Below are positions 1 to 64,000 of a stretch of DNA of 64,000 bases, in pieces. The stretch's first letter is position 1, and every line of letters starts with the position of its first letter. The notes beneath the pieces were generated by a model. The model was not told where the DNA came from. It was given only the letters and a program-made list of their open reading frames with translations, and did no database searches. The stretch covers positions 62,001 to 126,000 of the forward strand of contig JBCCHV010000008.1 in the NCBI GenBank assembly GCA_039028635.1, given 5' to 3'. This DNA is from Acidobacteriota bacterium. GTDB taxonomy: Bacteria; Acidobacteriota; Thermoanaerobaculia; Multivoradales; JBCCEF01. Both the position numbers and the translations under genes were made by a program.

Positions 1-147
1 CAACCATCGCCGGCGCAGTGAGTCCCGCCAGCCGTCGAACGCTTCCGACGCCATCTCGAGCTCCTGCGACCGCTCGGCCGGAAGCGCCGGCCAGCGCGCA
101 GATTCATCGTCCGCGAGACGATCTCCATCCCCCGCTTCGTCCAGCAT
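1..147 (-). CDS. Partial unknown gene at the left edge, downstream of the injection-system tube gene
   Basis: An open frame of 49 codons starts at ATG 147 (a GTG lies just before it at 150) and runs off the left edge without a stop. The visible part is acidic and then Arg-rich (starts MLDEAGDGDR, ends RDSLRRRWL). I do not recognise a family. It follows the tube gene by 16 bases on the same strand, so it is probably the next gene of the contractile injection operon. No strong Shine-Dalgarno is visible. The rest of the gene is outside the window. Confidence 0.45.
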   Translation of the reverse strand, partial: MLDEAGDGDRLADDESARWPALPAERSQELEMASEAFDGWRDSLRRRWL

Positions 148-163
148 CACGTCGCTCGCCGGC

Positions 164-598
164 CTACTTCAGGGTCAAGCGGCTGTAAGCCAGGGTCAAG
201 GACTCGATGTGGACACCGCTGTGCTCTGCATTGAAGGGACCGATCTTGAGACGGCAGGGCCAGGCGCCATCGAGATTCCACCGCATGGCCTCGGTCGAGC
301 CGTCGTTCTGCAGCACCAAGACCGAAACGTTTTTACGCGCGTCCTGATCCTTCATCACCGCCTCCATCCACTGCCAGAGCTCCTTGGCCGCCGAGGTCAC
401 GCCGTAGGAAAGGGTGACCGGGCTGTAGCTCACCGAGCCCGGGAGATACTTGACCTCCTGCCCGCCCTCGCGAAAGGTGAGCACTTCCATCTCGACACCT
501 AGTCCTTCGCAAGACACGAAATGCCCCTCGATGCCCTGCATGTTCAGCTTGAAGTTGCTTGCCCGCAGTGGATCGGGCCATTTGGAGTTCTCGGCCAT
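164..598 (-). CDS. Contractile injection system / phage-like tail tube protein
   Basis: This 144-residue protein matches in length and layout the inner tube proteins of phage-like contractile systems (T4 gp19-like, Afp1/Pvc1 type). Recognisable parts are the N-terminal WPDPLRASNFKLNMQGIEG stretch, a central FREGGQEVKYLPG segment, and the C-terminal IESLTLAYSRLTLK strand typical of this family. Tube subunits stack as hexamers inside the sheath and carry cargo. The gene lies 32 bases after the sheath gene on the same strand, the usual order for such clusters. A GAGGAG ribosome-binding site precedes the ATG at 598. No lysis, capsid or packaging genes are visible, so an extracellular injection system (eCIS) is more likely than a prophage, although most of the cluster is off the left edge. 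Confidence 0.85.
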   Translation of the reverse strand: MAENSKWPDPLRASNFKLNMQGIEGHFVSCEGLGVEMEVLTFREGGQEVKYLPGSVSYSPVTLSYGVTSAAKELWQWMEAVMKDQDARKNVSVLVLQNDGSTEAMRWNLDGAWPCRLKIGPFNAEHSGVHIESLTLAYSRLTLK

Positions 599-630
599 TT
601 CTCGTTCTCCTCGTTCAGCGAGTCCAGGGG

Positions 631-1857
631 TTACCCGTCACCGGCCGCACCCGGAGCCTGCTGGCTGATGCGGAAAACGACGAATTCGGCAGGTTTGACC
701 GGGGCCAGCCCAATCAACGTGGTCACGATGCCGGCATCGATGTCCTCGGTCGGGTTGGTTTCCTCGTCACACTTGACGAAGAATGCCTCTTCGGGCGTAC
801 TCCCCATCAGGGCACCGCTGCGCCAAACCCTTTCCAAAAAAGCACTGATATCGCGCTGAATCGTCTTCCACAGAGAGCGGTCGTTGGGCTCGAAAACGAT
901 CCATCGGGTGCTGCGGGCGATCGACTCTTCGACCATGATGAATAGCCGCCGCACATTGAGGTACCGCCACTCGCTACTCGAGGGGGCCAAAGTCCTCGCT
1001 CCCCAAACGCGAATGCCTTCGCCGGCGAAGAAGCGGATGCAGTTGACGCCCTTCTGATTGAGCACACCTTGCTCATCCCTCGTCAGACGATAGGAAACGT
1101 CGAGGGCACCGCGAACGACCTCGTTCGCCGGCGCCTTGTGAACTCCACGGGTACCATCGGTGCGCGCCCAAATACCGGCGAGATGACCGGACGGCGTCAC
1201 CCAAACCAGGTCCCCGGCCAGGGGATCGCGAACCGCGATGCGGGGAAAGTAAAAGGTTCCGAAGCCCCCGTCGCTCACTCGCGGACGAAGACCCGCAGCA
1301 CTGCCCCCCTTCTTGGTTTTCCCAGATCCACCATCGTCCTTGCCCTTGTCGCCACCGGCCGGCGGCAGATCGGGGGTGATGACGCGGGTCAACTGATCGA
1401 TACTCGAAGGGTCCATCGGAGGATCGAGTATCGCCACCCGATCCTGCAGTTTTTCGCAATGAGAAAGGGCCGCCTCATAGGACGCCGCATCGTGGTACCC
1501 CGGAATCGAAACGATCGAGATCTCCTCGACCTCTTCGAGCAGCTGGAGGCCTCCCCGTTCACTGCCGGCCGCCACCACCGGCTTTCCGGCACCCACGTTG
1601 ACCACCCAGCAGCGACCACCCCCATTGAGAAAGAAACCGAAGACCGCTTGAGAGAGAGGCGTACTGGCATCCCCTTCCTGGACAAAGACCTTCAGGAACT
1701 CCGTCCAGTTGTTGATCGCCACCGCTTCGTTCGGACGCGCCGAGGAGGCGGGAGCAGCACCGACGAAGGCCGCGGTGCTCGTACCCACCATTTCGATCGG
1801 CCGGGCACCGCCGGGGACCTCTTCGACATAGATTCCTGGAGTCAGGTAGGTTGGCAT
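631..1857 (-). CDS. Contractile tail sheath protein
   Basis: This 408-residue protein begins MPTYLTPGIYVEEVPGG, the conserved start of phage and eCIS tail-sheath proteins, followed by the TSTAAFVGAA strand. The C-terminal third (INQKGVNCIRFF-like segment, ARTLAPSSSEWRYLNVRR, then IARSTRWIVFEPND) is the conserved sheath core, and FFVKCDEETNP plus EFVVFRISQ are standard end motifs. The sheath polymerises around the tube and contracts to drive it through a target envelope. The length is near that of short eCIS sheaths. Gly/Lys/Asp-rich residues around 175-195 look like a surface loop. It sits between the Pvc16-like gene (12-base gap) and the tube gene. Confidence 0.92.
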   Translation of the reverse strand: MPTYLTPGIYVEEVPGGARPIEMVGTSTAAFVGAAPASSARPNEAVAINNWTEFLKVFVQEGDASTPLSQAVFGFFLNGGGRCWVVNVGAGKPVVAAGSERGGLQLLEEVEEISIVSIPGYHDAASYEAALSHCEKLQDRVAILDPPMDPSSIDQLTRVITPDLPPAGGDKGKDDGGSGKTKKGGSAAGLRPRVSDGGFGTFYFPRIAVRDPLAGDLVWVTPSGHLAGIWARTDGTRGVHKAPANEVVRGALDVSYRLTRDEQGVLNQKGVNCIRFFAGEGIRVWGARTLAPSSSEWRYLNVRRLFIMVEESIARSTRWIVFEPNDRSLWKTIQRDISAFLERVWRSGALMGSTPEEAFFVKCDEETNPTEDIDAGIVTTLIGLAPVKPAEFVVFRISQQAPGAAGDG

Positions 1858-1869
1858 GATCTTCCTCCA

Positions 1870-2613
1870 TCAGGGCTCGAAGCGAACGTGCACCGGTTCT
1901 CCGGGAACCGGTGCCGACTCGAGAGTCACGACGCGAACGACACCACCGGCGCGAACTCGCAACTCTTGAATCGGCGGCTCCAACGGAACCGCTGGAAAGA
2001 TGAAACGACCCTCGTCATCGGTGTGAGCCGCTTGATCGAGGGAGGGGAGACCGACTCGAGCCCTCGCCACCGGCAGGTCGCCCGGGCCCAACACCCGGCC
2101 AAAGAGCGGCACCGTGACCGAGGACCCGAGCCGAATCGGCTGGCTTGCCTGCGGCAACACCGGCTCGACACTCTCCCGCAGACTTGGAAGCATGAGAAAA
2201 AAGGCAGGACGAGGCGGGATTCCGAAGCTCTGCCAAAGACCTGGATCATTGGCCGTCAGCTCGACTTCGAAACCCGCCTCGTCCTGGGCGGAAAAGAACA
2301 GCCTCGCAAGGGTCTTGTGTGCGGCGGTGCTGGTCGCGGCCCAAGCAGAGATCAGGTACCGCGTACGAAATCCGAAAGCAGGCCGCGAGCGGGTCGTTCG
2401 ATGAAGATAGGTCGAATCCTCGAGTCCCATCGGATAGGCCGAAACCGCCGTCCCGTCGAGCAGCTCGGAGGGTGCCTCGAAGGTGAGGGGAATTCCCGCG
2501 AGGGCTTTCGAAACCCAAGCCTCGATGCGCTGAGCCGGCTGTGCCGTGAGGTCGATCTCCAGGGCAGCCTCTCGGCAGTCTTCCGGTTCACGATCGGACA
2601 CCAGCGTCGTCAT
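1870..2613 (-). CDS. Pvc16/DUF4255-like protein with C-terminal carboxypeptidase-regulatory-like domain
   Basis: The open frame reaches 2682, but ATG 2613 has a GGGAG site 7 bases upstream and opens MTTLVSDREPE, so I use that start (247 residues). The N-terminal part, with RYLISAWAATSTAAHKTLARL, resembles the Pvc16 N-terminal (DUF4255) family found in eCIS clusters, where Afp16-type proteins cap the tube or set particle length. The last 80 residues (VPLFGRVLGPGDLPVARARV ... TDDEGRFIFPAVP) form a beta-sandwich of the carboxypeptidase regulatory type. It is the first gene of the visible operon and is followed closely by sheath and tube. The family assignment rests on motif recall and context. 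Confidence 0.7.
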   Translation of the reverse strand: MTTLVSDREPEDCREAALEIDLTAQPAQRIEAWVSKALAGIPLTFEAPSELLDGTAVSAYPMGLEDSTYLHRTTRSRPAFGFRTRYLISAWAATSTAAHKTLARLFFSAQDEAGFEVELTANDPGLWQSFGIPPRPAFFLMLPSLRESVEPVLPQASQPIRLGSSVTVPLFGRVLGPGDLPVARARVGLPSLDQAAHTDDEGRFIFPAVPLEPPIQELRVRAGGVVRVVTLESAPVPGEPVHVRFEP

Positions 2614-2870
2614 CTCGAGCTCCCTTCGATTCCTGGCGCCTCGACCCGAAAGGTGGGTCGTCAGCCGGCGCCGCTCAACCATCGAACGATCAAATCCCGG
2701 ACATTTTCGATACCAATCCTCACGGCATCAATGAGCCGGATTCTTTGGGATTCTTCTCCGCCGAAGGATTGATCAAGCAACAGACCAAAACTCAAGGAAA
2801 GGTGCCATTGAAGACCGCCCGTTGCGCTGGCAGGCTGGCCCGAAGGTGACGTCGACCTCGGTCCTCAAAG

Positions 2871-3713
2871 ATGCCCAAGAGACTCCTGGAAACCACCGTC
2901 GTTCTGACCCTTTCCGCCTGTGGCGTCGTGTCCGCAGCGATCGTGCGTGAGCACCAGGACCGGTGGGCGTCGCGACCAGCGATCACCGAGCCCACCTCGC
3001 CGGCGCCGCGGCCTCTCCCTGCCATCGCGAGCCCAAACCTTCCTCCCGACCCTCGACCAGCGCCCGCTCCCGAGCCCGAGGGCTCGTCGCAAGTCCTACC
3101 CGGCTTCCGCGGCGATACCGGCTGGATCCACCGTCGGGAAGGTCACGTCGGGGCTCCTTACTGGCCCGGCGGGCTGTCCGGAGTCACTCTCGATCCGGGG
3201 ATCGACCTCGGCCACGCCGAGCCTTGGCTCATCGAGCTCGCCTATCGGCACCGCACGACGCCCTCCCAGTGGCGCGCCATGCTGCGGGCGATGGGAGTTC
3301 GGGGTGAATCCGCCAACCGCCTCCTCGAACGGGACCCCGCACTGCGCAGTGTCCAGATCGATCAACCAGCGGCGGCGGAGATATTCCCCTACCTGCTGAA
3401 GCCCTACTGGCGCGCCCTGCGCCGGCGGTTCCCGACCCTCACCAAGGCCTACATCCCGGCCGAGGTCCAGACCGCATTGCTCTCGCTGGCCTACAACCGA
3501 GGCACCTGGAACCGCGACCTCGCCAGCCTTCACCTTCCCTTGCAACAGCGAGACTGGTCGGCCTTGGCGGCGCGGATCGAGGCGATGCAACAGGACCACG
3601 AGCTCGCCGGGATCCGCCGGCGCCGGCGGGTCGAAGGCTTCCTGATCTCGGGCCACTCGACCATTCCCAGGCCAACCGAGGCAGCCGTCTCGGCGAACCC
3701 GCCATCGGACTGA
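2871..3713 (+). CDS. Pesticin-type lysozyme (muramidase), exported
   Basis: A 280-residue protein with a short hydrophobic start and a possible lipobox, LSAC, at residues 14-17, then a Pro-rich linker to about residue 75. The catalytic region starts at RREGHVGAPYWPGG and contains GVTLDPGIDLGH. This Glu followed by a beta-hairpin is the signature of the T4-lysozyme-like domain of pesticin. Later helices (AEVQTALLSLAYNRG) also fit a lysozyme fold. Predicted role: cleavage of peptidoglycan outside the cytoplasm. It is transcribed away from the injection-system genes, 257 bases from the Pvc16-like start, so a link as effector or as wall-opening helper is possible but unproven. No clear Shine-Dalgarno precedes ATG 2871. 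The catalytic Glu assignment is inference. Confidence 0.72.
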   Translation: MPKRLLETTVVLTLSACGVVSAAIVREHQDRWASRPAITEPTSPAPRPLPAIASPNLPPDPRPAPAPEPEGSSQVLPGFRGDTGWIHRREGHVGAPYWPGGLSGVTLDPGIDLGHAEPWLIELAYRHRTTPSQWRAMLRAMGVRGESANRLLERDPALRSVQIDQPAAAEIFPYLLKPYWRALRRRFPTLTKAYIPAEVQTALLSLAYNRGTWNRDLASLHLPLQQRDWSALAARIEAMQQDHELAGIRRRRRVEGFLISGHSTIPRPTEAAVSANPPSD

Positions 3714-3763
3714 TCCGGCCGGTAGCGGCGCCCTGAGAAAGAGGCCGATACGCCGGTACGCCG

Positions 3764-3793
3764 TTGACACTACGAAGATCTTCGTAGTAACTT
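3764..3793 (+). promoter_or_regulatory. blaI promoter with embedded 20-bp palindromic operator
   Basis: TTGACA at 3764-3769 is followed by a perfect 20-bp palindrome at 3769-3788 (ACTACGAAGA and its complement) that fills the spacer and overlaps a weak -10 (GTAACT at 3787 or TAACTT at 3788). ACTAC/GTAGT ends recall BlaI/MecI operators. Bound repressor would block RNA polymerase, so autoregulation is likely. The start codon at 3800 lies only 7 bases after the -10, so the transcript is probably leaderless. Confidence 0.75.
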
Positions 3794-3799
3794 GGCGAC

Positions 3800-4189
3800 A
3801 TGAGTCGGGATCGCCCCAAAAAGCCCACCGAAGCGGAGCTCGAGATCTTGCGCGTCCTGTGGGCTGAGGGTCCGTCGACGGTGCGGCGGGTCCATGAGCT
3901 TCTGAGCGCCTCGAAGCCCCTGGCCTACACCTCGGTCTTGAAGACTTTGCAGATCATGACCGACAAGGACCTGGTCGAGCGCGACGAGAGCCAGCGAGCC
4001 CACGTCTACCAGGCCCGACAACCGGCCGAGCACACCAAGCGCCAGCTCGCCGGCGACGTATTGCAAAGGGTCTTCGAAGGCTCGGCGAGCGACTTGATGA
4101 TGCACGCCCTCGCCGGCCGCGAGGTCTCTGCCGGCGAGATTGCCGAGCTGAAACGCCTGATCGACGACTATCAGGAAAGCGAAGAGTGA
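3800..4189 (+). CDS. blaI: BlaI/MecI/CopY-family transcriptional repressor
   Basis: This 129-residue winged-helix protein begins RPKKPTEAELEILRVLWAEGPST, the classic BlaI/MecI N-terminus. KTLQIMTDKDLVERDESQRAHVYQA is the wing and linker, and the C-terminal half (LSGLVEHG-like region and IAELKRLIDDYQ) is the dimerisation helix pair. Length is typical of the family. BlaI repressors are inactivated when the partner BlaR1 sensor is triggered. Here the M56 gene starts in the last codon of this one (TGATG), so the pair is co-transcribed and coupled. A perfect palindrome sits in its own promoter. There is no Shine-Dalgarno; translation probably starts from a leaderless mRNA. The regulon may include the adjacent repeat protein and beta-lactamase-fold hydrolase. 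Confidence 0.93.
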   Translation: MSRDRPKKPTEAELEILRVLWAEGPSTVRRVHELLSASKPLAYTSVLKTLQIMTDKDLVERDESQRAHVYQARQPAEHTKRQLAGDVLQRVFEGSASDLMMHALAGREVSAGEIAELKRLIDDYQESEE

Positions 4190-6081
4190 TGCCCCTCGCC
4201 GCCGGATTCTTCGCCGGGGTTTCGTCGGAGGTCGTCTCAGCCCTCGGCTGGAGCCTGATCCACGCCCTCTGGCAAGGCACCGCCCTCGCAGCCCTCGCGG
4301 CCCTCGCCATGACCCTTTGGCGCCGCGCGGCCATCCGCTATGGCGTCGCGATGGTGGCCCTCGCGGGGAGCGTGCTGGCGCCGGTGCTGACCTTCTTTTG
4401 GCTCCTCGGCACCAGCCCTTCGGCAGCGCCGGCATCGACCCTGACCACTGTTCTCGCACCGGTCGTGGCCGCCCTGGAATCGTCCCACGCCACCCCCGCC
4501 CCGATTCCAGCGAGCGCCCCGGTCGAGCTCCTGCCCTGGCTGGTTTTCCTCTGGCTGATGGGCGTGGCCGCTTTTGGCCTGCGCGCCGCCGGGGGGCTGT
4601 GGTTGGTGGGCCGGATGGGCCGACGACCATCACTGCCGGTACCCGCGGAGATTCTCACCCTCGGCCGGGCCCTGGAGAGCCACCTCGGCATAGCTCGAGC
4701 GGTCCGCTACCGCGTCTGCACCTGGCTCGAGGCTCCCGCCGTCCTCGGTTGGTTGCGCCCAGTGGTCTTTCTGCCGGTCACCGCTCTGACCGGCCTGACC
4801 CCGGCCCAGCTCCGCCTGGTGATCGCCCACGAGCTGGCCCACATCCGGCGCTGGGACGGCCTCGCCAACCTGCTGCAGGTGACCAGCGAAACGCTGCTCT
4901 TCTACCACCCGGCGGTTTGGTGGCTGAACCGGCGCATCCGCATCGAGCGCGAGCACTCCTGTGACGACCTGGCGCTGTCGCTGGACTGCGATCCCCTCGA
5001 CTACGCCCGCGCTCTCACCGAGATGGCCGCCTGGCGCCGAGCGCCGCGCCTCGCCATGGGAGCCAACTCCGGTCCTCTGACGACCAGGGTTCGGCGCATC
5101 CTCGGAATGGCTGCCGAACGCCCCAGCGGCCGCTCGGCGGGCCTCCTGTGCCTCGGCCTGGCATTGATCGTCGGCCACGCCCTGGCCCAGCCCGTCGCGG
5201 AGCCCTCTTTGTCCGGGGCGAACGACATCACGACTGCCATCGCCGTCACCGCGCCGAGTCCACCGCTGCCGGAACAGCCACCCACACCGAGGACCGTGGC
5301 AAGCCGCGCCGAGACGGCGACTCCGGCGCGAGCCAAGCTGCCGGCCAAGGTGGCGACTCGCCGCCCCGGATCGCCGCCAGGGGGCGACACTGAGGAGGCC
5401 CTCGATGGCTCCATCCTGAACCAGTTCTCGCCACGAGAAAGGGCCACCTTAGAGATCCACGGCATCACCAATGAAGAACTTCGAGCCCTGCGCCGCGAGG
5501 GGCTTTCGCCAAACTTCGGCGAGCTGGTGGCCTTCAAGGTCCATGGCGTGACGCCGAGCTACGTGCGCCAGATGTCCGCTCTCCTCACGTCCCTCGACGA
5601 GGCTCAGCTGATCGCCATGCGTTCCCACGGCATCGATCCGTCGTTCGCTCGCGAGCTCACTGCCGAAGGCCTCGAGTTGCGCGCCGAGCAGCTCATCGCG
5701 CTGAAGGTTCACGACGTGACGCCCCGCCGGATCGCCGGGCTCAGAACCCTCGGCCTGGCCCTCGAGCCCGCAGAGGTGATCGCTCTGCAAGTGCACGAGA
5801 TCGACCCCGAGACCATCGCCCAGTGGCAAGCCCTGGGCTTTGATCTCGATGCGGCCAAGGTCATCGCTCTCCAGGTCCACGGCGTCCGCCTCGATGAGGT
5901 CGCGGCGTTCCTCGAGCTCGGTTTCGAGCCCCGGGTCGAAGACTTCATCGCCCTGCGGCGGCACGGCATCACCACCGCCCAGGCTCGCCGGGCTCGGGAG
6001 CATGGGGAGGCGCCCCGCGCCGCCCGAATGATCGCCCTGCAGCGCGCCGGCAAGCTCGGCCGGGGAGCACAACCGTCATGA
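4189..6081 (+). CDS. blaR1: BlaR1-like M56 membrane metallopeptidase with C-terminal VHG repeats
   Basis: ATG 4189 overlaps the blaI stop; a GTG at 4186 is the alternative. Hydrophobic helices fill roughly residues 5-65 and 105-135. The zinc motif HELAH is at residues 214-218 and EH at 255-256, as expected for peptidase M56 (BlaR1), which cleaves BlaI on signal. A hydrophobic segment near 315-335 is followed by a Pro/Ala-rich linker. No penicillin-binding sensor domain is present. From about residue 410 to the end there are seven or eight repeats of about 28 residues with the core VHGVTPE...G. These presumably lie outside the cytoplasm and replace the usual sensor. The next gene encodes a secreted protein built of the same repeats. 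Confidence 0.9.
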   Translation: MPLAAGFFAGVSSEVVSALGWSLIHALWQGTALAALAALAMTLWRRAAIRYGVAMVALAGSVLAPVLTFFWLLGTSPSAAPASTLTTVLAPVVAALESSHATPAPIPASAPVELLPWLVFLWLMGVAAFGLRAAGGLWLVGRMGRRPSLPVPAEILTLGRALESHLGIARAVRYRVCTWLEAPAVLGWLRPVVFLPVTALTGLTPAQLRLVIAHELAHIRRWDGLANLLQVTSETLLFYHPAVWWLNRRIRIEREHSCDDLALSLDCDPLDYARALTEMAAWRRAPRLAMGANSGPLTTRVRRILGMAAERPSGRSAGLLCLGLALIVGHALAQPVAEPSLSGANDITTAIAVTAPSPPLPEQPPTPRTVASRAETATPARAKLPAKVATRRPGSPPGGDTEEALDGSILNQFSPRERATLEIHGITNEELRALRREGLSPNFGELVAFKVHGVTPSYVRQMSALLTSLDEAQLIAMRSHGIDPSFARELTAEGLELRAEQLIALKVHDVTPRRIAGLRTLGLALEPAEVIALQVHEIDPETIAQWQALGFDLDAAKVIALQVHGVRLDEVAAFLELGFEPRVEDFIALRRHGITTAQARRAREHGEAPRAARMIALQRAGKLGRGAQPS

Positions 6082-6270
6082 CCTGTCCTGGTTTCCGCAG
6101 GAGATTGATCATGGACAGCGCATAGTCCCGGAAAACCGCCGCCGGATGCCCTGGCACCGATCGGCCGAAACGAAAAACCGAGCCTTCGTCAGCAACCAGC
6201 AACTCGCGGTGTCTCGTCACCGCACGGGAGAGGTGTATCTCGGTCACCGCGATTCGAGAGGAGTCCTACG

Positions 6271-7383
6271 ATGAGAACACGAACCATCCTCGCCTTCCTG
6301 GCTCTCACGGCACTGTGGATCTTGGCCGTTCCAGCGGCCCAAGCCGCCCCAACCCAGGGTGACTGGACCCTGAAGGTCGGAGACCGAGCCGGCGAGATCG
6401 AGCTCGGCCTGACAACGGACAGCGGCAAGCATCGCTCTCAGCACTACTCGACCTGGGCGGTCCGAGAGTTCGAGGGCATCGGTCAGGCGATGTCAGCGAG
6501 CAATCGCGCCAGCTTCGCCCTGGTACGCGAGGCCGGTCGGATCGACTTCGAAGGCAGGATCGACAACGGTCGCGGCAGCGGCACCTTTCGCTTCACGCCG
6601 TCACCGTCCTTCGCTCGCTCGATGGAGTCGCTCGACTTCGAGGTCGACGACCATCACCAGTTCGGTATGGCGCTCCAGGACGTCACCCTCGAGTTCGCTC
6701 GCCAAATGCGCAGTGCCGACCTCGAGGACCTCGACAGCAGCCAGCTGATCGCCTTTCGTTTCCACGGCGTCAGCCTCGACTACATCGAGGCCGTCCGCGA
6801 AGCCGGCCAGACGATCCGCGACAGCAAAAAACTCGTCGCCTTCCGCGTCCATGGCATTCAGCCCGACTGGATTCGCAGTCTCCACCGCGCCGGCTACGAA
6901 CCGAGCAACAGCAAGCTCGTCGCCATGAAGGTGCATGGCGTCACCATTCCATGGATCGAAGCGATGGCAGCGAGCGGCATCGGTCCCCTCCCGATCGAAA
7001 AGCTGATCGCCTTTCGAGTTCATCAGGTCACGCCCGAGATGATCGCGGCCTTCGTCGATCTCGGTTACGGCGACCTCGACGGCAGCCAGCTGGTCGCCTT
7101 CCGGGTGCATGACGTGTCGCCGGAGTTCGTTCGCGAGCTCGACGTGCTGGGCCTCGAACCGGCCGCTTCTCAGCTCATCGCCATGCGAATTCACCAGGTC
7201 ACCCCGGAGTTCGTTCGCGGCCTGCGGGACGCCGGCGCCGAGCTCGACATCAGCGGCTTCATCACCGCCAAGATTCAGGGCGTCACCCCGGAGTCGGTGG
7301 CCGAGGCGCGTCGCCAAGGACTGCGACGGCTGGATCTCGGCGGCATTCTCGACTGGCACCACTCGCGCCGTCACTCTTCCTGA
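6271..7383 (+). CDS. Secreted protein with seven VHGVTPE-type repeats
   Basis: The 370-residue product has a clear signal peptide (RTILAFLALTALWILAVPAAQA) and a GAGGAG ribosome-binding site. Residues 27-130 form a beta-rich domain (GDWTLKVGDRAGEIELGL). Residues 131-360 hold seven repeats of 28-29 residues whose core is LIAFRVHGVTPE followed by a short helix and Gly. The same repeat forms the extracytoplasmic tail of the M56 protein encoded 189 bases upstream. I know no assigned function. A ligand or negative partner of the M56 sensor, meeting it through like-with-like repeats, is the obvious guess. A GC-rich hairpin follows the gene. Confidence 0.8.
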   Translation: MRTRTILAFLALTALWILAVPAAQAAPTQGDWTLKVGDRAGEIELGLTTDSGKHRSQHYSTWAVREFEGIGQAMSASNRASFALVREAGRIDFEGRIDNGRGSGTFRFTPSPSFARSMESLDFEVDDHHQFGMALQDVTLEFARQMRSADLEDLDSSQLIAFRFHGVSLDYIEAVREAGQTIRDSKKLVAFRVHGIQPDWIRSLHRAGYEPSNSKLVAMKVHGVTIPWIEAMAASGIGPLPIEKLIAFRVHQVTPEMIAAFVDLGYGDLDGSQLVAFRVHDVSPEFVRELDVLGLEPAASQLIAMRIHQVTPEFVRGLRDAGAELDISGFITAKIQGVTPESVAEARRQGLRRLDLGGILDWHHSRRHSS

Positions 7384-7397
7384 TCTGCTGAATCCAT

Positions 7398-7427
7398 GGT
7401 CCCGGGGAGGCGGTTCCTCCCGGGACC
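7398..7427 (+). terminator. GC-rich hairpin between repeat protein and hydrolase
   Basis: GGTCCCGGGGAGG (7398-7410) pairs with CCTCCCGGGACC (7416-7427) around a 5-base loop with one bulged G. No T-run follows, so it may be an attenuator or RNA-stability element within an operon instead of a full stop. Confidence 0.5.
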
Positions 7428-7476
7428 TAGCCTGCTCCGCCCGCCCGGACGGACGTTTCCCTGGAGGGAGGTCTCG

Positions 7477-9537
7477 ATGCAACAGAACCACGACTCGCAA
7501 CCCACCGGTCGCCTTGGCTTCCTGATCGCGGCCATCGTCCTGGGGATGGGCTTCACGACCGCCGCCCATGCCAACAACGGCGTCATCAGCTATGCCTACC
7601 CGGTCACCGGTATCACCGTCGACGGCGATCTCTCGGACTGGAGTGCCTTCTGGGAACCCACCATCCTCCACGACGACGAAGAACCCGAAGGGGCGGCGGA
7701 CTTCTCCGCCTGGTTCCGGGCCGGCTACCACCTCGAGAGCCGGTCCCTCTACCTGGCGGTGGAAGTGCGCGACCAATCCCACCGCATCGACGACAGCGAA
7801 GGCGCCACCTGGGAGAGTCAGGACACTCACCTTCTCTACCTCGACGCCCGCCACGAGCCTTCGGGCTCCGGCAACACGCTTTGGATGGCCGGCGAGTCCT
7901 TCCGCGAGATCGAAGCGCCCCTCCCAGCCTGGGATCCAGGCATCGGCACACCTTCTTGGCGAAACGCCGAGGTCGCCGTCCGCCGAGCCGGTGATCGCAC
8001 TTTCTACGAGTGGCGGCTCCATCTAGGAAAGCTGATTCGGCCCAACCGAACCCTCGGCCTCGACCACCTTTTCGCCGACGTCGACGCCGAAGATACCGAC
8101 TCGTCCCTTTACATCTGGGGACCGGGCCTGGGCAAGAGCGCCAACTCTCATCGACTGGGTGATCTCGTGCTCCTCGCGGACGGCGCCCGCCTCAGCGAGC
8201 TGCGCGGCCAGGTGCGCTGGAGCGACAGCGAGCAGCCGCTGCCCCCGCGGGTGCGCATCAGGTCCCAGAATCACCCGGAGCTCTCGGTGCAAACAACCCT
8301 CGACGCTGCCGGCCGGTACAGCGTTCGCCTGCCCCCGGGCAGCTATTCGATCAGCGCCGCCCACGGAGTTTCGAAACCTTTTGGAAGTGGAGCCGACGAT
8401 CTGCCGGCGCATTTCGACGCCGATACTGCAGTCGAGGCCACGGTGCGGCCGGGACGCGTTGCCGCGGCACCTCCCCTCGTGCTGAACGCCTTGCAACGGC
8501 CCGATTTCCTGTTCCGCTCCCACGGCGTCCTCTACGACTTCGACCCTGCCGCGAGCCGCACCGTCGACACCTTCCTCGACGCCTTCCGCCAGTACTACCG
8601 AGTGCCCGGCGTTTCCGTCGCCCTCGTCAAGCAGGGTCAGATCGTCTATCGCCGCAGCTACGGCATCCGCAACCGGCGCACCGGCGCGCCGGTCGAGAGC
8701 TCGACCCTCTTCGAGGCCGCCTCGATTTCGAAACCGGTCTTCGCTTTCCTCGCCATGCGCCTGGCGGAGCGCGGCATCCTCGATCTCGATGTGCCGCTCC
8801 ATCGCGCTCTCGAGTTCCCCAACATCGCCGGCGACGAGCGCTCCAAGAACCTCACCGCGCGCCACATCCTCACCCACCAATCGGGACTGCCGAACTGGGC
8901 CTGGGGCGGTCCCGGCGGCTGGGAGTCGGGCGGCCCTCTCGAGCTCAACTTCGCTCCGGGAACCCGCTTCGACTACTCCGGCGAAGCCTTCAACTACCTC
9001 GGGCGTGTCCTCGAAGCAATCACCGGCAAGGATCTCGAAACCCTCTTCCAAGAGGAGGTCTTCGGCCCCCTGGGCATGATCAACTCCGACTTCGCCCTCG
9101 ACCGCGGGCAATCCACCACCGCCGCCATGGGACACATCGTCGAGCTGCCGGTGCTGCGGCAACGGGCCGACTTCCCGAGCCCCGCCTCCAGCCTGCACAC
9201 CACCGCCGAGGACTTCTCGCGCTTCATGATCGGCGTCGCCGAAGGCCGCGGCCTGAAACCGGAGACCTACCGCGAGATGCTCTCCCCACGAGTCGAGGTT
9301 CCCGTCGAGCAACGCGTCTATCGCAATCCGTGGGCACAGAGCATCAGCCATGGCTTCTTCGTCCAGGAAACTCCCCACGGCCCCCTCGTTGAGCACGGCG
9401 GCAACAACGGCGACTTCCACTGCAAGTTCGGACTCTTCACCGACAGCGGCGACGGCTACGTCATCTTCACCAACAGCAACCAGGGCGACGAGCTGATGCG
9501 TGCCTTCGAAGTCTTCCTGCTCCACGGGCGACCATAG
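7477..9537 (+). CDS. Secreted serine hydrolase (beta-lactamase/DD-peptidase fold) with N-terminal CBM9-like domain
   Basis: The frame is open from 7396, but ATG 7477 follows GGAGGGAGG and starts a signal peptide ending TTAAHA, giving 686 residues. Residues 30-230 (VDGDLSDWSAFWEP ... YLAVEVRDQ ... FYEWRLHLGKL) look like a family 9 carbohydrate-binding or DOMON-like sandwich. Residues 230-330 resemble a carboxypeptidase regulatory domain. From about 365 comes a class C beta-lactamase domain with SISK at 416-419, YSG in DYSGEAFNYLG as the second motif, and HGGNNGD as the KTG equivalent. Such proteins are esterases, peptidases or D-amino-acid hydrolases more often than true beta-lactamases. Its place after BlaI/BlaR1-like genes suggests wall-related control. 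Confidence 0.85.
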   Translation: MQQNHDSQPTGRLGFLIAAIVLGMGFTTAAHANNGVISYAYPVTGITVDGDLSDWSAFWEPTILHDDEEPEGAADFSAWFRAGYHLESRSLYLAVEVRDQSHRIDDSEGATWESQDTHLLYLDARHEPSGSGNTLWMAGESFREIEAPLPAWDPGIGTPSWRNAEVAVRRAGDRTFYEWRLHLGKLIRPNRTLGLDHLFADVDAEDTDSSLYIWGPGLGKSANSHRLGDLVLLADGARLSELRGQVRWSDSEQPLPPRVRIRSQNHPELSVQTTLDAAGRYSVRLPPGSYSISAAHGVSKPFGSGADDLPAHFDADTAVEATVRPGRVAAAPPLVLNALQRPDFLFRSHGVLYDFDPAASRTVDTFLDAFRQYYRVPGVSVALVKQGQIVYRRSYGIRNRRTGAPVESSTLFEAASISKPVFAFLAMRLAERGILDLDVPLHRALEFPNIAGDERSKNLTARHILTHQSGLPNWAWGGPGGWESGGPLELNFAPGTRFDYSGEAFNYLGRVLEAITGKDLETLFQEEVFGPLGMINSDFALDRGQSTTAAMGHIVELPVLRQRADFPSPASSLHTTAEDFSRFMIGVAEGRGLKPETYREMLSPRVEVPVEQRVYRNPWAQSISHGFFVQETPHGPLVEHGGNNGDFHCKFGLFTDSGDGYVIFTNSNQGDELMRAFEVFLLHGRP

Positions 9538-9638
9538 GAACCGCCTGTCAACGACTGGTCAGAGCCCGGTCACGACTCGCGCGGTCCGAATGGGGTACTC
9601 CTGGGAGGTGATCGATAATTTCTTCTAGGAGCACCAGC

Positions 9639-11192
9639 ATGCATCTCGACCATCGACCGCCCGTTGCCTCCGCCCGCATTCGGTTCCTCCTTCTGGGGGT
9701 TCTCGCGCTCGTTTGCCTCGCCGCTCCCGGCTGCGCGACCGAGGATCCCCCCGACCGGCAACTCCCGAATCACCCAATCCTGGGCAACGGGATCTGGATG
9801 GGCGGCTTCGGCGATCTCGAAACCGAAGAGCCCGTCTGGATGCCCACCCTGATCGAGCTCGAAGCCTCCGGCAAGAAGATTCAAGGCCAGCTCAAGGGCC
9901 GCTTCAAGTCCCCGATCGAGGGCAAGCTCGCCGGCGAGAACCTTCGCCTGGAGACCCGTCTCCAGGGACGAAAGCTCACCTGCGACGCCAGCCGCGAAGG
10001 CGAGTTTCTGGTCGGCGACTGCCGATTCGGCGATCGCCCGATGAAGCTGAGCTTGACGTCCTCGCCTCCCTTGACTCGCGAGCAGGCGGCGCCCTACATC
10101 GGCCTCTACGAGCTCGCCCCCGGCCACCACCTGGCGATCGCCATGGACGAGATCCTGATCGCCATCGATCTCGAGACGGGCTGGGGTCGCACCCTGTTCC
10201 ATCAAGGGGATGATCGGTTCTTCGCCGGTCCCAAGATCACGGTGCCATTTCCGGTGGAGCGACGCCTGGCCTTCACCCGCAATGCCCAAGGCGAGGTCAC
10301 GGCCCTGACCCTGGAAAGCTCTGCCGGCACCGTCGAGGCCAAGCGCTGCTGCCAGGGTCGCAGCGAACCCTTCGCCTTCAAGAGCGCCGGCACCGAGCTT
10401 CGCGGCACCCTCCACCTGCCACCGGGAGACGGTCCCTTCCCGGCCGCCGTCTGGATCCACGGCTCCGGCCGCAGCGACCGCCACGACGCCATCCACTTTC
10501 CCGCCTACCTGGTGCGCGAGGGCTTCGCCGTCCTGGCTTATGACAAGCGAGGCATCGGCGAGTCCGGCGGCAGCTACGCCATGCCCGATGGCCGCACCTT
10601 CGGCTACCCCTTCCTCGCGCGCCGCGCCGGCGACGCCCTGGCGGCGGTGCGCGCCCTGCGCCAACGTCCGGAAGTCGATGCCGACCGGGTCGGACTCTTC
10701 GGCCTCAGCCAGGCCGGCTGGGTCGCCGCCCAGGCCGCCGGCTCGGCGGACATCGCCTTCACCGTCGTGCTCTCCGGCGGCGCCACCGCCCTCAGCCTCG
10801 AAGACAAGCACAGCCGCTGGTCCGGCGAAAACATCGCCACCGGTGGCACCGTCGAAGAGGTCATCGCCCGGCTGCGCAAAGAACCCATCAAGGAACCCGG
10901 CTTCCGCTCCCACTTCGCCAACCAGAAGAGCCCCGGACTGTGGCTCTACGGCTTCAAAGACCGCTCCAACCCGAGCCAGCTCTGCGCCGAGCTGATCGAA
11001 GACGTCGCCAAAGCCCACGGCAAAGACTTCACCGTGGTCACCTTCCCCAACGGCAACCACGCCCTCCTCGAAGCCAAGCGCGGCGGCTACGACGAGATCG
11101 GCGCCCTCGAAGAATGGGTTCCCGGCATGCACGGGGTCATCTCCGAGTGGTTGCGGGAGAAGGTCTTGAGGCTCGAGTCGACCAACGACTAG
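9639..11192 (+). CDS. Alpha/beta-hydrolase lipoprotein
   Basis: This 517-residue protein has a lipoprotein signal with Cys32 (LAAPGC) and a TAGGAG ribosome-binding site. Residues 45-240 are a beta-rich domain. The hydrolase part begins near 245 and shows an oxyanion segment WIHGSGRSDRHDA, the acyl-peptidase-like YDKRGIGESGG, the nucleophile elbow GLSQAG, the acid region YGFKDRSNP and the His in FPNGNHALLE. It belongs with dienelactone hydrolase/prolyl-oligopeptidase type exported hydrolases. The substrate is unknown. A second, shorter relative lies at 50868-51893 on the minus strand. The possible promoter has GATAAT at 9614. Confidence 0.85.
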   Translation: MHLDHRPPVASARIRFLLLGVLALVCLAAPGCATEDPPDRQLPNHPILGNGIWMGGFGDLETEEPVWMPTLIELEASGKKIQGQLKGRFKSPIEGKLAGENLRLETRLQGRKLTCDASREGEFLVGDCRFGDRPMKLSLTSSPPLTREQAAPYIGLYELAPGHHLAIAMDEILIAIDLETGWGRTLFHQGDDRFFAGPKITVPFPVERRLAFTRNAQGEVTALTLESSAGTVEAKRCCQGRSEPFAFKSAGTELRGTLHLPPGDGPFPAAVWIHGSGRSDRHDAIHFPAYLVREGFAVLAYDKRGIGESGGSYAMPDGRTFGYPFLARRAGDALAAVRALRQRPEVDADRVGLFGLSQAGWVAAQAAGSADIAFTVVLSGGATALSLEDKHSRWSGENIATGGTVEEVIARLRKEPIKEPGFRSHFANQKSPGLWLYGFKDRSNPSQLCAELIEDVAKAHGKDFTVVTFPNGNHALLEAKRGGYDEIGALEEWVPGMHGVISEWLREKVLRLESTND

Positions 11193-11237
11193 CTCGCGGA
11201 GCCCATACTCGAAGGCGTTTAAGCGCCCCTGAGCACC

Positions 11238-11290
11238 AGTCAATATAATTTTATAATTATATTGACTTTGAATTTTTGATAAATTAAATT
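11238..11290 (+). promoter_or_regulatory. AT-rich perfect inverted repeat overlapping a sigma70-like promoter
   Basis: AGTCAATATAAT (11238-11249) is repeated inverted at 11256-11267 around a 6-base loop: a perfect 12-bp stem in an AT island unlike the surrounding GC-rich DNA. The right arm contains TTGACT (11262-11267), 17 bases before TAAATT (11285-11290), which makes a good promoter for the gene at 11441. The inverted repeat would then be an operator or curved upstream element. It could also end transcription from the left. Confidence 0.55.
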
Positions 11291-11440
11291 CCTCCTGCCT
11301 GACCAGACTGACGAACCCATCGACGACTGAAGACCCAGAGTCACCTCAGGGGGCTTTCGTCACCCTCGGTGTGGATCCCGAGAGACTTCTCAGCTCTGGT
11401 CAGAGATCACTCTTTTCCATCACATCGAGGAGGAGTTCTC

Positions 11441-13882
11441 ATGAAGGACTTGATTTGGAGGGTAATTCTTCATCTCGCCGTTGTTGGCCTTTTGGCTGCG
11501 CCGGTACTGGCCGATGTCGTCGTCCCCGGCGATCCCGCCGGCCAGCAGGCCGCTTCGGACATCGCCGTGGGAAGCAACGGTGACTATGTGGTCGTCTGGC
11601 AGGACGACCGCGACGGCAACGGCTACTACGAGGTCATGGCGCGCGGCTTTCGCTCCAATGGCAGCGAGCGGTTCGGAGAGTTCGTGGTCAACTCGGTGCC
11701 TTGGGGACAGCAGACCAATCCCACCATCGCCATCGACAACGCCGGCAACTTCGTCGTCGCCTGGGAAGACGACCGCAACAACAACGGTGACGCCAACATT
11801 CTGATTCGCGGCTTCGACGTCCACGGCGTGGAGACGATCGCCGACCAGCGCGTCAACGGCGATGGCGGCAACCATCGCAATCCCGATGTCGACTTCGACA
11901 CGACCGGCGACTTCGCCGTCGTCTGGCAGGAAGACTCCGACAACAACAATGACTTCGATATTCGGGGAGTGCTCTTCGACGACGATGGCGACCGTTACAC
12001 CATCAACTTTTATCTCAACTCCAACTTGGCTGGACAGCAAACCCATCCGGCGGTCAGCTGGGGGCTATTCAGCCAATTTCTCGTCGTCTGGCAAGACGAC
12101 GCCGACCTCAATGGATACTTCGACATCAAGGCCTCGTACCGAGAAAGTGACAGCGATGAAATCATGCCGCTGCTGGTCAACAAGTACCATCGCAGCGGCC
12201 AACAGGTCGCCCCCAGCGTCGACAGCAACAGCTACGGAACTTTCATTGTCGCCTGGCAGGACGATCACGACGGCAACGGCTACTTCGACATCATGGCCAC
12301 CAGAATCATCGTCGGTGGCTTGGTCACCTGGCCGTGGACCGTCAACGCCATCGGCTACGGCGATCAGCTCAACCCCGAGGTCGCCGTCAACCCCTCCGAC
12401 GACAGCTACACGGTGACTTGGGAGGACGACCCCGACAACAACAATCTCTTCAACCTCGCGGCCAGGGGCTTCTACCAATCCGGCCACGAGAAATTCATGC
12501 AGGTCACCGTCAACAAAGTCCTCACCGGCCAGCAGCTCGATCCCCATGTCGCGGCCGCAAGCGACGGTAGGATCCGATTCTCCTGGGACGGAGACATCGT
12601 CGATGGCAACCAGTACAGCCCCTTCCTCCAGACCCTCGGCGAACCATCCTGCAATCAGCTGACGGACCTCATCCTGCCCGACGGCTTCTCGCAAGTCCTG
12701 GATAACGAGCTCATCCGCGCCGCGCCGGATCTGGTCGGTTCTCAGCTCGACCAGTACCTCACGCGCTTCAACGACTTCGTCGCCGAAGGCAATGCTCGCG
12801 CCGCCCAGTACGTCAAGCTCCGCTCCGGAGCGAACATGTCCGCCGCCGAGAAGCAGAGCAACATCATGGAAACGATGTGGACCTTCATGAGGACCGGAGC
12901 CCGCGAGGACTATGCCATCGTCGACGTCAAGGGTCTCGCCACCGCGGCAGGCATCAGCCAGAGCTCAACGAGAAAGCTCGAGACCATCACCTACTCGCTC
13001 CCGGAGAGCTGCCGCCTTTCCCCAGAGATTCCCGACTTGGTGCTGATCGAAGGGGTGCTCGAAACCGCTGTCGCCAGCGTCCCTAATCTCAAGGTCAAGC
13101 TGCGCGAGGTCGGGTTCTCGCCCTCCAAGCGCCTCTCGGTCGGCATGGACAACATCAGCAACTGGGACCTCGCGACGGAGTACCGAGGACATCTCTACGT
13201 CGGCGGCAACATCAGCTACAAGCTCTTCACTCTCGAAAACGGAGCCACTGTCTTCGACTGGGATGAGCTCGATCTCGCCGGCCACGGCGATCTCAAGCTG
13301 AGCCTCAAGCGAGGCAGTCGACCTTTCACCCTCATCGCGGGATCGGCCAACGTCTATACCGAGATCTCCGACCACCAAGTACGACAAACGGTCGCCGCCC
13401 AGGGATCTCTCGGCAGCGAGCTTCGAGGCGTTCTCAGCTTCGTCGAAGATCTGTCGGGCGCCGAGCTGCCGACGGACGCCACCGCCGAGCTCACCGGAAC
13501 CTTCACCACCAACGGCTCGGGGGACACCATCAACCTCGAGCTGGCCTACAAAGACCACCAGATTGGCTGGGGAGATTTCTCGGACTTGGGTGGCGTCGCC
13601 GGCCTGGCGGGCCTTGGCGGGGAAACCCTCGGCGACTTCGTTGGAGGCCTCGAAAACACCGTTCTTTCGATCATCGACACAGACGCGATCAACGACCTGC
13701 TCCCCTATAGCGTTACGACCACCATCGACGAGATTTCTCTCGAGATCGAGGCACAGTCTCGAGTACTCAACAGAGTCAACCTAGGCATGAGAGTCCACAC
13801 CCACGCCTGCGTGCACTACATCTTCGACTCGGATTGCGACAGCTTGACCGTCGAAATCGACGTCGATCTGTTGGACAACTAG
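11441..13882 (+). CDS. Secreted protein with seven WQDDxDxNG repeats (predicted beta-propeller) and unknown C-terminal half
   Basis: The frame opens at 11369, but ATG 11441 follows GGAGGAG and starts a signal peptide (residues 1-24, ending PVLAD), giving 813 residues. Residues 45-390 contain seven repeats of about 50-60 residues with a core like FVVAWQDDxDGNGYFDI. The DxDxNG turns look able to bind calcium, and seven copies fit a seven-bladed propeller. The rest (about 400-813) has an alpha-helical segment (RFNDFVAEGNARAAQYVK) and then long beta-rich sequence without a family I recognise. It is probably an outer-surface or extracellular protein. An AT-rich palindrome and promoter lie 150 bases upstream; a hairpin follows the stop. 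Confidence 0.8.
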   Translation: MKDLIWRVILHLAVVGLLAAPVLADVVVPGDPAGQQAASDIAVGSNGDYVVVWQDDRDGNGYYEVMARGFRSNGSERFGEFVVNSVPWGQQTNPTIAIDNAGNFVVAWEDDRNNNGDANILIRGFDVHGVETIADQRVNGDGGNHRNPDVDFDTTGDFAVVWQEDSDNNNDFDIRGVLFDDDGDRYTINFYLNSNLAGQQTHPAVSWGLFSQFLVVWQDDADLNGYFDIKASYRESDSDEIMPLLVNKYHRSGQQVAPSVDSNSYGTFIVAWQDDHDGNGYFDIMATRIIVGGLVTWPWTVNAIGYGDQLNPEVAVNPSDDSYTVTWEDDPDNNNLFNLAARGFYQSGHEKFMQVTVNKVLTGQQLDPHVAAASDGRIRFSWDGDIVDGNQYSPFLQTLGEPSCNQLTDLILPDGFSQVLDNELIRAAPDLVGSQLDQYLTRFNDFVAEGNARAAQYVKLRSGANMSAAEKQSNIMETMWTFMRTGAREDYAIVDVKGLATAAGISQSSTRKLETITYSLPESCRLSPEIPDLVLIEGVLETAVASVPNLKVKLREVGFSPSKRLSVGMDNISNWDLATEYRGHLYVGGNISYKLFTLENGATVFDWDELDLAGHGDLKLSLKRGSRPFTLIAGSANVYTEISDHQVRQTVAAQGSLGSELRGVLSFVEDLSGAELPTDATAELTGTFTTNGSGDTINLELAYKDHQIGWGDFSDLGGVAGLAGLGGETLGDFVGGLENTVLSIIDTDAINDLLPYSVTTTIDEISLEIEAQSRVLNRVNLGMRVHTHACVHYIFDSDCDSLTVEIDVDLLDN

Positions 13883-13902
13883 CCCCTCCAAACCTACTTC
13901 GA

Positions 13903-13931
13903 CCGGTGCCAACGAACCGAGTTGGCACCGG
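13903..13931 (+). terminator. Stem-loop after the seven-repeat secreted protein
   Basis: CCGGTGCCAAC (13903-13913) and its perfect complement GTTGGCACCGG (13921-13931) flank a 7-base loop, 20 bases after the stop at 13882. There is no T-run, so Rho-independent activity is uncertain. Confidence 0.55.
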
Positions 13932-14063
13932 GTCGCAAAGGTGCCATCCAGCCACTCTCCACACCACGGTACAAGCAAGAGCTCCACCCATTCGTTCAGG
14001 GTCGACCGCTCGATCATGGCAAGATCCCTGCGGGGCCGAACGCGGTCCGGAATGGCGATCGTA

Positions 14064-14091
14064 GGCTCCCGACCTAAGGAACGTCGGAGCC
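14064..14091 (+). promoter_or_regulatory. Inverted repeat in the leader of the small unknown gene
   Basis: GGCTCCCGAC and GTCGGAGCC pair around CTAAGGAAC, with one extra C, 30 bases before the ATG at 14121. It may be an operator or mRNA hairpin. The region 13932-14120 otherwise shows no gene. Confidence 0.3.
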
Positions 14092-14120
14092 CGAGGTCCA
14101 GACTGACAGGAGAGAGATCC

Positions 14121-14513
14121 ATGTCGAATCGGAGTTCCCCAGCCGACCGGTTGAGTCCCCCCTGGAGCATCACCTTCGCCGATGGCAACGGCAATCGACT
14201 CCGGTTCTGGTTGGCACCCGGGGACGACTCGCCGCGGTTCACCTACCGGCCGATCACGCCCGAGAACAGCTCGTCGGGCGTCTACAGCGGTGGAACACCA
14301 CGCCGAGGCTCGCTCTCCAACAGCCAGTCCGACGAGTTGATGAGGGCGGTTCTCGAGCTCGAGTCGGCCACCGCAAACCATGCTCCCGCGCGACGCAAGG
14401 GGACCGGCGCTTTCATCCTAGTCGAAGGAGATGAAGCAGAGCGACGCTTTCTCATCCAGTCCGGGGAGCGTCTTCGTCGATTCGAGCAGCTCCTCGAGAG
14501 CTATCGCTCCTAG
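14121..14513 (+). CDS. Small protein of unknown function
   Basis: ATG 14121 follows AGGAGAGAG and gives 130 residues; the frame is open further upstream but without a better start. The product is polar, with WSITFADGNGNRLRFW near the start and a helical C-terminus (RFLIQSGERLRRFEQLLESYRS). There is no signal peptide or membrane segment. I recognise no family. Its TAG stop (14511-14513) is the first full codon inside the left end of an inverted-repeat element, so the original C-terminus may have been changed by insertion of that element. Confidence 0.6.
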   Translation: MSNRSSPADRLSPPWSITFADGNGNRLRFWLAPGDDSPRFTYRPITPENSSSGVYSGGTPRRGSLSNSQSDELMRAVLELESATANHAPARRKGTGAFILVEGDEAERRFLIQSGERLRRFEQLLESYRS

Positions 14514-14682
14514 CAGGTTGCTGAAGAGCTCAACGGAAACCTGCTTCCGGGCCCGAGAGGGCTCCGGCGGCGAAGCCGCGAGACGGGGCCACCCTGGACG
14601 GGGTGAGCCCCTGCGCGGGCCGGAAACAAACAGCTAGCGGCGCTGGAAAGCCGCAAGGCGGACTTTTTCAGCAGCCTGCTAG
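14510..14682. repeat. 173-bp MITE-like element with CTAGCAGG ends
   Basis: Left end CTAGCAGGTTGCTGAA and the complement of the right end CTAGCAGGCTGCTGAA form terminal inverted repeats with one mismatch. The interior carries further hairpins (GGGGCCACCC with GGGGTGAGCCCC; TTCCGGGCCCG with CGGGCCGGAA) and a TTTTT run at 14664. There is no open frame. The left TAG is the stop of the plus gene ending at 14513, and the right CTA is the TAG stop of the minus gene ending at 14679. It may act as a bidirectional terminator. Confidence 0.7.
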
Positions 14683-15734
14683 CCGGCCCTACTCGCCGAG
14701 GACATCGCGATGACGACCTTTCCCAGAGCTTCCCCCTCCGCCATCGACCGCAAGGCTTCCGGAACCTCGCTGAGAGGATAGACCTTGTCGATCAACGGTT
14801 GGACCTTTCCCGCTTTCACCAGCTCGCTGACGAAAGCCAGGTCCTCTGCTTTGTCTTGCGCCATCAAGAAGGCGATCTTCTGCTTGCCCGGCTTCGCGGG
14901 CAGGAGTCCCAACAACATGGCCTTGAAAGTCGCCATCATGCCGCCTCCCGCAACCAGATAGGTCCCCTCGGGCTCGAGCGCCCGGCGGCAGGCGCGGATC
15001 GAGCGCTGGGCCACGAGATCGACGATCAGGTCGTAACGCTCACCCTGCTCGGTAAAGTCCTCGCGCGTGTAGTCGAGAACGTGGTCGGCGCCGATCGAGC
15101 GCATCCATTCGAGCTTCTTTCCATTGTCTACGCCGGTCACCACGGCTCCGCGCAGCTTGGCGAGCTGCACCGCCAGGGAGCCGGCTCCGCCTCCGGCGCC
15201 ATTGATCAAGACCTTCTGCCCCGGCTGAACCCCGCCGACGTCACGGATGCTCTGCACCGCGATGTAGGTCGCTTGGGGAAGGGCTGCGGCTTGCTCGAAG
15301 GTCAGATGACCAGGCTTCTCGACCAGGGTCGCAGTCTCGGGAATGCACACGTACTCGGCGAAGGCGCCGAAGGCGCACATTCCGAAGATCTCGTCGCCGG
15401 GCTCGAAGCGGGTGACCTTTCGGCCCACGGCTTCGACTCGGCCGGCCACGTCGCACCCCAGGATCTGGTACCTCGGCTTGAAGAAACCTCCAGACTTCCG
15501 AGCCGCATCTCGGCTCCCGCTGGGCACCACCGGATGCCGAACTTTCGGCCCCATCAAGGTCGCCATAGCAGTGATGAAGAGCGGCTTCCCGGTCAGGATC
15601 TCCCAATCGCCCAGATTCGCCGAAGCTGCCTCGACCTTGACCAGGATTTCATCGTCACAGGGAGCCGGTCGCTCGATTTCTGCGAGCTCGAGAACCTCGG
15701 ACGTTCCATAGCGATAGCGAACACTGGCCTGCAT
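14679..15734 (-). CDS. NAD(P)-dependent MDR oxidoreductase (quinone oxidoreductase type)
   Basis: This 351-residue medium-chain dehydrogenase/reductase follows a GAGGAGG site. The catalytic half holds GDWEILTGKP and ILGCDVAGRVEAVG. The cofactor half has the GAGGGAGS loop in LINGAGGGAGSLAVQLAK and the GADHVLDYTREDF strand. The zinc-binding Cys and His set of alcohol dehydrogenases is not evident, so a quinone/enone reductase is more likely. The substrate is unknown. The gene converges on the small unknown gene at 14121 and takes its stop codon from the inverted-repeat element. A 97-base stretch separates its start from the next repeat element. Confidence 0.88.
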   Translation of the reverse strand: MQASVRYRYGTSEVLELAEIERPAPCDDEILVKVEAASANLGDWEILTGKPLFITAMATLMGPKVRHPVVPSGSRDAARKSGGFFKPRYQILGCDVAGRVEAVGRKVTRFEPGDEIFGMCAFGAFAEYVCIPETATLVEKPGHLTFEQAAALPQATYIAVQSIRDVGGVQPGQKVLINGAGGGAGSLAVQLAKLRGAVVTGVDNGKKLEWMRSIGADHVLDYTREDFTEQGERYDLIVDLVAQRSIRACRRALEPEGTYLVAGGGMMATFKAMLLGLLPAKPGKQKIAFLMAQDKAEDLAFVSELVKAGKVQPLIDKVYPLSEVPEALRSMAEGEALGKVVIAMSSASRAG

Positions 15735-15830
15735 GGTGCCTCCTCACGAAAAACGGCGACCGATCGCCGGGGCGCCCTTCAGGCCGGGCGCTTGCCATCC
15801 GACTCGACTCACCTTGTCCCACGATCCGGC

Positions 15831-15979
15831 CTAGCCCGACCTTCTCACCAGCTCTCCGCTGCAAAGCCGTATGTCACGGAACCTGTCCAGTACGGCCGCG
15901 TCGCGGCACCGGCCGATGCCTTGCATATTCAGCAACCTTCGACCTTTCGCCAAGCGATCTGGTGAGAACGTCGGCCTAG
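15831..15979. repeat. 149-bp element with CTAG-ended inverted repeats
   Basis: CTAGCCCGACCTTCTCACCAG (positions 15831-15851) is matched by the inverted CTGGTGAGAACGTCGGCCTAG at 15959-15979 with two mismatches. The interior has no open frame of note. The right-end CTA (15976-15978) is the TAG stop of the Nudix gene. The same end sequence recurs at about 39492-39512. It fills most of the 241-base gap between the MDR and Nudix genes. Confidence 0.65.
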
Positions 15980-16686
15980 ACCTCGAAGTGAAAACCATCC
16001 TTGGTGAGCTGTTGATAGCGACGCTCGTCGAAGCGGTAGAGCCGTGCAGCGCGATGGGCGACGTCCTTCTGAACTTCGTCCGTCTCGACGAGCAGTCCCG
16101 TCGAGAGAACCTTCTTGCGGAAATTTCGCTTGTCGAGGGAACGCTCGAGCACGATCTCGTAAAGGCGCTGCATCTGGGAAAGAGCAAACTTCTTCGGCAG
16201 GAGCTCGAAACCAATCGGCTGGTATCTCAGTTTGCCGCTCAGCCGCTGGCGCCCAACCTCCAGGATCTCGGCATGATCAAAGGCGAGGGATGGAACGTCG
16301 TGGACCGGAAACCACGCCGCTTGGCGAGCATCGGTGGCTGCTCGAACCCGCTGGCTGCCGAGCTCGACCAGTGCATAGTAGGCCACCGACACGACCCGCT
16401 CACGCGGATCGCGATCGATGGCGCCGAAGGTGTAGAGCTGCTCGAGAAAGATGTCGTGCAGCCCGGTTTCTTCGAGCAACTCTCGTCGCGCCGCCTCATC
16501 CAGTGACTCGTCCACCCGAACAAAGCCACCGGGCAGCGCCCACTCGCCTTCCGATGGCGGCAGATCTCGCTGAATCAACATCACCTTGAGGTCCTCGTCA
16601 TCGAGGCCGAAGACCACACAGTCGACCGCCAAGGCAGCGCGGGGATACTCATAGGCGTGGAGCCCTTGCCTCTTCGTGTCATTCAC
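15976..16686 (-). CDS. nrtR: NrtR-like regulator: Nudix domain plus C-terminal winged helix
   Basis: This 236-residue protein starts at GTG 16686; no in-frame ATG lies near. Residues 15-145 are a Nudix domain with [18 protein letters not shown] followed by LEETGL, which keeps the G-x5-E-x7-REUXEEXGU box. Residues 150-236 ([15 protein letters not shown] ... [11 protein letters not shown]) are the winged helix characteristic of NrtR, an ADP-ribose-sensing repressor of NAD metabolism genes. Because the Nudix box is intact it could also hydrolyse ADP-ribose or similar. No NAD gene is adjacent. A strong promoter places transcription initiation at or next to the GTG, so the message is probably leaderless. 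Confidence 0.85.
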
Positions 16687-16692
16687 ACACTA

Positions 16693-16721
16693 AGCATAGT
16701 GTTCCGAAGACACAAAGTCAA
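16693..16721 (-). promoter_or_regulatory. Promoter of the nrtR-like gene (leaderless)
   Basis: On the minus strand TTGACT (16721-16716) is followed after 17 bases by TATGCT (16698-16693). The start site is expected at about 16686-16687, which is the GTG codon itself. Partly symmetric GTGT...ACAC in the spacer may be an operator. Confidence 0.7.
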
Positions 16722-16850
16722 CGATCTCGAGCCAGCACTTCTCCCTGGAAAGGCCCTGCTCCGAGTGCCAGGCCTCTCCCCGACGGGCGTTGGTCCCTGA
16801 TGATCTGCGCGGGATCCACGTCAATCGTGGATTCCCCCTACGAAAGGTGC

Positions 16851-16953
16851 TCCCTAAAGAAGGTGCCCTAAAGAAGGTGCCAGCCGCTTGTACAAGGCTC
16901 TTGTTCTCCTCCCTAAAGAAGGTGCCAGCCGCTTGTACAAGGCTCTTGTTCTC
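16851..16953. repeat. Tandem direct repeats, 45-bp period
   Basis: Two identical 43-base units (16866-16908 and 16911-16953) start CCCTAAAGAAGGTGCC and end CTCTTGTTCTC. A shortened third unit, TCCCTAAAGAAGGTGCC, lies at 16851-16867. Each full unit holds the perfect 10-bp palindrome CTTGTACAAG. No open frame uses them. The wider gap 16722-17081 has no gene that I can support. Confidence 0.75.
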
Positions 16954-17081
16954 AAAGGTTAGAGATTCTCGTCACGGCGCGCGACTCGCCCCAAGAGCTC
17001 GAGAGATCACATTTGCTATTCTGCATTCGAACATTCGCCGTGGATGCAGCCCGACACAGTTTCATCGTGGAGGATCCGACC

Positions 17082-18665
17082 TTGTTCGAGCCAGACGCAG
17101 TTTCCGCCCGTTCCCCCCGCCGCAGTTCCCAACACCGCAACCCCCTGCCAAGACCCGCCGCGGCCATCATCGCCACCGCGCTCTGCCTGACGGCCCTCGG
17201 TGCTTCGGACCCGCGGGTCACCGAGCGAGATCCGACGCCCGAGCTCGACCCACCAGCACCGACGCCTGAGGCAGACCCGCCGACTCTCACGCCCGAGAAC
17301 GACCCGCCGGCCCAGCCGCCCGACGACTGGGCGCTCGAGGAGACCTTCGACGGCGACCCGGCATCACCCTCACAGGCCTTGCTGCCCAACCACTTCGACT
17401 ACGTGGTCACCCATCGGACGCATCCCAAGGAGCAGTTCACCAAGGAATACCGCCCGTTTCCCGGCGACCACGACCTAACCTGCGCCGGCCCCAACCCGGA
17501 GGTTTCGCCGCTGCCGCAGCACGCCATCCGCACCAAGCAGAGCTCGAACGGCCGCGATCGCGACGAGAGTTTCTTCCTCTGCAAGAACCACATGATGACC
17601 GCCTTGGGAGAGGTCGATCCCTACTCCCTGAGCGCTTTTTGGCCCAAGCAGGAGTTCGATTTCGCCAACGGAGGCACCCTCGAGTTCGAGGTCAACATCA
17701 ACCTCGGCCACGACAACCGCAGCTGGTGGGAGGTGCTGATCGCGCCGCGCGACCAGCTACGGGTGGCCGCGGGTCCGGTCGATGCGGCAATCGACGAGAA
17801 GTACCCGCACGACCGCATCGTGTTCGACTTCAACCGCTTGATTCGGCGCATCAAGGTCGGCACCGGCGCCCTCGCTCCGGAGGGCTGGCGCGCCAACGAG
17901 CGACAGTTCCTGACCTACGACTGGGCCTACTGGAACGCTCTCCATCCGGACGACCCGGCACTCACCGACCGCCGCATTCGCCGCACCATGCGCATCACCC
18001 TCGAGACCGACCGCGTCACCTGGGCGATCGAGACCGCCGACGGCGACTTCGACGAGTGGAGCGTCGACGTACCGGGAGGGTTACCCTTCACTCGCGGCCT
18101 GGTGCTGTTCAAGACCCACGCCTACACCCCCGAGTTCTCGGCCGGCAACACCGACACCTACACCTTCCATTGGGACAACATCCGCTTCAGCGGACCGCGG
18201 GTCGGCCGTTACGAGGTTTTCGAGGCCAGTGACGTGGTCTATCTAGAGGCCGACGGTAACCGCCCCATCGGCACCACCGAAACGGTCCAGATCGACCTGC
18301 CCCGCGTCGGGCCGAACCCGGTCCTCTACGGTCAGCTCCATCAGCCCCTCACCGGCCAGGTCTTGTTGAGCATCAACGACGGACCCAACCTGGTGGTCGA
18401 TCCCTACGAGTACGATCGCGACAACGGCTGCTGGAGCCGCGACTGGAAGAGCTTCCGCCTCGAACTCGACCCCGACTGGCTGCGGGCCGGCAGCAACGAC
18501 CTGCGCTGGACCATCGGTCCGCGCCCGGCCTGCGCCACCACCTACTGGGCTTGGGACGGTTTTTCGGTGAAGTTCCTGCAAGTCCAGCTCGATGCAGCCG
18601 GCGGCGTCTTCGAGGACGGCTTCGAGTCCGGCTCGACCTCGGCCTGGTCGGCGACTACGCCGTGA
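17082..18665 (+). CDS. Secreted protein of unknown function with C-terminal DGFESG...W tag
   Basis: The frame opens at TTG 17013, but TTG 17082 follows GGAGG by 8 bases, so I prefer it (527 residues). A hydrophobic segment RPAAAIIATALCLTALGAS near residues 28-46 is a late signal peptide. A Pro/Asp-rich linker (DPPAPTPEADPP) leads to a beta-rich domain of about 250 residues (GGTLEFEVNINLG ... WWEVLIAPRDQL ... FHWDNIRFSG) resembling jelly-roll, concanavalin-like folds. A second beta domain follows. The C-terminus FEDGFESGSTSAWS matches an end tag seen on many exported proteins of Acidobacteriota and some Gammaproteobacteria. Function unknown; glycan binding is possible. Confidence 0.72.
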   Translation: MFEPDAVSARSPRRSSQHRNPLPRPAAAIIATALCLTALGASDPRVTERDPTPELDPPAPTPEADPPTLTPENDPPAQPPDDWALEETFDGDPASPSQALLPNHFDYVVTHRTHPKEQFTKEYRPFPGDHDLTCAGPNPEVSPLPQHAIRTKQSSNGRDRDESFFLCKNHMMTALGEVDPYSLSAFWPKQEFDFANGGTLEFEVNINLGHDNRSWWEVLIAPRDQLRVAAGPVDAAIDEKYPHDRIVFDFNRLIRRIKVGTGALAPEGWRANERQFLTYDWAYWNALHPDDPALTDRRIRRTMRITLETDRVTWAIETADGDFDEWSVDVPGGLPFTRGLVLFKTHAYTPEFSAGNTDTYTFHWDNIRFSGPRVGRYEVFEASDVVYLEADGNRPIGTTETVQIDLPRVGPNPVLYGQLHQPLTGQVLLSINDGPNLVVDPYEYDRDNGCWSRDWKSFRLELDPDWLRAGSNDLRWTIGPRPACATTYWAWDGFSVKFLQVQLDAAGGVFEDGFESGSTSAWSATTP

Positions 18666-18678
18666 CCTGAGGGTCCAG

Positions 18679-18710
18679 GAGCCCGCGGCAGCCGCCGCAG
18701 CCGCGGGCTC
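18679..18710. terminator. Bidirectional GC-rich hairpin between convergent genes
   Basis: GAGCCCGCGGC (18679-18689) and GCCGCGGGCTC (18700-18710) form a perfect 11-bp stem with a 10-base loop. It lies between the plus gene ending at 18665 and the minus gene ending at 18724, as expected for a shared terminator. Confidence 0.65.
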
Positions 18711-18723
18711 GCCGATCGCCGGG

Positions 18724-19017
18724 CTATTGACTTTGGGTCAGGGGGCAGATGTTGGAGCGATCCGAGTCGAGATCGCGCGACAAGCAAAGGGCTGGCACCA
18801 GGTCAGCCCCCACCCTCGCCTGCGGCACGACCGGAGAATCGACCTCTCCGGCATTCGGACCGGCCCACCGCACCCCGCTGAACGGCACCAGCCAGCCGGA
18901 GACTCGGTTCCACACCGAGGTCCAGATCGAGCCCGAAGAGTCCTCCCCCGGCGCCTCGGCCAGGGCGGGGACAGATGCTAGAACCAGGACCACGAGCAAC
19001 GCACCGATTTTCCGCAT
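18724..19017 (-). CDS. Small secreted protein of unknown function
   Basis: The 97-residue product has a clean signal peptide (RKIGALLVVLVLASVPALAEA). An AGGAGG site lies 6-7 bases before the ATG, so it is a real gene. The mature part (IWTSVWNRVSGWLVPFSG ...) is short and contains two Cys (LCLSRD and NICPL) that could form a disulfide. The last codons (LTQSQ, stop) lie in a TTGACTTTGGGTCAGGGGGCAG-like stretch that looks like a dispersed repeat, so the C-terminus may be secondary. No family is recognised. It converges with the secreted protein ending at 18665. Confidence 0.65.
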   Translation of the reverse strand: MRKIGALLVVLVLASVPALAEAPGEDSSGSIWTSVWNRVSGWLVPFSGVRWAGPNAGEVDSPVVPQARVGADLVPALCLSRDLDSDRSNICPLTQSQ

Positions 19018-19082
19018 GGAACGACCTCCTCTGATTGTTCAAGTCTCGCTCGAAGGGTGCCCACAAGCGCGTACTTCGGGAC

Positions 19083-19110
19083 TTGGAAGGCTCGTCCTCT
19101 GAACTATAGT
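19083..19110 (+). promoter_or_regulatory. Promoter of the DoxX gene (leaderless)
   Basis: TTGGAA (19083-19088), a 16-base spacer and TATAGT (19105-19110) stand 7 bases before ATG 19118. There is no Shine-Dalgarno, so the transcript should begin at the start codon. Confidence 0.6.
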
Positions 19111-19117
19111 CACCGGG

Positions 19118-19771
19118 ATGAAGCACCTGATCGAGCGCTTTCGAGCCCGTCGCTGGAGCCACCTTCTGGTGGCCAACCTGCGCATTTTTCTCGGCTTCGC
19201 CTTCGTGCCGGCGGGCCTCAAAAAGCTCCTCGGCCAGCCCTTCACGGACCCCCAGAACAGCGGCGCCTTCCACGAGTTTCTGCACGCCTTTCACGCCACC
19301 GGCGTGTTCTACCAGTTCGTCGGCGCCGTCCAGCTGACCATCGCGGTCTTGCTGATGACCCAGACCTACGCCACCCTCGGTGCCGCCATGGCGCTGCCGA
19401 TCATCACCACCATCACCGTCTTCTGCTGGAGCACCGGAGTCGTCCCGACGGCCATCGTCGTCACCCTGATGCTCTGCGGCACCCTGGGCCTGCTGATCTG
19501 GGACCTCGACCGCTGGCGCGGCGCCCTGCGCCCGGAGCAACCCACGGCGTCCTCGGACCGGCCGAGGCAGCCACCCATCGACCTCTCTCTGTGGCGCGCC
19601 TGCGGCGCCGGCATCTTGCTGGTCTACGGCTCGAGCTGCCTGGCCTACGGCGGCGTCTACCGACCCCGGGGCGTCGACCTGAGCCATCCGGCTTTCTACG
19701 TCCTGCCGCTGATCTTGCTGTTCCCCATCGCCACCTGGATCGTGGAACAGCGCCGGCGCCGGGCCCGGTAG
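19118..19771 (+). CDS. DoxX-family integral membrane protein
   Basis: This 217-residue protein carries the family start LRIFLGFAFVPAGLKKLLG, followed by four or five hydrophobic helices (FVGAVQLTIAVLLM, LGAAMALPIITTITVF, IVVTLMLCGTLGLLIW, and one near the end, VLPLILLFPIATWIV). DoxX-type proteins are small inner-membrane proteins tied to thiol or quinone redox and to sulfur metabolism; the precise reaction is usually unknown. A loop with several Arg and Pro at residues 135-155 separates the last helix pair. It is divergent from the small secreted gene at 18724 and has its own promoter. Confidence 0.75.
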   Translation: MKHLIERFRARRWSHLLVANLRIFLGFAFVPAGLKKLLGQPFTDPQNSGAFHEFLHAFHATGVFYQFVGAVQLTIAVLLMTQTYATLGAAMALPIITTITVFCWSTGVVPTAIVVTLMLCGTLGLLIWDLDRWRGALRPEQPTASSDRPRQPPIDLSLWRACGAGILLVYGSSCLAYGGVYRPRGVDLSHPAFYVLPLILLFPIATWIVEQRRRRAR

Positions 19772-19845
19772 CCAGGAGCCGGAACGCTCCTCCGAGGCCG
19801 AACGACATCCCGTCGCCCGGCCTCGGAACACCGTTGAAGACTGCG

Positions 19846-22272
19846 TCAGCTCGACGAAGCCGTGGTCACGCCGTAGTCCTTGGGCCAGTCGCTCTGCTGG
19901 TCCGGTGGCGTCTCGCAGGCCGGAAGCGGTTGTTCCGGCGCACCGTCGACGCAGTCGCTGGTGCAGAAGCCCTCGGCGTCACACTGGCCGTCCGGCGGCA
20001 CTTCGCCGGTGGCCGCCCAGCGACCGTTGGCGCACACCGACTGGGTGTTGTGCATCATGCCGCGATCCTCGTGGCCGAGGATGTGGCAGTGATTGACGAA
20101 CATGCCGGTGAACTCCTTGGCAACGTAGCGGATCTTGGACTGGCCCCAGGGATATGTGGAGTCGTTGGGATCCGAGTTGGGTGCCAGGAAGAGCCCCGAC
20201 GGCGCCGCCGGCGCGGTCGAGATCGCCAACGTGTCGCGCCACACCGGATAGGTGTACTCGCTCGGAGTGCGACCACTCTCCGAGAGGAGCTGGAAGGGGT
20301 TCTGGTGAATGTGGAAGGGGTGGCCGATGGCGATGCTGTTGTTCCACAACGTCCACTCCTCGGCGCGATCGAGGACCAGAGACTCGTTGGCGCATTCGGG
20401 ATCGTACTTCTGCTGGGTGATCCAGAACTGCGAGCCGGCCGAGCCGCTGAGCTGCCCCTGACCCACCATCTGGTAGTAAACGTCCTTCAGCAGCGACGGG
20501 TCGGTGACCGGCGGAATGTCGGCCAGGTAAGAGGCCAGCGCCGGGAACTGCGCCTGAGTCGGGAAGGTCATCGCCTTGTCGCGATCTTCCACCACCACCG
20601 TGAACAGGGGCGGCGTGCCGCTCGAGGCGTCGAAGCCGCACGCTTCGGCCATCAAGTTGGCGCGCCCCTGCATGGCGCTGTAGAGGATCGCCGCCGCCTC
20701 TTCGTGAAGCTGCGTGCGGATCTCGTGGACCATGCAGTAGGTGCCCGGCTCAGTCGGCGCCTGCACCAGGAAGTCCATCCGGTAACCCGGTGAGAGGGCG
20801 AAGGAGGTGAGCTCTTCGAAGGAGGTCTCGTCCGTCTGCGGGCTGCAGTCGGGGTTGTTGAGGAACGGCTGGCAGCCGTAGTTCTGGGGCGAGAACTGGA
20901 CCCCGTCCATGGCGATCTGACGCACTTCCGGAGCCGCCTTGCCGGGAATCTCCGGGAAGCCGACGTTGAGCGCCGCCGAGGCTTGCATGGTGGCCCCCAC
21001 GAAGCGCCAGCGCTGAATCTCCCCCTTCGCCATGCGCACGATCGGATTCGCCTGGCCGTTGACCAGCACCGAGCCGTTCTGGTCGGCGCCGCCGAGGCCG
21101 GGGTTGGCTTCCTGGAGCTGCTGCACCACCAGCAGGCGCTCTTCCAGCTCACCGCCGCCCTCGGCCTCGAACCAGCTCTCGAGCTCGGCGTCGAACTCAC
21201 CGCGCACCTCGAAGGTGCCCACCAGGCCGTTCAGCACCTGAAGCGCCGTCGAGCCGTGCTTGTGGGCGTGGTACCAGTGGGTGCCGGGAGGCTGGGTGTA
21301 GCGCAGCGGATCGACGTCGAAATCGAAGTGACCGTAGGCCACCGAGCCGTGATCACCGTGCGGGCCGTGGGCCGGCATGTCGGCTTCGACAACGCCGGTG
21401 GGCAACGGCGGCCGCAGCTCGAGACCGACGTTGTCCTGGCCGAGCTGGGGCGAAACGTGGAAGCCGTGGAAGTGGAAGTTGGTCGAGTTCGCGCCGTGGA
21501 AGCAGTTCGGCGGCTCGATCACCTTGCCATTGACCACCTGGCTCGGCGTCGTCGGCGGCCAGCCACCGAAATTCCGATCGATCGGCTCCTTGCACTTCCC
21601 CGTCGCCGGATCGATACCGGCGTTCGGGCCGCTGGTGTTGCACTTCAGATTGGGCACGCAGGCCCCGGGATCGCTCTCGTGAGGCATGCGGTTGTAGAGG
21701 CGCATCTTGTAGTGGGTGCCGTCCGAGGCCCCGGGCTGGGTCGCCGGATGCATGACAAAGGTCGGGCCGGGAGCGCTCCAGGCGATCTTCGGGCTGTTGG
21801 GATCGTCGGCATCGGCCTGGGTGATCGGAACGTTGGGATCCTTGGGAAAGCCATAGGTCCGCAGATTGAGGGACTGCATCTCCCACTTGCCCGGCGGCCG
21901 GTTTCCGCCCGGCGTCTCCGGAAAAGGCTGTACCCAAACCGGCACGCAGCGCTCGCGGATGCGCACCACCAGCTCGGTTTGAATGGTGCCGTCGTGGGGC
22001 GCGATCTGCACCGGCTGCACCAGATCTTCCTGCTGGTACTGGAGCCCTGGCGGGCAAGGACCGTCGTTGAGCTCTGCGAGGTCGTTGAGATGCTTGGCGC
22101 GGACGATGGTCTCGTGGTCGGGACCCTGGTGGTCCGTTCCGGCTGGACAGCCGACGAGCCACACTCCGGCCGCGGCCGCGAGGAACAGGCCGGCGATCTG
22201 CCGAAGCCTGCCATTCGACATGAGCATCCCACTCCCTCTGAAGGAGCCGGACGACTGGGCGATATCGGACAT
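19846..22272 (-). CDS. Multicopper oxidase lipoprotein
   Basis: This 808-residue protein starts at ATG 22272 after GGAGG. A late lipoprotein signal (FLAAAAGVWLVGC) puts the lipidated Cys near residue 42. All four copper motifs are present: HFHGFH (267-272), HWYHAHKH (332-339), HPFHIH (651-656) and HCHILGHEDRGMM (from 728), the last with the type 1 Cys729 and axial Met. These bind type 1, 2 and 3 copper and reduce oxygen to water while oxidising phenols, metals or other donors. Long insertions between domains (residues 60-250 and 350-600) make it larger than a laccase; bilirubin-oxidase or CotA-like relatives are alternatives. Residues near 195-225 have four Cys that may form disulfides. Confidence 0.92.
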   Translation of the reverse strand: MSDIAQSSGSFRGSGMLMSNGRLRQIAGLFLAAAAGVWLVGCPAGTDHQGPDHETIVRAKHLNDLAELNDGPCPPGLQYQQEDLVQPVQIAPHDGTIQTELVVRIRERCVPVWVQPFPETPGGNRPPGKWEMQSLNLRTYGFPKDPNVPITQADADDPNSPKIAWSAPGPTFVMHPATQPGASDGTHYKMRLYNRMPHESDPGACVPNLKCNTSGPNAGIDPATGKCKEPIDRNFGGWPPTTPSQVVNGKVIEPPNCFHGANSTNFHFHGFHVSPQLGQDNVGLELRPPLPTGVVEADMPAHGPHGDHGSVAYGHFDFDVDPLRYTQPPGTHWYHAHKHGSTALQVLNGLVGTFEVRGEFDAELESWFEAEGGGELEERLLVVQQLQEANPGLGGADQNGSVLVNGQANPIVRMAKGEIQRWRFVGATMQASAALNVGFPEIPGKAAPEVRQIAMDGVQFSPQNYGCQPFLNNPDCSPQTDETSFEELTSFALSPGYRMDFLVQAPTEPGTYCMVHEIRTQLHEEAAAILYSAMQGRANLMAEACGFDASSGTPPLFTVVVEDRDKAMTFPTQAQFPALASYLADIPPVTDPSLLKDVYYQMVGQGQLSGSAGSQFWITQQKYDPECANESLVLDRAEEWTLWNNSIAIGHPFHIHQNPFQLLSESGRTPSEYTYPVWRDTLAISTAPAAPSGLFLAPNSDPNDSTYPWGQSKIRYVAKEFTGMFVNHCHILGHEDRGMMHNTQSVCANGRWAATGEVPPDGQCDAEGFCTSDCVDGAPEQPLPACETPPDQQSDWPKDYGVTTASSS

Positions 22273-22430
22273 GGAGCCTCCTTCGCTGGTCGGATCAGTC
22301 GCAGGCCACAGCAGGCCCGCAGACGAAAAATTAAATTTGAAAACTCAACTAGTCTAAACCAAGATGGGGTGAGCCCCGGAATTCAGGCAGACCAGGAAGA
22401 GAGCCGGACGTTACTCATCGGGCTCCCATC

Positions 22431-23783
22431 TCACGTCTGGAAACTTGCGCCACCCTCGGTCACCGCAACGCCCTCGGGCGCCTTCGCCAGGCCATCGATC
22501 AGAGCCAGGGTCAATGCCAAGAGCTGCTTGCGGGGATCGTTGTCCGCCGGGTGAACACTCGGGCGAGTCTCCACCAGGTCGGCGCCGACGATGGGAAAGG
22601 CCTCGCACAGCGCCATCACCGCGGCGAGCAATTCGTGCCACTCGAGCCCTGCCCCCGCCGGCGTCGAGGTCGCCCCTGCCAGTTCCGTCGCCGACACCAC
22701 ATCGATGTCGATGGACAGGTAGCAGGGGGAATGGTCGACGTGCTCGCGCACGGCCCTCACCAGGCGCGCCGGATCGGACAGCAGCCGGCGAGTCGCCGCC
22801 AAGCCGTAGAGATGGGCGCGGTCGAGCACCCCGGCGGCCTCGAGGGCCGCCACCCGGGCGGTGCGCAGATCGGAGTGATTCCTCAGACCGAAGGAGACCG
22901 AGCGCCGCAGGCCCGAGTAGAGGTGGAGATTCTGCAGAAAGGCGGCGTGACTGAAGGTTGGGTGCTGTTTCAGGAAGAGGTCGTTGTGAGCGTCGAAGTG
23001 GATGAGGCAGAGGTCCCGGTGGCGCCGAGCGAGGGCGTGGACGATTGGAAAGGTGACCGCGTGATCCCCACCGAGGAAGAGCGGACGCCACCCCGGTCGA
23101 CCGTCCCAGCGCGCGCAGAAGCGATCGATCTCGCCCAACAGGTCGGCGACGCGGACCGCCTCCCGGCCGAGGTCTCCAGCGTCCCGTAGACGCACCCCCT
23201 GGCAGAGGATCTCCGGCCGACCTCCGGCGCAACGCACCTCGCTGAACACGCCCTCGGCCTGGATATCGAACCAAAATCCCTTCGCCAGACTGGCCTGCCG
23301 CAGCGCCGCGGGGCCGAGGGCGGCGCCGGCGCTGACGCCGTCGGCCGCAACCGGCACACCGACCACGCAGACATCGGCTTCGTCATCGCCGACGTCGTCG
23401 GGCAGATGAAACAACCGGCGGCTGCGAAAGCTGCGCCGGAGCTCCACCGCTTCGAAGAAGCGCTGGCGGCGCGCAGACCCCACCGGCCCGAGAGAATCGG
23501 CGACCGGCTGCAGCCAACCCTGGTCGCGCAGCTCCCCCAGAAATCGCTGCGACTTGTCATCCGAGAATCGCTCGAGCCAGCCGCTGAAGGGCGCCGCCTC
23601 GAAGCCAGCGCAGCGTTCGATCAGGGTGGCCTGCTCCGGCGAGACTCGGCGGCTGACGGCGACGGCCGTCCCCGAGGTCAGGCCGGCGCGATCGAAGAGG
23701 TAGCTCGCGGAGTCGAGCCGACCGAGGGCCGCAGTGGGGACCAACCGCAAAGAAAATGATTCGTCGGCCGCGCTCAAAAACAC
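22431..23783 (-). CDS. Arginase/agmatinase-family amidinohydrolase in the NRPS-PKS operon
   Basis: The 450-residue product has a ureohydrolase fold from about residue 135: FLGGDHAV with His241, FDAHNDL with Asp264 and His266, and SIDIDV with Asp359 and Asp361. These are the binuclear manganese ligands. Family members hydrolyse guanidino groups to urea plus amine (arginase, agmatinase, proclavaminate amidinohydrolase) or formimino groups. Residues 1-130 are an extra N-terminal domain without a recognised family. The start overlaps the SDR stop by 10 bases, so it is the last gene of the biosynthetic operon. In this setting it probably acts on a guanidino group of the product or of a precursor. 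The missing GSIDxDxxDP-type ending (here VSATELAG) separates it from classical agmatinase. Confidence 0.85.
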   Translation of the reverse strand: MFLSAADESFSLRLVPTAALGRLDSASYLFDRAGLTSGTAVAVSRRVSPEQATLIERCAGFEAAPFSGWLERFSDDKSQRFLGELRDQGWLQPVADSLGPVGSARRQRFFEAVELRRSFRSRRLFHLPDDVGDDEADVCVVGVPVAADGVSAGAALGPAALRQASLAKGFWFDIQAEGVFSEVRCAGGRPEILCQGVRLRDAGDLGREAVRVADLLGEIDRFCARWDGRPGWRPLFLGGDHAVTFPIVHALARRHRDLCLIHFDAHNDLFLKQHPTFSHAAFLQNLHLYSGLRRSVSFGLRNHSDLRTARVAALEAAGVLDRAHLYGLAATRRLLSDPARLVRAVREHVDHSPCYLSIDIDVVSATELAGATSTPAGAGLEWHELLAAVMALCEAFPIVGADLVETRPSVHPADNDPRKQLLALTLALIDGLAKAPEGVAVTEGGASFQT

Positions 23784-24565
23784 TCCCCACCGTTGACGTG
23801 GAGGGCTTGGCCGGTGACGTGCTTGGCGGCCGGGGACGCCAGGTAGAGGCAGGCTTCGGCGACATCCTCACTGGTGCCGACGGCGCGCACCGGCAGCTCC
23901 TCGGCGATCTCCCGATAGCGCTCGCGATAGCCGGGATAGTGGTTCTCGTCGCGCGTCGTGTCGATCACCCCGGGCACCACCGTATTGACGGTCACTCCAA
24001 AGGGCCCGAACTCGAGGGCCAGCGCTTTGCTCAGGCCGTGCAGCGCCGCCTTGCAGGCGACGTTGTGGGCTCGGTTGGTAGCACCGAGCCAGCCATCGTG
24101 ACCCGACATGTGGAGAATCCGGCCCCATCCCCGCGCCTTCATCCCGGGCAAGAGATTACGCGCCAGGAAGAACGCCGACGACAGGTTGGTGCGCAGAACG
24201 CGATCCCAGTCTTCGAGGGAGATGTCGAGAAATCCCTGCTTGGGGCGAAGCCCAACGTTCGAGACCAGGATGTCGATGCCCTCGAAGCGCTCCGCGGCGC
24301 GCGCCACCAGGGCTTCGACCTGATCGTGGCGACTGACGTCGGCGAGCACCGGATAGGCCTGCGCGCCGAGGGCCCGCACCTCCTCGGCGACGGCATCGAT
24401 CGCCGCCCGATCGCGGTGCCCGTTGATGATGACGTTGGCGCCCGCGACGGCGAAGCGCAGGGCCACCGCCCGGCCGATGTTTCGACCGGAGCCGGTCACC
24501 AGAGCCGTCCGGCCCGCCAGGGCACCGTTTCCCGGACGGTCGGTTGCGAGGTCACTGCCAGCCAT
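23774..24565 (-). CDS. SDR-family protein lacking the catalytic tyrosine
   Basis: This 263-residue protein has the cofactor motif TGSGRNIG near residues 24-31, NVG at the NAG position and a C-terminus VTGQALHVNGGECF, all as in 3-oxoacyl-ACP reductases (FabG type). The catalytic Ser is in HMSGHDG (Ser154). The YxxxK motif is replaced by NVACK: Asn168 stands where Tyr is expected, with Lys172 kept and His167 next to it. So it is either a divergent reductase or a non-catalytic partner. It starts 14 bases inside the PKS gene and ends inside the amidinohydrolase gene. Because the PKS has no ketoreductase, a role on the beta-keto intermediate is the natural hypothesis. Confidence 0.85.
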   Translation of the reverse strand: MAGSDLATDRPGNGALAGRTALVTGSGRNIGRAVALRFAVAGANVIINGHRDRAAIDAVAEEVRALGAQAYPVLADVSRHDQVEALVARAAERFEGIDILVSNVGLRPKQGFLDISLEDWDRVLRTNLSSAFFLARNLLPGMKARGWGRILHMSGHDGWLGATNRAHNVACKAALHGLSKALALEFGPFGVTVNTVVPGVIDTTRDENHYPGYRERYREIAEELPVRAVGTSEDVAEACLYLASPAAKHVTGQALHVNGGECF

Positions 24566-27500
24566 GATTTCTCATTTCCTTTTCGAGCTCCTGGGCGAAG
24601 CCTGCGACATGAGGCGGATCGATCATCGTTTCGTGAGCGCCGGGAACCACCCTGAGCTCCAGGCCACCGCCGGCGAGCTCCTGCCAGAGGGCCTCCGGGG
24701 CCTCCGGCTGGTGACCCGACCGCACCGCCGCCTTGTAGAAGTGGACGCGGCCGTCGTAGCGCCCTGGATCGTAGGTGCGCAACGCCACCAGGTTGCGCTC
24801 GAAAACTTCGACGTAGCGCCGCGCATCGTCGTGATGGGCGGGGTCCGGGAAGAGCTCCCGCAAGCGGCCGAAGCGCAGAGCTCGGGCGAGTTGCTCTGCG
24901 GGCTCGAGCCCGTAGAGCTGGGAGGCCCGCAGCCCGCTCGCGGGGCCGGCGAGGTAGGCGAGGATTTCCGAGCGGGACTCCAAGTCCTCGGAGAGCTGCC
25001 CCGGGCTCGGCGTATCGAGCAATGCGACGAAGGCCACCTCCCGGCCATCGCCCTCGAGGCGGCGGGCCATCTCGAAAGCCACCGCCCCACCGAAGGAAAG
25101 GCCAATCAGGTAGAGCGCCCCCTGGTCAGGCGACTCCGCCATCGCTTGCAGGTAGAGATCCGCCATCTCCGAGACGCTGGCGAGGGGCTTTTGTCCGTTG
25201 TCGAGACCGCGCGCCTTGACCCCCACCAGGCCGCCCGCGCCGCCGAGGTGTTGCGCCAAGTCGCGATAGCACAGCACGTTGCCCCCGGCCGGATGAATAC
25301 AGTAGAGGGTGCGCGCCGCCTCACCGGGCCGTAGCGGAACCAGATAGCGGCCGTTGCCAACAGGTGCGGCGGACTCCAGGCTGGCGGCCAGCTTCCGGAC
25401 CGTCGGATGCTGCACCAGCACCTCCGGGGAGACGCTGCGACCGAGGTCCTGACTCAACACCGCCGTCAGGCGGAGAGCCATCAACGAATCTCCTCCCAGG
25501 TCGAAGAAGCTCTCGTCGAGGCCGATCTGCTCGAAGCCGAGAATCGTGCGAAAGGCCCGACGCACCGCGGGCCCATGGCGGGGCAGGGCGAGCTCTTCGT
25601 CGGCCTCGACCGCCTCGGCGTCGCGGGATCCGACGTCGAGCACCGCCGGCTCGGACGCCCGCGGCGAGACCTCGACCCAGTAGCGCTGCCGCTCGAGCGG
25701 GCTGGCGGGCAAGGGCACGCGCCGTCGATTACCTTTCTGACGCTGCGCCCAATCGACTTCGACACCGCAAGCCCACAGGCCGGCGAGAGCGGTCTGCAAG
25801 AGCGTCTCCGGCGTCTCGGTGCCGTGCCGATGGCGGCCGCAGGAGAGGACGACCGCATCGTCGTCCTCGCCACAGCTCAACCGCGCCAACGAGGCCAGGG
25901 CGCGCGTCGGACCGACTTCGAGGAGCACCGGCGCCGGCTGCTGCAACAGGGTTCGGATGGCGGCGGCAAACTGCACCGTGTGGCGAAGCTGATCCACCCA
26001 AAAAGACGGCTCGGTGGCCTGCTCCGGCGTCATCCAGGTACCGGTCAGGGAGGTCACCAAGGGTAGGCGAGGCGCCAACAGAGTCGCCTTCGAGACCGCC
26101 TCGCCGAATTCCTCCAGGACCGGCGCCAGGAGATGCGAATGGGCCGGCACGGCGGTCGCCAAGAAGCGGGTTTGGATCCCTCGCCGTCGTAACCGCTCGT
26201 CGGCCCGTCCTACCGCTTCGGTGGTGCCGCTGACGACGCAAGCCTGGGGCGCGTTGATCGCCGCCAAGGACAGCGCCTCGTCCATCAACGGCTCGGTCTC
26301 CTCGGCGCTCGCCGCCACCGCGAGCATCGCTCCCGGCGGCAGCTTGGCGAACAGCTCGGCTCGCTTGTGCACCAGCCGCAGGGCGTCTTCGAGGCTGAAG
26401 ACTCCCGCTCGGTAGGCCGCCGCATACTCGCCCAGGCTGTAGCCGAGCATCGCGGCGGGCTCGACTCCGGCGGCCTCGAGGGTCGCCGCCAGGGCGACCT
26501 GATAGGTGAACATCGCCACCATCCCCGGATGGGGCTCGAGGAGCGGATCGGGATCCGCGGTTTGTCTGGCCCAGAGCTGCTCGACGGCACCGCCGAGGCC
26601 GATCCCGGCCGCCGCCCGCGCACAGTCATCGGCCATCGCCCGGAACACCGGCTCCCCGCCATAGAAGGCGATCGCCGAAGGCCGGCAGTCGACACCGAAC
26701 CCCGAGAACAAGAAGGAGGCCGAGCGGCGTTCCGAGACCACTCCGGAAGCCGCGGCAGAGGCCAGCGACAGCTCCGAGACATCGGAGCAGACATAGGCCA
26801 GTCGGCGAGAAAAGTGCCGCCGGCCAACCTGCAGAGTGAAGGCGGCGTCGGCCAGCGAGGGCACCTCCGGCAGCGCCTCGGCGACCTGGCGAGCGTAGCC
26901 CTCGGCGGCGGCCTCGGAGCGACCCGAGAAGAGCAATACGCTCGGCCTCGGCGGGGCTTCGTCGGGCACAGCCTCCTCCTGCGGTGGCACGAACTGCTCC
27001 ACCACCACGTGGGCGTTGGTGCCACCGATACCGAAGGAGCTGACCCCCGCACGCCGCGGCCGATCGGCCGGCCATCGCTCCACCTCGCGATTGACGCGGA
27101 AGGCGGTGCGGTCGAGGCCGAGGAAGCGGTGGGGGCTCTGGAAGTGCAGCGTCGGCGGCACCAGACCATGGCGCACGACCTGCGCTGCCTTGATCAACCC
27201 GGCGACCCCGGCGGCGGCGTCGAGATGGCCGAGGTTCGACTTCAGGGAACCCAGCAGGCAGCTGCCATCGGCGGCGCTGCCGAAGACCTCGTTGAGGGCG
27301 GTCAGCTCGATCGCATCGCCGAGGGGCGTGCCGGTGCCGTGGGCTTCCACGAACCCCACGTCCGAGGCGTCGAGACCGGCCATTTCGAGAGCCGTCTCGA
27401 TGGCCTCGGCCTGGCCCTCGGCACTCGGCGCCGAGAATCCCGCCTTGTCCTTACCGTCGTTGTTGAGGCCGTAGCCGCGAATCACCGCCCGGATCGAGTC

Positions 27501-28298
27501 GCCATCGGCGAGCGCATCTTCGAGGCGCTTGAGCACCACCAGGGCGACCCCACTGCCCACCGAAGTGCCGGTGGCGTCGGCATCGAAGGCCCGGCAACGG
27601 CCGTCCCGCGACAACACGCCGCCGGTCTGGTAGAGGTAGCCGCGGGTCTGAGGCAGGCGCAGAGAAGCCCCGCCCGCGAGGGCGAGGTCGCAGTGTCCGG
27701 CGAGCAGGTGATCGCAGGCGATGCAGACGGCGACCAAGGAGGTCGAGCAGGCCGTCTGCACGCTCAGAGCCGGGCCTCGCAGGTCGAGCTTGAAGGCGAT
27801 GCGGGTGGCCGCGAAGTCTTTCTCACAGGCGTGCATCAGGGCCTGGAAGTCGAGCCCCGGCAGCACGGCGTTGTGCAGCATGGCGGCGTAGTGGCTGGTG
27901 CCGGTGCCGGCGAAGACCCCGGTACGCGCGCCATCGCGGTCGCAGGATCCCCCATAGCCGGCATCGTCGAGGGCCTGGTAGGCACCTTCGAGCAGCAGCC
28001 GCTGCTGGGGATCGAGGATCGCCGCTTCGGAAGGGGTGTAGCCGAAGAGGTCGGCATCGAACTCGTCGACCGTGGCGAGCTGCCCCGCCGCGCGCACGTA
28101 GTCCGGGTTGTCGAGCAGGGCGCGGTCGACTCCCGCCGCCAGCAGATCTTCCTCGGCCAGGTCGCTGATCGCATCGACCCCATGCAGCAGGTTCTGCCAC
28201 AGGGCCGCGACGGAGTCGGCCGCCGGGAACCGGCCCGCCATGCCAATGATCGCCACCGCCTCGTGGGTCGCGCTGTCGATGGTCGAGTTCAGGCTCAT
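24552..28298 (-). CDS. Type I polyketide synthase module: KS-AT-ACP-TE
   Basis: The 1248-residue enzyme starts at ATG 28298, sharing ATGA with the NRPS stop. KS, residues 12-435: TACSTS with Cys184, EAHGTGTPLGD and KSNLGHLDAAAG give the Cys-His-His set. AT, about 460-800: GYSLGEYAA with Ser621, where Tyr replaces the usual His before Ser; the specificity loop reads VPAHSH, which is not a standard malonyl or methylmalonyl signature. ACP: GGDSL with Ser938. TE, from about 1000: YCIHPAGGN, GLSFGG with Ser1068 and PGAHETMIDPPH. There is no KR, DH, ER or MT. One extension leaves a beta-keto group, then the thioesterase releases the chain. A separate SDR gene follows. Confidence 0.95.
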   Translation of the reverse strand: MSLNSTIDSATHEAVAIIGMAGRFPAADSVAALWQNLLHGVDAISDLAEEDLLAAGVDRALLDNPDYVRAAGQLATVDEFDADLFGYTPSEAAILDPQQRLLLEGAYQALDDAGYGGSCDRDGARTGVFAGTGTSHYAAMLHNAVLPGLDFQALMHACEKDFAATRIAFKLDLRGPALSVQTACSTSLVAVCIACDHLLAGHCDLALAGGASLRLPQTRGYLYQTGGVLSRDGRCRAFDADATGTSVGSGVALVVLKRLEDALADGDSIRAVIRGYGLNNDGKDKAGFSAPSAEGQAEAIETALEMAGLDASDVGFVEAHGTGTPLGDAIELTALNEVFGSAADGSCLLGSLKSNLGHLDAAAGVAGLIKAAQVVRHGLVPPTLHFQSPHRFLGLDRTAFRVNREVERWPADRPRRAGVSSFGIGGTNAHVVVEQFVPPQEEAVPDEAPPRPSVLLFSGRSEAAAEGYARQVAEALPEVPSLADAAFTLQVGRRHFSRRLAYVCSDVSELSLASAAASGVVSERRSASFLFSGFGVDCRPSAIAFYGGEPVFRAMADDCARAAAGIGLGGAVEQLWARQTADPDPLLEPHPGMVAMFTYQVALAATLEAAGVEPAAMLGYSLGEYAAAYRAGVFSLEDALRLVHKRAELFAKLPPGAMLAVAASAEETEPLMDEALSLAAINAPQACVVSGTTEAVGRADERLRRRGIQTRFLATAVPAHSHLLAPVLEEFGEAVSKATLLAPRLPLVTSLTGTWMTPEQATEPSFWVDQLRHTVQFAAAIRTLLQQPAPVLLEVGPTRALASLARLSCGEDDDAVVLSCGRHRHGTETPETLLQTALAGLWACGVEVDWAQRQKGNRRRVPLPASPLERQRYWVEVSPRASEPAVLDVGSRDAEAVEADEELALPRHGPAVRRAFRTILGFEQIGLDESFFDLGGDSLMALRLTAVLSQDLGRSVSPEVLVQHPTVRKLAASLESAAPVGNGRYLVPLRPGEAARTLYCIHPAGGNVLCYRDLAQHLGGAGGLVGVKARGLDNGQKPLASVSEMADLYLQAMAESPDQGALYLIGLSFGGAVAFEMARRLEGDGREVAFVALLDTPSPGQLSEDLESRSEILAYLAGPASGLRASQLYGLEPAEQLARALRFGRLRELFPDPAHHDDARRYVEVFERNLVALRTYDPGRYDGRVHFYKAAVRSGHQPEAPEALWQELAGGGLELRVVPGAHETMIDPPHVAGFAQELEKEMRNHGWQ

Positions 28299-31200
28299 CG
28301 GGCGGATTCCCTCCTCGATCGGCGGACCCGGCGGCGACTGGGCCGGGGCGTTCGGAATCGCCTGCCGCGCCGCGCCGACCGCGCCGCATCCCCGGCGCTG
28401 CCCAAGTGGGCGGCGATCTGGTTCACGGTGGTGTACTTCATGAGATCCACCAGCGAGATCTCATGATCGAGCTCGCTCTGGATCAGCGACTGCACCCGAG
28501 CCAAGTCCAGGGAGGTCCCGCCGAGCTCGAAGAAGGGCTCGTCGAGCTCGACCCGAGAGACCTGGAGAACTTTCTGCCAGATCCCGGCGACGGCACGCTC
28601 GGTGGCACTGTGCTCGCTCCTCGAGGTCGGGCGCTGGCGTTGCGGCGCCGGCAGGCCATCGCGGTCGACCTTGCCGTTGGCGGTCATCGGCAGCTCGGTG
28701 AGCAAGACCACCGCCGCCGGCACCATGTAGGCCGGCAACTTCTGCTCGGCGAGCTCTCGCAGCCAGCTGCCGTCCCCCTGCTCCGTGCCCTCGGGCACCA
28801 CCCAGGCGACCAGCTGCTCGCTCCGGCCGAGGCGCACCAGACCACAAACGCAGTCCCGCACCCGGGGACTGGCATTGAGCACCGCCTCGACCTCACCGAG
28901 CTCGATGCGGATACCCCGAACGTTGATCTGGGCATCGCCGCGGCCGACGAAGTCGAGCCTGCCGTCGCTCCGTCGCCGAACCAGATCACCGCTGCGATAG
29001 CAGCGTTCTCCAACCGCCTCGGGGGTGACGAAGGAGCCGTCCGTGAGATCCCGTTGGCCGCGGTAGCCGCGACCGACACCGACGCCACCGATCCACAGCT
29101 CGCCGATCACCCCGAAGGGCAGCTCGCGGCCATCGCGTCCCAACACGTGGACCTGCAGATTGTCGATCGGGGCGCCAATTGGCGGCGGCCCGTCAGCGCC
29201 CGCCGGCGGCACCTCGGCGGCCGTCGCGACCACCGTGCACTCGGCCGGCCCGTAGTGATTGATCAGGCGGAACGGCAGGCCGCCCGGCGGCCTCGATCCG
29301 AGCCGATCGCCACCGGTCAGGAGGGCTCGCAGCGCCGTCTCTTCGGGCCAGGCCTGGCGTACGGCCGCCTCCGCCAGGGGCGTGGGCATGAACGACACCG
29401 TCACCCGCCGATCGGCCAGCCAGCGAACCAGCCGCGGCACGTCGAGCCGCAAGTCGTCGTCGACGATGTCGAGGGTCGCCCCCGACGCCAGGGTCGGCCA
29501 AACCTCCCAGACCGAGGCGTCGAACCCCGGATTGGCCAGCAAGGTGGTGCGATCCGTCGCCTCCAGGCGATAGGCCCGCCGATGCCAGCTCACCAGATTG
29601 CGCAGGCCGGCTCGCGTCACCTCGGCGAGCTTCGGGCGGCCGCTGGTGCCGGAGGTGGCGACGACATAGGCCAGACCGTCCGCTGCCGTCGGCGGCAGCT
29701 TTGGTGAGGCCCCCGACGTCGTCGCATCGGGGCTGAGGCGAGCAACTCCTAGCTCACCGGAGAGCTTCACGGCCAGGTCGTCACGGCAGATCAATGCCTT
29801 CGCCCCGGCTCCTTCGAGGGCCATCGCCAAGCGCGCCGGCGGTTGATCCGGGTCGAGCGCCATCCAGGCGGCCCCGGCCTTCGCCACCGCCAGCAGGGAC
29901 CAGACATAGGCCAGCGAGCGCGGCAGGACGACTCCGACCACCGCTCCCGGAGCGACTGCGCGGGAGCCGAGGGCCTGCGCCAGCCGATGGGCGCGCTCTT
30001 CGAGCTCACCGTAGGTCAGCGAGTCGCGACCGTGGACCACCGCCAGGGCGTCGGGCTGATCCGCCGCCAGGCGCGCAATGCGCTCGCTCAAGGGCTCGCC
30101 GTCGACCTGCTGCGCGGTGTCGTTGAGGGTCACGATCCGCTGCCCTTCCTCCTCGGTCAGCAACTCGATCTCCGAGAGACGATGCACCTCCTGGGTGCCG
30201 AAACAGCCCAGCGCCAGGGCGAAGTGTCGGCTCATGCGCTCGACGGTGTCGGCGTCGTAGAGATCGGCGTCGTACTCCAGTCGACCGTGCAAGCCGTCCG
30301 CCGTCTCTTCGAACAGGAACGCCAGCTCGAACTTGGCGTGCCGCGCGGCGACCGGCAGCACCTCGGCATCGAAGGCGGCGAGGGGCTGGCGCTCGCCCTG
30401 CAGAGAGACGACGACGTCCAAGGGCACTCCCGCGTCGCTCCCGCTTCCTTCCCGCAGCTCCTGCACGACCTCGTCGAAGGGCAGCTCCTGATGATCGAGC
30501 GCCTCGACGATCCCGGCTCGAGCCGCCTCGAGCACCCTGCCGAGGGTCGGATCGCCGGAGAGATCGCTGCGGATCAAGAGCGTGTTGGCGAGCATCCCGA
30601 CGGTCTGGTCGAGGCCTGCTGCCCCGCGCCCAGAGGTCACCACCCCGACCGCCACGTCGTGACTGTCGGCCCAGCGCGAGAGCACTAGCTGAGCGGCCGC
30701 GACCAGCCCCATGAAGAGCGTTGCCCGATGGCGCCCGAAGACCTCACGAGCGGCCTCCTCGACGGCGCCGTCGATGCGGATCGGCACCGTCGACGCACGA
30801 CCGCGGGTCGTGCCCACGGCACGGCTGCGCCGCGGCAGCCGCAACCGTTCGAGCCCTTCCAACCGCCGGCGCCAGTAGCGTTTCTCGTGCTCCAGATCAC
30901 CGTTCTCGAGCCGCTGACGCTGCCAGGCGACGTAGCCTTCGTGGTTCACCGAAATCGCCGGAAGCTCGACTCGCTCGCCGCTCGTCAGGGCGCGATAGAG
31001 GATCGACAGCTCACGATTCAGAATCTCGAGGGACTCGCCGTCGGCGGCGATGTGGTGGATTGTCCACTGCAGGACGTGAACCTCGTCCCCGAGCCGCAGC
31101 AGAACCGCTCGAAAGGGCAGGTCCCGCGACAGGTCGAAGGGCGCCAGTCGGTCGCTGTCGAGCACGTCGCCCTGATCCGGCCCGAGAAGTCGCAGAACCT

Positions 31201-34200
31201 TTTCGGGGGCCGGCAGCAGGTGAGCTCTCAGGTCGTCATCGACGAAGGAGAAGCAGCTCCTCAGGCTGGAATGGCGCGCCACCAAGCGATCGCAGGCGGA
31301 CGACAGGGCGCGGAGGTCGAGCCGCCCACGAAGCCGCTGGCGCTGGACGATGTGGTAGGCGGAAGTGTCGGCCGCTGTCTGGCACTCGAACCACAATCTG
31401 CGCTGAGCCGAGGACGCCAACCCAGCGCCTTGCTCTTGGTACCCAGGCCCGCCCAGGGAAAGCGGCCGCGGCGCGCCGGCGGCATCCACCCGGTGCGCGA
31501 AGGCGCCGAGGGTCGAGGCGCTGAACAGACTAGACGGCGGCAGCTCGACCCCGAGCTCTGCCCGGACGCGGGTCACCACCGCCCCGACGAGCAGCGAGTG
31601 GCCGCCGAGGGCGAAAAAGTCATCGCCCCTGGTCACTTGCTCCGGTGGCAGCTCGAGCACCGCCGCCCAGATATCGCGGACGATCCGCTGCGTCTCCGTG
31701 AGCGGCTGTCGCGGCGCCGGCTCTAGCTCTGGCGCGGCGGAGGCGAGCGCTTCAAGCTCGCGATAGGCGATCTTGCCGTGATTGGCGACCGGCAGCGCCT
31801 CGAGCACCTCCACCGCCGCCGGCACCATGGCAGCCGGCAGCGCCTCCTGAGCCCGCGAGCGCACCGCGTCGGCGGCCAGGCGAGAGGAGTCCCCCGCGAC
31901 GAACGCCACCAGGCGACGATGCACCCCGGAACCGACCAGGACCACGGCGGCGCCCGACACCCCCGGCTGAGCCGCCAGGTTGGCCTCGATGTCCGCCAGC
32001 TCGATGCGATGCCCGCGCAGCTTCACTTGCCGGTCGAGGCGCCCGAGAATTTCGAGATTGCCATCGGGCAGGAAGCGCGCCCGGTCGCCGGTGCGGTAGA
32101 GGCGCCCCCCGGGCTGCTGTCCCCAGGGATCGGGCACGAAGCGCGCCGCCGTCGCCGCCGGCTGATTCGAATAGCCGTCGGCCAGCCGCGGACCGGCGAT
32201 CGCCAGCTCGCCGACGAAGCCCGGCGGGCACCGGCGTCCGCGGCGATCGAGTACCTCGACGCGGCTGCCGAGCAAGGGACGCCCCACCGGAACCCCGTGG
32301 TTGGCGAGCCGAGGAGCCTGCCCAGCGTCGAGCTTCCAGGCGGTCGCCGTGACCGTCGCTTCGGTCGGTCCATAGGCATTGATCAGCGCGACCCGCTTCC
32401 CCACCGACTCCGACCAACGCTGCAGATCGTCGGCGCTGCAGATCTCCGTGCCGATGATCACGCGGCGCAACGCGGGAAGCGTGGCGAGGTCGGGAGCGCT
32501 GTCCAACCACAGGCTCCAGACCGCCGTCGACAGGCTGGCGACGGTGACCCGCTGCGCGGCCATGAAGCGGCTCATCGTCGTGCCCAACAGCGCCTGATCC
32601 GGCGGCAACACCACCACCGTGGCGCCGGCGGCCAAGCCGCCCAGGACCTCTTCGAGGGCGAGGTCCGAGGACACCTGGGCCGAAGAGAGGACCCGATCCC
32701 CCGCCTCCACCCCGTAGGCGAGCAGCGCCGCGTCGAGATGGGTCGCCAGGGCGGCGTGGGAAACGACCACCCCCTTGGGACGTCCGGAGGTGCCGGAGGT
32801 GAAGACGACGTAGGCGGGGTCGTGAGGCGCGACGTCAGCCCTCGGCACCGGCGCCCCCTCCCTGGCGATCTGGCGCGACGGACTGACCACGGCGCCCCCC
32901 GCGAGAGCCGGCGATGCAGCATCGGAAAGCTCCGCCAGGCAGCAACGGATCGCCGCATCTTCGAGGATCTGAGCGATTCGGTCGTCGGGCGCCCGCGGGT
33001 CCAGCGGAACGGCGACCGCTCCGAGATGGAAGACGGCCAGCAGGCCGGTCACCTGCAGGGTTCCCGCAGGCAGCAGCAGGCCGATCCGATCTCCCGGCTG
33101 AACGCCCCGGCGAGCCAGGGCCCCGGCCACCGCCTGCCAATGGCGCTCCAGGGTCGCGTAGTCCACCTCGCCGGCATCATCGACGACGGCGGTGGCGAGA
33201 CCGCGGTGCGCCACGATGCGTTCGAGGACCAAAGTCGAGGACTCCGCTCCGGTCTGCGCCGGTCGTGACCAACTCTCCAGCCGCCGGCGCTCCGAGGACG
33301 TCAGGATCTCGAGCCGTGAAGCCGACCGCTGCGGCTGGCGAAGGACCTGCTGGAGGAGCTCGACGAGGTGTCCGGGCACCGCCTTCGCCGCGCTCTCGGG
33401 AACCAGGCGGCCGTCGTACTCGAGATCGAGAACCAGCTCGTCGCCGCGCCGGAGGAAGTTGAAGCTCATCGCCAGGTTGGTGTCCCGGCGGGTGCGCTGG
33501 ATGGGTGCGACCTCGACCCCGGGGAGGAACAGGCGGATGCCCTCCTCGCGCAGGTCGACAAGGACATCGAAGAGCGGATTGCGACCAGCCCGCCGCTCCG
33601 GCCGCAGCAACCGCACGACCTCGTCGAAGGGCACTGCCCCGTGCTCCAGGGCACCGAGGAGTGCCGCCCGAGTGCGTCGCAAGCAGGTCGAGAAATCGGG
33701 GTCGTCGGAGAGATCGAGGCGCAGCACGACGGTGTTGACCCAAAGCCCGACCAGGCGCTGACTGTCGCCATCGGTGCGATTGGTGAAGGCGCCGCCGACG
33801 GCGACGTCCTCAGCCTGGGTGACGATCGACAGCAGCACCTGCACCGCGGTGACGAGGGCCGTGTAGAGGCTGGCTTCATCTCGGCGACAGAGCTCGACCA
33901 GGTCGTCGGTCAAGGGCTGCGGAAAGCGGCAGTGCACCGCCATCCGACGATCGAGCCCTGCGCCGACCTCGCCGGCAACCGGCAGCGGCAAGGGCAAGGG
34001 CTCGAGGTCGGCGAGGCAATTCCGCCAGTGGTCGCTCCAGCCTCGCGGCAAGGCATCGATCATGCCCTCGTGGAGCGCCACGAGCCGTTGGTAGGCCTCT
34101 ACCGAGGGGGCCGTCGTCGGCGCGGCGGGCGGCTCGGTGTAGAGCTCGGAAAGCTCGGCGATCAAGAGGTCGAGGGACCAAGCGTCGACGACCAGGTGAT

Positions 34201-36442
34201 GGAAGGACAGCACCAGGGCCCGCTCGCCCGGCGAATCGAGGAGCAAGGCGCGACACAGCGGGCCAGCGAGGAGATCGAAGGGGCGATTCGCCCACTGCTC
34301 GACACAATCGCTCAGGTCTGAATCGGTCTGCTGCCGCTCGAGACGCCATGAAGGTGTCTCCGCCAGCGTGATCCATGGCGTTTCGGCTTCGACGACGATC
34401 CGAGCCCGCAGCGCCGGGTGACGTGCCGAAAGCTCCTGCAGCGCGCCTTCGAGGCGACCCGAGTCGACCTCACCGGCGAGGCGCCAAGCCCGCCAGACGT
34501 TGTACTGGGAGCTCGTCGGATCGGCCTGCCAGAGGAAGTACATTCGCCGCTGCGCCGGAGTCAGAGCGAAGGCCGCGGCAGGCTTGCCGGATTCATCCTC
34601 GACCGTGGCCCCATCCACCGTTTCACCGGCAGGCGAGGCATCGCCGACCGCGACCTCAGCAGCCTGCGCGAGCACCTCGTCCAAGGGGCGCGCTCCGAGA
34701 AGAGCCAGCAGGTCGACCGCGAGGCCGAGGGACGCGCTCAGCGCCGAGACCAGGCGGATGGCCTGCAGCGAGGAGCCTCCCAGGGCGGTGAAGCTGTGGC
34801 CGTTCTTTCCTTCCACGAAGTGCGGTCCGAGCACTCTCGACAGGACCCGGTCGAGAGGGTCGAGCTCGCCCTCCGGGTCGCCAGTGGCCTCGACCATCGC
34901 CGGCCGATAGCGCATCAGGGTTCGGCGATCGACCTTGCCGTTGGGCAGCCGCGGCAAGGCATCGAGAGCCTCGATCCGCTCCGGAATCATCGCCGGCGTA
35001 AGCAACCTCCCAAGGTGCCGCCGCAGCGTCGCGGCCTCGATCCCCCGACCGCCGTCGCGGGGTACCGCAAAGGCCACCAGCCGGGCCTCGCCGGCATCGT
35101 CATCCTGCGCCACCACCGCCGCCTCGGCGACGGCCGGGTCGGAGGCCAGCGCGGCCTCGATCTCTCCGGGCTCGATCCGAACCCCTGCCACCTTGATCTG
35201 AAAATCGGCCCGCCCGAGGAGCTCGACCTCGCCGTCGGCGTTCCAGCGGGCGAGGTCACCGGTGCGGTACATCCGTTCGGCGACACCGCCGCCGAGGTCG
35301 GCAACGATGAAGCTGGCCGCCGTCTTCTCCGCGTCGTTCAGATAGCCCCGCGCCAACCCTTTGCCGCCCAAGAAGAGCTCACCGCTGGCACCGGCAGTCA
35401 CCGGCTGTAGGTCGTCGTCGAGAATCCGACAGAAGGTGCCGTCGATGGGTCGCCCGGTGGGCACCACCTCGGGAACATCCTCACCGGGCAGGAAGCGGTG
35501 ACAGATGACCGCCGTCATCTCGCTCGAGCCATAGCGATGAACCAGCGTCACCTCGGGCAGCAGGGTGCGCAGCTCGCGAATCAAACCGGGCGGTGAAGGC
35601 TCGCCACCGATCTCGATCACGCGCAGGGACTCGAGGGCGCGCAGGCGGTCCGCGTGGTACTCGAGGATCAGGCGGAGCAGCGTCGGGATGACCCCGAGAT
35701 GGGTCACGCCGCGTTGCGCGGCGCCCTCCAGAAGGCGCGCCGGGTCGCGGCCGTCGGCGCCTGGCAGCCAGGCCGTGATCCCCGCCGTGAGCGGCCCGAA
35801 GAGCTCCCAGTTCGAGATCACGAAGCTCGGCGAAGCCCGCACGCAGGCCACGTCGTCGGGCAGAAATCCCACCGTCCTCTGGAACCACTCGAGGCGGTTG
35901 AGAACCCCTTCATGGGTGCCACAGACACCTTTCGGAAGCCCCGAAGAGCCCGATGTGTAAACCACGAAGGCGCGATCATGGGCGCTGCGCTCCGGATAGA
36001 AACGGCGCAGGCTCGGAGCCCGCTGGAAGTCCGACTCGACCTCGAAACACCGACCCGCGAAGGGCCGGAGCTCGCCGCCGTAAGACCGCCGGGTGATCAG
36101 CACCGACGCCGCCGAGTCGTCCAGCATGTGCTGCTGGCGCTGGGCTGGATAGTCTGGATCGACGCACAGGAAAGTCATCCCGGCCTTGAGGACTCCCAGA
36201 ACCACTGCCACGTGGTCGATCGACGGCTCGAGGACGACGGCGACGATCGGCCTGCCGACGAGCTCCAGATCGAGGAGCGAGTCGGCGACGACTCGTGCCC
36301 GCAGGTCGAGCTCGCCGTAGCTACAGACCTGGTCGCCACAGCAGAGGGCGATCCGGTCGGGCTCCAGCGCAGCCCAATCGGCGATCACCCCGTGAATGGT
36401 CTCGTGGTCACTCTCGGCAAAGGGCTGTTCGTTCAGAATCAT
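28295..36442 (-). CDS. Nonribosomal peptide synthetase: A-PCP-C-A-PCP-C-A-PCP
   Basis: The 2715-residue enzyme has three modules. A1 (1-510) starts directly with adenylation and has TSGSSGLPKG. PCP1 has Ser558. C1 (600-1040) has HHLVVDA. A2 (1055-1550) has TSGTSGRPKG. PCP2 has Ser1616. C2 (1640-2080) has HHIAADG. A3 (2090-2600) and PCP3 (Ser2644) follow. No E, MT, Cy or TE domain is seen. Binding-pocket readings by eye: A1 V-I-W-G-E-G-R-A-V-K, lacking the Asp that holds an alpha-amino group, so an acid starter is likely. A2 D-L-E-S-I-G-A-V-T-K, with Glu suggesting a basic side chain. A3 D-A-W-F-L-G-H-V-V-K, one change from a known Leu code. The last 27 residues are Arg-rich. The upstream ribosome-binding site is weak. 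Confidence 0.95.
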   Translation of the reverse strand: MILNEQPFAESDHETIHGVIADWAALEPDRIALCCGDQVCSYGELDLRARVVADSLLDLELVGRPIVAVVLEPSIDHVAVVLGVLKAGMTFLCVDPDYPAQRQQHMLDDSAASVLITRRSYGGELRPFAGRCFEVESDFQRAPSLRRFYPERSAHDRAFVVYTSGSSGLPKGVCGTHEGVLNRLEWFQRTVGFLPDDVACVRASPSFVISNWELFGPLTAGITAWLPGADGRDPARLLEGAAQRGVTHLGVIPTLLRLILEYHADRLRALESLRVIEIGGEPSPPGLIRELRTLLPEVTLVHRYGSSEMTAVICHRFLPGEDVPEVVPTGRPIDGTFCRILDDDLQPVTAGASGELFLGGKGLARGYLNDAEKTAASFIVADLGGGVAERMYRTGDLARWNADGEVELLGRADFQIKVAGVRIEPGEIEAALASDPAVAEAAVVAQDDDAGEARLVAFAVPRDGGRGIEAATLRRHLGRLLTPAMIPERIEALDALPRLPNGKVDRRTLMRYRPAMVEATGDPEGELDPLDRVLSRVLGPHFVEGKNGHSFTALGGSSLQAIRLVSALSASLGLAVDLLALLGARPLDEVLAQAAEVAVGDASPAGETVDGATVEDESGKPAAAFALTPAQRRMYFLWQADPTSSQYNVWRAWRLAGEVDSGRLEGALQELSARHPALRARIVVEAETPWITLAETPSWRLERQQTDSDLSDCVEQWANRPFDLLAGPLCRALLLDSPGERALVLSFHHLVVDAWSLDLLIAELSELYTEPPAAPTTAPSVEAYQRLVALHEGMIDALPRGWSDHWRNCLADLEPLPLPLPVAGEVGAGLDRRMAVHCRFPQPLTDDLVELCRRDEASLYTALVTAVQVLLSIVTQAEDVAVGGAFTNRTDGDSQRLVGLWVNTVVLRLDLSDDPDFSTCLRRTRAALLGALEHGAVPFDEVVRLLRPERRAGRNPLFDVLVDLREEGIRLFLPGVEVAPIQRTRRDTNLAMSFNFLRRGDELVLDLEYDGRLVPESAAKAVPGHLVELLQQVLRQPQRSASRLEILTSSERRRLESWSRPAQTGAESSTLVLERIVAHRGLATAVVDDAGEVDYATLERHWQAVAGALARRGVQPGDRIGLLLPAGTLQVTGLLAVFHLGAVAVPLDPRAPDDRIAQILEDAAIRCCLAELSDAASPALAGGAVVSPSRQIAREGAPVPRADVAPHDPAYVVFTSGTSGRPKGVVVSHAALATHLDAALLAYGVEAGDRVLSSAQVSSDLALEEVLGGLAAGATVVVLPPDQALLGTTMSRFMAAQRVTVASLSTAVWSLWLDSAPDLATLPALRRVIIGTEICSADDLQRWSESVGKRVALINAYGPTEATVTATAWKLDAGQAPRLANHGVPVGRPLLGSRVEVLDRRGRRCPPGFVGELAIAGPRLADGYSNQPAATAARFVPDPWGQQPGGRLYRTGDRARFLPDGNLEILGRLDRQVKLRGHRIELADIEANLAAQPGVSGAAVVLVGSGVHRRLVAFVAGDSSRLAADAVRSRAQEALPAAMVPAAVEVLEALPVANHGKIAYRELEALASAAPELEPAPRQPLTETQRIVRDIWAAVLELPPEQVTRGDDFFALGGHSLLVGAVVTRVRAELGVELPPSSLFSASTLGAFAHRVDAAGAPRPLSLGGPGYQEQGAGLASSAQRRLWFECQTAADTSAYHIVQRQRLRGRLDLRALSSACDRLVARHSSLRSCFSFVDDDLRAHLLPAPEKVLRLLGPDQGDVLDSDRLAPFDLSRDLPFRAVLLRLGDEVHVLQWTIHHIAADGESLEILNRELSILYRALTSGERVELPAISVNHEGYVAWQRQRLENGDLEHEKRYWRRRLEGLERLRLPRRSRAVGTTRGRASTVPIRIDGAVEEAAREVFGRHRATLFMGLVAAAQLVLSRWADSHDVAVGVVTSGRGAAGLDQTVGMLANTLLIRSDLSGDPTLGRVLEAARAGIVEALDHQELPFDEVVQELREGSGSDAGVPLDVVVSLQGERQPLAAFDAEVLPVAARHAKFELAFLFEETADGLHGRLEYDADLYDADTVERMSRHFALALGCFGTQEVHRLSEIELLTEEEGQRIVTLNDTAQQVDGEPLSERIARLAADQPDALAVVHGRDSLTYGELEERAHRLAQALGSRAVAPGAVVGVVLPRSLAYVWSLLAVAKAGAAWMALDPDQPPARLAMALEGAGAKALICRDDLAVKLSGELGVARLSPDATTSGASPKLPPTAADGLAYVVATSGTSGRPKLAEVTRAGLRNLVSWHRRAYRLEATDRTTLLANPGFDASVWEVWPTLASGATLDIVDDDLRLDVPRLVRWLADRRVTVSFMPTPLAEAAVRQAWPEETALRALLTGGDRLGSRPPGGLPFRLINHYGPAECTVVATAAEVPPAGADGPPPIGAPIDNLQVHVLGRDGRELPFGVIGELWIGGVGVGRGYRGQRDLTDGSFVTPEAVGERCYRSGDLVRRRSDGRLDFVGRGDAQINVRGIRIELGEVEAVLNASPRVRDCVCGLVRLGRSEQLVAWVVPEGTEQGDGSWLRELAEQKLPAYMVPAAVVLLTELPMTANGKVDRDGLPAPQRQRPTSRSEHSATERAVAGIWQKVLQVSRVELDEPFFELGGTSLDLARVQSLIQSELDHEISLVDLMKYTTVNQIAAHLGSAGDAARSARRGRRFRTPRPSRRRVRRSRRESAR

Positions 36443-36700
36443 TGTGCGCTCTCAGGCCAGTTCACTCAGTGGTGAGCGCCGGGCGCGTTGTATTTCAGCC
36501 CTCCCGTGAGCGAGAACACCAACCCCTCAGGAAACACTCGCGACAGTGATTTCGCAGCGACTCTCAGCAGTGGACCACCAGCGTCTGCCAGATCGCGCGC
36601 GAGGAACGAAGCCAAACAGCCCGCCCACTTCGCCGGGAAACATCCCCCTCGTCGACGCCGTAGGTCGCAAACGGACGGAGACTGAGATGGGGGACCCCTG
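36443..36700. other. Divergent intergenic region upstream of the NRPS operon
   Basis: These 258 bases separate the NRPS start (minus) from the M50-like gene (plus). I see no gene, no clear operator and no well-spaced promoter. The most AT-rich part toward the NRPS start is TTGTATTT at 36492. Control of the biosynthetic operon probably lies here. Confidence 0.4.
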
Positions 36701-37243
36701 ATGGATCGATCGCAAGCCAAGTTGGCGGCCAGGTTTCATGGCCTTCTGTTCGTCGTCGGGCTCGCCACTTTCGTGGTCCACGAGCTCGCCCACTGGATCA
36801 CCGGCGTCGCCCTGGGCTACGACATGGTGGCAACCCTCAATTCCGTCTGGTCCACCGAAACGGTGGCCCCATCGGACCAACTGCTGGTGACGGCCTCCGG
36901 CCCGCTGTTGACCATCCTCCAGGGCGTCATCGGCTATCGACTGGTCGCCAACCGAGGCTCACGATTCGGCTTCGCGCTGCTCTACATGGCCTTCTTCATG
37001 CGGCTGGTGGCCGCCGGCATCAGCACCTTCAATCCCAACGACGAAGCCCGGCTCAGCCTCGAGCTCGGCCTCGGGACCTGGACCCTTCCCCTGCTCGTCG
37101 TCGGCTTCCTGCTCGCGCTCACCGTCGTCGCCAGCCGCCGGCTGGAGCTGGGCTTCCGCGACCTCCTGTTCTGCTTCGTCACCGCATCCCTCGCCGTGAG
37201 CACGATCGTCGGGGCCGACATGCTGATCTGGGACAAGAGCTGA
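36701..37243 (+). CDS. M50-like membrane metalloprotease or related HExxH membrane protein
   Basis: The 180-residue protein is mostly hydrophobic, with about five membrane segments. The second part of the first helix holds HELAH in VVHELAHWITG, the zinc motif of site-2-type proteases, and VTASGPLLT follows as the usual GP segment. The second-site DG motif of M50 is not obvious, so catalysis is uncertain. The start at 36701 has no clear ribosome-binding site. It is divergent from the NRPS operon and need not belong to it. Confidence 0.65.
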   Translation: MDRSQAKLAARFHGLLFVVGLATFVVHELAHWITGVALGYDMVATLNSVWSTETVAPSDQLLVTASGPLLTILQGVIGYRLVANRGSRFGFALLYMAFFMRLVAAGISTFNPNDEARLSLELGLGTWTLPLLVVGFLLALTVVASRRLELGFRDLLFCFVTASLAVSTIVGADMLIWDKS

Positions 37244-37306
37244 ACCCGGAGAATCGAGGTCCGCTCGACAGGGCGCGGTAGAAAACTCAGCCGGCGCCCG
37301 AGGGCG

Positions 37307-38635
37307 TCACGCCTCAGGCGGACCGACGAAACCGATTTCCTCGACCTCGCTCCAAGGCACATATTCGGGCTGCTCCGAGCCCACCGCGAAGACCAGAACC
37401 CCGAGGTTCTGCTCGCCGAGGTCTCCAGCCGCCTCGAGCTCGAGGACTTCGCCACTGACAAGGGTGACCCTGGCAAAGCGAGAGCCGCCCACCCCGCGCC
37501 CCGCCGGCACGAGGCTCGCGAGGCGACCGAACGGAATCGAATAGCTCACTCCTTCGAAGGGAGCATCGAGGGTCTCGAGGGTCTCGCTCTCGTCGAGGTC
37601 GAAGACCAACCGCCCGCCAAGGCTCTGGCCGTCCAGGGTCTCGACGATCCCCTCGAGGGATCTTCCCGGCGGAAAGTCAGCGTAGGTCGGAGTCTCGCCC
37701 TGGCTGGTGAAATCGACCCGCTCGAAGGCGCCCCAGGAGACCAAAACCCGGCCGTAGCGCGAATCGTCGACGTAGAGTCCGCGGTTGCCTTCTCCGGTTT
37801 CGCGGCTGCCGGCAAGCTCGATCTCGCGGCCATCGAGCAAGGTCACCCACGAGCTTTCGGGCGAGTGGCGTGCGATCGAACGGATGGTGCCGAAGCGCAG
37901 CCCGATCCTGCCGTCCGGACCCTCCCCTTCGAGCTCGTCGCGACCCAGGCTGTCTTGCCGGTTCCACTGCAGCAGGCCGCTGAAAACCCCCTGGGAGGTG
38001 CGTACCGAGCCGTGCAAAAAGCCTCCTTCGATGGCCCCCGGATCAGGAGCCGGCAGAAGCTCGATGGTGCGAATCCGCCGGCTGCCAAGATCCACCATGC
38101 CTCGAGCCCGGTCCCACACCCGGACTCCATCGTCGAGGTCGTTGGCTTCATGGCGATCGAGCTCGACCACGCGACCGCCTTTGAGGGTCACCCGCACCGT
38201 TGCGACGCCCGCTTCGAGGTGGGCGATCTCCCCGAAACGCACCATGAAAAGGCGCTCGAGGTCGACCGGCCGCGGACGGCGATCGATCTCCATGCCGAAG
38301 ATCTCGAGCGGCGGGCGCGGGCGAGCCAGCGCCTCGGCCGGCGCCAGCGCAGCCCATCGGTTGTCAGTCTTCACGCCGTTGAAGGTGTGTCCCCAGAGAG
38401 CCTCCTCATCACCACCCCAGCGCAGTCGGCCCTCGTAGGTCAGGCCTTCAAGCGTGGTGACGCGACCGTAGAGGAAGCCCTCGTGCACAGCCTCCGGCGC
38501 GGCGCTAGAAGTCATCGTCGATCCGGCTGGCGCGGGGCCCGCGGCCGAATCGAGCCGCCAGGTGCGAATCGCGAAGGCAAGCCCGAGGATGAACAAGGCC
38601 AAAGCCAGCCAAGACAGAAAAGCCCGCTTGCTCAT
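37307..38635 (-). CDS. Membrane-anchored protein with three related beta domains, unknown function
   Basis: The open frame starts at 38740, but ATG 38635 has AGAGG upstream and begins MSKRAFLSWLALALFILGLAF, a signal anchor, so 442 residues are used. Three similar segments follow, each opening with Gly-x-hydrophobic-x-Gly-x-Val-x-Thr (LYGRVTTLEGLTYEG near 55; LHGSVRTSQGVFSG near 205; LEGIVETLDGQSLGG near 315). Each ends in a VTLxxGxxxEL strand pair. This internal repetition suggests tandem beta-barrel-like domains outside the membrane. No family is recognised. It is convergent with the M50-like gene. Confidence 0.7.
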   Translation of the reverse strand: MSKRAFLSWLALALFILGLAFAIRTWRLDSAAGPAPAGSTMTSSAAPEAVHEGFLYGRVTTLEGLTYEGRLRWGGDEEALWGHTFNGVKTDNRWAALAPAEALARPRPPLEIFGMEIDRRPRPVDLERLFMVRFGEIAHLEAGVATVRVTLKGGRVVELDRHEANDLDDGVRVWDRARGMVDLGSRRIRTIELLPAPDPGAIEGGFLHGSVRTSQGVFSGLLQWNRQDSLGRDELEGEGPDGRIGLRFGTIRSIARHSPESSWVTLLDGREIELAGSRETGEGNRGLYVDDSRYGRVLVSWGAFERVDFTSQGETPTYADFPPGRSLEGIVETLDGQSLGGRLVFDLDESETLETLDAPFEGVSYSIPFGRLASLVPAGRGVGGSRFARVTLVSGEVLELEAAGDLGEQNLGVLVFAVGSEQPEYVPWSEVEEIGFVGPPEA

Positions 38636-38861
38636 GCTCACATCCTCTCGACAAGATCCTGGTTGCGATGGTTCTGGAAGACGCAGCAGAACAGCTTCAG
38701 GTTGCCGCGGTGGCGGAGAAATACGGCAACAACGTGGCAAGCTCTAGGGGAATGATCCTCGACTTGCACAACAATCGACCCGGGATGTCGACAATAATAA
38801 AGTACAATATTCCAACCCATCGAAATCAGAAGTTCTGCTCTTTTGCCCTTGGAGGGAGATC

Positions 38862-39458
38862 ATGAACAAGTGGATCGGAATTGCGGCACTCGTGCTCATC
38901 GTCCTGGCGATCGGCTACATCGCCTCGCGTCCGGGCCCCGACGAAACCGTCGACCCGACGCCCGCTCCGGCACCGGTGGAACCAACCGAAGACGGCGGTT
39001 CTGAAACCCCTGCTGCAGGCAGCGCCGACGCCAGTTGTCCGACTCCCACCAACAGCGGCTCCGGCGCGAATCGCGCCGGCCTCTTGGTGACTTTCGGCGA
39101 CGGCACCAGCCAGAGCGTCTGTGTCTCCTTCGACGAACCAACGATCAGCGGCTACCAACTGCTCGAGGACTCCGGTCTTCAGATCGTCACCAAAGATTTC
39201 GGCGGCAGCCTCGGTCAGGCGCTGTGCAAAGTCACTGGAAGCTCGACCAGTAACGGCTGTCCCAGCGACGACTGCTTCTGCCACAGCCCGCCGAACTCCT
39301 GGGTGTTTTTCGTCACCGACCAGACAAGCTGGCAGGAGTCCTCGACCGGCATCTCGAGCACCAACGTCAAAGACGGCGGTGCCCAGGCGCAGCTCTGGGG
39401 CAACAACACTCAGTCGCCGCCGTTGTGCTTCTTCAAAGATATTTGCCTCGATAGCTGA
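38862..39458 (+). CDS. Anchored extracytoplasmic protein with DUF4430/transcobalamin-like domain, facing an ECF importer
   Basis: The 198-residue protein follows a GGAGGGAG site and has an N-terminal membrane anchor (WIGIAALVLIVLAIGYIA), then a Pro/Thr/Glu-rich stalk to about residue 65. The domain after it (LLVTFGDGTSQSVCVSF ... ISGYQLLEDSGLQIV ... NSWVFFVT) matches my memory of the DUF4430 family, related to the cobalamin-binding C-terminal domain of transcobalamin and intrinsic factor. Seven Cys, including GCPSDDCFCHSP, probably form disulfides. It faces an ECF-type importer at 39509-43160 (convergent). A vitamin-capturing partner is the inference. Family assignment is from pattern recall only. 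Confidence 0.65.
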   Translation: MNKWIGIAALVLIVLAIGYIASRPGPDETVDPTPAPAPVEPTEDGGSETPAAGSADASCPTPTNSGSGANRAGLLVTFGDGTSQSVCVSFDEPTISGYQLLEDSGLQIVTKDFGGSLGQALCKVTGSSTSNGCPSDDCFCHSPPNSWVFFVTDQTSWQESSTGISSTNVKDGGAQAQLWGNNTQSPPLCFFKDICLDS

Positions 39459-39469
39459 ACGGCAGTGCG

Positions 39470-39512
39470 AGCCCGACTCTTCTCGACGGAGCTGGTGAGA
39501 AGGTCGGGCTAG
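39470..39512. terminator. Hairpin between convergent ECF genes, ending in CTAG
   Basis: AGCCCGACTCTTTCTC-like left arm pairs with GAGAAGGTCGGGCT near the right end, with a small bulge. The right part, CTGGTGAGAAGGTCGGGCTAG, is the same sequence that bounds the element at 15831-15979. The terminal CTA is the TAG stop of the ECF S-component gene. Exact ends may be off by one base. Confidence 0.55.
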
Positions 39513-40300
39513 CCCGACTCGAGCTCGAAGCGAAAACGCTTTTGGAAGCGGGTCAGGAGCTCCATCAGGGGTTCCGTGAGGACAAACAGCAGGATGGCGT
39601 TCGCCAACGCCCGGCCGGCATCCCACCAGATCGACGTCGCGAGGTAGAAAGCGGCGTAGCGAATCGCCGTCTGCACAACGGCGAGGCCCGGTTCGTAGTG
39701 CAGGCTGGGGTCGGCCGGCTGGAGGAAGGGCCAGAACCACAGATTGATCATCGCGCCGAACAACAGTCCGGCGACCGCGCCCCAGGCTGTCAGCAGCCAC
39801 TTGGCGCGCGGCGGCGACAGGCGTGGCAGCCAGCCCGAGATCATCCCGCACCAGCCGGCAGCGAACATCTGGAAGGGCAGCCAAGGCCCGACGCCGCCGG
39901 TGAGCAGGGCGGAAGTGAGCATGGCGAGGGCCGCCAGCAGGAAGCCGAACTCGGCACCGAAGACATAGCCGCAGACAATCGGCAGGATGAAAAAGGCGCT
40001 CGAGCCCATCGGCCCGGACACCAGCCGCAGGCAAGCCGTAATCCCCACCAGCACACCGAGGACCGACACCAGGCGGGCGTCGACCCGCCGGGTCTCGAGG
40101 TTGGCGACCAAAACCAGGAGGCAGAGGGCCAGCAGGGTCACGAAGATCAGCGGCGCGTCGGCCGAGTGGGCCATCGCCCGCGGACCGCCGGCCCCCTCCG
40201 GCGGACCTCCACCGGCCATCGGATGGAGAAAGGCCCAAACTCCGAGCAGGCTCGCCGCCAGCAGAATGACCGCCGACAAGAGGTCCCCCCGGCGCTTCAC
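39509..40300 (-). CDS. ECF transporter substrate-binding membrane component (S component)
   Basis: The open frame extends to 41077, but the upstream part is a shadow of the ATPase gene. GTG 40300 overlaps the ATPase stop (GTGA), giving 263 residues. Six or seven hydrophobic helices follow, including FFILPIVCGYVFGAEFGFLLAALAM and PFQMFAAGWCGMISGWLP, a layout typical of ECF S components. These bind a vitamin or metal and toggle in the membrane with EcfT. The specificity cannot be read from the sequence; the adjacent DUF4430-like protein hints at a corrinoid. The TAG stop lies in a CTAG repeat end. Confidence 0.8.
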   Translation of the reverse strand: MKRRGDLLSAVILLAASLLGVWAFLHPMAGGGPPEGAGGPRAMAHSADAPLIFVTLLALCLLVLVANLETRRVDARLVSVLGVLVGITACLRLVSGPMGSSAFFILPIVCGYVFGAEFGFLLAALAMLTSALLTGGVGPWLPFQMFAAGWCGMISGWLPRLSPPRAKWLLTAWGAVAGLLFGAMINLWFWPFLQPADPSLHYEPGLAVVQTAIRYAAFYLATSIWWDAGRALANAILLFVLTEPLMELLTRFQKRFRFELESG

Positions 40301-41973
40301 GAGCTGCCCCCTGGCGGCCGATCGCCGCGGCGCTGCAGCACATCCTCCAAGGTGTGAAGATCCGGTTCCCCGAAGAGCCGGTTGATGCGGGTGCTGAAAA
40401 CCGGCGAGCCGTGCAGCATGGTGCGGGTCGGCCCCTCGGCGACCAGGCGGCCGCCTCCGAGCAGGGCGACGCGGTCGGCGCATTCGGCCACCAGCTCGAC
40501 ATCGTGGGTCGCCATCACGACGGTGACGCCCCGCCGGCACAGGTGACGCAGGGCGGCCGCCAAGCGGTGCTTGATCTCGACGTCCAGACCACGGGTCGGC
40601 TCGTCGAGGAGCAGGATCGAGGGATCGCCGGCGAAGGCCGTCGCCAAGGCCAGTCGCTGGCGTTCGCCGGTGCTCGACTCGCGCGGATGACGGTCTCCGA
40701 AGTCGCTCAATCGCAAGGTGTCGAGCCACTCGACCATCGCCTGCCGGGCCGCGTCGTCGGTGCGTCCTCGCTGCCGCAGGCTCCACTCGACCTCGGCGTC
40801 GACGCTGTCGCGGAAGAGCAGGCGCGAGGGGTTCTGCGGCACGAATCCAACCTCCTGGGAAACCACATGGAGCGGCGTTTTCAGGGGATCCAGGCTGGAC
40901 TCCGCGGTCGGCCGCAGCCGAATCCGACCGCGGTCCGGCCGAATCAGCCCGACCAACGCCCGCAGCAGGGTCGATTTGCCGGCACCATTGCGTCCCAGGA
41001 GAGCGGTCAGGGAGCCTCGCGGTGCTTCGAGATCGAGGCCCTTGAGACCTTCGACTCCACCGGGATAAGTCCACCACAAGCCCTGCGCCTCGATCGCCGG
41101 AGGCTCGCTGGCCGGCTCTTTCCCGCCGGCGGCCGGCGACTCCGGATCGACGGTCGAGGAGAGTCGCTGGCGCAATCGCCGCAGCTCCGGCCGACGCCTC
41201 GTCTCCTTGAGGGTCAGGGTCGGACTCGGCCAGCCGAGGGCGTGAGCCAGCTGCACCAGGGGAGGCGCCAAGGGAGAGCCGGCCAGAGCTTCTCCCGGCG
41301 GCCCGAGGGCGGCGACCTTGCCGTCCTCGAGCAACAACACCCGGTCGGCGTGCTGGGCCACCCGTTCGAGACGGTGTTCGGCCAGGATCAGCGTCAGTCC
41401 GAGATCGTCGTTGAGGGCACGCAAGGCCGCCAAGACCTCGGACGCCGACTGCGGATCGAGCTGCGAGGTGGGCTCGTCGAGCACCAGAATCCGGGGCTGT
41501 AAGGTCAGCACGCCGGCGATCGCCACCCGCTGGCGCTCGCCGCCGGAAAGGGTGTCGATCTCGCGCTGGCGGAGGTGGGCGATCGCCAGCTGGTCGAGCA
41601 CCTCCTCCACCCGCCGGCGCATGGTCGCGAGGTCGAGGCCGTGGTTCTCCATCGCGAAGGCGAGCTCGTCCTCGACCACCTGGGTGACGAAATGGGCCTC
41701 GGGATTCTGGTGCACGAAGCCCACCAGGTTGCTCATGCCGCGCGGACCGACCGCGATCGGATCGCGCCCCGCCACCTCGACCTCGCCCGCGATCTTGCCG
41801 CCGTGGAAGTGCGGAACGAGACCGTTCAAGGTGCGCAGCAAAGAGCTCTTGCCGCTACCCGACGGCCCGGTCACCACAACCAGCTCGCTCTCCTCGATGC
41901 GCAGATCGACGCCTTCGATCACCGGCTGCTCGGCGCCGGGATAGCGATAGGTCAAGGCGCGCAGCTCGATCAC
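40297..41973 (-). CDS. Fused double ATPase of ECF transporter (EcfA-EcfA')
   Basis: The 558-residue protein starts at GTG 41973, overlapping the EcfT stop as GTGA. The first ABC domain (1-235) has Walker A GPSGSGKSS, Q-loop HQNPEAHF, signature LSGGERQR and Walker B ILVLDEPTS. A linker of about 70 residues follows. The second domain (310-540) has GRNGAGKS, PQNPSRLLF, a changed signature STGERQRLA and ILLLDEPTRG, with the switch His in ATHD. The PQNP/HQNP Q-loops are typical of ECF and cobalt transporters. The fusion of two ATPases replaces separate EcfA1 and EcfA2. Confidence 0.93.
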   Translation of the reverse strand: MIELRALTYRYPGAEQPVIEGVDLRIEESELVVVTGPSGSGKSSLLRTLNGLVPHFHGGKIAGEVEVAGRDPIAVGPRGMSNLVGFVHQNPEAHFVTQVVEDELAFAMENHGLDLATMRRRVEEVLDQLAIAHLRQREIDTLSGGERQRVAIAGVLTLQPRILVLDEPTSQLDPQSASEVLAALRALNDDLGLTLILAEHRLERVAQHADRVLLLEDGKVAALGPPGEALAGSPLAPPLVQLAHALGWPSPTLTLKETRRRPELRRLRQRLSSTVDPESPAAGGKEPASEPPAIEAQGLWWTYPGGVEGLKGLDLEAPRGSLTALLGRNGAGKSTLLRALVGLIRPDRGRIRLRPTAESSLDPLKTPLHVVSQEVGFVPQNPSRLLFRDSVDAEVEWSLRQRGRTDDAARQAMVEWLDTLRLSDFGDRHPRESSTGERQRLALATAFAGDPSILLLDEPTRGLDVEIKHRLAAALRHLCRRGVTVVMATHDVELVAECADRVALLGGGRLVAEGPTRTMLHGSPVFSTRINRLFGEPDLHTLEDVLQRRGDRPPGGSS

Positions 41974-43160
41974 GACGCACCCTCGGCAGAAGGCTCGGCC
42001 GGGTGGAACGCCAAGGGGCCGAGGATCGCGAGCAGGGGCAGCAAGAGGTGCATCTCCGCCGCGGGCATGGTGAGGCGCGGAAAGACCAGGTAGACGAAGG
42101 GCGTGCGATCCTGGAAGTAAAAGAACAGAAACGCCACCGCTGCCGTGATGGAAAGGGCGGTCAAGGCGCTATCGCGCAGGCGCCAGAGCTCTCGCCGATA
42201 GCGGTGGCGGCGACTGCGGCCGCCCACCAGGCGCAAGGCGCCGAGGATCGACAAGCCCCCGAGCAGCACCGCCGCCTTTGGCCAGGCAGCCGCCAGCGAG
42301 AAGGGCGCCTCCGCCTCCTGGCGGCCCCAGAGGTCTCCGCCGACGGCGCCGACCCCGATCAGCAGCAGACCGACGGCGATCAGCCAGCGCGGTCGGCGCT
42401 GCTCGCGCCGCTCGAGAGCGGGTCCGCTGTAGCCGCGGGCTTCCATCGACTCGGCCAACCCCATCGCCCGCTCGAGGGCCTCGCCTAGGAGGATCAGAAT
42501 CAGCGGCAGGAAGTCGCGCAGCCGGCGCAGTCGGTGCCCCCGCAGGGCCAGCGCCTCGCGAATGTCGCGCTGTGCCGCCACCAGCTGCGGCATGAAGGTG
42601 ACGGCGATGGTCACCACCGTCGTCGCTTGATCGAGCCACCGCGGCAGACCGCGCAGCATCTGGGACTGATCGGCGAGCGCATTGAAGGTCGCCAGGGCGT
42701 AGATGACCAGCAGCATGGCACCGGCTCTCAGCAGCCCGAAGACCAGACTTTCGAGGGTCAAGGCGCCGCCGACCTGAAAGAGAACGGCGTCGTTCTCGCC
42801 CATCACCCGCCAGGCCGGCAGCTCGACGAGGACCGTCTCCCCGGCCCCTCCGAGCAAGGCGTTGAAAACCAGTGTGAAGAGCACGAAGAAGAGCGCGAAA
42901 TGGGCGAAGGAGCCCCAGGCCGCGGCGACGCGAGAGCGTTGAGCTACGCCCCGCTGGGTATACCCGACCAACAGCAGAGCGACCCCTAGATAGATTGGAT
43001 TCGAGGTCAACAGGCTGGGCAAGATGGCCATCACCAGCCAGGCACAGAGAGCCAGGGTGTGAAACGGCGCGCGAACGCCGAACCCAAGAGCCGCGGACGG
43101 CCGCAGCACCGGCGCCTCGGAGCCCAAGTCCACCTCGTGTCGAGGTCGGGGGCTGGCCAA
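41970..43160 (-). CDS. ECF transporter transmembrane component (EcfT/CbiQ family)
   Basis: The frame starts at TTG 43160 without a clear ribosome-binding site; GTG 43133 is an alternative. The 396-residue protein has about six to seven membrane segments. The coupling region LGEALERAMGLAESMEARGYSG contains the A-R-G motif by which EcfT touches the ATPases. Before it lies REALALRGHRLRRLRD, the first such motif. EcfT transfers the ATPase motion to the S component. The C-terminal 150 residues hold two further helix pairs, longer than most CbiQ proteins. The three genes T, AA and S are translationally coupled by 4-base overlaps. No riboswitch-like structure was evident in 43161-43318. Confidence 0.87.
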   Translation of the reverse strand: MASPRPRHEVDLGSEAPVLRPSAALGFGVRAPFHTLALCAWLVMAILPSLLTSNPIYLGVALLLVGYTQRGVAQRSRVAAAWGSFAHFALFFVLFTLVFNALLGGAGETVLVELPAWRVMGENDAVLFQVGGALTLESLVFGLLRAGAMLLVIYALATFNALADQSQMLRGLPRWLDQATTVVTIAVTFMPQLVAAQRDIREALALRGHRLRRLRDFLPLILILLGEALERAMGLAESMEARGYSGPALERREQRRPRWLIAVGLLLIGVGAVGGDLWGRQEAEAPFSLAAAWPKAAVLLGGLSILGALRLVGGRSRRHRYRRELWRLRDSALTALSITAAVAFLFFYFQDRTPFVYLVFPRLTMPAAEMHLLLPLLAILGPLAFHPAEPSAEGAS

Positions 43161-43318
43161 CTGCGCGGGGACCGGAGGCGGCAGGATCAGAGGACTCCCA
43201 TCGACGAGCTACTGATTGGTGAATCAGCCCAAGTTCTTGCGAAGGCGCGACTAACTCGCCGTATTATCGCCTGTTCCGCTCCCACGGCAAGGTCTCGCCA
43301 TGGGACCTCGGCGTCGCC

Positions 43319-45781
43319 CTACGGGCCCCGGCGCAGGGCCACCGACGGCTCGATGGAGAGGGTCCGCCGGACGGAGGGAAGGATCGCCAGCAACGCCGCC
43401 ACCGCCACCACCGCGGCAGCCCCCAGATAAGCCGCAAGCAGCGTCCCCTGGCCGTCGACGACGGACAGGGTGAGGCTGCGGCTGACGGCCCAGGCGACCG
43501 GCGCCCCGAGGGCGATGCCCACGGCGACCGGTCGCAAGCCATGGCTCAGGACATGGCGAAGAAGCCTACGGCGATCGGCCCCGAAGACCAGCCGCAGGGC
43601 GAGCTCACGGAACCGTGCCGCCACCGCCAGGGCTGCCACTCCGTAGACCCCGAGCACCGTCAACAGCAGGGCGAGGGCCGCCACCGCCAGCACCATCCGA
43701 GAGGTATATCGGCTCCCCGAGCTGACCCGAGCCAGCTGCTCCTCGAGGGAGCCCGCCGGCTGGAATGGCAGCCCGGCGTCGACGCCCTGGAGCGTCTCCC
43801 GCAGAGTCGCGGCGTCGAGGGGCCCGTCGCGCTCAGCCTTGACCAACAGGATTCCCCACGCCGCACCGTTCTGGTAGTCGGCAATGTAGACGTTCTCTTC
43901 CGCCTCGAAGAGAGATCGCTGCCGCGCATCGGCGACGATTCCAATCACCGTCGCGGGATCACCGTTCTCGCCGATCTTCAGGCGCCGACCGAGCGCGTTC
44001 CGAGCCGGCCAAAGGCGGTCCGCCAGGGACCGGCTCACCACCACCACCCGCGACGTCTCCCGCGTATCGGCCGCGGTGAACGCCCGGCCGGCGAGAAGTG
44101 AAATACCGAGGGTCCGAAAGTACTGCGGGCTGACGAAATGGGTCCCGACGAGAGGGGCCGACAGCGGATCGAAGTCGTCGTCTTCCGCCGCCTGCACCGT
44201 CGACTGCCAGCGGCACGACAGCGGCACACAGCTTCCGATCGCCGCCGAAGCCACGCCCGGCAGTCCCTCGACCTCCGCAATCAAGCGCTGATGGAACGCC
44301 GGCGCCTCCGCAGGGCCGTAGAGGGTCGACGAGGTGATGCGAAGAGCCTGTACCGACTGCTCGTCAAACCCCGGCTCGATGCGCAGCATCTCCGCCAGAT
44401 CGCGAAACAGGACCCCGGCGACGGCCAGCAGCGCCACCGCCACGGCGGCCTGAGCGATCACCAGCCCCCGCTGGCCGAGGGAGCGCAGGCCGCCCGAGCC
44501 ACCGACGATCTGCCCTGCACCTTCCCGCAAGTAGTGCACGCCGTCCCGACGCAGGACATCGAGCGCCGGCACGATGCCGGCCGCCAAGGTGGCCAGGAAA
44601 GCGATCGCCACCGCGAAACCGACGACGCCAGGGCTGATCCCGGCCGCCATCAATCGGGCGATGTCGGGCCCCGTGGACTCCCACACCCAGTCCGTTCTCA
44701 AGACCGTCACCACGTAGCGCAGGAGCGCGGAGGTCCCGGCCAGTCCCACCGCGGTGCCGGCCAGCACCACGAGGCCTGTTTCGGTAAAGACCTGGGCAAG
44801 GATCCTCCCGGGCGAAGCTCCCAAGGCCTTGCGCACGGCGAAGTTCTGGGCGCGGGCCGCCGCCCGCGAGAGATGAAGGCCGGCGACGTTGAAGCAAGCG
44901 ATCAGCAAGACCAGTCCAGCAGCCGCCAGCAGCAGGCCGAGAAAACGGCGCAGGCCGGGATCGCTGCGGGCCGCGGCCAAGCTCTGAACCGTGGCCTCGC
45001 CCCAGGGGACCTCGGGACGTTCGGCCGCCACCGCCCGGCCGGCCCGGGTCACGGCGGCCACCACGGCCGCCTCGGCGACCTCCGGTCGCGAGCGTGCGAC
45101 GACCTGGAATCGCGCGTAGCCGGTGTCCGTCAGAATGTCCGGATAGTCGGCGATCTTCGGCAAGGAGCCCATGTCGAGCCACAGATCGACCTCCGAATCG
45201 AGTCCTTCGAACTCCGGCGCCAGGACCCCGAGAATTTGCAGCGGAACCCCGAAGATCTCGATCGGCTGACCGACGACCGACGGATCGCCCTGAAAACGGC
45301 TCTGCCACAGCCGGTGCGACAGCAGCACCTCACCGCGAAAGGCGACATCACCGCCTGCTCCTTGCCCCGCCAACAGCGAGCCCGCCGCAGCGCGAGCATC
45401 GAGAGCCACGAAATAGTCCGCGTCGACGAACTCCCCACGGACCTGCTCCGGCCCCGGCTCTCCGACCAGCGGCAGCTCTAGAGAGGCATAGGCACCGACG
45501 GCGTCGAAGGTCTCCTGATGCCGTCGAAACGCAGCAACATCCGGATAGGAAAACAGCGCCGGCTGCGCCTCCGCCCCGCTCGGCAGGAGAACCGCCAGGC
45601 GCGGCGCCCAGAGTCGGTCGATGCTCGGAAACGGCGACTCCGCCAGGGTCACCGCCGAGGCCAGCGCAAAAGCCGTCGCCACCGCCGCCACGCTCGAGCC
45701 CAGGAGAACCACCGCCAGCAGCGTGACGCCGAGGTTGCGGCGCAGGTAATGGAAGGCGGCAGAGAACACCTCGAGGATCAT
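43319..45781 (-). CDS. MacB/FtsX-type ABC permease (ADOP family)
   Basis: The frame is open to 45898, but ATG 45781 follows AGGAG and begins the N-terminal helix, giving 820 residues. Layout: helix (12-35), MacB periplasmic core (40-260, with DADYFVALDARAAAGS and LSHRLWQSRF), FtsX helices (about 275-400, including FNVAGLHLSRAAARAQ), a second helix group and core domain (450-690, FVSPQYFRTLGISLLAGRAF), then the last three helices (700-810, VYGVAALAVAARFRELALRLVFGADRRRL). This duplicated permease without its own ATPase gene alongside is the acidobacterial duplicated orphan permease type. Role: export or mechanical transmission of unknown substrate. Confidence 0.88.
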   Translation of the reverse strand: MILEVFSAAFHYLRRNLGVTLLAVVLLGSSVAAVATAFALASAVTLAESPFPSIDRLWAPRLAVLLPSGAEAQPALFSYPDVAAFRRHQETFDAVGAYASLELPLVGEPGPEQVRGEFVDADYFVALDARAAAGSLLAGQGAGGDVAFRGEVLLSHRLWQSRFQGDPSVVGQPIEIFGVPLQILGVLAPEFEGLDSEVDLWLDMGSLPKIADYPDILTDTGYARFQVVARSRPEVAEAAVVAAVTRAGRAVAAERPEVPWGEATVQSLAAARSDPGLRRFLGLLLAAAGLVLLIACFNVAGLHLSRAAARAQNFAVRKALGASPGRILAQVFTETGLVVLAGTAVGLAGTSALLRYVVTVLRTDWVWESTGPDIARLMAAGISPGVVGFAVAIAFLATLAAGIVPALDVLRRDGVHYLREGAGQIVGGSGGLRSLGQRGLVIAQAAVAVALLAVAGVLFRDLAEMLRIEPGFDEQSVQALRITSSTLYGPAEAPAFHQRLIAEVEGLPGVASAAIGSCVPLSCRWQSTVQAAEDDDFDPLSAPLVGTHFVSPQYFRTLGISLLAGRAFTAADTRETSRVVVVSRSLADRLWPARNALGRRLKIGENGDPATVIGIVADARQRSLFEAEENVYIADYQNGAAWGILLVKAERDGPLDAATLRETLQGVDAGLPFQPAGSLEEQLARVSSGSRYTSRMVLAVAALALLLTVLGVYGVAALAVAARFRELALRLVFGADRRRLLRHVLSHGLRPVAVGIALGAPVAWAVSRSLTLSVVDGQGTLLAAYLGAAAVVAVAALLAILPSVRRTLSIEPSVALRRGP

Positions 45782-45885
45782 GGCGAAGCTCCTAAATTTC
45801 GTGAAGGGTCGTGCCTTATACGAAGAATAGGGACCGTTGGGTGCGAGACGCGATGCCCCAGGCTTCGGGAACTCGACGACCCGCC

Positions 45886-45914
45886 TTGCCATTAGCAACT
45901 AAGCTGGTTACGAT
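45886..45914 (+). promoter_or_regulatory. rrf2 promoter with operator in the spacer (leaderless)
   Basis: TTGCCA (45886-45891), 17 bases, then TACGAT (45909-45914), followed by ATG 6 bases later at 45921. The spacer and -10 are occupied by TTAGCAAC-N7-GTTACGA (45892-45913), the same motif found before the next gene. The regulator therefore probably represses itself. Confidence 0.7.
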
Positions 45915-45920
45915 GATGCC

Positions 45921-46358
45921 ATGAACAGCCAGCTGCCCATGGCTCTGCATATCCTGGGCTTTCTCGCCTCCCGCGAGGGCGAGCCGCTCACCTCGGAAGT
46001 CATGGCCGAGACCTACGGCACCAGCCCCGTGGTCTTGCGACGGGTCCTGGTGAAGCTCAAACGAGCGGGGCTGGTGCGGACTCAACGAGGCGTCCGAGGC
46101 GGAAGCGTCTTGGCGAGGGCAGCCGAGGCGATAAATCTCCGCGAGGTCTACGAGGCAATCTCTGAGGACTCAAAGCTGATGCCCACGTACTCGAAGGGCT
46201 GCACCGGAAGAGTGGCCCCAATCATTGCAGCCTATGTCAACGAGCTTTTCTCGGATGCGGAAGAGGCCTTGTTGGCGAAACTCGAGCAGGCCACGATTGC
46301 GAAGATGGACCGTCACGTCCGCAGCTCGATCAAATCAGCGCTGGGCTGCGAGTCCTGA
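45921..46358 (+). CDS. Rrf2-family transcriptional regulator
   Basis: The 145-residue protein has the family start (QLPMALHILGFLASREGEPLTSEVMAE) with a winged helix (SPVVLRRVLVKLKRAGLV) and the wing RGVRGGSVLARAAEAINLREVYEAI. The three-Cys iron-sulfur cluster of IscR or NsrR is missing; only Cys in SKGCTG and near the C-terminus are present, so it may sense something other than Fe-S status, like YwnA-type members. It is divergent from the ADOP permease gene (139-base gap). The operator motif appears in its own promoter and again before the downstream membrane gene. Confidence 0.85.
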   Translation: MNSQLPMALHILGFLASREGEPLTSEVMAETYGTSPVVLRRVLVKLKRAGLVRTQRGVRGGSVLARAAEAINLREVYEAISEDSKLMPTYSKGCTGRVAPIIAAYVNELFSDAEEALLAKLEQATIAKMDRHVRSSIKSALGCES

Positions 46359-46374
46359 AAATTTTTTGCCGCAA

Positions 46375-46396
46375 TTAGCAACCAACATTGTTACGA
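46375..46396 (+). promoter_or_regulatory. Second Rrf2-type operator
   Basis: TTAGCAAC (46375-46382), a 7-base spacer and GTTACGA (46390-46396) repeat exactly the half-sites and spacing of the operator before the rrf2 gene. It stands 13 bases before the ATG at 46410 and overlaps the region of the ribosome-binding site GAAGGAG. Confidence 0.7.
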
Positions 46397-46409
46397 AGGA
46401 GATCTTGAA

Positions 46410-46871
46410 ATGAGCCTTATCGAGCATCGTCCAACCTCCAGATGGTTACTGCGAATCTGTTCCATTCTCTGGATCATCTGGGGGTTGGTGCACATCCTGG
46501 CCGGCATCATGACCATGTCCCAAGACACCACCGCCGCCATCCAGGACATCGCCGACGCGGTCGACCCTGCCAGTCTCGAAATGGCCTATCCACCGGCCGC
46601 TGGAGCGGTCATCAATCAGCACGGCTTCAATCTGCTTTGGATCGGGCTCGTCACCACGATCTGCGCCCGGTTCATCTGGCGTCACTCGTTCTCGGCAGTC
46701 TGCCTGGCCGCCTTGGTCGGTGGTCTGGCGGATCTGGGCTATTTCATCTTTCTCGACTTAGGAGGGTTCGTGAACTTCTTTCCCGGCACCCTGATGACGC
46801 TGGTTTCGTCCGCTGCCATAATTACCGGGTTCTGGCCCTACCTCTCCTCGAGATCTCGCCAGCTGTCTTGA
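46410..46871 (+). CDS. Small four-helix membrane protein under Rrf2 control
   Basis: The 153-residue protein follows AAGGAG and has four hydrophobic segments (LLRICSILWIIWGLVHILAG, FNLLWIGLVTTICARFIW, CLAALVGGLADLGYFIFL and a last one LMTLVSSAAIITGFW). The loop after helix 1 is acidic (TTAAIQDIADAVDPASLE). No family is recognised with certainty; it resembles small uncharacterised DUF4345-like membrane proteins. It is the second gene after the Rrf2 regulator and shares its operator, so it is the likely target of that regulator. Confidence 0.65.
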   Translation: MSLIEHRPTSRWLLRICSILWIIWGLVHILAGIMTMSQDTTAAIQDIADAVDPASLEMAYPPAAGAVINQHGFNLLWIGLVTTICARFIWRHSFSAVCLAALVGGLADLGYFIFLDLGGFVNFFPGTLMTLVSSAAIITGFWPYLSSRSRQLS

Positions 46872-47124
46872 ATCAAGGTTCGAGTCTCCCCCAACGGCTA
46901 CGCGGCAGGCTTCGAACTCGGGACAGGCGTAGTCTGAGGCGGATCGGCGGTCACGATCTGAGCAAAGAGGGAGGTAGCGCCAGGCGCTGGCCTTGGATGC
47001 AGCCCGGGGTGAGGAAACACCTGCTGTCAATTTCCTCGCGGGAGCGCCGCCACGGAAAGACCAAACCGTAGTATGTTGATCTCCCAAGAGCAAATAGTGA
47101 ACGCTTCACCAGGTCGGAGCCACC

Positions 47125-48321
47125 GTGCCGGAAGAACCGAAGCAAGGGGGCAGGCCAAAGAGCTGGCTGGCCTCCGGACGAGCCCTCGTTCTGATCGCCG
47201 CGGGGGTTCTTGCCTTCGCGGTATCCACTCTCGTCCCCCTCCTGCGCAACGAGGTCGCCCCGATCCTATTCACCGAGGCCCTCGTCGACGTCGAGTTTCG
47301 CGTCCTCGGAGACGAAGGGGGCCGCTCCTACGTGCGTCACAAGCGCGACGGAACGATCTACTCCCTTAGCACCCTCGACGCGCGCATTCGAATCAGCAGC
47401 AAAAGCGAGTTCCCGATCTCCGTCGACAATGTCCAGCTCTATTTTCAACGCATCGACTACGAGAACAGCACCATCGAAGACTGGGAGTCTGAATACGTCT
47501 ACTACGGCGGCGCCGAAGCGGAGTACGACAAGCTGAGGGTCGAACTCGAAGCATCCGACCGCTCACCGGTCAACCTCCTGACGCGCACCACGCGCCGGTT
47601 TCCCGACCAAGACGCCCCTGGAACAGCGATCGTCTACAAGCTCGCTCCTTATGAAACCGAGTACATCTTTCTTCGCCTGAGCTACGAACAGTCCGAGGAA
47701 GAACCACTCCGCGCCCCTCTGGGCCTCCTGCTCGATCTCCGAGTCAACTACGTCGTCAAAGGGCAGACCGCCAGCCGAAAACTCGAGGTCCCGGTCAATC
47801 TGCTGGTGGGCATGCAACGCCTTCCGAGCGCACCAGACGACGAACGAGGAAGCGACTCCTACCTCCTGGAAGACGGCTGGATTCACTCGAGCTGGTACGA
47901 GACAACGGATAAGTGGTTCCGGCGAAAAGAGTGCCCTGGGGAATGCGAGGGGTTCGGCACCGTCGTCGTGAGACCCGGCGCACTGAAGTCTTCGAGCCCC
48001 GCCCTGATCGCTGCCCACTCGGCGATCGAGGAGAGCCTCACCGCCGGCAGAACCTGGGCGGTCGTCCTTGGTGGGTTCAGCTCACCCAATCGCGCGAAAG
48101 CGCTGGCGGCAGCGGTACGGACTGACACCGACCTTCAACTCGCCATCGTGCAGCGTGGCGAGCTCTACCGAGTCATTGTTTTCGACTTTTCCAACGAAGT
48201 TGTCGCGAGAAACGCCGCCCGCGGCGCATTCCTCGACGAAGACGCCTCCTACGCTGTAAACCTGACCAGTTGGTGCTCTGCATACCAAACTGGGCCAGAG
48301 TTCGCCGAGTGCCGACAATAA
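47125..48321 (+). CDS. Membrane-anchored protein with SPOR-like C-terminal domain
   Basis: GTG 47125 follows a GGAG site and gives 398 residues. There is one N-terminal anchor (ALVLIAAGVLAFAVSTLVPLL). Residues 50-240 are beta-rich and without a known family. Residues 310-385 (TWAVVLGGFSSPNRAKALAAAV ... LYRVIVFDFSNEVVARNAARGAF) have the W-x-V-x-x-G-x-F pattern and helix of SPOR domains, which bind denuded peptidoglycan at division sites. Four Cys flank the domains (KECPGEC and WCSAYQTGPEFAEC). The gap 46872-47124 shows no other gene. Confidence 0.62.
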   Translation: MPEEPKQGGRPKSWLASGRALVLIAAGVLAFAVSTLVPLLRNEVAPILFTEALVDVEFRVLGDEGGRSYVRHKRDGTIYSLSTLDARIRISSKSEFPISVDNVQLYFQRIDYENSTIEDWESEYVYYGGAEAEYDKLRVELEASDRSPVNLLTRTTRRFPDQDAPGTAIVYKLAPYETEYIFLRLSYEQSEEEPLRAPLGLLLDLRVNYVVKGQTASRKLEVPVNLLVGMQRLPSAPDDERGSDSYLLEDGWIHSSWYETTDKWFRRKECPGECEGFGTVVVRPGALKSSSPALIAAHSAIEESLTAGRTWAVVLGGFSSPNRAKALAAAVRTDTDLQLAIVQRGELYRVIVFDFSNEVVARNAARGAFLDEDASYAVNLTSWCSAYQTGPEFAECRQ

Positions 48322-48348
48322 CCCGAGCCACGACGGCGGCCCTGCGCT

Positions 48349-48735
48349 TCAATCCACCGAGTGGGCTCGGGCCACCTGAAGCTCGAGTCGTTTGACCTCA
48401 CGCATCACCACATTCCGATTCATGACCATCCAGAACCAGATCTTGAACAGTCCGGTCACCCCCACGCCCCACAGAAACAGAGTGGCGAAGAGGATTTGAT
48501 TCTTGACCTCCGGAGCGCCGAAGAATCGGTAGGCAGACCACGCGGCGAGGCCGATGAACACCATCTGGAAAAACCAAACAAGGAAGTTCAGCCAGCGCAA
48601 TCGTCCCTTGAAGAGCCCGAGCAGGCTTTCGAAGACTCCTTGTTCATGGGAAGGCCCGATCTTCAGCCCTTTTTCTTCTGAGATCATCGCCCGACGGATC
48701 TTGTCGTCGATATCGTCATGCTGATTCTTCATCAT
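48349..48735 (-). CDS. DUF6768-like membrane protein coupled to sigma factor
   Basis: The 128-residue protein has an acidic N-terminus (DDIDDKIRRAMISEEK), then SLLGLFKGRLRWLNFLVWFFQMV, a second helix (FATLFLWGVGVTGLFKIWFWM) and the end MNRNVVMREVKRLELQVA. This arrangement matches the DUF6768 family, which I recall as a standard neighbour of ECF-type sigma factors. It starts 20 bases inside the sigma gene, so it is translationally coupled and is probably the membrane partner or anti-sigma factor. Confidence 0.78.
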   Translation of the reverse strand: MMKNQHDDIDDKIRRAMISEEKGLKIGPSHEQGVFESLLGLFKGRLRWLNFLVWFFQMVFIGLAAWSAYRFFGAPEVKNQILFATLFLWGVGVTGLFKIWFWMVMNRNVVMREVKRLELQVARAHSVD

Positions 48736-49282
48736 CTTTCCTTTCTATCGCTTCCTTGAGCTCCTGGCGAGCTTTGAAGAGTCTCGATTTCACGGTTCCT
48801 TCCGGTACTCCCAGGATCAACGCGATCTCGAACAGGCCCAGCTCTTCCAAGTAGTGCAGACCGAGGAGAGCCCTGCGGTCCGCCCGGAGACCGGCCAGCG
48901 CTGATCGGAGGAGGGAGTCCTCGTCCGATTCGGCGAGGCCGTCCCCCTCCGGAGCGGTCACGGGCTCTTGGTGGTACTCATCGACCAACTTCCTGCGCCG
49001 GGACACCCGTCGAATCTGGTCGGCACACTTGTTCGTCACGATGCGCAAGGCCCAGGCCCTAAAGAGCGCCGGATCCTCGAGCCGCCTGAGGCTTCGGACG
49101 ATCGCCATCCAGGCTTCCTGGGTCGCGTCGTTGGCCTGCTCATGATCAGCACCAAGGCGCCGAGCGTGCCGCCAAAGGCGTTCATTCCAGCGCCCCACCA
49201 GCTCCTCGAGCGCCTCGGATTCGCCGTTCTGACAACGCAGGATGAGCCACTCGTCATAGATCTGGTCAGGCGTTCTGGTCAT
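48716..49282 (-). CDS. RNA polymerase ECF sigma factor
   Basis: The frame opens at TTG 49309, but ATG 49282 has AGGA just upstream, giving 188 residues. Region 2 (LVGRWNERLWRHARRLGADHEQANDATQEAWMAIVRSLRRLED ... LFRAWALRIVTNKCADQIRR) and region 4 (LRADRRALLGLHYLEELGLFEIA ... VPEGTVKSRLFKARQELKEAI) are complete and joined by a short acidic linker. It redirects RNA polymerase to a small regulon. The gene overlaps the DUF6768-like gene, its likely signal partner. No target promoter could be assigned. Confidence 0.92.
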   Translation of the reverse strand: MTRTPDQIYDEWLILRCQNGESEALEELVGRWNERLWRHARRLGADHEQANDATQEAWMAIVRSLRRLEDPALFRAWALRIVTNKCADQIRRVSRRRKLVDEYHQEPVTAPEGDGLAESDEDSLLRSALAGLRADRRALLGLHYLEELGLFEIALILGVPEGTVKSRLFKARQELKEAIERKDDEESA

Positions 49283-49403
49283 GGTCCTGGAGTCCGCTCT
49301 CTCGTTCAAAGGGCGATCGATTCGCCCTTTCGTCCCTTGAGTCGGTCGCCGCCCATCGCGGGTTCACTTTCAGAAGTGGCAAGACCTCGTCCGTCTCGGC
49401 TCC

Positions 49404-50186
49404 CTACCCGGAAGAGACCTCTTCGAATGGGGCTTGCGCCCAGGACCTGCGATCCAGCTTCTTGAGCGGCTTCAGAGCTTTCAGCAGCCGACCGTCCTCG
49501 TTTCTGAAGGCACTCACGAAGGGGGACGGATCCGCTCGATCCACACAGATGAATCGCTTGGCGTAGCCGCGACTCCGCGCCGCCTCTTGGATTTGGGCCA
49601 GAGCATTCCTCTTGGCGTTGGCCAATCCTCCTTCTGGCTCTCCAAAGGCCCTCACGAACAAGCGGTCGAAGACGCCTTCCAACGGGTCGTAGGGGCCAGC
49701 GACATCGCCCGTGCTCACAGCGACCTCATAGCAGTAGTGCCAGATGGCTCCCGCCATCGCGATGGAGCCTGTGATGGGATTCCTCCAAGACAGCGGAATC
49801 ATGAGGATCGACCGGGCAGAGTAGCGCTCACAAGCCCGCTGGATGACCGCGAGGAGCTCGGCGCAAAGGCCGGCAGCGTGAGGAAGGGTCCGGAAGTATC
49901 GGCCATCCGGAGGCTGGGGTTCCAAGCTGGCCGGGCGTGGTCGGTAATCGATCGAAATCGCGGCCCGCCATGGCAGCGCCTCATGCTCGAGAACCGAGAG
50001 ACGACGGCGACCGGCATCGGAGCTCGGAAGCGTCTGGAAGGGAGCACCCGCGAGACTCTCGAGATGACCCTTCAACTCCTTGCAGCGACCGAAGACTGCG
50101 ACGTCAGCCTCGACCGAGAGAGCGTCGGCCTCGACAATCGCGATGTCGAAGTCCGGGGGGTAGGAGAAGGAAGCGATGGTCTGCAT
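49404..50186 (-). CDS. Protein of unknown function
   Basis: This 260-residue protein starts at ATG 50186, without an obvious ribosome-binding site. It is soluble, with FDIAIVEADALSVEADVAVFG near the start and a central SILMIPLSWRNPITGSIAMAG segment followed by AGAIWHYCYEVA. There is no signal peptide. The alternating beta/alpha pattern of the first part weakly recalls macro-domain proteins, but the motifs are not convincing and I name no function. It is divergent from the ICMT-like gene at 50321. Confidence 0.6.
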   Translation of the reverse strand: MQTIASFSYPPDFDIAIVEADALSVEADVAVFGRCKELKGHLESLAGAPFQTLPSSDAGRRRLSVLEHEALPWRAAISIDYRPRPASLEPQPPDGRYFRTLPHAAGLCAELLAVIQRACERYSARSILMIPLSWRNPITGSIAMAGAIWHYCYEVAVSTGDVAGPYDPLEGVFDRLFVRAFGEPEGGLANAKRNALAQIQEAARSRGYAKRFICVDRADPSPFVSAFRNEDGRLLKALKPLKKLDRRSWAQAPFEEVSSG

Positions 50187-50320
50187 TTTCTAGAGGGTGG
50201 GACACTGCTCGATCGATGCCCTGCGCGGCAGCCGCCTGCTATTCTGCGGTCTTCGAACCAACCTCGGCAACGACACTCTGCCAACGACGCCCGAGGACTG
50301 GGCGGTCAAAGAGCGGAAAG

Positions 50321-50818
50321 ATGGTGCTGCTCCTCAAGAACCTGCTGTTCACCGTCGTGGTCCCGGGAACGGTCGCCGTCTACGTGCCGTTGCTCATCAT
50401 TGGCGATCATCCGCGCGCCTCGGGCATCGTATCCGCCATCGCGGCCATTCTCCTGGCCATCGGGGCAGGCATCTACGCCTGGTGCGTGTGGGATTTCGCC
50501 TCCTTCGGCAGGGGAACTCCGGCCCCCATCGGTGCACCAAAGCGGCTCGTCGTGCGAGGGCTGTATCGCTACACCCGCAACCCGATGTATTTGGGCGTGC
50601 TGTCGGTCATTCTCGGCTGGACGATCCTCTTTCGCTCGCCGACCTTGCTGCTCTATCTTCTCGCCGTGGGGGCCGGCTTCCACGGCTTCATCATGCTCTA
50701 TGAGGAAGGTCATCTGCGCCGGGAATTCGGCGAAGAATATGAGGCCTACTGCCGCCGCGTGGGGCGCTGGCTACCCAGAGCGGCAAAGCCCGACCCTGAC
50801 CGCGAAACGGAACGCTGA
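50321..50818 (+). CDS. Isoprenylcysteine carboxyl methyltransferase (ICMT/PEMT)-like membrane methyltransferase
   Basis: ATG 50321 gives 165 residues; the longer frame from 49937 is not credible upstream. There are four hydrophobic helices. The C-terminal part GLYRYTRNPMYLGVLSV ... YEEGHLRREFGEEYEAYCRRVGRWLP is the conserved methyl-donor and substrate region of ICMT and phospholipid methyltransferase proteins. In bacteria such proteins methylate unknown lipids or small carboxylates. The ribosome-binding site is weak (GCGGAAAG). The gene is convergent with the hydrolase ending at 50868. Confidence 0.8.
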   Translation: MVLLLKNLLFTVVVPGTVAVYVPLLIIGDHPRASGIVSAIAAILLAIGAGIYAWCVWDFASFGRGTPAPIGAPKRLVVRGLYRYTRNPMYLGVLSVILGWTILFRSPTLLLYLLAVGAGFHGFIMLYEEGHLRREFGEEYEAYCRRVGRWLPRAAKPDPDRETER

Positions 50819-50867
50819 GGCGGAGATTCGCCGGACCCTGGCCGCCAACCCGGTCAGGCAGCTCCCC

Positions 50868-51893
50868 TCATTCGGTGCCAGCCGAACGGTTCAAGTCCTG
50901 ACGCTTGATCCACGAGATTGCGGTCGAGAACGTCTCGCCCATGTTGTTGTGACCGAGATCGGAGAAGAGCACGTACTCGTAGGGTAAGCCTTGTTTGCGA
51001 AGCGCATCGAGTCGCTGGATCGAGAGGTCGACCGGCACGCTCCCATCCTCGGCACCAAAAATCCAAAGACCGGGCAGAGAAAGCTCCCCGAGGCTCTGAG
51101 CGGGATCAGTATCGGTACCGAGAAAGTCAGGCCAGATGTAAGGCTCCTGCCGCGAGCCGAGGGCCTCTTCATAGCTCGGCACCTCGTCGGTGTCGCGGTC
51201 CGAGGTGTACTTGCTGTAAATGTCCTCCTCACTCACCTTGCAAACCGGGCCGCTCCAAATCACCAGAAACTCGGCGAGAGAGCTGCGCTCCGCAGCCAGA
51301 GGCACAATCCATCCCGCCTGGCTGATGCCGGCGAGTCCGACCGGGATGCCTTGAGCGCGGACGCGTCGGCTCAGCTCTTGGAGTGCGGCCACCGCATCAT
51401 CGGCCAACAGGCTGATGTTGGGTCCGCTGACGCTTTGCTTCGCCTCGTACTCGCCGTCGGACTCGCCGACACCGCGCTTGTCATAGACCAAGGCGGCGAT
51501 TCCCCTGGTCGCGAACGCCTCAGCCAAGGCCCGGTTGCGCTCCTGCGGGCCAGAGCCATGCACGAACACGACGGCCGCTGAGACCTCGGCCGACCCCGGC
51601 CGGACGAGAGTGCCAGCCAGCTTCGTCGCGTGACTCGTGAAGGTCACCTCTTCGGATCGCACCTCATCGCCACCAGCATGGGGGGCATTCGACGACCGGC
51701 CTGGGTCTGCACAGGCCACGGTTGCGACCAGCAGCGCGCCGGCGATGGCACTCGCCAGGGGGCGCCTGATCGCAAAAGTGCGCCGCCCCAGACCGCAGCC
51801 GAGACGCGCAGAGCGACGCCCGGCACAAGGATCAGGTGTCACACCGTGAGCCCGCGGAGTCAGGTTCTGTCGAAGGTTCAAGCGAGTCTTCAT
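50868..51893 (-). CDS. Alpha/beta hydrolase, possibly Tat-exported lipoprotein
   Basis: ATG 51893 follows GGAGG; the frame extends to 52025 without a better start. The product has 341 residues. A twin-arginine-like RRTFAIRR precedes the hydrophobic ASAIAGALLVATVAC, whose Cys could be lipidated. The hydrolase shows FVHGSGPQERNRAL, YDKRGVGESDGEY, the nucleophile GISQAG, the acid region FGAEDGSVP and the His in DLGHNNMG. It is a shorter relative of the lipoprotein hydrolase at 9639 without the N-terminal beta domain. The substrate is unknown. Confidence 0.85.
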   Translation of the reverse strand: MKTRLNLRQNLTPRAHGVTPDPCAGRRSARLGCGLGRRTFAIRRPLASAIAGALLVATVACADPGRSSNAPHAGGDEVRSEEVTFTSHATKLAGTLVRPGSAEVSAAVVFVHGSGPQERNRALAEAFATRGIAALVYDKRGVGESDGEYEAKQSVSGPNISLLADDAVAALQELSRRVRAQGIPVGLAGISQAGWIVPLAAERSSLAEFLVIWSGPVCKVSEEDIYSKYTSDRDTDEVPSYEEALGSRQEPYIWPDFLGTDTDPAQSLGELSLPGLWIFGAEDGSVPVDLSIQRLDALRKQGLPYEYVLFSDLGHNNMGETFSTAISWIKRQDLNRSAGTE

Positions 51894-52096
51894 AGGTCGG
51901 CCTCCAGGCTGCCACCCGAAGGCGGTCGGAAGTGTCGTCGGTGGCCCTCTGAAAAAGCGCCCCCGTTTCGCACCACCATGGTACGACCCATCGCCGACAG
52001 CCCCAAGGAACGCCCCGAGCTCCACCCCTAGGTGATCGGGCCGGAGCGGAGCGATGAGGGGAGACCTGTTCGGATCAGACCTCCAGACCCACCGCC

Positions 52097-52122
52097 TTGT
52101 ACCGCACCAGCAGATGGTACAA
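52097..52122 (+). promoter_or_regulatory. GntR-type operator, upstream copy
   Basis: TTGTACC (52097-52103), a 12-base spacer and GGTACAA (52116-52122) make a perfect inverted repeat. An identical arrangement occurs 53 bases downstream. Confidence 0.75.
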
Positions 52123-52149
52123 ATTCTCCTTGCTTTTCTGATGATCCCC

Positions 52150-52175
52150 TTGTACCCTTACATCGAGAGGTACAA
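52150..52175 (+). promoter_or_regulatory. GntR-type operator, downstream copy at the promoter
   Basis: TTGTACC (52150-52156), a 12-base spacer and GGTACAA (52169-52175) repeat the upstream site. It overlaps a possible -10 (TACCCT at 52153, 17 bases after TTGCTT at 52130) and ends at the ribosome-binding site, so binding would shut off the operon. Confidence 0.75.
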
Positions 52176-52193
52176 AGGAGGCACCGAGATCAC

Positions 52194-52574
52194 ATGGACA
52201 TCGTCATCGACATCGACTCCCCCGTCCCTCTGTTCAGTCAGCTCATCGAACAGATCAAGGAGGCGGTCCTGACGGGTGGCCTGGCCCCCGGGGACGCCCT
52301 GCCCTCGATCCGTCAGCTGGCCAACGACCTGGACGTCAATGCCAAAACCGTCGCCAAGGCCTACAAACTGCTGGAACGCGACTCCGTGATTCAGACCAAG
52401 GGGTACCGCGGGACCTTCATCCACCCGGATGCCCAGGTCAACAGCACCATCGACCTAAGAGCCCTCGTGACCGAGAAACTGAGCGAGGCCGTCGAAGCTC
52501 TGCGCGCCGCCGGAGCGACGGATTCTGAGATACGCATCGCATTCGGCGAGCTGATGAAACGGCGCGCCCGTTGA
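52194..52574 (+). CDS. GntR/YtrA-family transcriptional regulator
   Basis: The frame opens at 52032, but ATG 52194 follows AAAGGAGG and gives 126 residues, typical of the short YtrA group. It begins IDIDSPVPLFSQLIEQIKEAV, then GDALPSIRQLANDLDVNAKTVAKAYKLLERD, a winged helix, and a short helical tail (LRALVTEKLSEAVEALRAAG) for dimers. No ligand-binding domain is present. YtrA regulators usually control ABC transporters in the same operon and respond to wall stress; here the next gene is a membrane protein. Two identical operators lie upstream. Confidence 0.9.
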   Translation: MDIVIDIDSPVPLFSQLIEQIKEAVLTGGLAPGDALPSIRQLANDLDVNAKTVAKAYKLLERDSVIQTKGYRGTFIHPDAQVNSTIDLRALVTEKLSEAVEALRAAGATDSEIRIAFGELMKRRAR

Positions 52575-52584
52575 GGAGGACACC

Positions 52585-53442
52585 ATGACCCTTCCATTTC
52601 TACTCTTCGGCATCGTGTTCCTGGGCCAGATCTTTTTCATTTCCTGGTACTTCCCGGGCAAGATTTTCGACCGAGTTCACCACATTCGCGACACCTATCC
52701 GCCGCAAGACTATCCAAAGCTCTACCCCAACTCCGCGGAGTACTACAAGCTCGGTGCCTGGCTCTTGCGCGCCACCTTCCGTGCGGTCTTCATCTTGGGT
52801 TTCGTCGTGCTGGCGGCCGTCTACTTTCTCGATCCTCGCGACGACGGCTCCGTCTCCGAAGCCTGGCCGGCGGCCTATGGAGCGCTCCAGTTCCTCCCGC
52901 TGATGTTGCTCGAGATCGTCAGCTTCACTCAATTTCGTCAGATGCGGCAATCCCGCGCCGCGCACCGACGCAAAGCGAGCCTGCAGCCGCGCCGTCTGTT
53001 CGATTTCGTTCCGCCATGGCTCCTGGCTCTTGCCGTTCTCGCCATCGTCGGTCAACTGGCCTTCGACTATTGGGTCCACGAATTCGTCTGGCGATGGCAT
53101 CAGACCGCCATATTGCTCGGCACCAACCTCTTCTTGGCTGGCTTCGGTGTCTGGCAGCTCTACGGCAAGAAGCTCGACCCTCATCAAGCCACCGCCGATC
53201 GTATTCGCCAATCCCGCGCCCAGCTTCGTTCCCTGGTCTTCGTCAGCATCGCCATGAGCCTCTTCTTCATCACCACGTCAGCGGACCAGGTTTACGACAT
53301 CGACTACCTCGATGCCCCGCTCCTGAGCCTCTACTTTCAAGCCATCACCTTTCTCTCCGTGGGCTACCTGCTGCAATCCCAGCCTTTGGAGAACATCGAC
53401 TTCGAGGTCTACCGAGCCGAGCCGGACACTTCCACGGCCTGA
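52585..53442 (+). CDS. Multi-helix membrane protein in the GntR operon
   Basis: The 285-residue protein starts 10 bases after the GntR stop, with GAGGAGG overlapping that stop. It has about six hydrophobic helices (LPFLLFGIVFLGQIFFISWYF, FRAVFILGFVVLAAVYFL, FLPLMLLEIVSF, LLALAVLAIVGQLAF, ILLGTNLFLAGFGVW, and two near the end) and a basic loop. No ATP-binding or permease signature is seen. I do not recognise the family. Co-transcription with the YtrA-like regulator makes it the regulated product. Confidence 0.7.
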   Translation: MTLPFLLFGIVFLGQIFFISWYFPGKIFDRVHHIRDTYPPQDYPKLYPNSAEYYKLGAWLLRATFRAVFILGFVVLAAVYFLDPRDDGSVSEAWPAAYGALQFLPLMLLEIVSFTQFRQMRQSRAAHRRKASLQPRRLFDFVPPWLLALAVLAIVGQLAFDYWVHEFVWRWHQTAILLGTNLFLAGFGVWQLYGKKLDPHQATADRIRQSRAQLRSLVFVSIAMSLFFITTSADQVYDIDYLDAPLLSLYFQAITFLSVGYLLQSQPLENIDFEVYRAEPDTSTA

Positions 53443-53614
53443 GCCTGAGACCGATCCGGCGATCGTTCACCAGCCTCAGCCGATCGACCCACAGCCTCTG
53501 AAGTCTCACCGATAGCGCGCCGCGCGATCGGCTATCCCCTAACGCCTTCGTCCGGCACCGGACGGAGTGCCACCCGAAACTCCGGACATTCGACTCACGG
53601 AGGAGGACTTCCCC

Positions 53615-55825
53615 ATGCCAAAAAACCGACTCACGAGCTCCATTCGTGCATTGATCTTGTGTCTCACCATGGCTCTTCCCATCTCGGGCGATGCCCCGGC
53701 GGATGAGGCCTTTCCGAGCGCCAAACCCGAGAGCGTCGGCGTTCCATCGCAAGCTCTCGAGTTGATCGACGCTCATCTTCGAGAGCTGGTGGCGGCCGAA
53801 GAGATCGTCGGCGGCGAGCTGGCGGTGATCAAGAACCGTCGCACCATCTACCGCCAGGCCTACGGCTGGCACGATCGCGACGCTGGCGTACCGCTCGAAG
53901 CGGGCGCCGTCTACTGCGTGCGCTCGATGACCAAGCCCCTGGTGGGTACGGCGATTCAAATGCTCATCGACGACGGTCGTCTCAGCCTGGAAACACCGGT
54001 TCGAGCGATTCTCGAGTCCTTCGATCATCCCGAAACCCGCAACATCACCCTCGAGCATCTCCTGACGCACACCGCGGGCTTTCCATTCACCACCATCGGT
54101 CGCCCCCTGGGCGACTACACCAACCTCGGCGAGATCGCCGCGGAAGCGGTGGCCCATGGGCTCGACTTCGAGCCCGGCAGCAAGTTTCAGTACAGCGATG
54201 CCGGCAGCGACACCCTGGGGGCCATCGTCGAGCAGGTGACTGGCACTTCGGCGGCGGAGTTCATCGAACAACGCATCCTCGAACCCTTGGGGATGTCCGA
54301 CTCGGTCACCTTGCTCGACTCCGAAAGCGAAGGTCGCCAGCGCGTCCCAAGTGCCTACTCCGGAGGCACCGGCGCATGGGAGCGTCACTGGAGCCCGACC
54401 GAGGACCCGCCGATCTTTCATCTCTTTCTCACCTCCCAGAGCCTCTACTCCACCACCACCGACTATGCCCGCTTTCTCGCCCTCTGGATGGATGGCGGCA
54501 TGTTGGGTGACCAGCGCCTGCTCTCCACCGCGGCCATTCGACGCGGTTTGACTCCGGTCCATCACTTTGAGCGGTACCCTTCGACCTTCGAGAACCTGAA
54601 GCTGAGCTATGGTCAGCAATGGATGGTTTACACCCCGGAGGGCGGCGCAGCCAATCCGCTGATCTTCGGCCACGGCGGCTCCGACGGCACCCACGCCTGG
54701 GCGTGGCCCGAGCAGGATTTGATGGTGCTGTTCTTCACTCAATCCCGCGGCTCCCTGGCCGGCATGTCTCTCGAGGAAGTCCTCCAGACCGCCCTGGTGG
54801 ACCGCGACTTCGAATCCCTGCCCCGCACCGCCCAGGGACCGTCCGCCGAGGAGATGCGAGAGATGGCCGGTCTCTACTGGGACGAGACCAACCCCGCGGC
54901 GTACTACGTGATCTCACGCCAGGGAAAGCGCCTGATGTTCGAGCGCCCGGGCACCACCCTCTTGGTTTTCAAAGCGACGGACGCCCCCGGCCGTTTCGTG
55001 CACGAGGCCAACAAACGTCTCGAGCTCGAGTTTCTCCGCGGCGACGACGGCACAGTCACCCACATGAAGACCATGATGGGTGATCGCGTGGAGCACGATC
55101 CACGTCACGTGCCTGAGCCGGGACTGCCATCCGTCGCCGAAGTGGTGGCGATGGTCCAGAAGGCCCACGGCATCGAACGGCTCACCGAGCTCGGCGCCAT
55201 CAGCATGACCGGCAAGATCGAGTTCCTGGACCGCAAGCTGCACGGCGACTTCAACTTGCTATTCGATGCCACCCGCGAACGGACCGAGCTCAACCTGAAC
55301 GGGAACCTCGAGACCGTGCTCAAGGAGAACGGCGAGGCTTGGACGACGACCACCGCGACCGGCAAGAGCAAGCTCCGCGGCGCCCGCCTCGAGCAGGCCC
55401 TCCACGACCACATGGCCGTGCGCTTCGGCGACTGGACCCAGTCCTACGAGGACGTCGAGGTGCTGAAGCGCATCCAGCACGAGGACGAATCGATTCTGCT
55501 GGTGCGGGTCGTACCCCAACAAGCCCCGGGAGCCACCATGTTCATCGACGAAGCCACCGGCCGAGTCGTGCGGACCGACAGCCTTGCGATCATTCCGGGC
55601 ATCGGCATGGTCGGCCTCAAGGTCGTCTACCGCGACTTTCGCAACGTCGGCGGCATGCAGCTTCCTTTCCACATGAAATCGGTGTTCTCCAACAAGCTCA
55701 TCGGACGGGTAGAAACACGGATCGACGACGTGCAGATCGGTGTCGAGCTGGCCAAGAAGTCGTTCAAGCGGGCGGGGACTCGGATTGCCAAGGACGGCAA
55801 GGGCAGGAACGCGTCGAAACGCTGA
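53615..55825 (+). CDS. Secreted serine hydrolase (class C beta-lactamase fold) with C-terminal beta domain
   Basis: ATG 53615 follows GGAGGAGG and starts a signal peptide (SIRALILCLTMALPISGDAPA); the frame opens earlier at 53567. The product has 736 residues. The catalytic domain (35-410) has SMTK with Ser104 and Lys107, FQYSDAGSD as the second motif and GHGGSDGTHAW as the KTG equivalent. Residues 430-530 form a small beta domain. Residues 530-736 (MTGKIEFLDRKLHGDFNLL ... DFRNVGGMQLPFHMKSVF) are a second beta-rich part like outer-membrane lipoprotein-sorting or LolA-like proteins. It probably acts on peptides or esters in the periplasm. Confidence 0.87.
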   Translation: MPKNRLTSSIRALILCLTMALPISGDAPADEAFPSAKPESVGVPSQALELIDAHLRELVAAEEIVGGELAVIKNRRTIYRQAYGWHDRDAGVPLEAGAVYCVRSMTKPLVGTAIQMLIDDGRLSLETPVRAILESFDHPETRNITLEHLLTHTAGFPFTTIGRPLGDYTNLGEIAAEAVAHGLDFEPGSKFQYSDAGSDTLGAIVEQVTGTSAAEFIEQRILEPLGMSDSVTLLDSESEGRQRVPSAYSGGTGAWERHWSPTEDPPIFHLFLTSQSLYSTTTDYARFLALWMDGGMLGDQRLLSTAAIRRGLTPVHHFERYPSTFENLKLSYGQQWMVYTPEGGAANPLIFGHGGSDGTHAWAWPEQDLMVLFFTQSRGSLAGMSLEEVLQTALVDRDFESLPRTAQGPSAEEMREMAGLYWDETNPAAYYVISRQGKRLMFERPGTTLLVFKATDAPGRFVHEANKRLELEFLRGDDGTVTHMKTMMGDRVEHDPRHVPEPGLPSVAEVVAMVQKAHGIERLTELGAISMTGKIEFLDRKLHGDFNLLFDATRERTELNLNGNLETVLKENGEAWTTTTATGKSKLRGARLEQALHDHMAVRFGDWTQSYEDVEVLKRIQHEDESILLVRVVPQQAPGATMFIDEATGRVVRTDSLAIIPGIGMVGLKVVYRDFRNVGGMQLPFHMKSVFSNKLIGRVETRIDDVQIGVELAKKSFKRAGTRIAKDGKGRNASKR

Positions 55826-55854
55826 GCATCAGCGCCGTGGTTCGATGTTCCTGA

Positions 55855-55894
55855 GGGTGCCTCGATGAAAACAACGAGGTTCATCTTGGCACCC
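55855..55894. terminator. Long stem-loop between convergent genes
   Basis: GGGTGCC (55855-55861) pairs with GGCACCC (55888-55894), and inside it GATGAA (55864-55869) pairs with TTCATC (55880-55885), leaving a 2x2 internal loop and a 10-base apex. It sits between the hydrolase ending at 55825 and the minus gene ending at 55949. Confidence 0.6.
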
Positions 55895-55948
55895 AATTCC
55901 CAATCATGAGGTATCAGGTCAAGTGCCCGAACGACGTTCAGGAAAAAA

Positions 55949-58255
55949 CTAGCGCCGGGTGTCGATCGATTCGTCGCCTGCCCTCGGCTCCGACGCAGGA
56001 GGAGCTGGCGGCACGAGCTCGAGCCTGCCCGCCTCGCTGAGGAAACCCGAGCGACACGACTTCTCCGGAGGTCCCTCCAAGACGGCTCGTTGCAGCTCGG
56101 CCGGGTCGAGGCGGCAAAGATGGTAGGCGCCGGACTCGAGCTGAGGGATGGAGGGCGCCTTCGCGTCAGGCAGGTTGCCAGTGGTGAAGTGAGCCCAAGT
56201 CAAAAGCGAACGCAGCCCGACAAAGGCGCCCCCGTGCAGTAGAAAGAGATCCGTGTAGGGATCCAGGCCCGCGCTCCCGTCCGACGGCTCCACGGAGAAC
56301 TCGACCTCCAAAGTGCCGCCGCGCCGAGCGAGGGGCAGCACCAACCGCTCGTCCGCCGTCATCGGCAAGACAGCGCGCGAGGCATGAAGAGCGTGCCCGA
56401 CGGCCTGAACCGCGATCAACGCCTCCGTCTCTTCCGGCGGAAGCATCGCTTCGAACGTGCCATCCGGCGCCGTGTGCTCGGTCGATACCCAGAAGCCAAG
56501 CTGCCCCAGCCCGCGGACGGTCACCCGTGCACCACCGATGCCGACACCACCTTCGTCGACCACCAATCCCGAGACCTTCTTTCGATCCTCGACCACCAGG
56601 CTGACAAACGGTGACTCGACACCATCTTCGAGTTCCAGGGGAAGTCGACGGCTCATGCGTTCGCCGCTCTCGGCGCGCAGATAGCTCATGCCCTCAGGCA
56701 GGCCGTAGAGCTCGAAACGACCTTCCGAATCTTCCACGAAGTGTCGAATGCCGGTCTCGTCCCCTTCCGGCACGGAGACGGCGACGATAGCGCGCTCCAT
56801 CGGGTTGCCCATTGCATCGACGACCTCGCCGACGATGCGCGTATCCGGCAGCTCGAAATCGAGGGTCGCTACCTTGTGACCATCGAGCTTCGGCACCAGG
56901 ATCTTGCGGAAATGGCGCTCGACGACCGGCTCCTGCGAGCCGACCTCGACGGACCACTGGCCGGCCTTGGGCAGCAGACCACGGTAGACACCGTCTTCAT
57001 CCGTTTCGAACAGGACCGAGCCAGCCCCTCCCCGTTGCTCGAAGAGAAGCCGCGCGGCGCTCAAGGGCTCGTCCCCGAGGCGCACGGTGCCGCGCACGCG
57101 CGTCACCGGCAGCGAGATCCAGCGCTCAACCTCGACGTCGAAAACCTCCAGCGCCTCGCCATGCCACGGGTCGCCGGCACCAGTTTGAATCATGACGCCA
57201 TAGCGCCCCGGGCCGAGGGACGTCTGCATCACGCCAGTCTCCGAAGCCTGCAGGCGCTCCAGAACCTCGAGATTGCCTTCGGCCTTTTCGAGCTCAATTC
57301 GCCACAGCTCGCCCCAGGGATCCCGCGCTGGATCGAGATGCAGCCTGACTTGGCGGGGTCGCTGCAGACGCAAGGGCTCTTCGAGCTCGAGCTCCTCACC
57401 ACGGCGAAGGGTCACCGCGATCCGTCGGCCCGGCGCATAGCCCGTGTCCTCGACCCACAGCGAGTACTGCCCCGGGGGCAGGCCTTCGAACTGAACGAGA
57501 CCCCGGGGTCCGAGGGATCGTTCCAACCGCTGAATCACCGGCGTCGACTCGCCGGTCGGGTCTGCTGTCGCCGGTGCTAGATGAGCCCGTGCCCCTGAGG
57601 TCGGGCCTTCGCCCTCGGCCTCGACCCGCCCCACCAAAGAAGCCCCCGGAGCCCAGGCCAGGACACCGAGGTCGACATCGGCCTGCAGCTCCGTGCCGAA
57701 CAGAAAGTGGCTGGCGAAACCCGGTGCCCGCACAGCGAGGTCGAACCGTCCAACCGGAATCTGGCAGGAAAAGGAGCCCTCGGTGACAGCGCAGCCAACG
57801 GTGCCCGATGGCACGTGTTCCCTCTGTTCAGAGGTTGGTCGAAATTGAACCTCCACCTTGGCGGGAGACTCAGCCCTTGCATCACGGCAGCAGCGTCCCC
57901 GCAGCTCAACCGTCGGCCACAATGCGATTCGGACTCGCTGCTGTCCCTGCGCCAGCGACACAGCCGTCCGGGCACTCCACATTCCAGGAGACAGCACCTC
58001 CAACGCCCAGAAGGTCTCGTCCGCGAGGTCCAGGGTAATCTCCCCCGGCAGGACGACTTCCGCCGCCTCCGTCACCTGCCGGTCGCCGGCCTCGGCTCGA
58101 ACCTCGACCGAAATCGCCTGCACGCGATCACCCTCGGTTTGCCTATCGACGCCGGCAGGGATCAGCTCGACAACCACCTCCGCCGCCGACACCGGTACCG
58201 CAGCGATGAGTAGCAGTCCGAGGCAAGAGGCCCAACTAGGCGCTGACAATTTCAT
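55949..58255 (-). CDS. Large secreted beta-sandwich protein with carboxypeptidase-regulatory-like domains
   Basis: The 768-residue protein starts at ATG 58255 inside the stop of the Cys-rich gene before it (ATGA). The signal peptide (CLGLLLIAAVPVSAAE) is clear. The rest is a row of beta-sandwich domains: GLVQFEGLPPGQYSLWVEDTGY near 235, VRGTVRLGDEPLSAARLLFE near 390, GEVVDAMGNPMERAIVAVSV near 475, and GLVVDEGGVGIGGARVTVRG near 565. These are the carboxypeptidase regulatory type seen in surface proteins. No enzyme motif was found. It is the third gene of an operon with two paralogous Cys-rich secreted proteins. Confidence 0.8.
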   Translation of the reverse strand: MKLSAPSWASCLGLLLIAAVPVSAAEVVVELIPAGVDRQTEGDRVQAISVEVRAEAGDRQVTEAAEVVLPGEITLDLADETFWALEVLSPGMWSARTAVSLAQGQQRVRIALWPTVELRGRCCRDARAESPAKVEVQFRPTSEQREHVPSGTVGCAVTEGSFSCQIPVGRFDLAVRAPGFASHFLFGTELQADVDLGVLAWAPGASLVGRVEAEGEGPTSGARAHLAPATADPTGESTPVIQRLERSLGPRGLVQFEGLPPGQYSLWVEDTGYAPGRRIAVTLRRGEELELEEPLRLQRPRQVRLHLDPARDPWGELWRIELEKAEGNLEVLERLQASETGVMQTSLGPGRYGVMIQTGAGDPWHGEALEVFDVEVERWISLPVTRVRGTVRLGDEPLSAARLLFEQRGGAGSVLFETDEDGVYRGLLPKAGQWSVEVGSQEPVVERHFRKILVPKLDGHKVATLDFELPDTRIVGEVVDAMGNPMERAIVAVSVPEGDETGIRHFVEDSEGRFELYGLPEGMSYLRAESGERMSRRLPLELEDGVESPFVSLVVEDRKKVSGLVVDEGGVGIGGARVTVRGLGQLGFWVSTEHTAPDGTFEAMLPPEETEALIAVQAVGHALHASRAVLPMTADERLVLPLARRGGTLEVEFSVEPSDGSAGLDPYTDLFLLHGGAFVGLRSLLTWAHFTTGNLPDAKAPSIPQLESGAYHLCRLDPAELQRAVLEGPPEKSCRSGFLSEAGRLELVPPAPPASEPRAGDESIDTRR

Positions 58256-58548
58256 TGCGGCAGCCGACGCTGGGGTTCGCGTTTATGGCAGGCCTCTTTC
58301 GCTCCCTCTTGGGATCTTCCTTGGGGTAACAAAGTGCACGACCCACGATCCACGCAGTAGTTGGGCACCGCCCGAATCTTGCAGTTGCAGTAGGCGCTGG
58401 ACGTCACCACTTCGCACTTGGGATTGTCCTGAGTATCGACACCGCATTGCACACATTGCCGCGCGGAGCAGTTGATGGCTGGAAGAGCAAACGCCGGCAC
58501 CGCCGATAGAGCCAGAACGCTAAGCGATACGATCATGCGGCTCCTCAT
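58252..58548 (-). CDS. Small Cys-rich secreted protein (paralogue 2)
   Basis: ATG 58548 has GGGGAG upstream and begins a signal peptide (RMIVSLSVLALSAVPAFA); the frame opens at 58668 without need. The product has 98 residues. The mature part has eight Cys in C-x4-C-x2-C-x9-C-x8-C-x-C-x8-C-x5-C, followed by a basic tail. The same spacing, with one residue difference, occurs in the gene just upstream. All eight Cys could form four disulfides or hold metal. It starts 3 bases after the previous stop and overlaps the next gene. No known family. Confidence 0.72.
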   Translation of the reverse strand: MRSRMIVSLSVLALSAVPAFALPAINCSARQCVQCGVDTQDNPKCEVVTSSAYCNCKIRAVPNYCVDRGSCTLLPQGRSQEGAKEACHKREPQRRLPQ

Positions 58549-58550
58549 CG

Positions 58551-58907
58551 TCACCCACTCCCCTCTGCAAACGATTGCGCAGCAAGAGGCTCGATGGCAG
58601 GAAACGTGGAGATGCTGCAGGACCCTCGAGTCGTGCAGAACGGTGCGATCCATGCCTTCAGCCGACAACTGCAGTGAGCGGAATAGGTCACGGTTGCGCA
58701 GGAAGCATTCCCCTGGGCGTCCTCACCGCACTCGACGCACTGAGTGCCGACACAGGTATTGGGGTGTAAGTTGGATCCAGGCCCCTTCGGGTCGGAAGAC
58801 AACGCGCAGAGCTCGCCTTCCGTGGCATGAATCTGCAGTACAACCGTGGAAGCGATCACAACTCCAACGCCGAACAAGACTTGGCGAAGCCATCGTGATG
58901 GGCGCAC
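58551..58907 (-). CDS. Small Cys-rich secreted or anchored protein (paralogue 1)
   Basis: The longer frame reaches 59069, but GTG 58907 follows GGGAG by 5 bases and starts just before a hydrophobic segment (WLRQVLFGVGVVIASTVVLQI), giving 118 residues. After the anchor, one extra Cys (GELC) is followed by C-x4-C-x2-C-x9-C-x8-C-x-C-x9-C-x5-C, nearly the pattern of the downstream paralogue; CVECGEDAQGNASC aligns with CVQCGVDTQDNPKC. The gene is first in a three-gene operon with that paralogue and the 768-residue secreted protein. Family unknown. Confidence 0.68.
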   Translation of the reverse strand: MRPSRWLRQVLFGVGVVIASTVVLQIHATEGELCALSSDPKGPGSNLHPNTCVGTQCVECGEDAQGNASCATVTYSAHCSCRLKAWIAPFCTTRGSCSISTFPAIEPLAAQSFAEGSG

Positions 58908-59318
58908 AGGTCTCCCTTTCGCCTTATACAGTAAAGTCGAATCAACGATACCACGGCAATGCCGAGGGCAGCTATCACCCTCAGCCGGAGGGAACGGAGC
59001 GCCTGAAAACAGCCTGGGCAGCAGCCCGCTCGTCCTTTCAGGACCTTGGCGGTAGAAAGGCCCGGACACCCACGGGACGACGTAAACGGCAGCAAACTGT
59101 CCGCTCCACAGCCAAGGCTACCTAGCAGTCCTGAGGTCTTTCCACCAAACGTCCTCGGCTTCCTGAGAAAGAAGAGAGCGCAAGCGGGCCAGTGGCGTGG
59201 TCGACTCGGGTAGGATGAAGCGTACTCTATGCTGTCTCGGCGCTCACTCTCCGCAAGAAGCCTCACCAGGACGTCCTGCCGATCCGATCCTCTCATTCAC
59301 TTTGAAGAAACGCTCCTG
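58908..59318. other. Divergent intergenic region between Cys-rich operon and tyrosinase fusion
   Basis: These 411 bases hold only frames that lack ribosome-binding sites. A weak candidate promoter toward the right is GTCGAC near 59199 with TACTCT at 59222. I see no clear operator or repeat. Confidence 0.4.
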
Positions 59319-62093
59319 ATGACGCGACATAGAATCTCTCTGTTGGCCGTTCTTGCTTTGGTCCTGGTAGTTCCTGCGAACTCATATGCGCAGGACACGG
59401 CGACACCCTCTTCGCTGACGCAGCGAATTGAGCGCTACCTTCAGCCCTACCTCGACATCGAGCACCTTTCGGGCACCGTTTTGGTTGCCCACGGCGAAGA
59501 AGTCATCTACGAAAGGTCTTTCGGGCTGGCTCACCGGGAACAGCGAACAGTCAACACGCCGACAACCCGGTTCGGCGTCGGCTCGGTCAACAAGCCGATG
59601 ACTGTCGTGGCCCTCGCCCGCTTGATCGAGCTGGAAAAGGTGACCTTGGCAGATCCCCTCAGCAAGTATCTGCCGGAGTTCCCTCGCGCATCCGAGATCA
59701 CCGTGGGCAATCTGTTGAACCACAGCGCCGGCATTCCGCACCGTGTCACAGAACCGCTGGATGAGACGCGACCCCAGACTGCCACCACCATGGTCGAGCT
59801 GGCGGCCAAGAAACCTCTGGCATTCGAGCCCGGATCCGACAGCGTTTACAGCTCGGCCGGCTTCTCAGTGCTGGCGCGAGTGCTCGAGCTGGCCGCCGGC
59901 AAGCCTTACGCAGAGCTACTAGAAGAGCACGTCTTGCGACCGGCAGGCATGCGAAACACCTCGGATGCCGGGTCTCGTTCCATTCTCGAGCAGCGGGCCG
60001 CCGCCTACTACTTCGGTAGCGAGGGTTTCGTGAACGCGCCCCCTGCGGACATTTCCTACCTGGTCGGGGCAGGCTCGGTCTTTTCCACTCCGCGCGATCT
60101 TCTGGCGATGCAGCAGACCTTGCTCGACGGCGGGTTCGGCAGCACGGCACAATCGATGCTGGTGCGAGAGAGCGGCAATCTAGCCTGGAATGGGTCGGCC
60201 CACGGCTACCGCGCTTTCGCCGACTACCACGCGACGAACAAGGTGGCAGTGATCGTGGCCAGCAACCTGACTTCGGGCGCGCTCGACAGAATCCGTGATG
60301 CTCTACCGAAAATGGTTGCGGGAGAGGAGGTGCCCATGCCAGCGCCGATTCGCGCCAGGGCCATTGCCGTCGATCGCAAGACTCTGAAGAGCTATCAGGG
60401 TACCTACGAGCTACGGCCGGGCAGCAACCTCCAGCTTCGCGTCACCGAAGAGGGAGTGATGATGGATGAGTGGCTGCTGATTCCCACCGCTGAGCGGACT
60501 CTCTTCTCGCCCCAAGACTACGCCGAGATCGAAGTGGTGGTGGATGACCAGGAGCAGCCGATACGACTCGACTGGAGGATCGGCGACCAGACCTATCCGC
60601 TACCTCGTGTCGCTGCCCCTGCCAGTGCGCTCCATGTCCGCCGGAGCATCGCCAGTTACGATCCCGAGAGCCCTGAGCTTGATTCGCTGAGGCGGGGGAT
60701 CGAGGTCATGCGCTCGCGCGCAACGACCGACCCGACGAGCTGGTGCTATCAGGCCAACATGCATGGCTACTCGACCAGCAGCCTGACGAAACTGTGCCCG
60801 GAAGCAGATACCAGCCAGGCTCCGGCGTCGGTGACCTGCGCGGATGGAACCGAGATCGATACCCAGGCCGGCATGATGCCGGGATGGAACCAATGCCAGC
60901 ACGGCAGCTATTTCTTCGTCTCGTGGCATCGAATGTACGTTTACTACTTCGAGCGGATCCTGCGCGCCGCCGCTGACGACCCGAACCTCACCGTCCCCTA
61001 CTGGCCCTGGAACGAAGACGATCATCGAAAGGTGCCTCTTCCGCTGCGCGAACCAGCCAACATGGCTGAGAACAGCCTCTTCGTGGCGGAACGAAGCGCA
61101 CCTGCGAACGACGGCTTCCGACTACCGGAATCTGCCGTCAGTACCGATGCGGCTTTCGCGGTAGCGACTTTTGCAAGTAATCAAGACGCGGACGAGTCCT
61201 TCGGCGGACACATTGGACTTCACGAACAGCACGAGGCGAAGGGGTCGAGCAAGGGACTGCTGGCGGTTCCGCACGCGAATATCCATGCCTTGACGGGCGG
61301 TCCGGACGGCTGGATGGCCGACAACAACAAGACTGCGCAAGATCCGCTCTTTTGGCTGCACCATTCCAACGTCGATCGATTGTGGAGTCAGTGGGTGGCG
61401 GAGCACCAGGGAGAGATCGAAGGCAACCCGATTCACGATCCGAACTGGATGAGTCACCAGTTCTTGTTTTTCGACGAATCCGGGGAGCCGGTCTGCATGT
61501 CCGGGAAGGACATCGTCGATACAGCGGCGCAGTTAGGTTATGTCTATGACGAAGGGGAAATCGACGCGGCTCTCACTAGCGACTCGGGCACTGCTCCACG
61601 GTACGAGCCAGTCCCCCGAGCAGACCTCGTAGCGGCCAGTGAGACCACCCGCGTCGAGCTCGGGGCCGGAGCCATCTCCGTAGACCTGCCCCTCGGCATC
61701 GAAGGCCAGGAGCGACTCGGGCAGGCGGCGGAGGCGGGGCGCAACGTTGTGATTTCGATTCAGGGTCTTCAGTTCCAAGACAACCCCGGCGTGCTCTATG
61801 AGATTTACGCAGATCCGGCGTCGCTAGAAGGTCTCGACACGGCTGACGACTCGTTCGTAGGCACTCTCGACTTCTTCGTCGCTCGCGGCCAGAACGATCC
61901 TCACGACCTACCAGTTCCGCCGTTTGACCGATCTCTGACCATCGCAGGCTCTGTCGCCGAGTCGTTGGGCTCCCAGGCCAAAGTCGTCTTGGTCATGCGT
62001 AGCTGGGAAAACCCTGAAGGAACCGATGAGGGGGCCGACGAAGATCTTGGGGTGCTGGCCTGGTTCGAACGCGTGACGGTATCCGTGCACTAG
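59319..62093 (+). CDS. Secreted fusion: beta-lactamase-fold serine hydrolase plus tyrosinase
   Basis: ATG 59319 starts a signal peptide (ISLLAVLALVLVVPANSYAQ); the frame opens at 59229. The product has 924 residues. The first half (30-330) is a class C beta-lactamase-like domain with SVNK (Ser89, Lys92) and VYSSAGF; a small beta domain follows to about 440. From 470 to 720 is a tyrosinase: Cys526-Gln-His528, WHRMY with His537, YWPWN, HANIH (His652, His656) and DPLFWLHHSNVDRLW (His681, His682). These form the type 3 copper pair that hydroxylates or oxidises phenols. The last 170 residues are a beta-sandwich like the C-terminal cap of plant polyphenol oxidases. The ribosome-binding site is weak. 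Confidence 0.9.
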   Translation: MTRHRISLLAVLALVLVVPANSYAQDTATPSSLTQRIERYLQPYLDIEHLSGTVLVAHGEEVIYERSFGLAHREQRTVNTPTTRFGVGSVNKPMTVVALARLIELEKVTLADPLSKYLPEFPRASEITVGNLLNHSAGIPHRVTEPLDETRPQTATTMVELAAKKPLAFEPGSDSVYSSAGFSVLARVLELAAGKPYAELLEEHVLRPAGMRNTSDAGSRSILEQRAAAYYFGSEGFVNAPPADISYLVGAGSVFSTPRDLLAMQQTLLDGGFGSTAQSMLVRESGNLAWNGSAHGYRAFADYHATNKVAVIVASNLTSGALDRIRDALPKMVAGEEVPMPAPIRARAIAVDRKTLKSYQGTYELRPGSNLQLRVTEEGVMMDEWLLIPTAERTLFSPQDYAEIEVVVDDQEQPIRLDWRIGDQTYPLPRVAAPASALHVRRSIASYDPESPELDSLRRGIEVMRSRATTDPTSWCYQANMHGYSTSSLTKLCPEADTSQAPASVTCADGTEIDTQAGMMPGWNQCQHGSYFFVSWHRMYVYYFERILRAAADDPNLTVPYWPWNEDDHRKVPLPLREPANMAENSLFVAERSAPANDGFRLPESAVSTDAAFAVATFASNQDADESFGGHIGLHEQHEAKGSSKGLLAVPHANIHALTGGPDGWMADNNKTAQDPLFWLHHSNVDRLWSQWVAEHQGEIEGNPIHDPNWMSHQFLFFDESGEPVCMSGKDIVDTAAQLGYVYDEGEIDAALTSDSGTAPRYEPVPRADLVAASETTRVELGAGAISVDLPLGIEGQERLGQAAEAGRNVVISIQGLQFQDNPGVLYEIYADPASLEGLDTADDSFVGTLDFFVARGQNDPHDLPVPPFDRSLTIAGSVAESLGSQAKVVLVMRSWENPEGTDEGADEDLGVLAWFERVTVSVH

Positions 62094-62363
62094 TCCCCTC
62101 TCAAGAGCCTCCACCGATTGTCGCAGGTCCTGTTGCGAGTTGTCGTCTTTTGATTCCCAGCAGCCCTCAAGACCGTTGCTCGACGTCGCTGCCACGTCGA
62201 GGTGGGCTCGACTCCCATGCGCTTCCGCCTCACGGCGGTCCCTGTTCGCGCTCAGGCCCGATCTTGCCGAGACTCCCCCCATCTGAGGCTCCGCCGGCCC
62301 TTCTGCGGCTCCGCTGGTCAAGGTATCGTTGGATCCTAATTCGTCGATACGGGAGAACGAAGC

Positions 62364-63431
62364 ATGATCAAGCGCGGGATTTTGTTCGCATGGGTACTGC
62401 TCTCGAGTGCGGGAGTTGCCATCGCGCAGGAGAGTTTTCAGCTCGGCACGGTCGCCGTCAGCCCTGGGACGATGGCCTCTGGCCGGATCGAGATCGCCGC
62501 CTCGGGCGGTGATGACGGGACTTTTGTCCCGATCACCGTGGTTCATGGAGCTCGGCGAGGCCCTGTCCTCGCTCTGATCGCCGGTGTGCACGGTGCTGAG
62601 TACTCACCGATCCTGGCGTTGCAGCGGCTGAGCCCCCTGCTGGGTCCGAAGGAGGTCTCCGGCACCGTCGTGATCGTTCACGCGGCGAACCTGCCGGCGT
62701 TTCTCGGTCGGACGATCTACTACAGCCCCGACGACTGGAAGAACTTGAACCGGAGCTTCCCCGGCAAGGCGAAGGGCTCGCTCACCGAGCGGATCGCCCA
62801 TGCGCTCACCCACGAGGTGATCGAGCGCGCCGACTACGTCATGGATATCCACTCCGGGGACGGCAACGAGATGCTCCGGCCGTCGTACACCGGGTACTAC
62901 GCGGAGGCCGGAGGCGCCGACGTCATCGAACGCTCGAAGAGGATGGCCATCGCGTTCGGACTCGACACCATCGTCGCCTTCAAGGGGGACCTCGAGCCGG
63001 AGCGTGCGATCTGGTGTGGCTCGGCCGCCGTCGCTCGCGGGATTCCGTCGATCGATGTCGAGTCGGGCGAGCTCGGACTGGTCGAGGAGCGCCGGATCGA
63101 ACCCATCGTCGAGGGCATCTTGAGTGTCATGCGAGACCTCGAGATGCTGGCCGGGGAACCGACGCCGACTCGAGAGCCGCTGATCATCCACGAGCGGGCG
63201 TACGTCAAGAGCGAGCACGACGGCATCTGGCATCCCGACTCGAGGATCGAAGCCGGACAGTTCGTGTCGAAGGGCGCGCGCTTGGGTGTCTTGACCGACT
63301 TTTTCGGCAACCAGCTCTTCGAGGCCCGGGCACCGGAGAGCGGCATGCTGTTGATCATGCTCGGGACACCGCCCGTCAACGCCGGGGAGACGATTGCGGT
63401 GATCGCGAATGTTGGCGGTGAGCCTTGGTAG
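62364..63431 (+). CDS. Secreted zinc hydrolase of the succinylglutamate desuccinylase/aspartoacylase family
   Basis: The 355-residue protein has a GGAG site and a signal peptide (ILFAWVLLSSAGVAIAQ). Zinc ligands are His76 and Glu79 in GVHGAE, and His163 in DIHSGDG. Glu233 in DVESGELG is the general base. This M14-like family removes acyl groups from amino acids or cleaves small amides. The export signal separates this group from cytoplasmic AstE; the substrate is unknown. C-terminal residues 270-355 form a beta-barrel. It stands 270 bases after the tyrosinase fusion on the same strand, possibly in a separate unit. The stretch 62094-62363 shows no gene. Confidence 0.87.
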   Translation: MIKRGILFAWVLLSSAGVAIAQESFQLGTVAVSPGTMASGRIEIAASGGDDGTFVPITVVHGARRGPVLALIAGVHGAEYSPILALQRLSPLLGPKEVSGTVVIVHAANLPAFLGRTIYYSPDDWKNLNRSFPGKAKGSLTERIAHALTHEVIERADYVMDIHSGDGNEMLRPSYTGYYAEAGGADVIERSKRMAIAFGLDTIVAFKGDLEPERAIWCGSAAVARGIPSIDVESGELGLVEERRIEPIVEGILSVMRDLEMLAGEPTPTREPLIIHERAYVKSEHDGIWHPDSRIEAGQFVSKGARLGVLTDFFGNQLFEARAPESGMLLIMLGTPPVNAGETIAVIANVGGEPW

Positions 63432-63765
63432 CGCTCTGACCAGGGAACGTCGCCGCGGGCACCGGCGGCAGGTGGGTTGAGCTTCGCCTCGTAGCGATAA
63501 GCCGAAGCTCCTGGCGGTCGCAGTCAAACCGCCGAATTCCCATCGCCTTGCCAGTCCTTACCGGTGATCGTGACGTTGTTACTTTTTGGTTCAACGCGAT
63601 CTCCCGTTAGTTATCTCAGTTTTTCGATATTTATTTACAATTCGCAGCGGGTCGAGATCATTTCGTCGCGACGGCTAAAGCCTCTCGCCGTCGCGTTTAC
63701 CTTCGACCCATCGTGGCCGCCGATCACTTTGTCGAGCATCGATAGGTCTGCTAGTATCCGCGCCG
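63432..63765. other. Intergenic stretch with AT-rich island, hairpin and promoter
   Basis: These 334 bases contain an AT-rich island around 63571-63650, a perfect 9-bp hairpin CGCGACGGC/GCCGTCGCG (63667-63675 and 63687-63695, followed by TTTACC) and then the promoter of the edge gene. No protein gene is supported. Confidence 0.5.
63729..63757 (+). promoter_or_regulatory. Promoter of the right-edge gene (near-leaderless)
   Basis: TTGTCG (63729-63734), 17 bases and TAGTAT (63752-63757) predict a start near 63764, two bases before ATG 63766. No Shine-Dalgarno is present. Confidence 0.6.
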
Positions 63766-64000
63766 ATGCAGAGGTTCCGGAATCACAGTGTCTGGGCCAC
63801 TTGGCTGATTTTGGGCGTGATCGTTCTCGGCGGAGAGCTGATCGCGACGCACAGCCACGATGGGCTCGAGAGCGGAAAGCTCAGCTCGGTCGCGCTCAGC
63901 GGCGGACACGATCTTCCTGACGCAACGGAACACGTCGAAGCATCGACCTCCATCCAGGGCGAGTTCTGTCCAGCCTGTACGGCCGGGCAGCGCGAAGGCG
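63766..64000 (+). CDS. Truncated gene: DUF2946-like small membrane protein with His and Cys motifs
   Basis: An open frame of 78 codons starts at ATG 63766 and runs off the right edge. There is one N-terminal hydrophobic segment (VWATWLILGVIVLGGELIA) followed directly by THSHDG, a His cluster GGHD, and CPAC near the end. The combination recalls DUF2946-type proteins found beside metal transport genes, so metal binding is possible. The start is supported by a promoter two bases from leaderless position. The rest of the gene is outside the window. Confidence 0.6.
   Translation, partial: MQRFRNHSVWATWLILGVIVLGGELIATHSHDGLESGKLSSVALSGGHDLPDATEHVEASTSIQGEFCPACTAGQREG

Follow-up and report, generated by a model that had tools for sequence, protein, structure and literature searches.

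A hydrolase and a tyrosinase in one reading frame

Does a single gene in the 64,000-nucleotide stretch of DNA analysed here (the window) encode both a serine hydrolase and a tyrosinase, and could the two enzymes act one after the other? An initial annotation had proposed both. The boundaries and frame that it gave for the gene are correct (Table 1), and the frame runs through 924 codons with zero internal stops. An in-frame ATG 90 bases upstream of 59319 would extend the product to 954 aa; the signal-peptide-like stretch starts at 59319. Three Pfam families are found in the protein, PF00144 at residues 39-278 (E 6.7e-49, 167 bits against a cut-off of 27), PF00264 at 474-693 (E 7.1e-31, 108.7 bits against a cut-off of 22.6) and PF12142 (PPO1_DWL) at 705-747 (E 6e-11, above the curated cut-off), and these assignments are far beyond chance. 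The proposal of two enzymes in one secreted frame is upheld: both catalytic domains lie in a single open reading frame, and export is predicted. The two halves have similar, coding-like GC values at the three codon positions (0.65/0.465/0.735 in one and 0.65/0.46/0.72 in the other), and codon use of the gene correlates with that of its neighbours. A frameshift or a read-through of two genes was considered and rejected, given that there is no stop, no frame change and no likely second start at the junction.

Table 1. Coordinates of the fused gene, its parts and the tandem S12 proteins; positions are in the window unless a locus is named
Feature	Position	Strand	Basis or content
Fused hydrolase-tyrosinase gene, 924 aa plus stop	59319..62093	+	Open frame, Pfam domains, GC by codon position
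Signal-peptide-like N terminus, residues 1-25, MTRHRISLLAVLALVLVVPANSYAQ	59319..59393	+	Read from sequence
S12 / beta-lactamase-fold serine hydrolase domain, residues ~31-338; Ser89, Lys92, Tyr177, Trp290-Asn-Gly	59409..60332	+	PF00144, alignment, AlphaFold2, PDB matches
Lipocalin-like barrel at the end of the hydrolase half, a helix followed by eight strands, residues ~350-431	60366..60611	+	AlphaFold2 secondary structure
Seven-residue junction AAPASAL, residues 432-438	60612..60632	+	Alignment with standalone relatives of each half
Tyrosinase core, residues ~439-748; His482/528/537, His652/656/682, Cys526, Leu648, Ala653	60633..61562	+	PF00264, 59-sequence alignment, HcTyr1 numbering
Tyrosinase C-terminal LID/cap, residues ~749-924, placeholder Phe853	61563..62090	+	AlphaFold2 and structural match 8b74
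Tandem S12 protein, secreted	L041:2-2263 (G018:C183)	-	Two S12/beta-lactamase-fold domains
Tandem S12 protein, secreted	L198:1246-3825 (G060:C571)	-	Two S12/beta-lactamase-fold domains

Several other genes of the window were noted. A second S12 hydrolase is encoded at 53567-55825 (+); it is 27% identical to the fused hydrolase and carries a long C-terminal extension without a Pfam family. Two overlapping small frames, 58252-58668 and 58551-59069 (both on the minus strand), are divergent from the fusion gene and have no Pfam match above cut-off; they could be cysteine-rich secreted proteins. Further away, about 23 kb from the fusion, the region 24552-36442 (-) encodes an NRPS (three adenylation domains, two condensation domains) and then a thioesterase-containing PKS module. 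Maturation of NRPS-PKS products is a known role of S12 peptidases such as ClbP. Given the distance and the intervening genes, a tie between the fusion and this cluster would be speculative.

The hydrolase half

The first 431 residues are predicted to act as an esterase or amidase, like family VIII enzymes or D-aminohydrolases. The SxxK motif with Ser89 that the initial annotation had reported is present as Ser89-x-x-Lys92, and Ser89, Lys92 and Tyr177 are invariant among 12 aligned S12 proteins. Trp290-Asn-Gly forms the third motif. The SxxK motif, the motif-2 tyrosine and a PF00144 score over the cut-off together place the domain in the S12 family. Class C beta-lactamase (AmpC) identity was rejected, as motif 3 is not KTG and the NCBIfam bla_class_C model scores 50.7 bits against a cut-off of 415. 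The motifs of family VIII carboxylesterases (SxxK, Tyr and a third motif W/H-x-G) fit by sequence, and the fold is equally close to many S12 members.

In the AlphaFold2 model, most of residues 31-431 have a pLDDT over 90. Its matches in the PDB include 3tg9 (Z 33.0), LACTB (32.5), D-amino acid amidase (32.4) and ClbP (32.4), and at Z 30-33 it is about equally close to many S12 structures, among them a Bacillus PBP, FmtA, EstCE1 and AmpC, and the fold thus points to no particular substrate. The initial annotation had recognized the beta-lactamase fold but not the lipocalin-like domain that comes after it, at about 350-431. This region is modelled as a helix (353-359) and eight strands (361-431), and DUF3471 matches weakly at 347-382. 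The hydrolase model could be aligned to the carboxylesterase IS11 (7spn) over residues 31-432, but with an rmsd of 7.1 Å.

The tyrosinase half and its copper site

Residues 439-924 were modelled alone, the two halves being separate models since a full-length AlphaFold2 run yielded the hydrolase part only. The closest structure to the tyrosinase model (pLDDT 88.5, pTM 0.91) is that of Hahella HcTyr1 (8B74), with Z 35.6 and rmsd 3.6 Å over 399 residues that take in the LID; the Ralstonia tyrosinase and latent plant PPOs come next. The model can be superposed along its full length on 8b74 as well as on latent plant PPOs, and Phe853 aligns to HcTyr1 Phe397, which identifies a LID-type (latent) tyrosinase. 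The cap had been described as that of a plant-type polyphenol oxidase; it is present, but the same LID also occurs in bacterial tyrosinases (8B74) and not in plant PPOs alone.

The Hahella locus L117 served as the residue ruler, because the published HcTyr1 residues fall at their published positions in it. HcTyr1 His43, His78, His87, His211, His215 and His238 align with His482, His528 and His537 (CuA) and His652, His656 and His682 (CuB), and with these six copper-binding histidines and the PF00264 match the domain belongs to the type 3 copper tyrosinases and PPOs. Five of these ligands had been listed before, together with His681; that residue is the conserved non-ligand "7th histidine", and the ligand left out was His482 (HisA1), which is invariant in 59 aligned sequences. 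Cys526 is the cysteine of the CxH motif. An insertion of about 30 residues lies between HisA1 and HisA2 (residues ~488-524, window 60780-60890) and is absent from the standalone tyrosinase of locus L066; it contains Cys493 and Cys507, and is possibly a disulfide loop.

The tyrosinase had also been called complete, which holds for its copper ligands but not for the residues beside them. The water-keeper glutamate (HcTyr1 Glu207) is replaced by Leu648, and HcTyr1 Asn212, at HisB1+1, by Ala653. At alignment position 648 the 59 sequences have E in 55 cases, D in two and Q in one, with L in the fusion only; every other row has N, G or D at position 653. A wider, less strict sample of CuB motifs contains further tyrosinases without an acid at the water-keeper position (L110, L113 and L209), which makes the loss rare but not unique. 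According to a review, replacement of this glutamate always cut activity greatly, and the E-to-A change in the plant enzyme CgAUS1 left 0.5% (PMC11608171). We therefore consider the oxidase half complete in its copper site but catalytically doubtful, and its oxidation of phenols may be weak or altered.

These replacements could mean that the fusion is fortuitous, with a working hydrolase and a tyrosinase reduced by drift to an appendage that binds copper or oxygen or is simply structural. In the 59-sequence alignment, Leu648 and Ala653 are the sole residues other than E/D/Q and N/G/D at their positions, the CgAUS1 result shows how much activity such a change can cost, and hydrolase relatives exist without a tyrosinase. 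On the other side, the six ligands, the 7th histidine, Cys526 and Phe853 are all kept and about 490 codons have coding-like GC without a stop, so the copper site looks maintained; L110, L113 and L209, moreover, likewise do without the acid. On balance we regard a degenerate oxidase as unlikely, though far from negligible.

Distribution of the pairing

Outside the source genome, the S12-tyrosinase pairing was not found in the genomes searched, which number 72 for the order, 149 for the class, 396 for a sample of the phylum (with some overlap) and 296 for a second phylum. The phylum of the source genome is probably Acidobacteriota. The sole congener has no orthologous hydrolase and no close tyrosinase. 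A comparison of the tyrosinase alignment with 84,980 species genomes gave at least 577 relatives, the best 80 of which have no S12 domain in the same or a neighbouring frame at E 1e-3; at the loci examined for the hydrolase relatives, no tyrosinase is nearby. Across all 217 loci examined, the only frames with both domains belong to copies of the fusion gene itself. No plasmid record covers 80% of the fusion protein, a scan of genome contigs with the whole protein gave no relative, and no S12-tyrosinase fusion was found in the literature searched. The pairing can thus still be called undescribed within the libraries searched. The combination has so far been found in one genome; both enzyme kinds are well known. 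A search for the same two-domain order had been suggested together with the annotation, which also named absence from all relatives as a refuting result. Among the genomes covered this arrangement is indeed confined to its source. A conserved function is less credible for that reason, yet the gene need not be an artefact.

Relatives of each half are informative in their own right. Hydrolase relatives are 47-67% identical overall, with standalone forms at 47-61% (G054, G025 and G129), and standalone tyrosinase relatives reach 39% (L066, the closest). The tandem S12 proteins of G018 and G060, from the same order, have a first domain that is 67% identical and also fused at its C terminus, but the second module is another S12 hydrolase instead of a tyrosinase. 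As relatives of the hydrolase occur both alone and fused to a second S12, its C terminus is a recurrent fusion point. The hydrolase tree (support 29) is compatible with a tyrosinase replacing the second S12 or joining independently. Related HcTyr1-like tyrosinases have other fused partners (L076, L092, L098, L099, L101 and L132), namely DUF346 repeats in Nitrospira, FG-GAP repeats in Actinoplanes and Catenuloplanes, trypsin in Rhodobacteraceae, and PG-binding and OmpA domains in Bradyrhizobium. The FG-GAP, DUF346 and PG-binding/OmpA parts sit on the N-terminal side of the tyrosinase. Both modules readily gain partners, so a one-off fusion is unsurprising.

Candidates for further fusions were rejected. 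The first ~430 codons of a 943-codon frame at L066 are the shadow of another gene, of 396 aa, and the L066 tyrosinase has its own signal-peptide-like start; actinobacterial frames of 830-860 aa proved to be fusions with FG-GAP and not with S12. The AstE/AspA gene downstream of the fusion does not adjoin the hydrolase in the relatives tested for synteny. In another genome of the order, a frame at L058:1-2697 (+) (G022:C32) combines a multicopper oxidase (PF07732, PF00394 and PF07731) with a tyrosinase, and so fuses two different copper oxidases; it runs off the start of the locus.

In the succession first proposed for the two enzymes, the hydrolase would cleave a phenolic ester or a tyrosyl group and the tethered tyrosinase would oxidise the freed phenol to a quinone. 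Both domains share one chain, and each step has a precedent: the family VIII esterase DLFae4, an S12-type enzyme whose third motif is W-x-G, cleaves methyl ferulate, p-coumarate and caffeate (PMC10048530), and HcTyr1/2 accept some lignin-type phenolics (PMC11609597). The S12 fold, however, fits D-peptidases and amidases equally. Because comparative genomics gives the coupling no support, the two genes lacking any association at the loci of relatives of either half, and because the missing glutamate speaks against efficient oxidation of freed phenols, we grade this possible sequential catalysis as improbable. Less probable still is a bifunctional extracellular enzyme in which phenols unmasked by the S12 module would react at a tethered type 3 copper centre, whose altered second sphere would give it a reaction or selectivity foreign to ordinary tyrosinases.

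The junction

The hydrolase and the tyrosinase are separated by seven residues, and the peptide across the junction reads YPLPRVAAPASALHVRRS. YPLPRV (426-431) lies near the C terminus in standalone hydrolases, those of G054 and G025 ending a few to about a dozen residues beyond it. HVRRSI (439-444) matches the mature start of the L066 tyrosinase, whose conserved part begins at the residue matching Leu438/His439, just past its signal peptide. The junction lies 11.8 kb from the contig end and its DNA occurs once in the genome, so a repeat-driven misjoin is unsupported and was rejected. An assembly chimera of two genes might be suspected in a single genome that is a draft of 117 contigs, with a pairing seen in no other genome searched, but since the join is in frame, at the natural ends of both modules and in unique DNA, and base composition and codon use match on either side of it, such an artefact appears unlikely and attracts very little of our confidence.

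A proposed lineage-specific fusion

Our leading reading, tentative and with not quite even confidence, is that two genes fused recently in this lineage, so that two enzymes of known type are exported in one protein. It is favoured by the single frame, the completeness of both domains, the conserved catalytic residues, the junction at natural ends, and the confident separate models, which match solved enzymes. The partners taken up by relatives of both modules, and the activity of a family VIII esterase on phenolic esters, also speak for it. Counting against it are its occurrence in one genome only, the lack of linkage between the genes in relatives, and Leu648 and Ala653.

We hypothesize that, in such a lineage-specific fusion, Ser89 would form an acyl-enzyme and the S12 module would act as an esterase or amidase. 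The oxidase half would bind two coppers and be latent beneath the LID, and would oxidise o-diphenols weakly or selectively because the water-keeper glutamate is missing. What the fusion may offer is joint export and closeness of the two enzymes on organic matter rich in phenols, and not strict channelling of a substrate.

If both halves work, the protein would be a natural combination of esterase or amidase and phenol oxidase in one chain, relevant to the breakdown of phenolic organic matter and a ready-made two-step biocatalyst. If the oxidase is dead, the gene is a mild curiosity of domain shuffling. With its water keeper missing, the oxidase offers a natural experiment on a residue regarded as indispensable in type 3 copper enzymes, and the altered copper second sphere is the feature most worth bench study.

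Comparison with known enzymes

The hydrolase half resembles the IS11 carboxylesterase (7SPN; PMC9972953) in its Ser-Lys-Tyr set and in combining PF00144 with a C-terminal domain that is predicted to repeat the lipocalin-lid layout of IS11, one helix and eight strands. The two are 21% identical, and IS11 is without a tyrosinase; it has His299 in motif 3 where the fusion has Trp290-Asn-Gly, and Tyr160-x-Asn162 where the fusion has YSS. The family VIII esterases EstCE1 (7ATL; 29% identity) and DLFae4 (PMC10048530) share with the fusion the beta-lactamase fold, SxxK and a W-x-G third motif (WGG or WAG); the available part of the descriptions reports neither a lipocalin lid nor a tyrosinase for them.

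For the tyrosinase half, the counterpart is HcTyr1 of Hahella sp. CCB MM4 (8B74; PMC11609597), 28% identical over the structural alignment. Both have a core with a C-terminal LID, six histidines, the CxH cysteine (at which no thioether was seen in HcTyr1) and the placeholder phenylalanine. HcTyr1 stands alone and retains Glu207 and Asn212, whereas the fused enzyme has Leu648 and Ala653 in their place.
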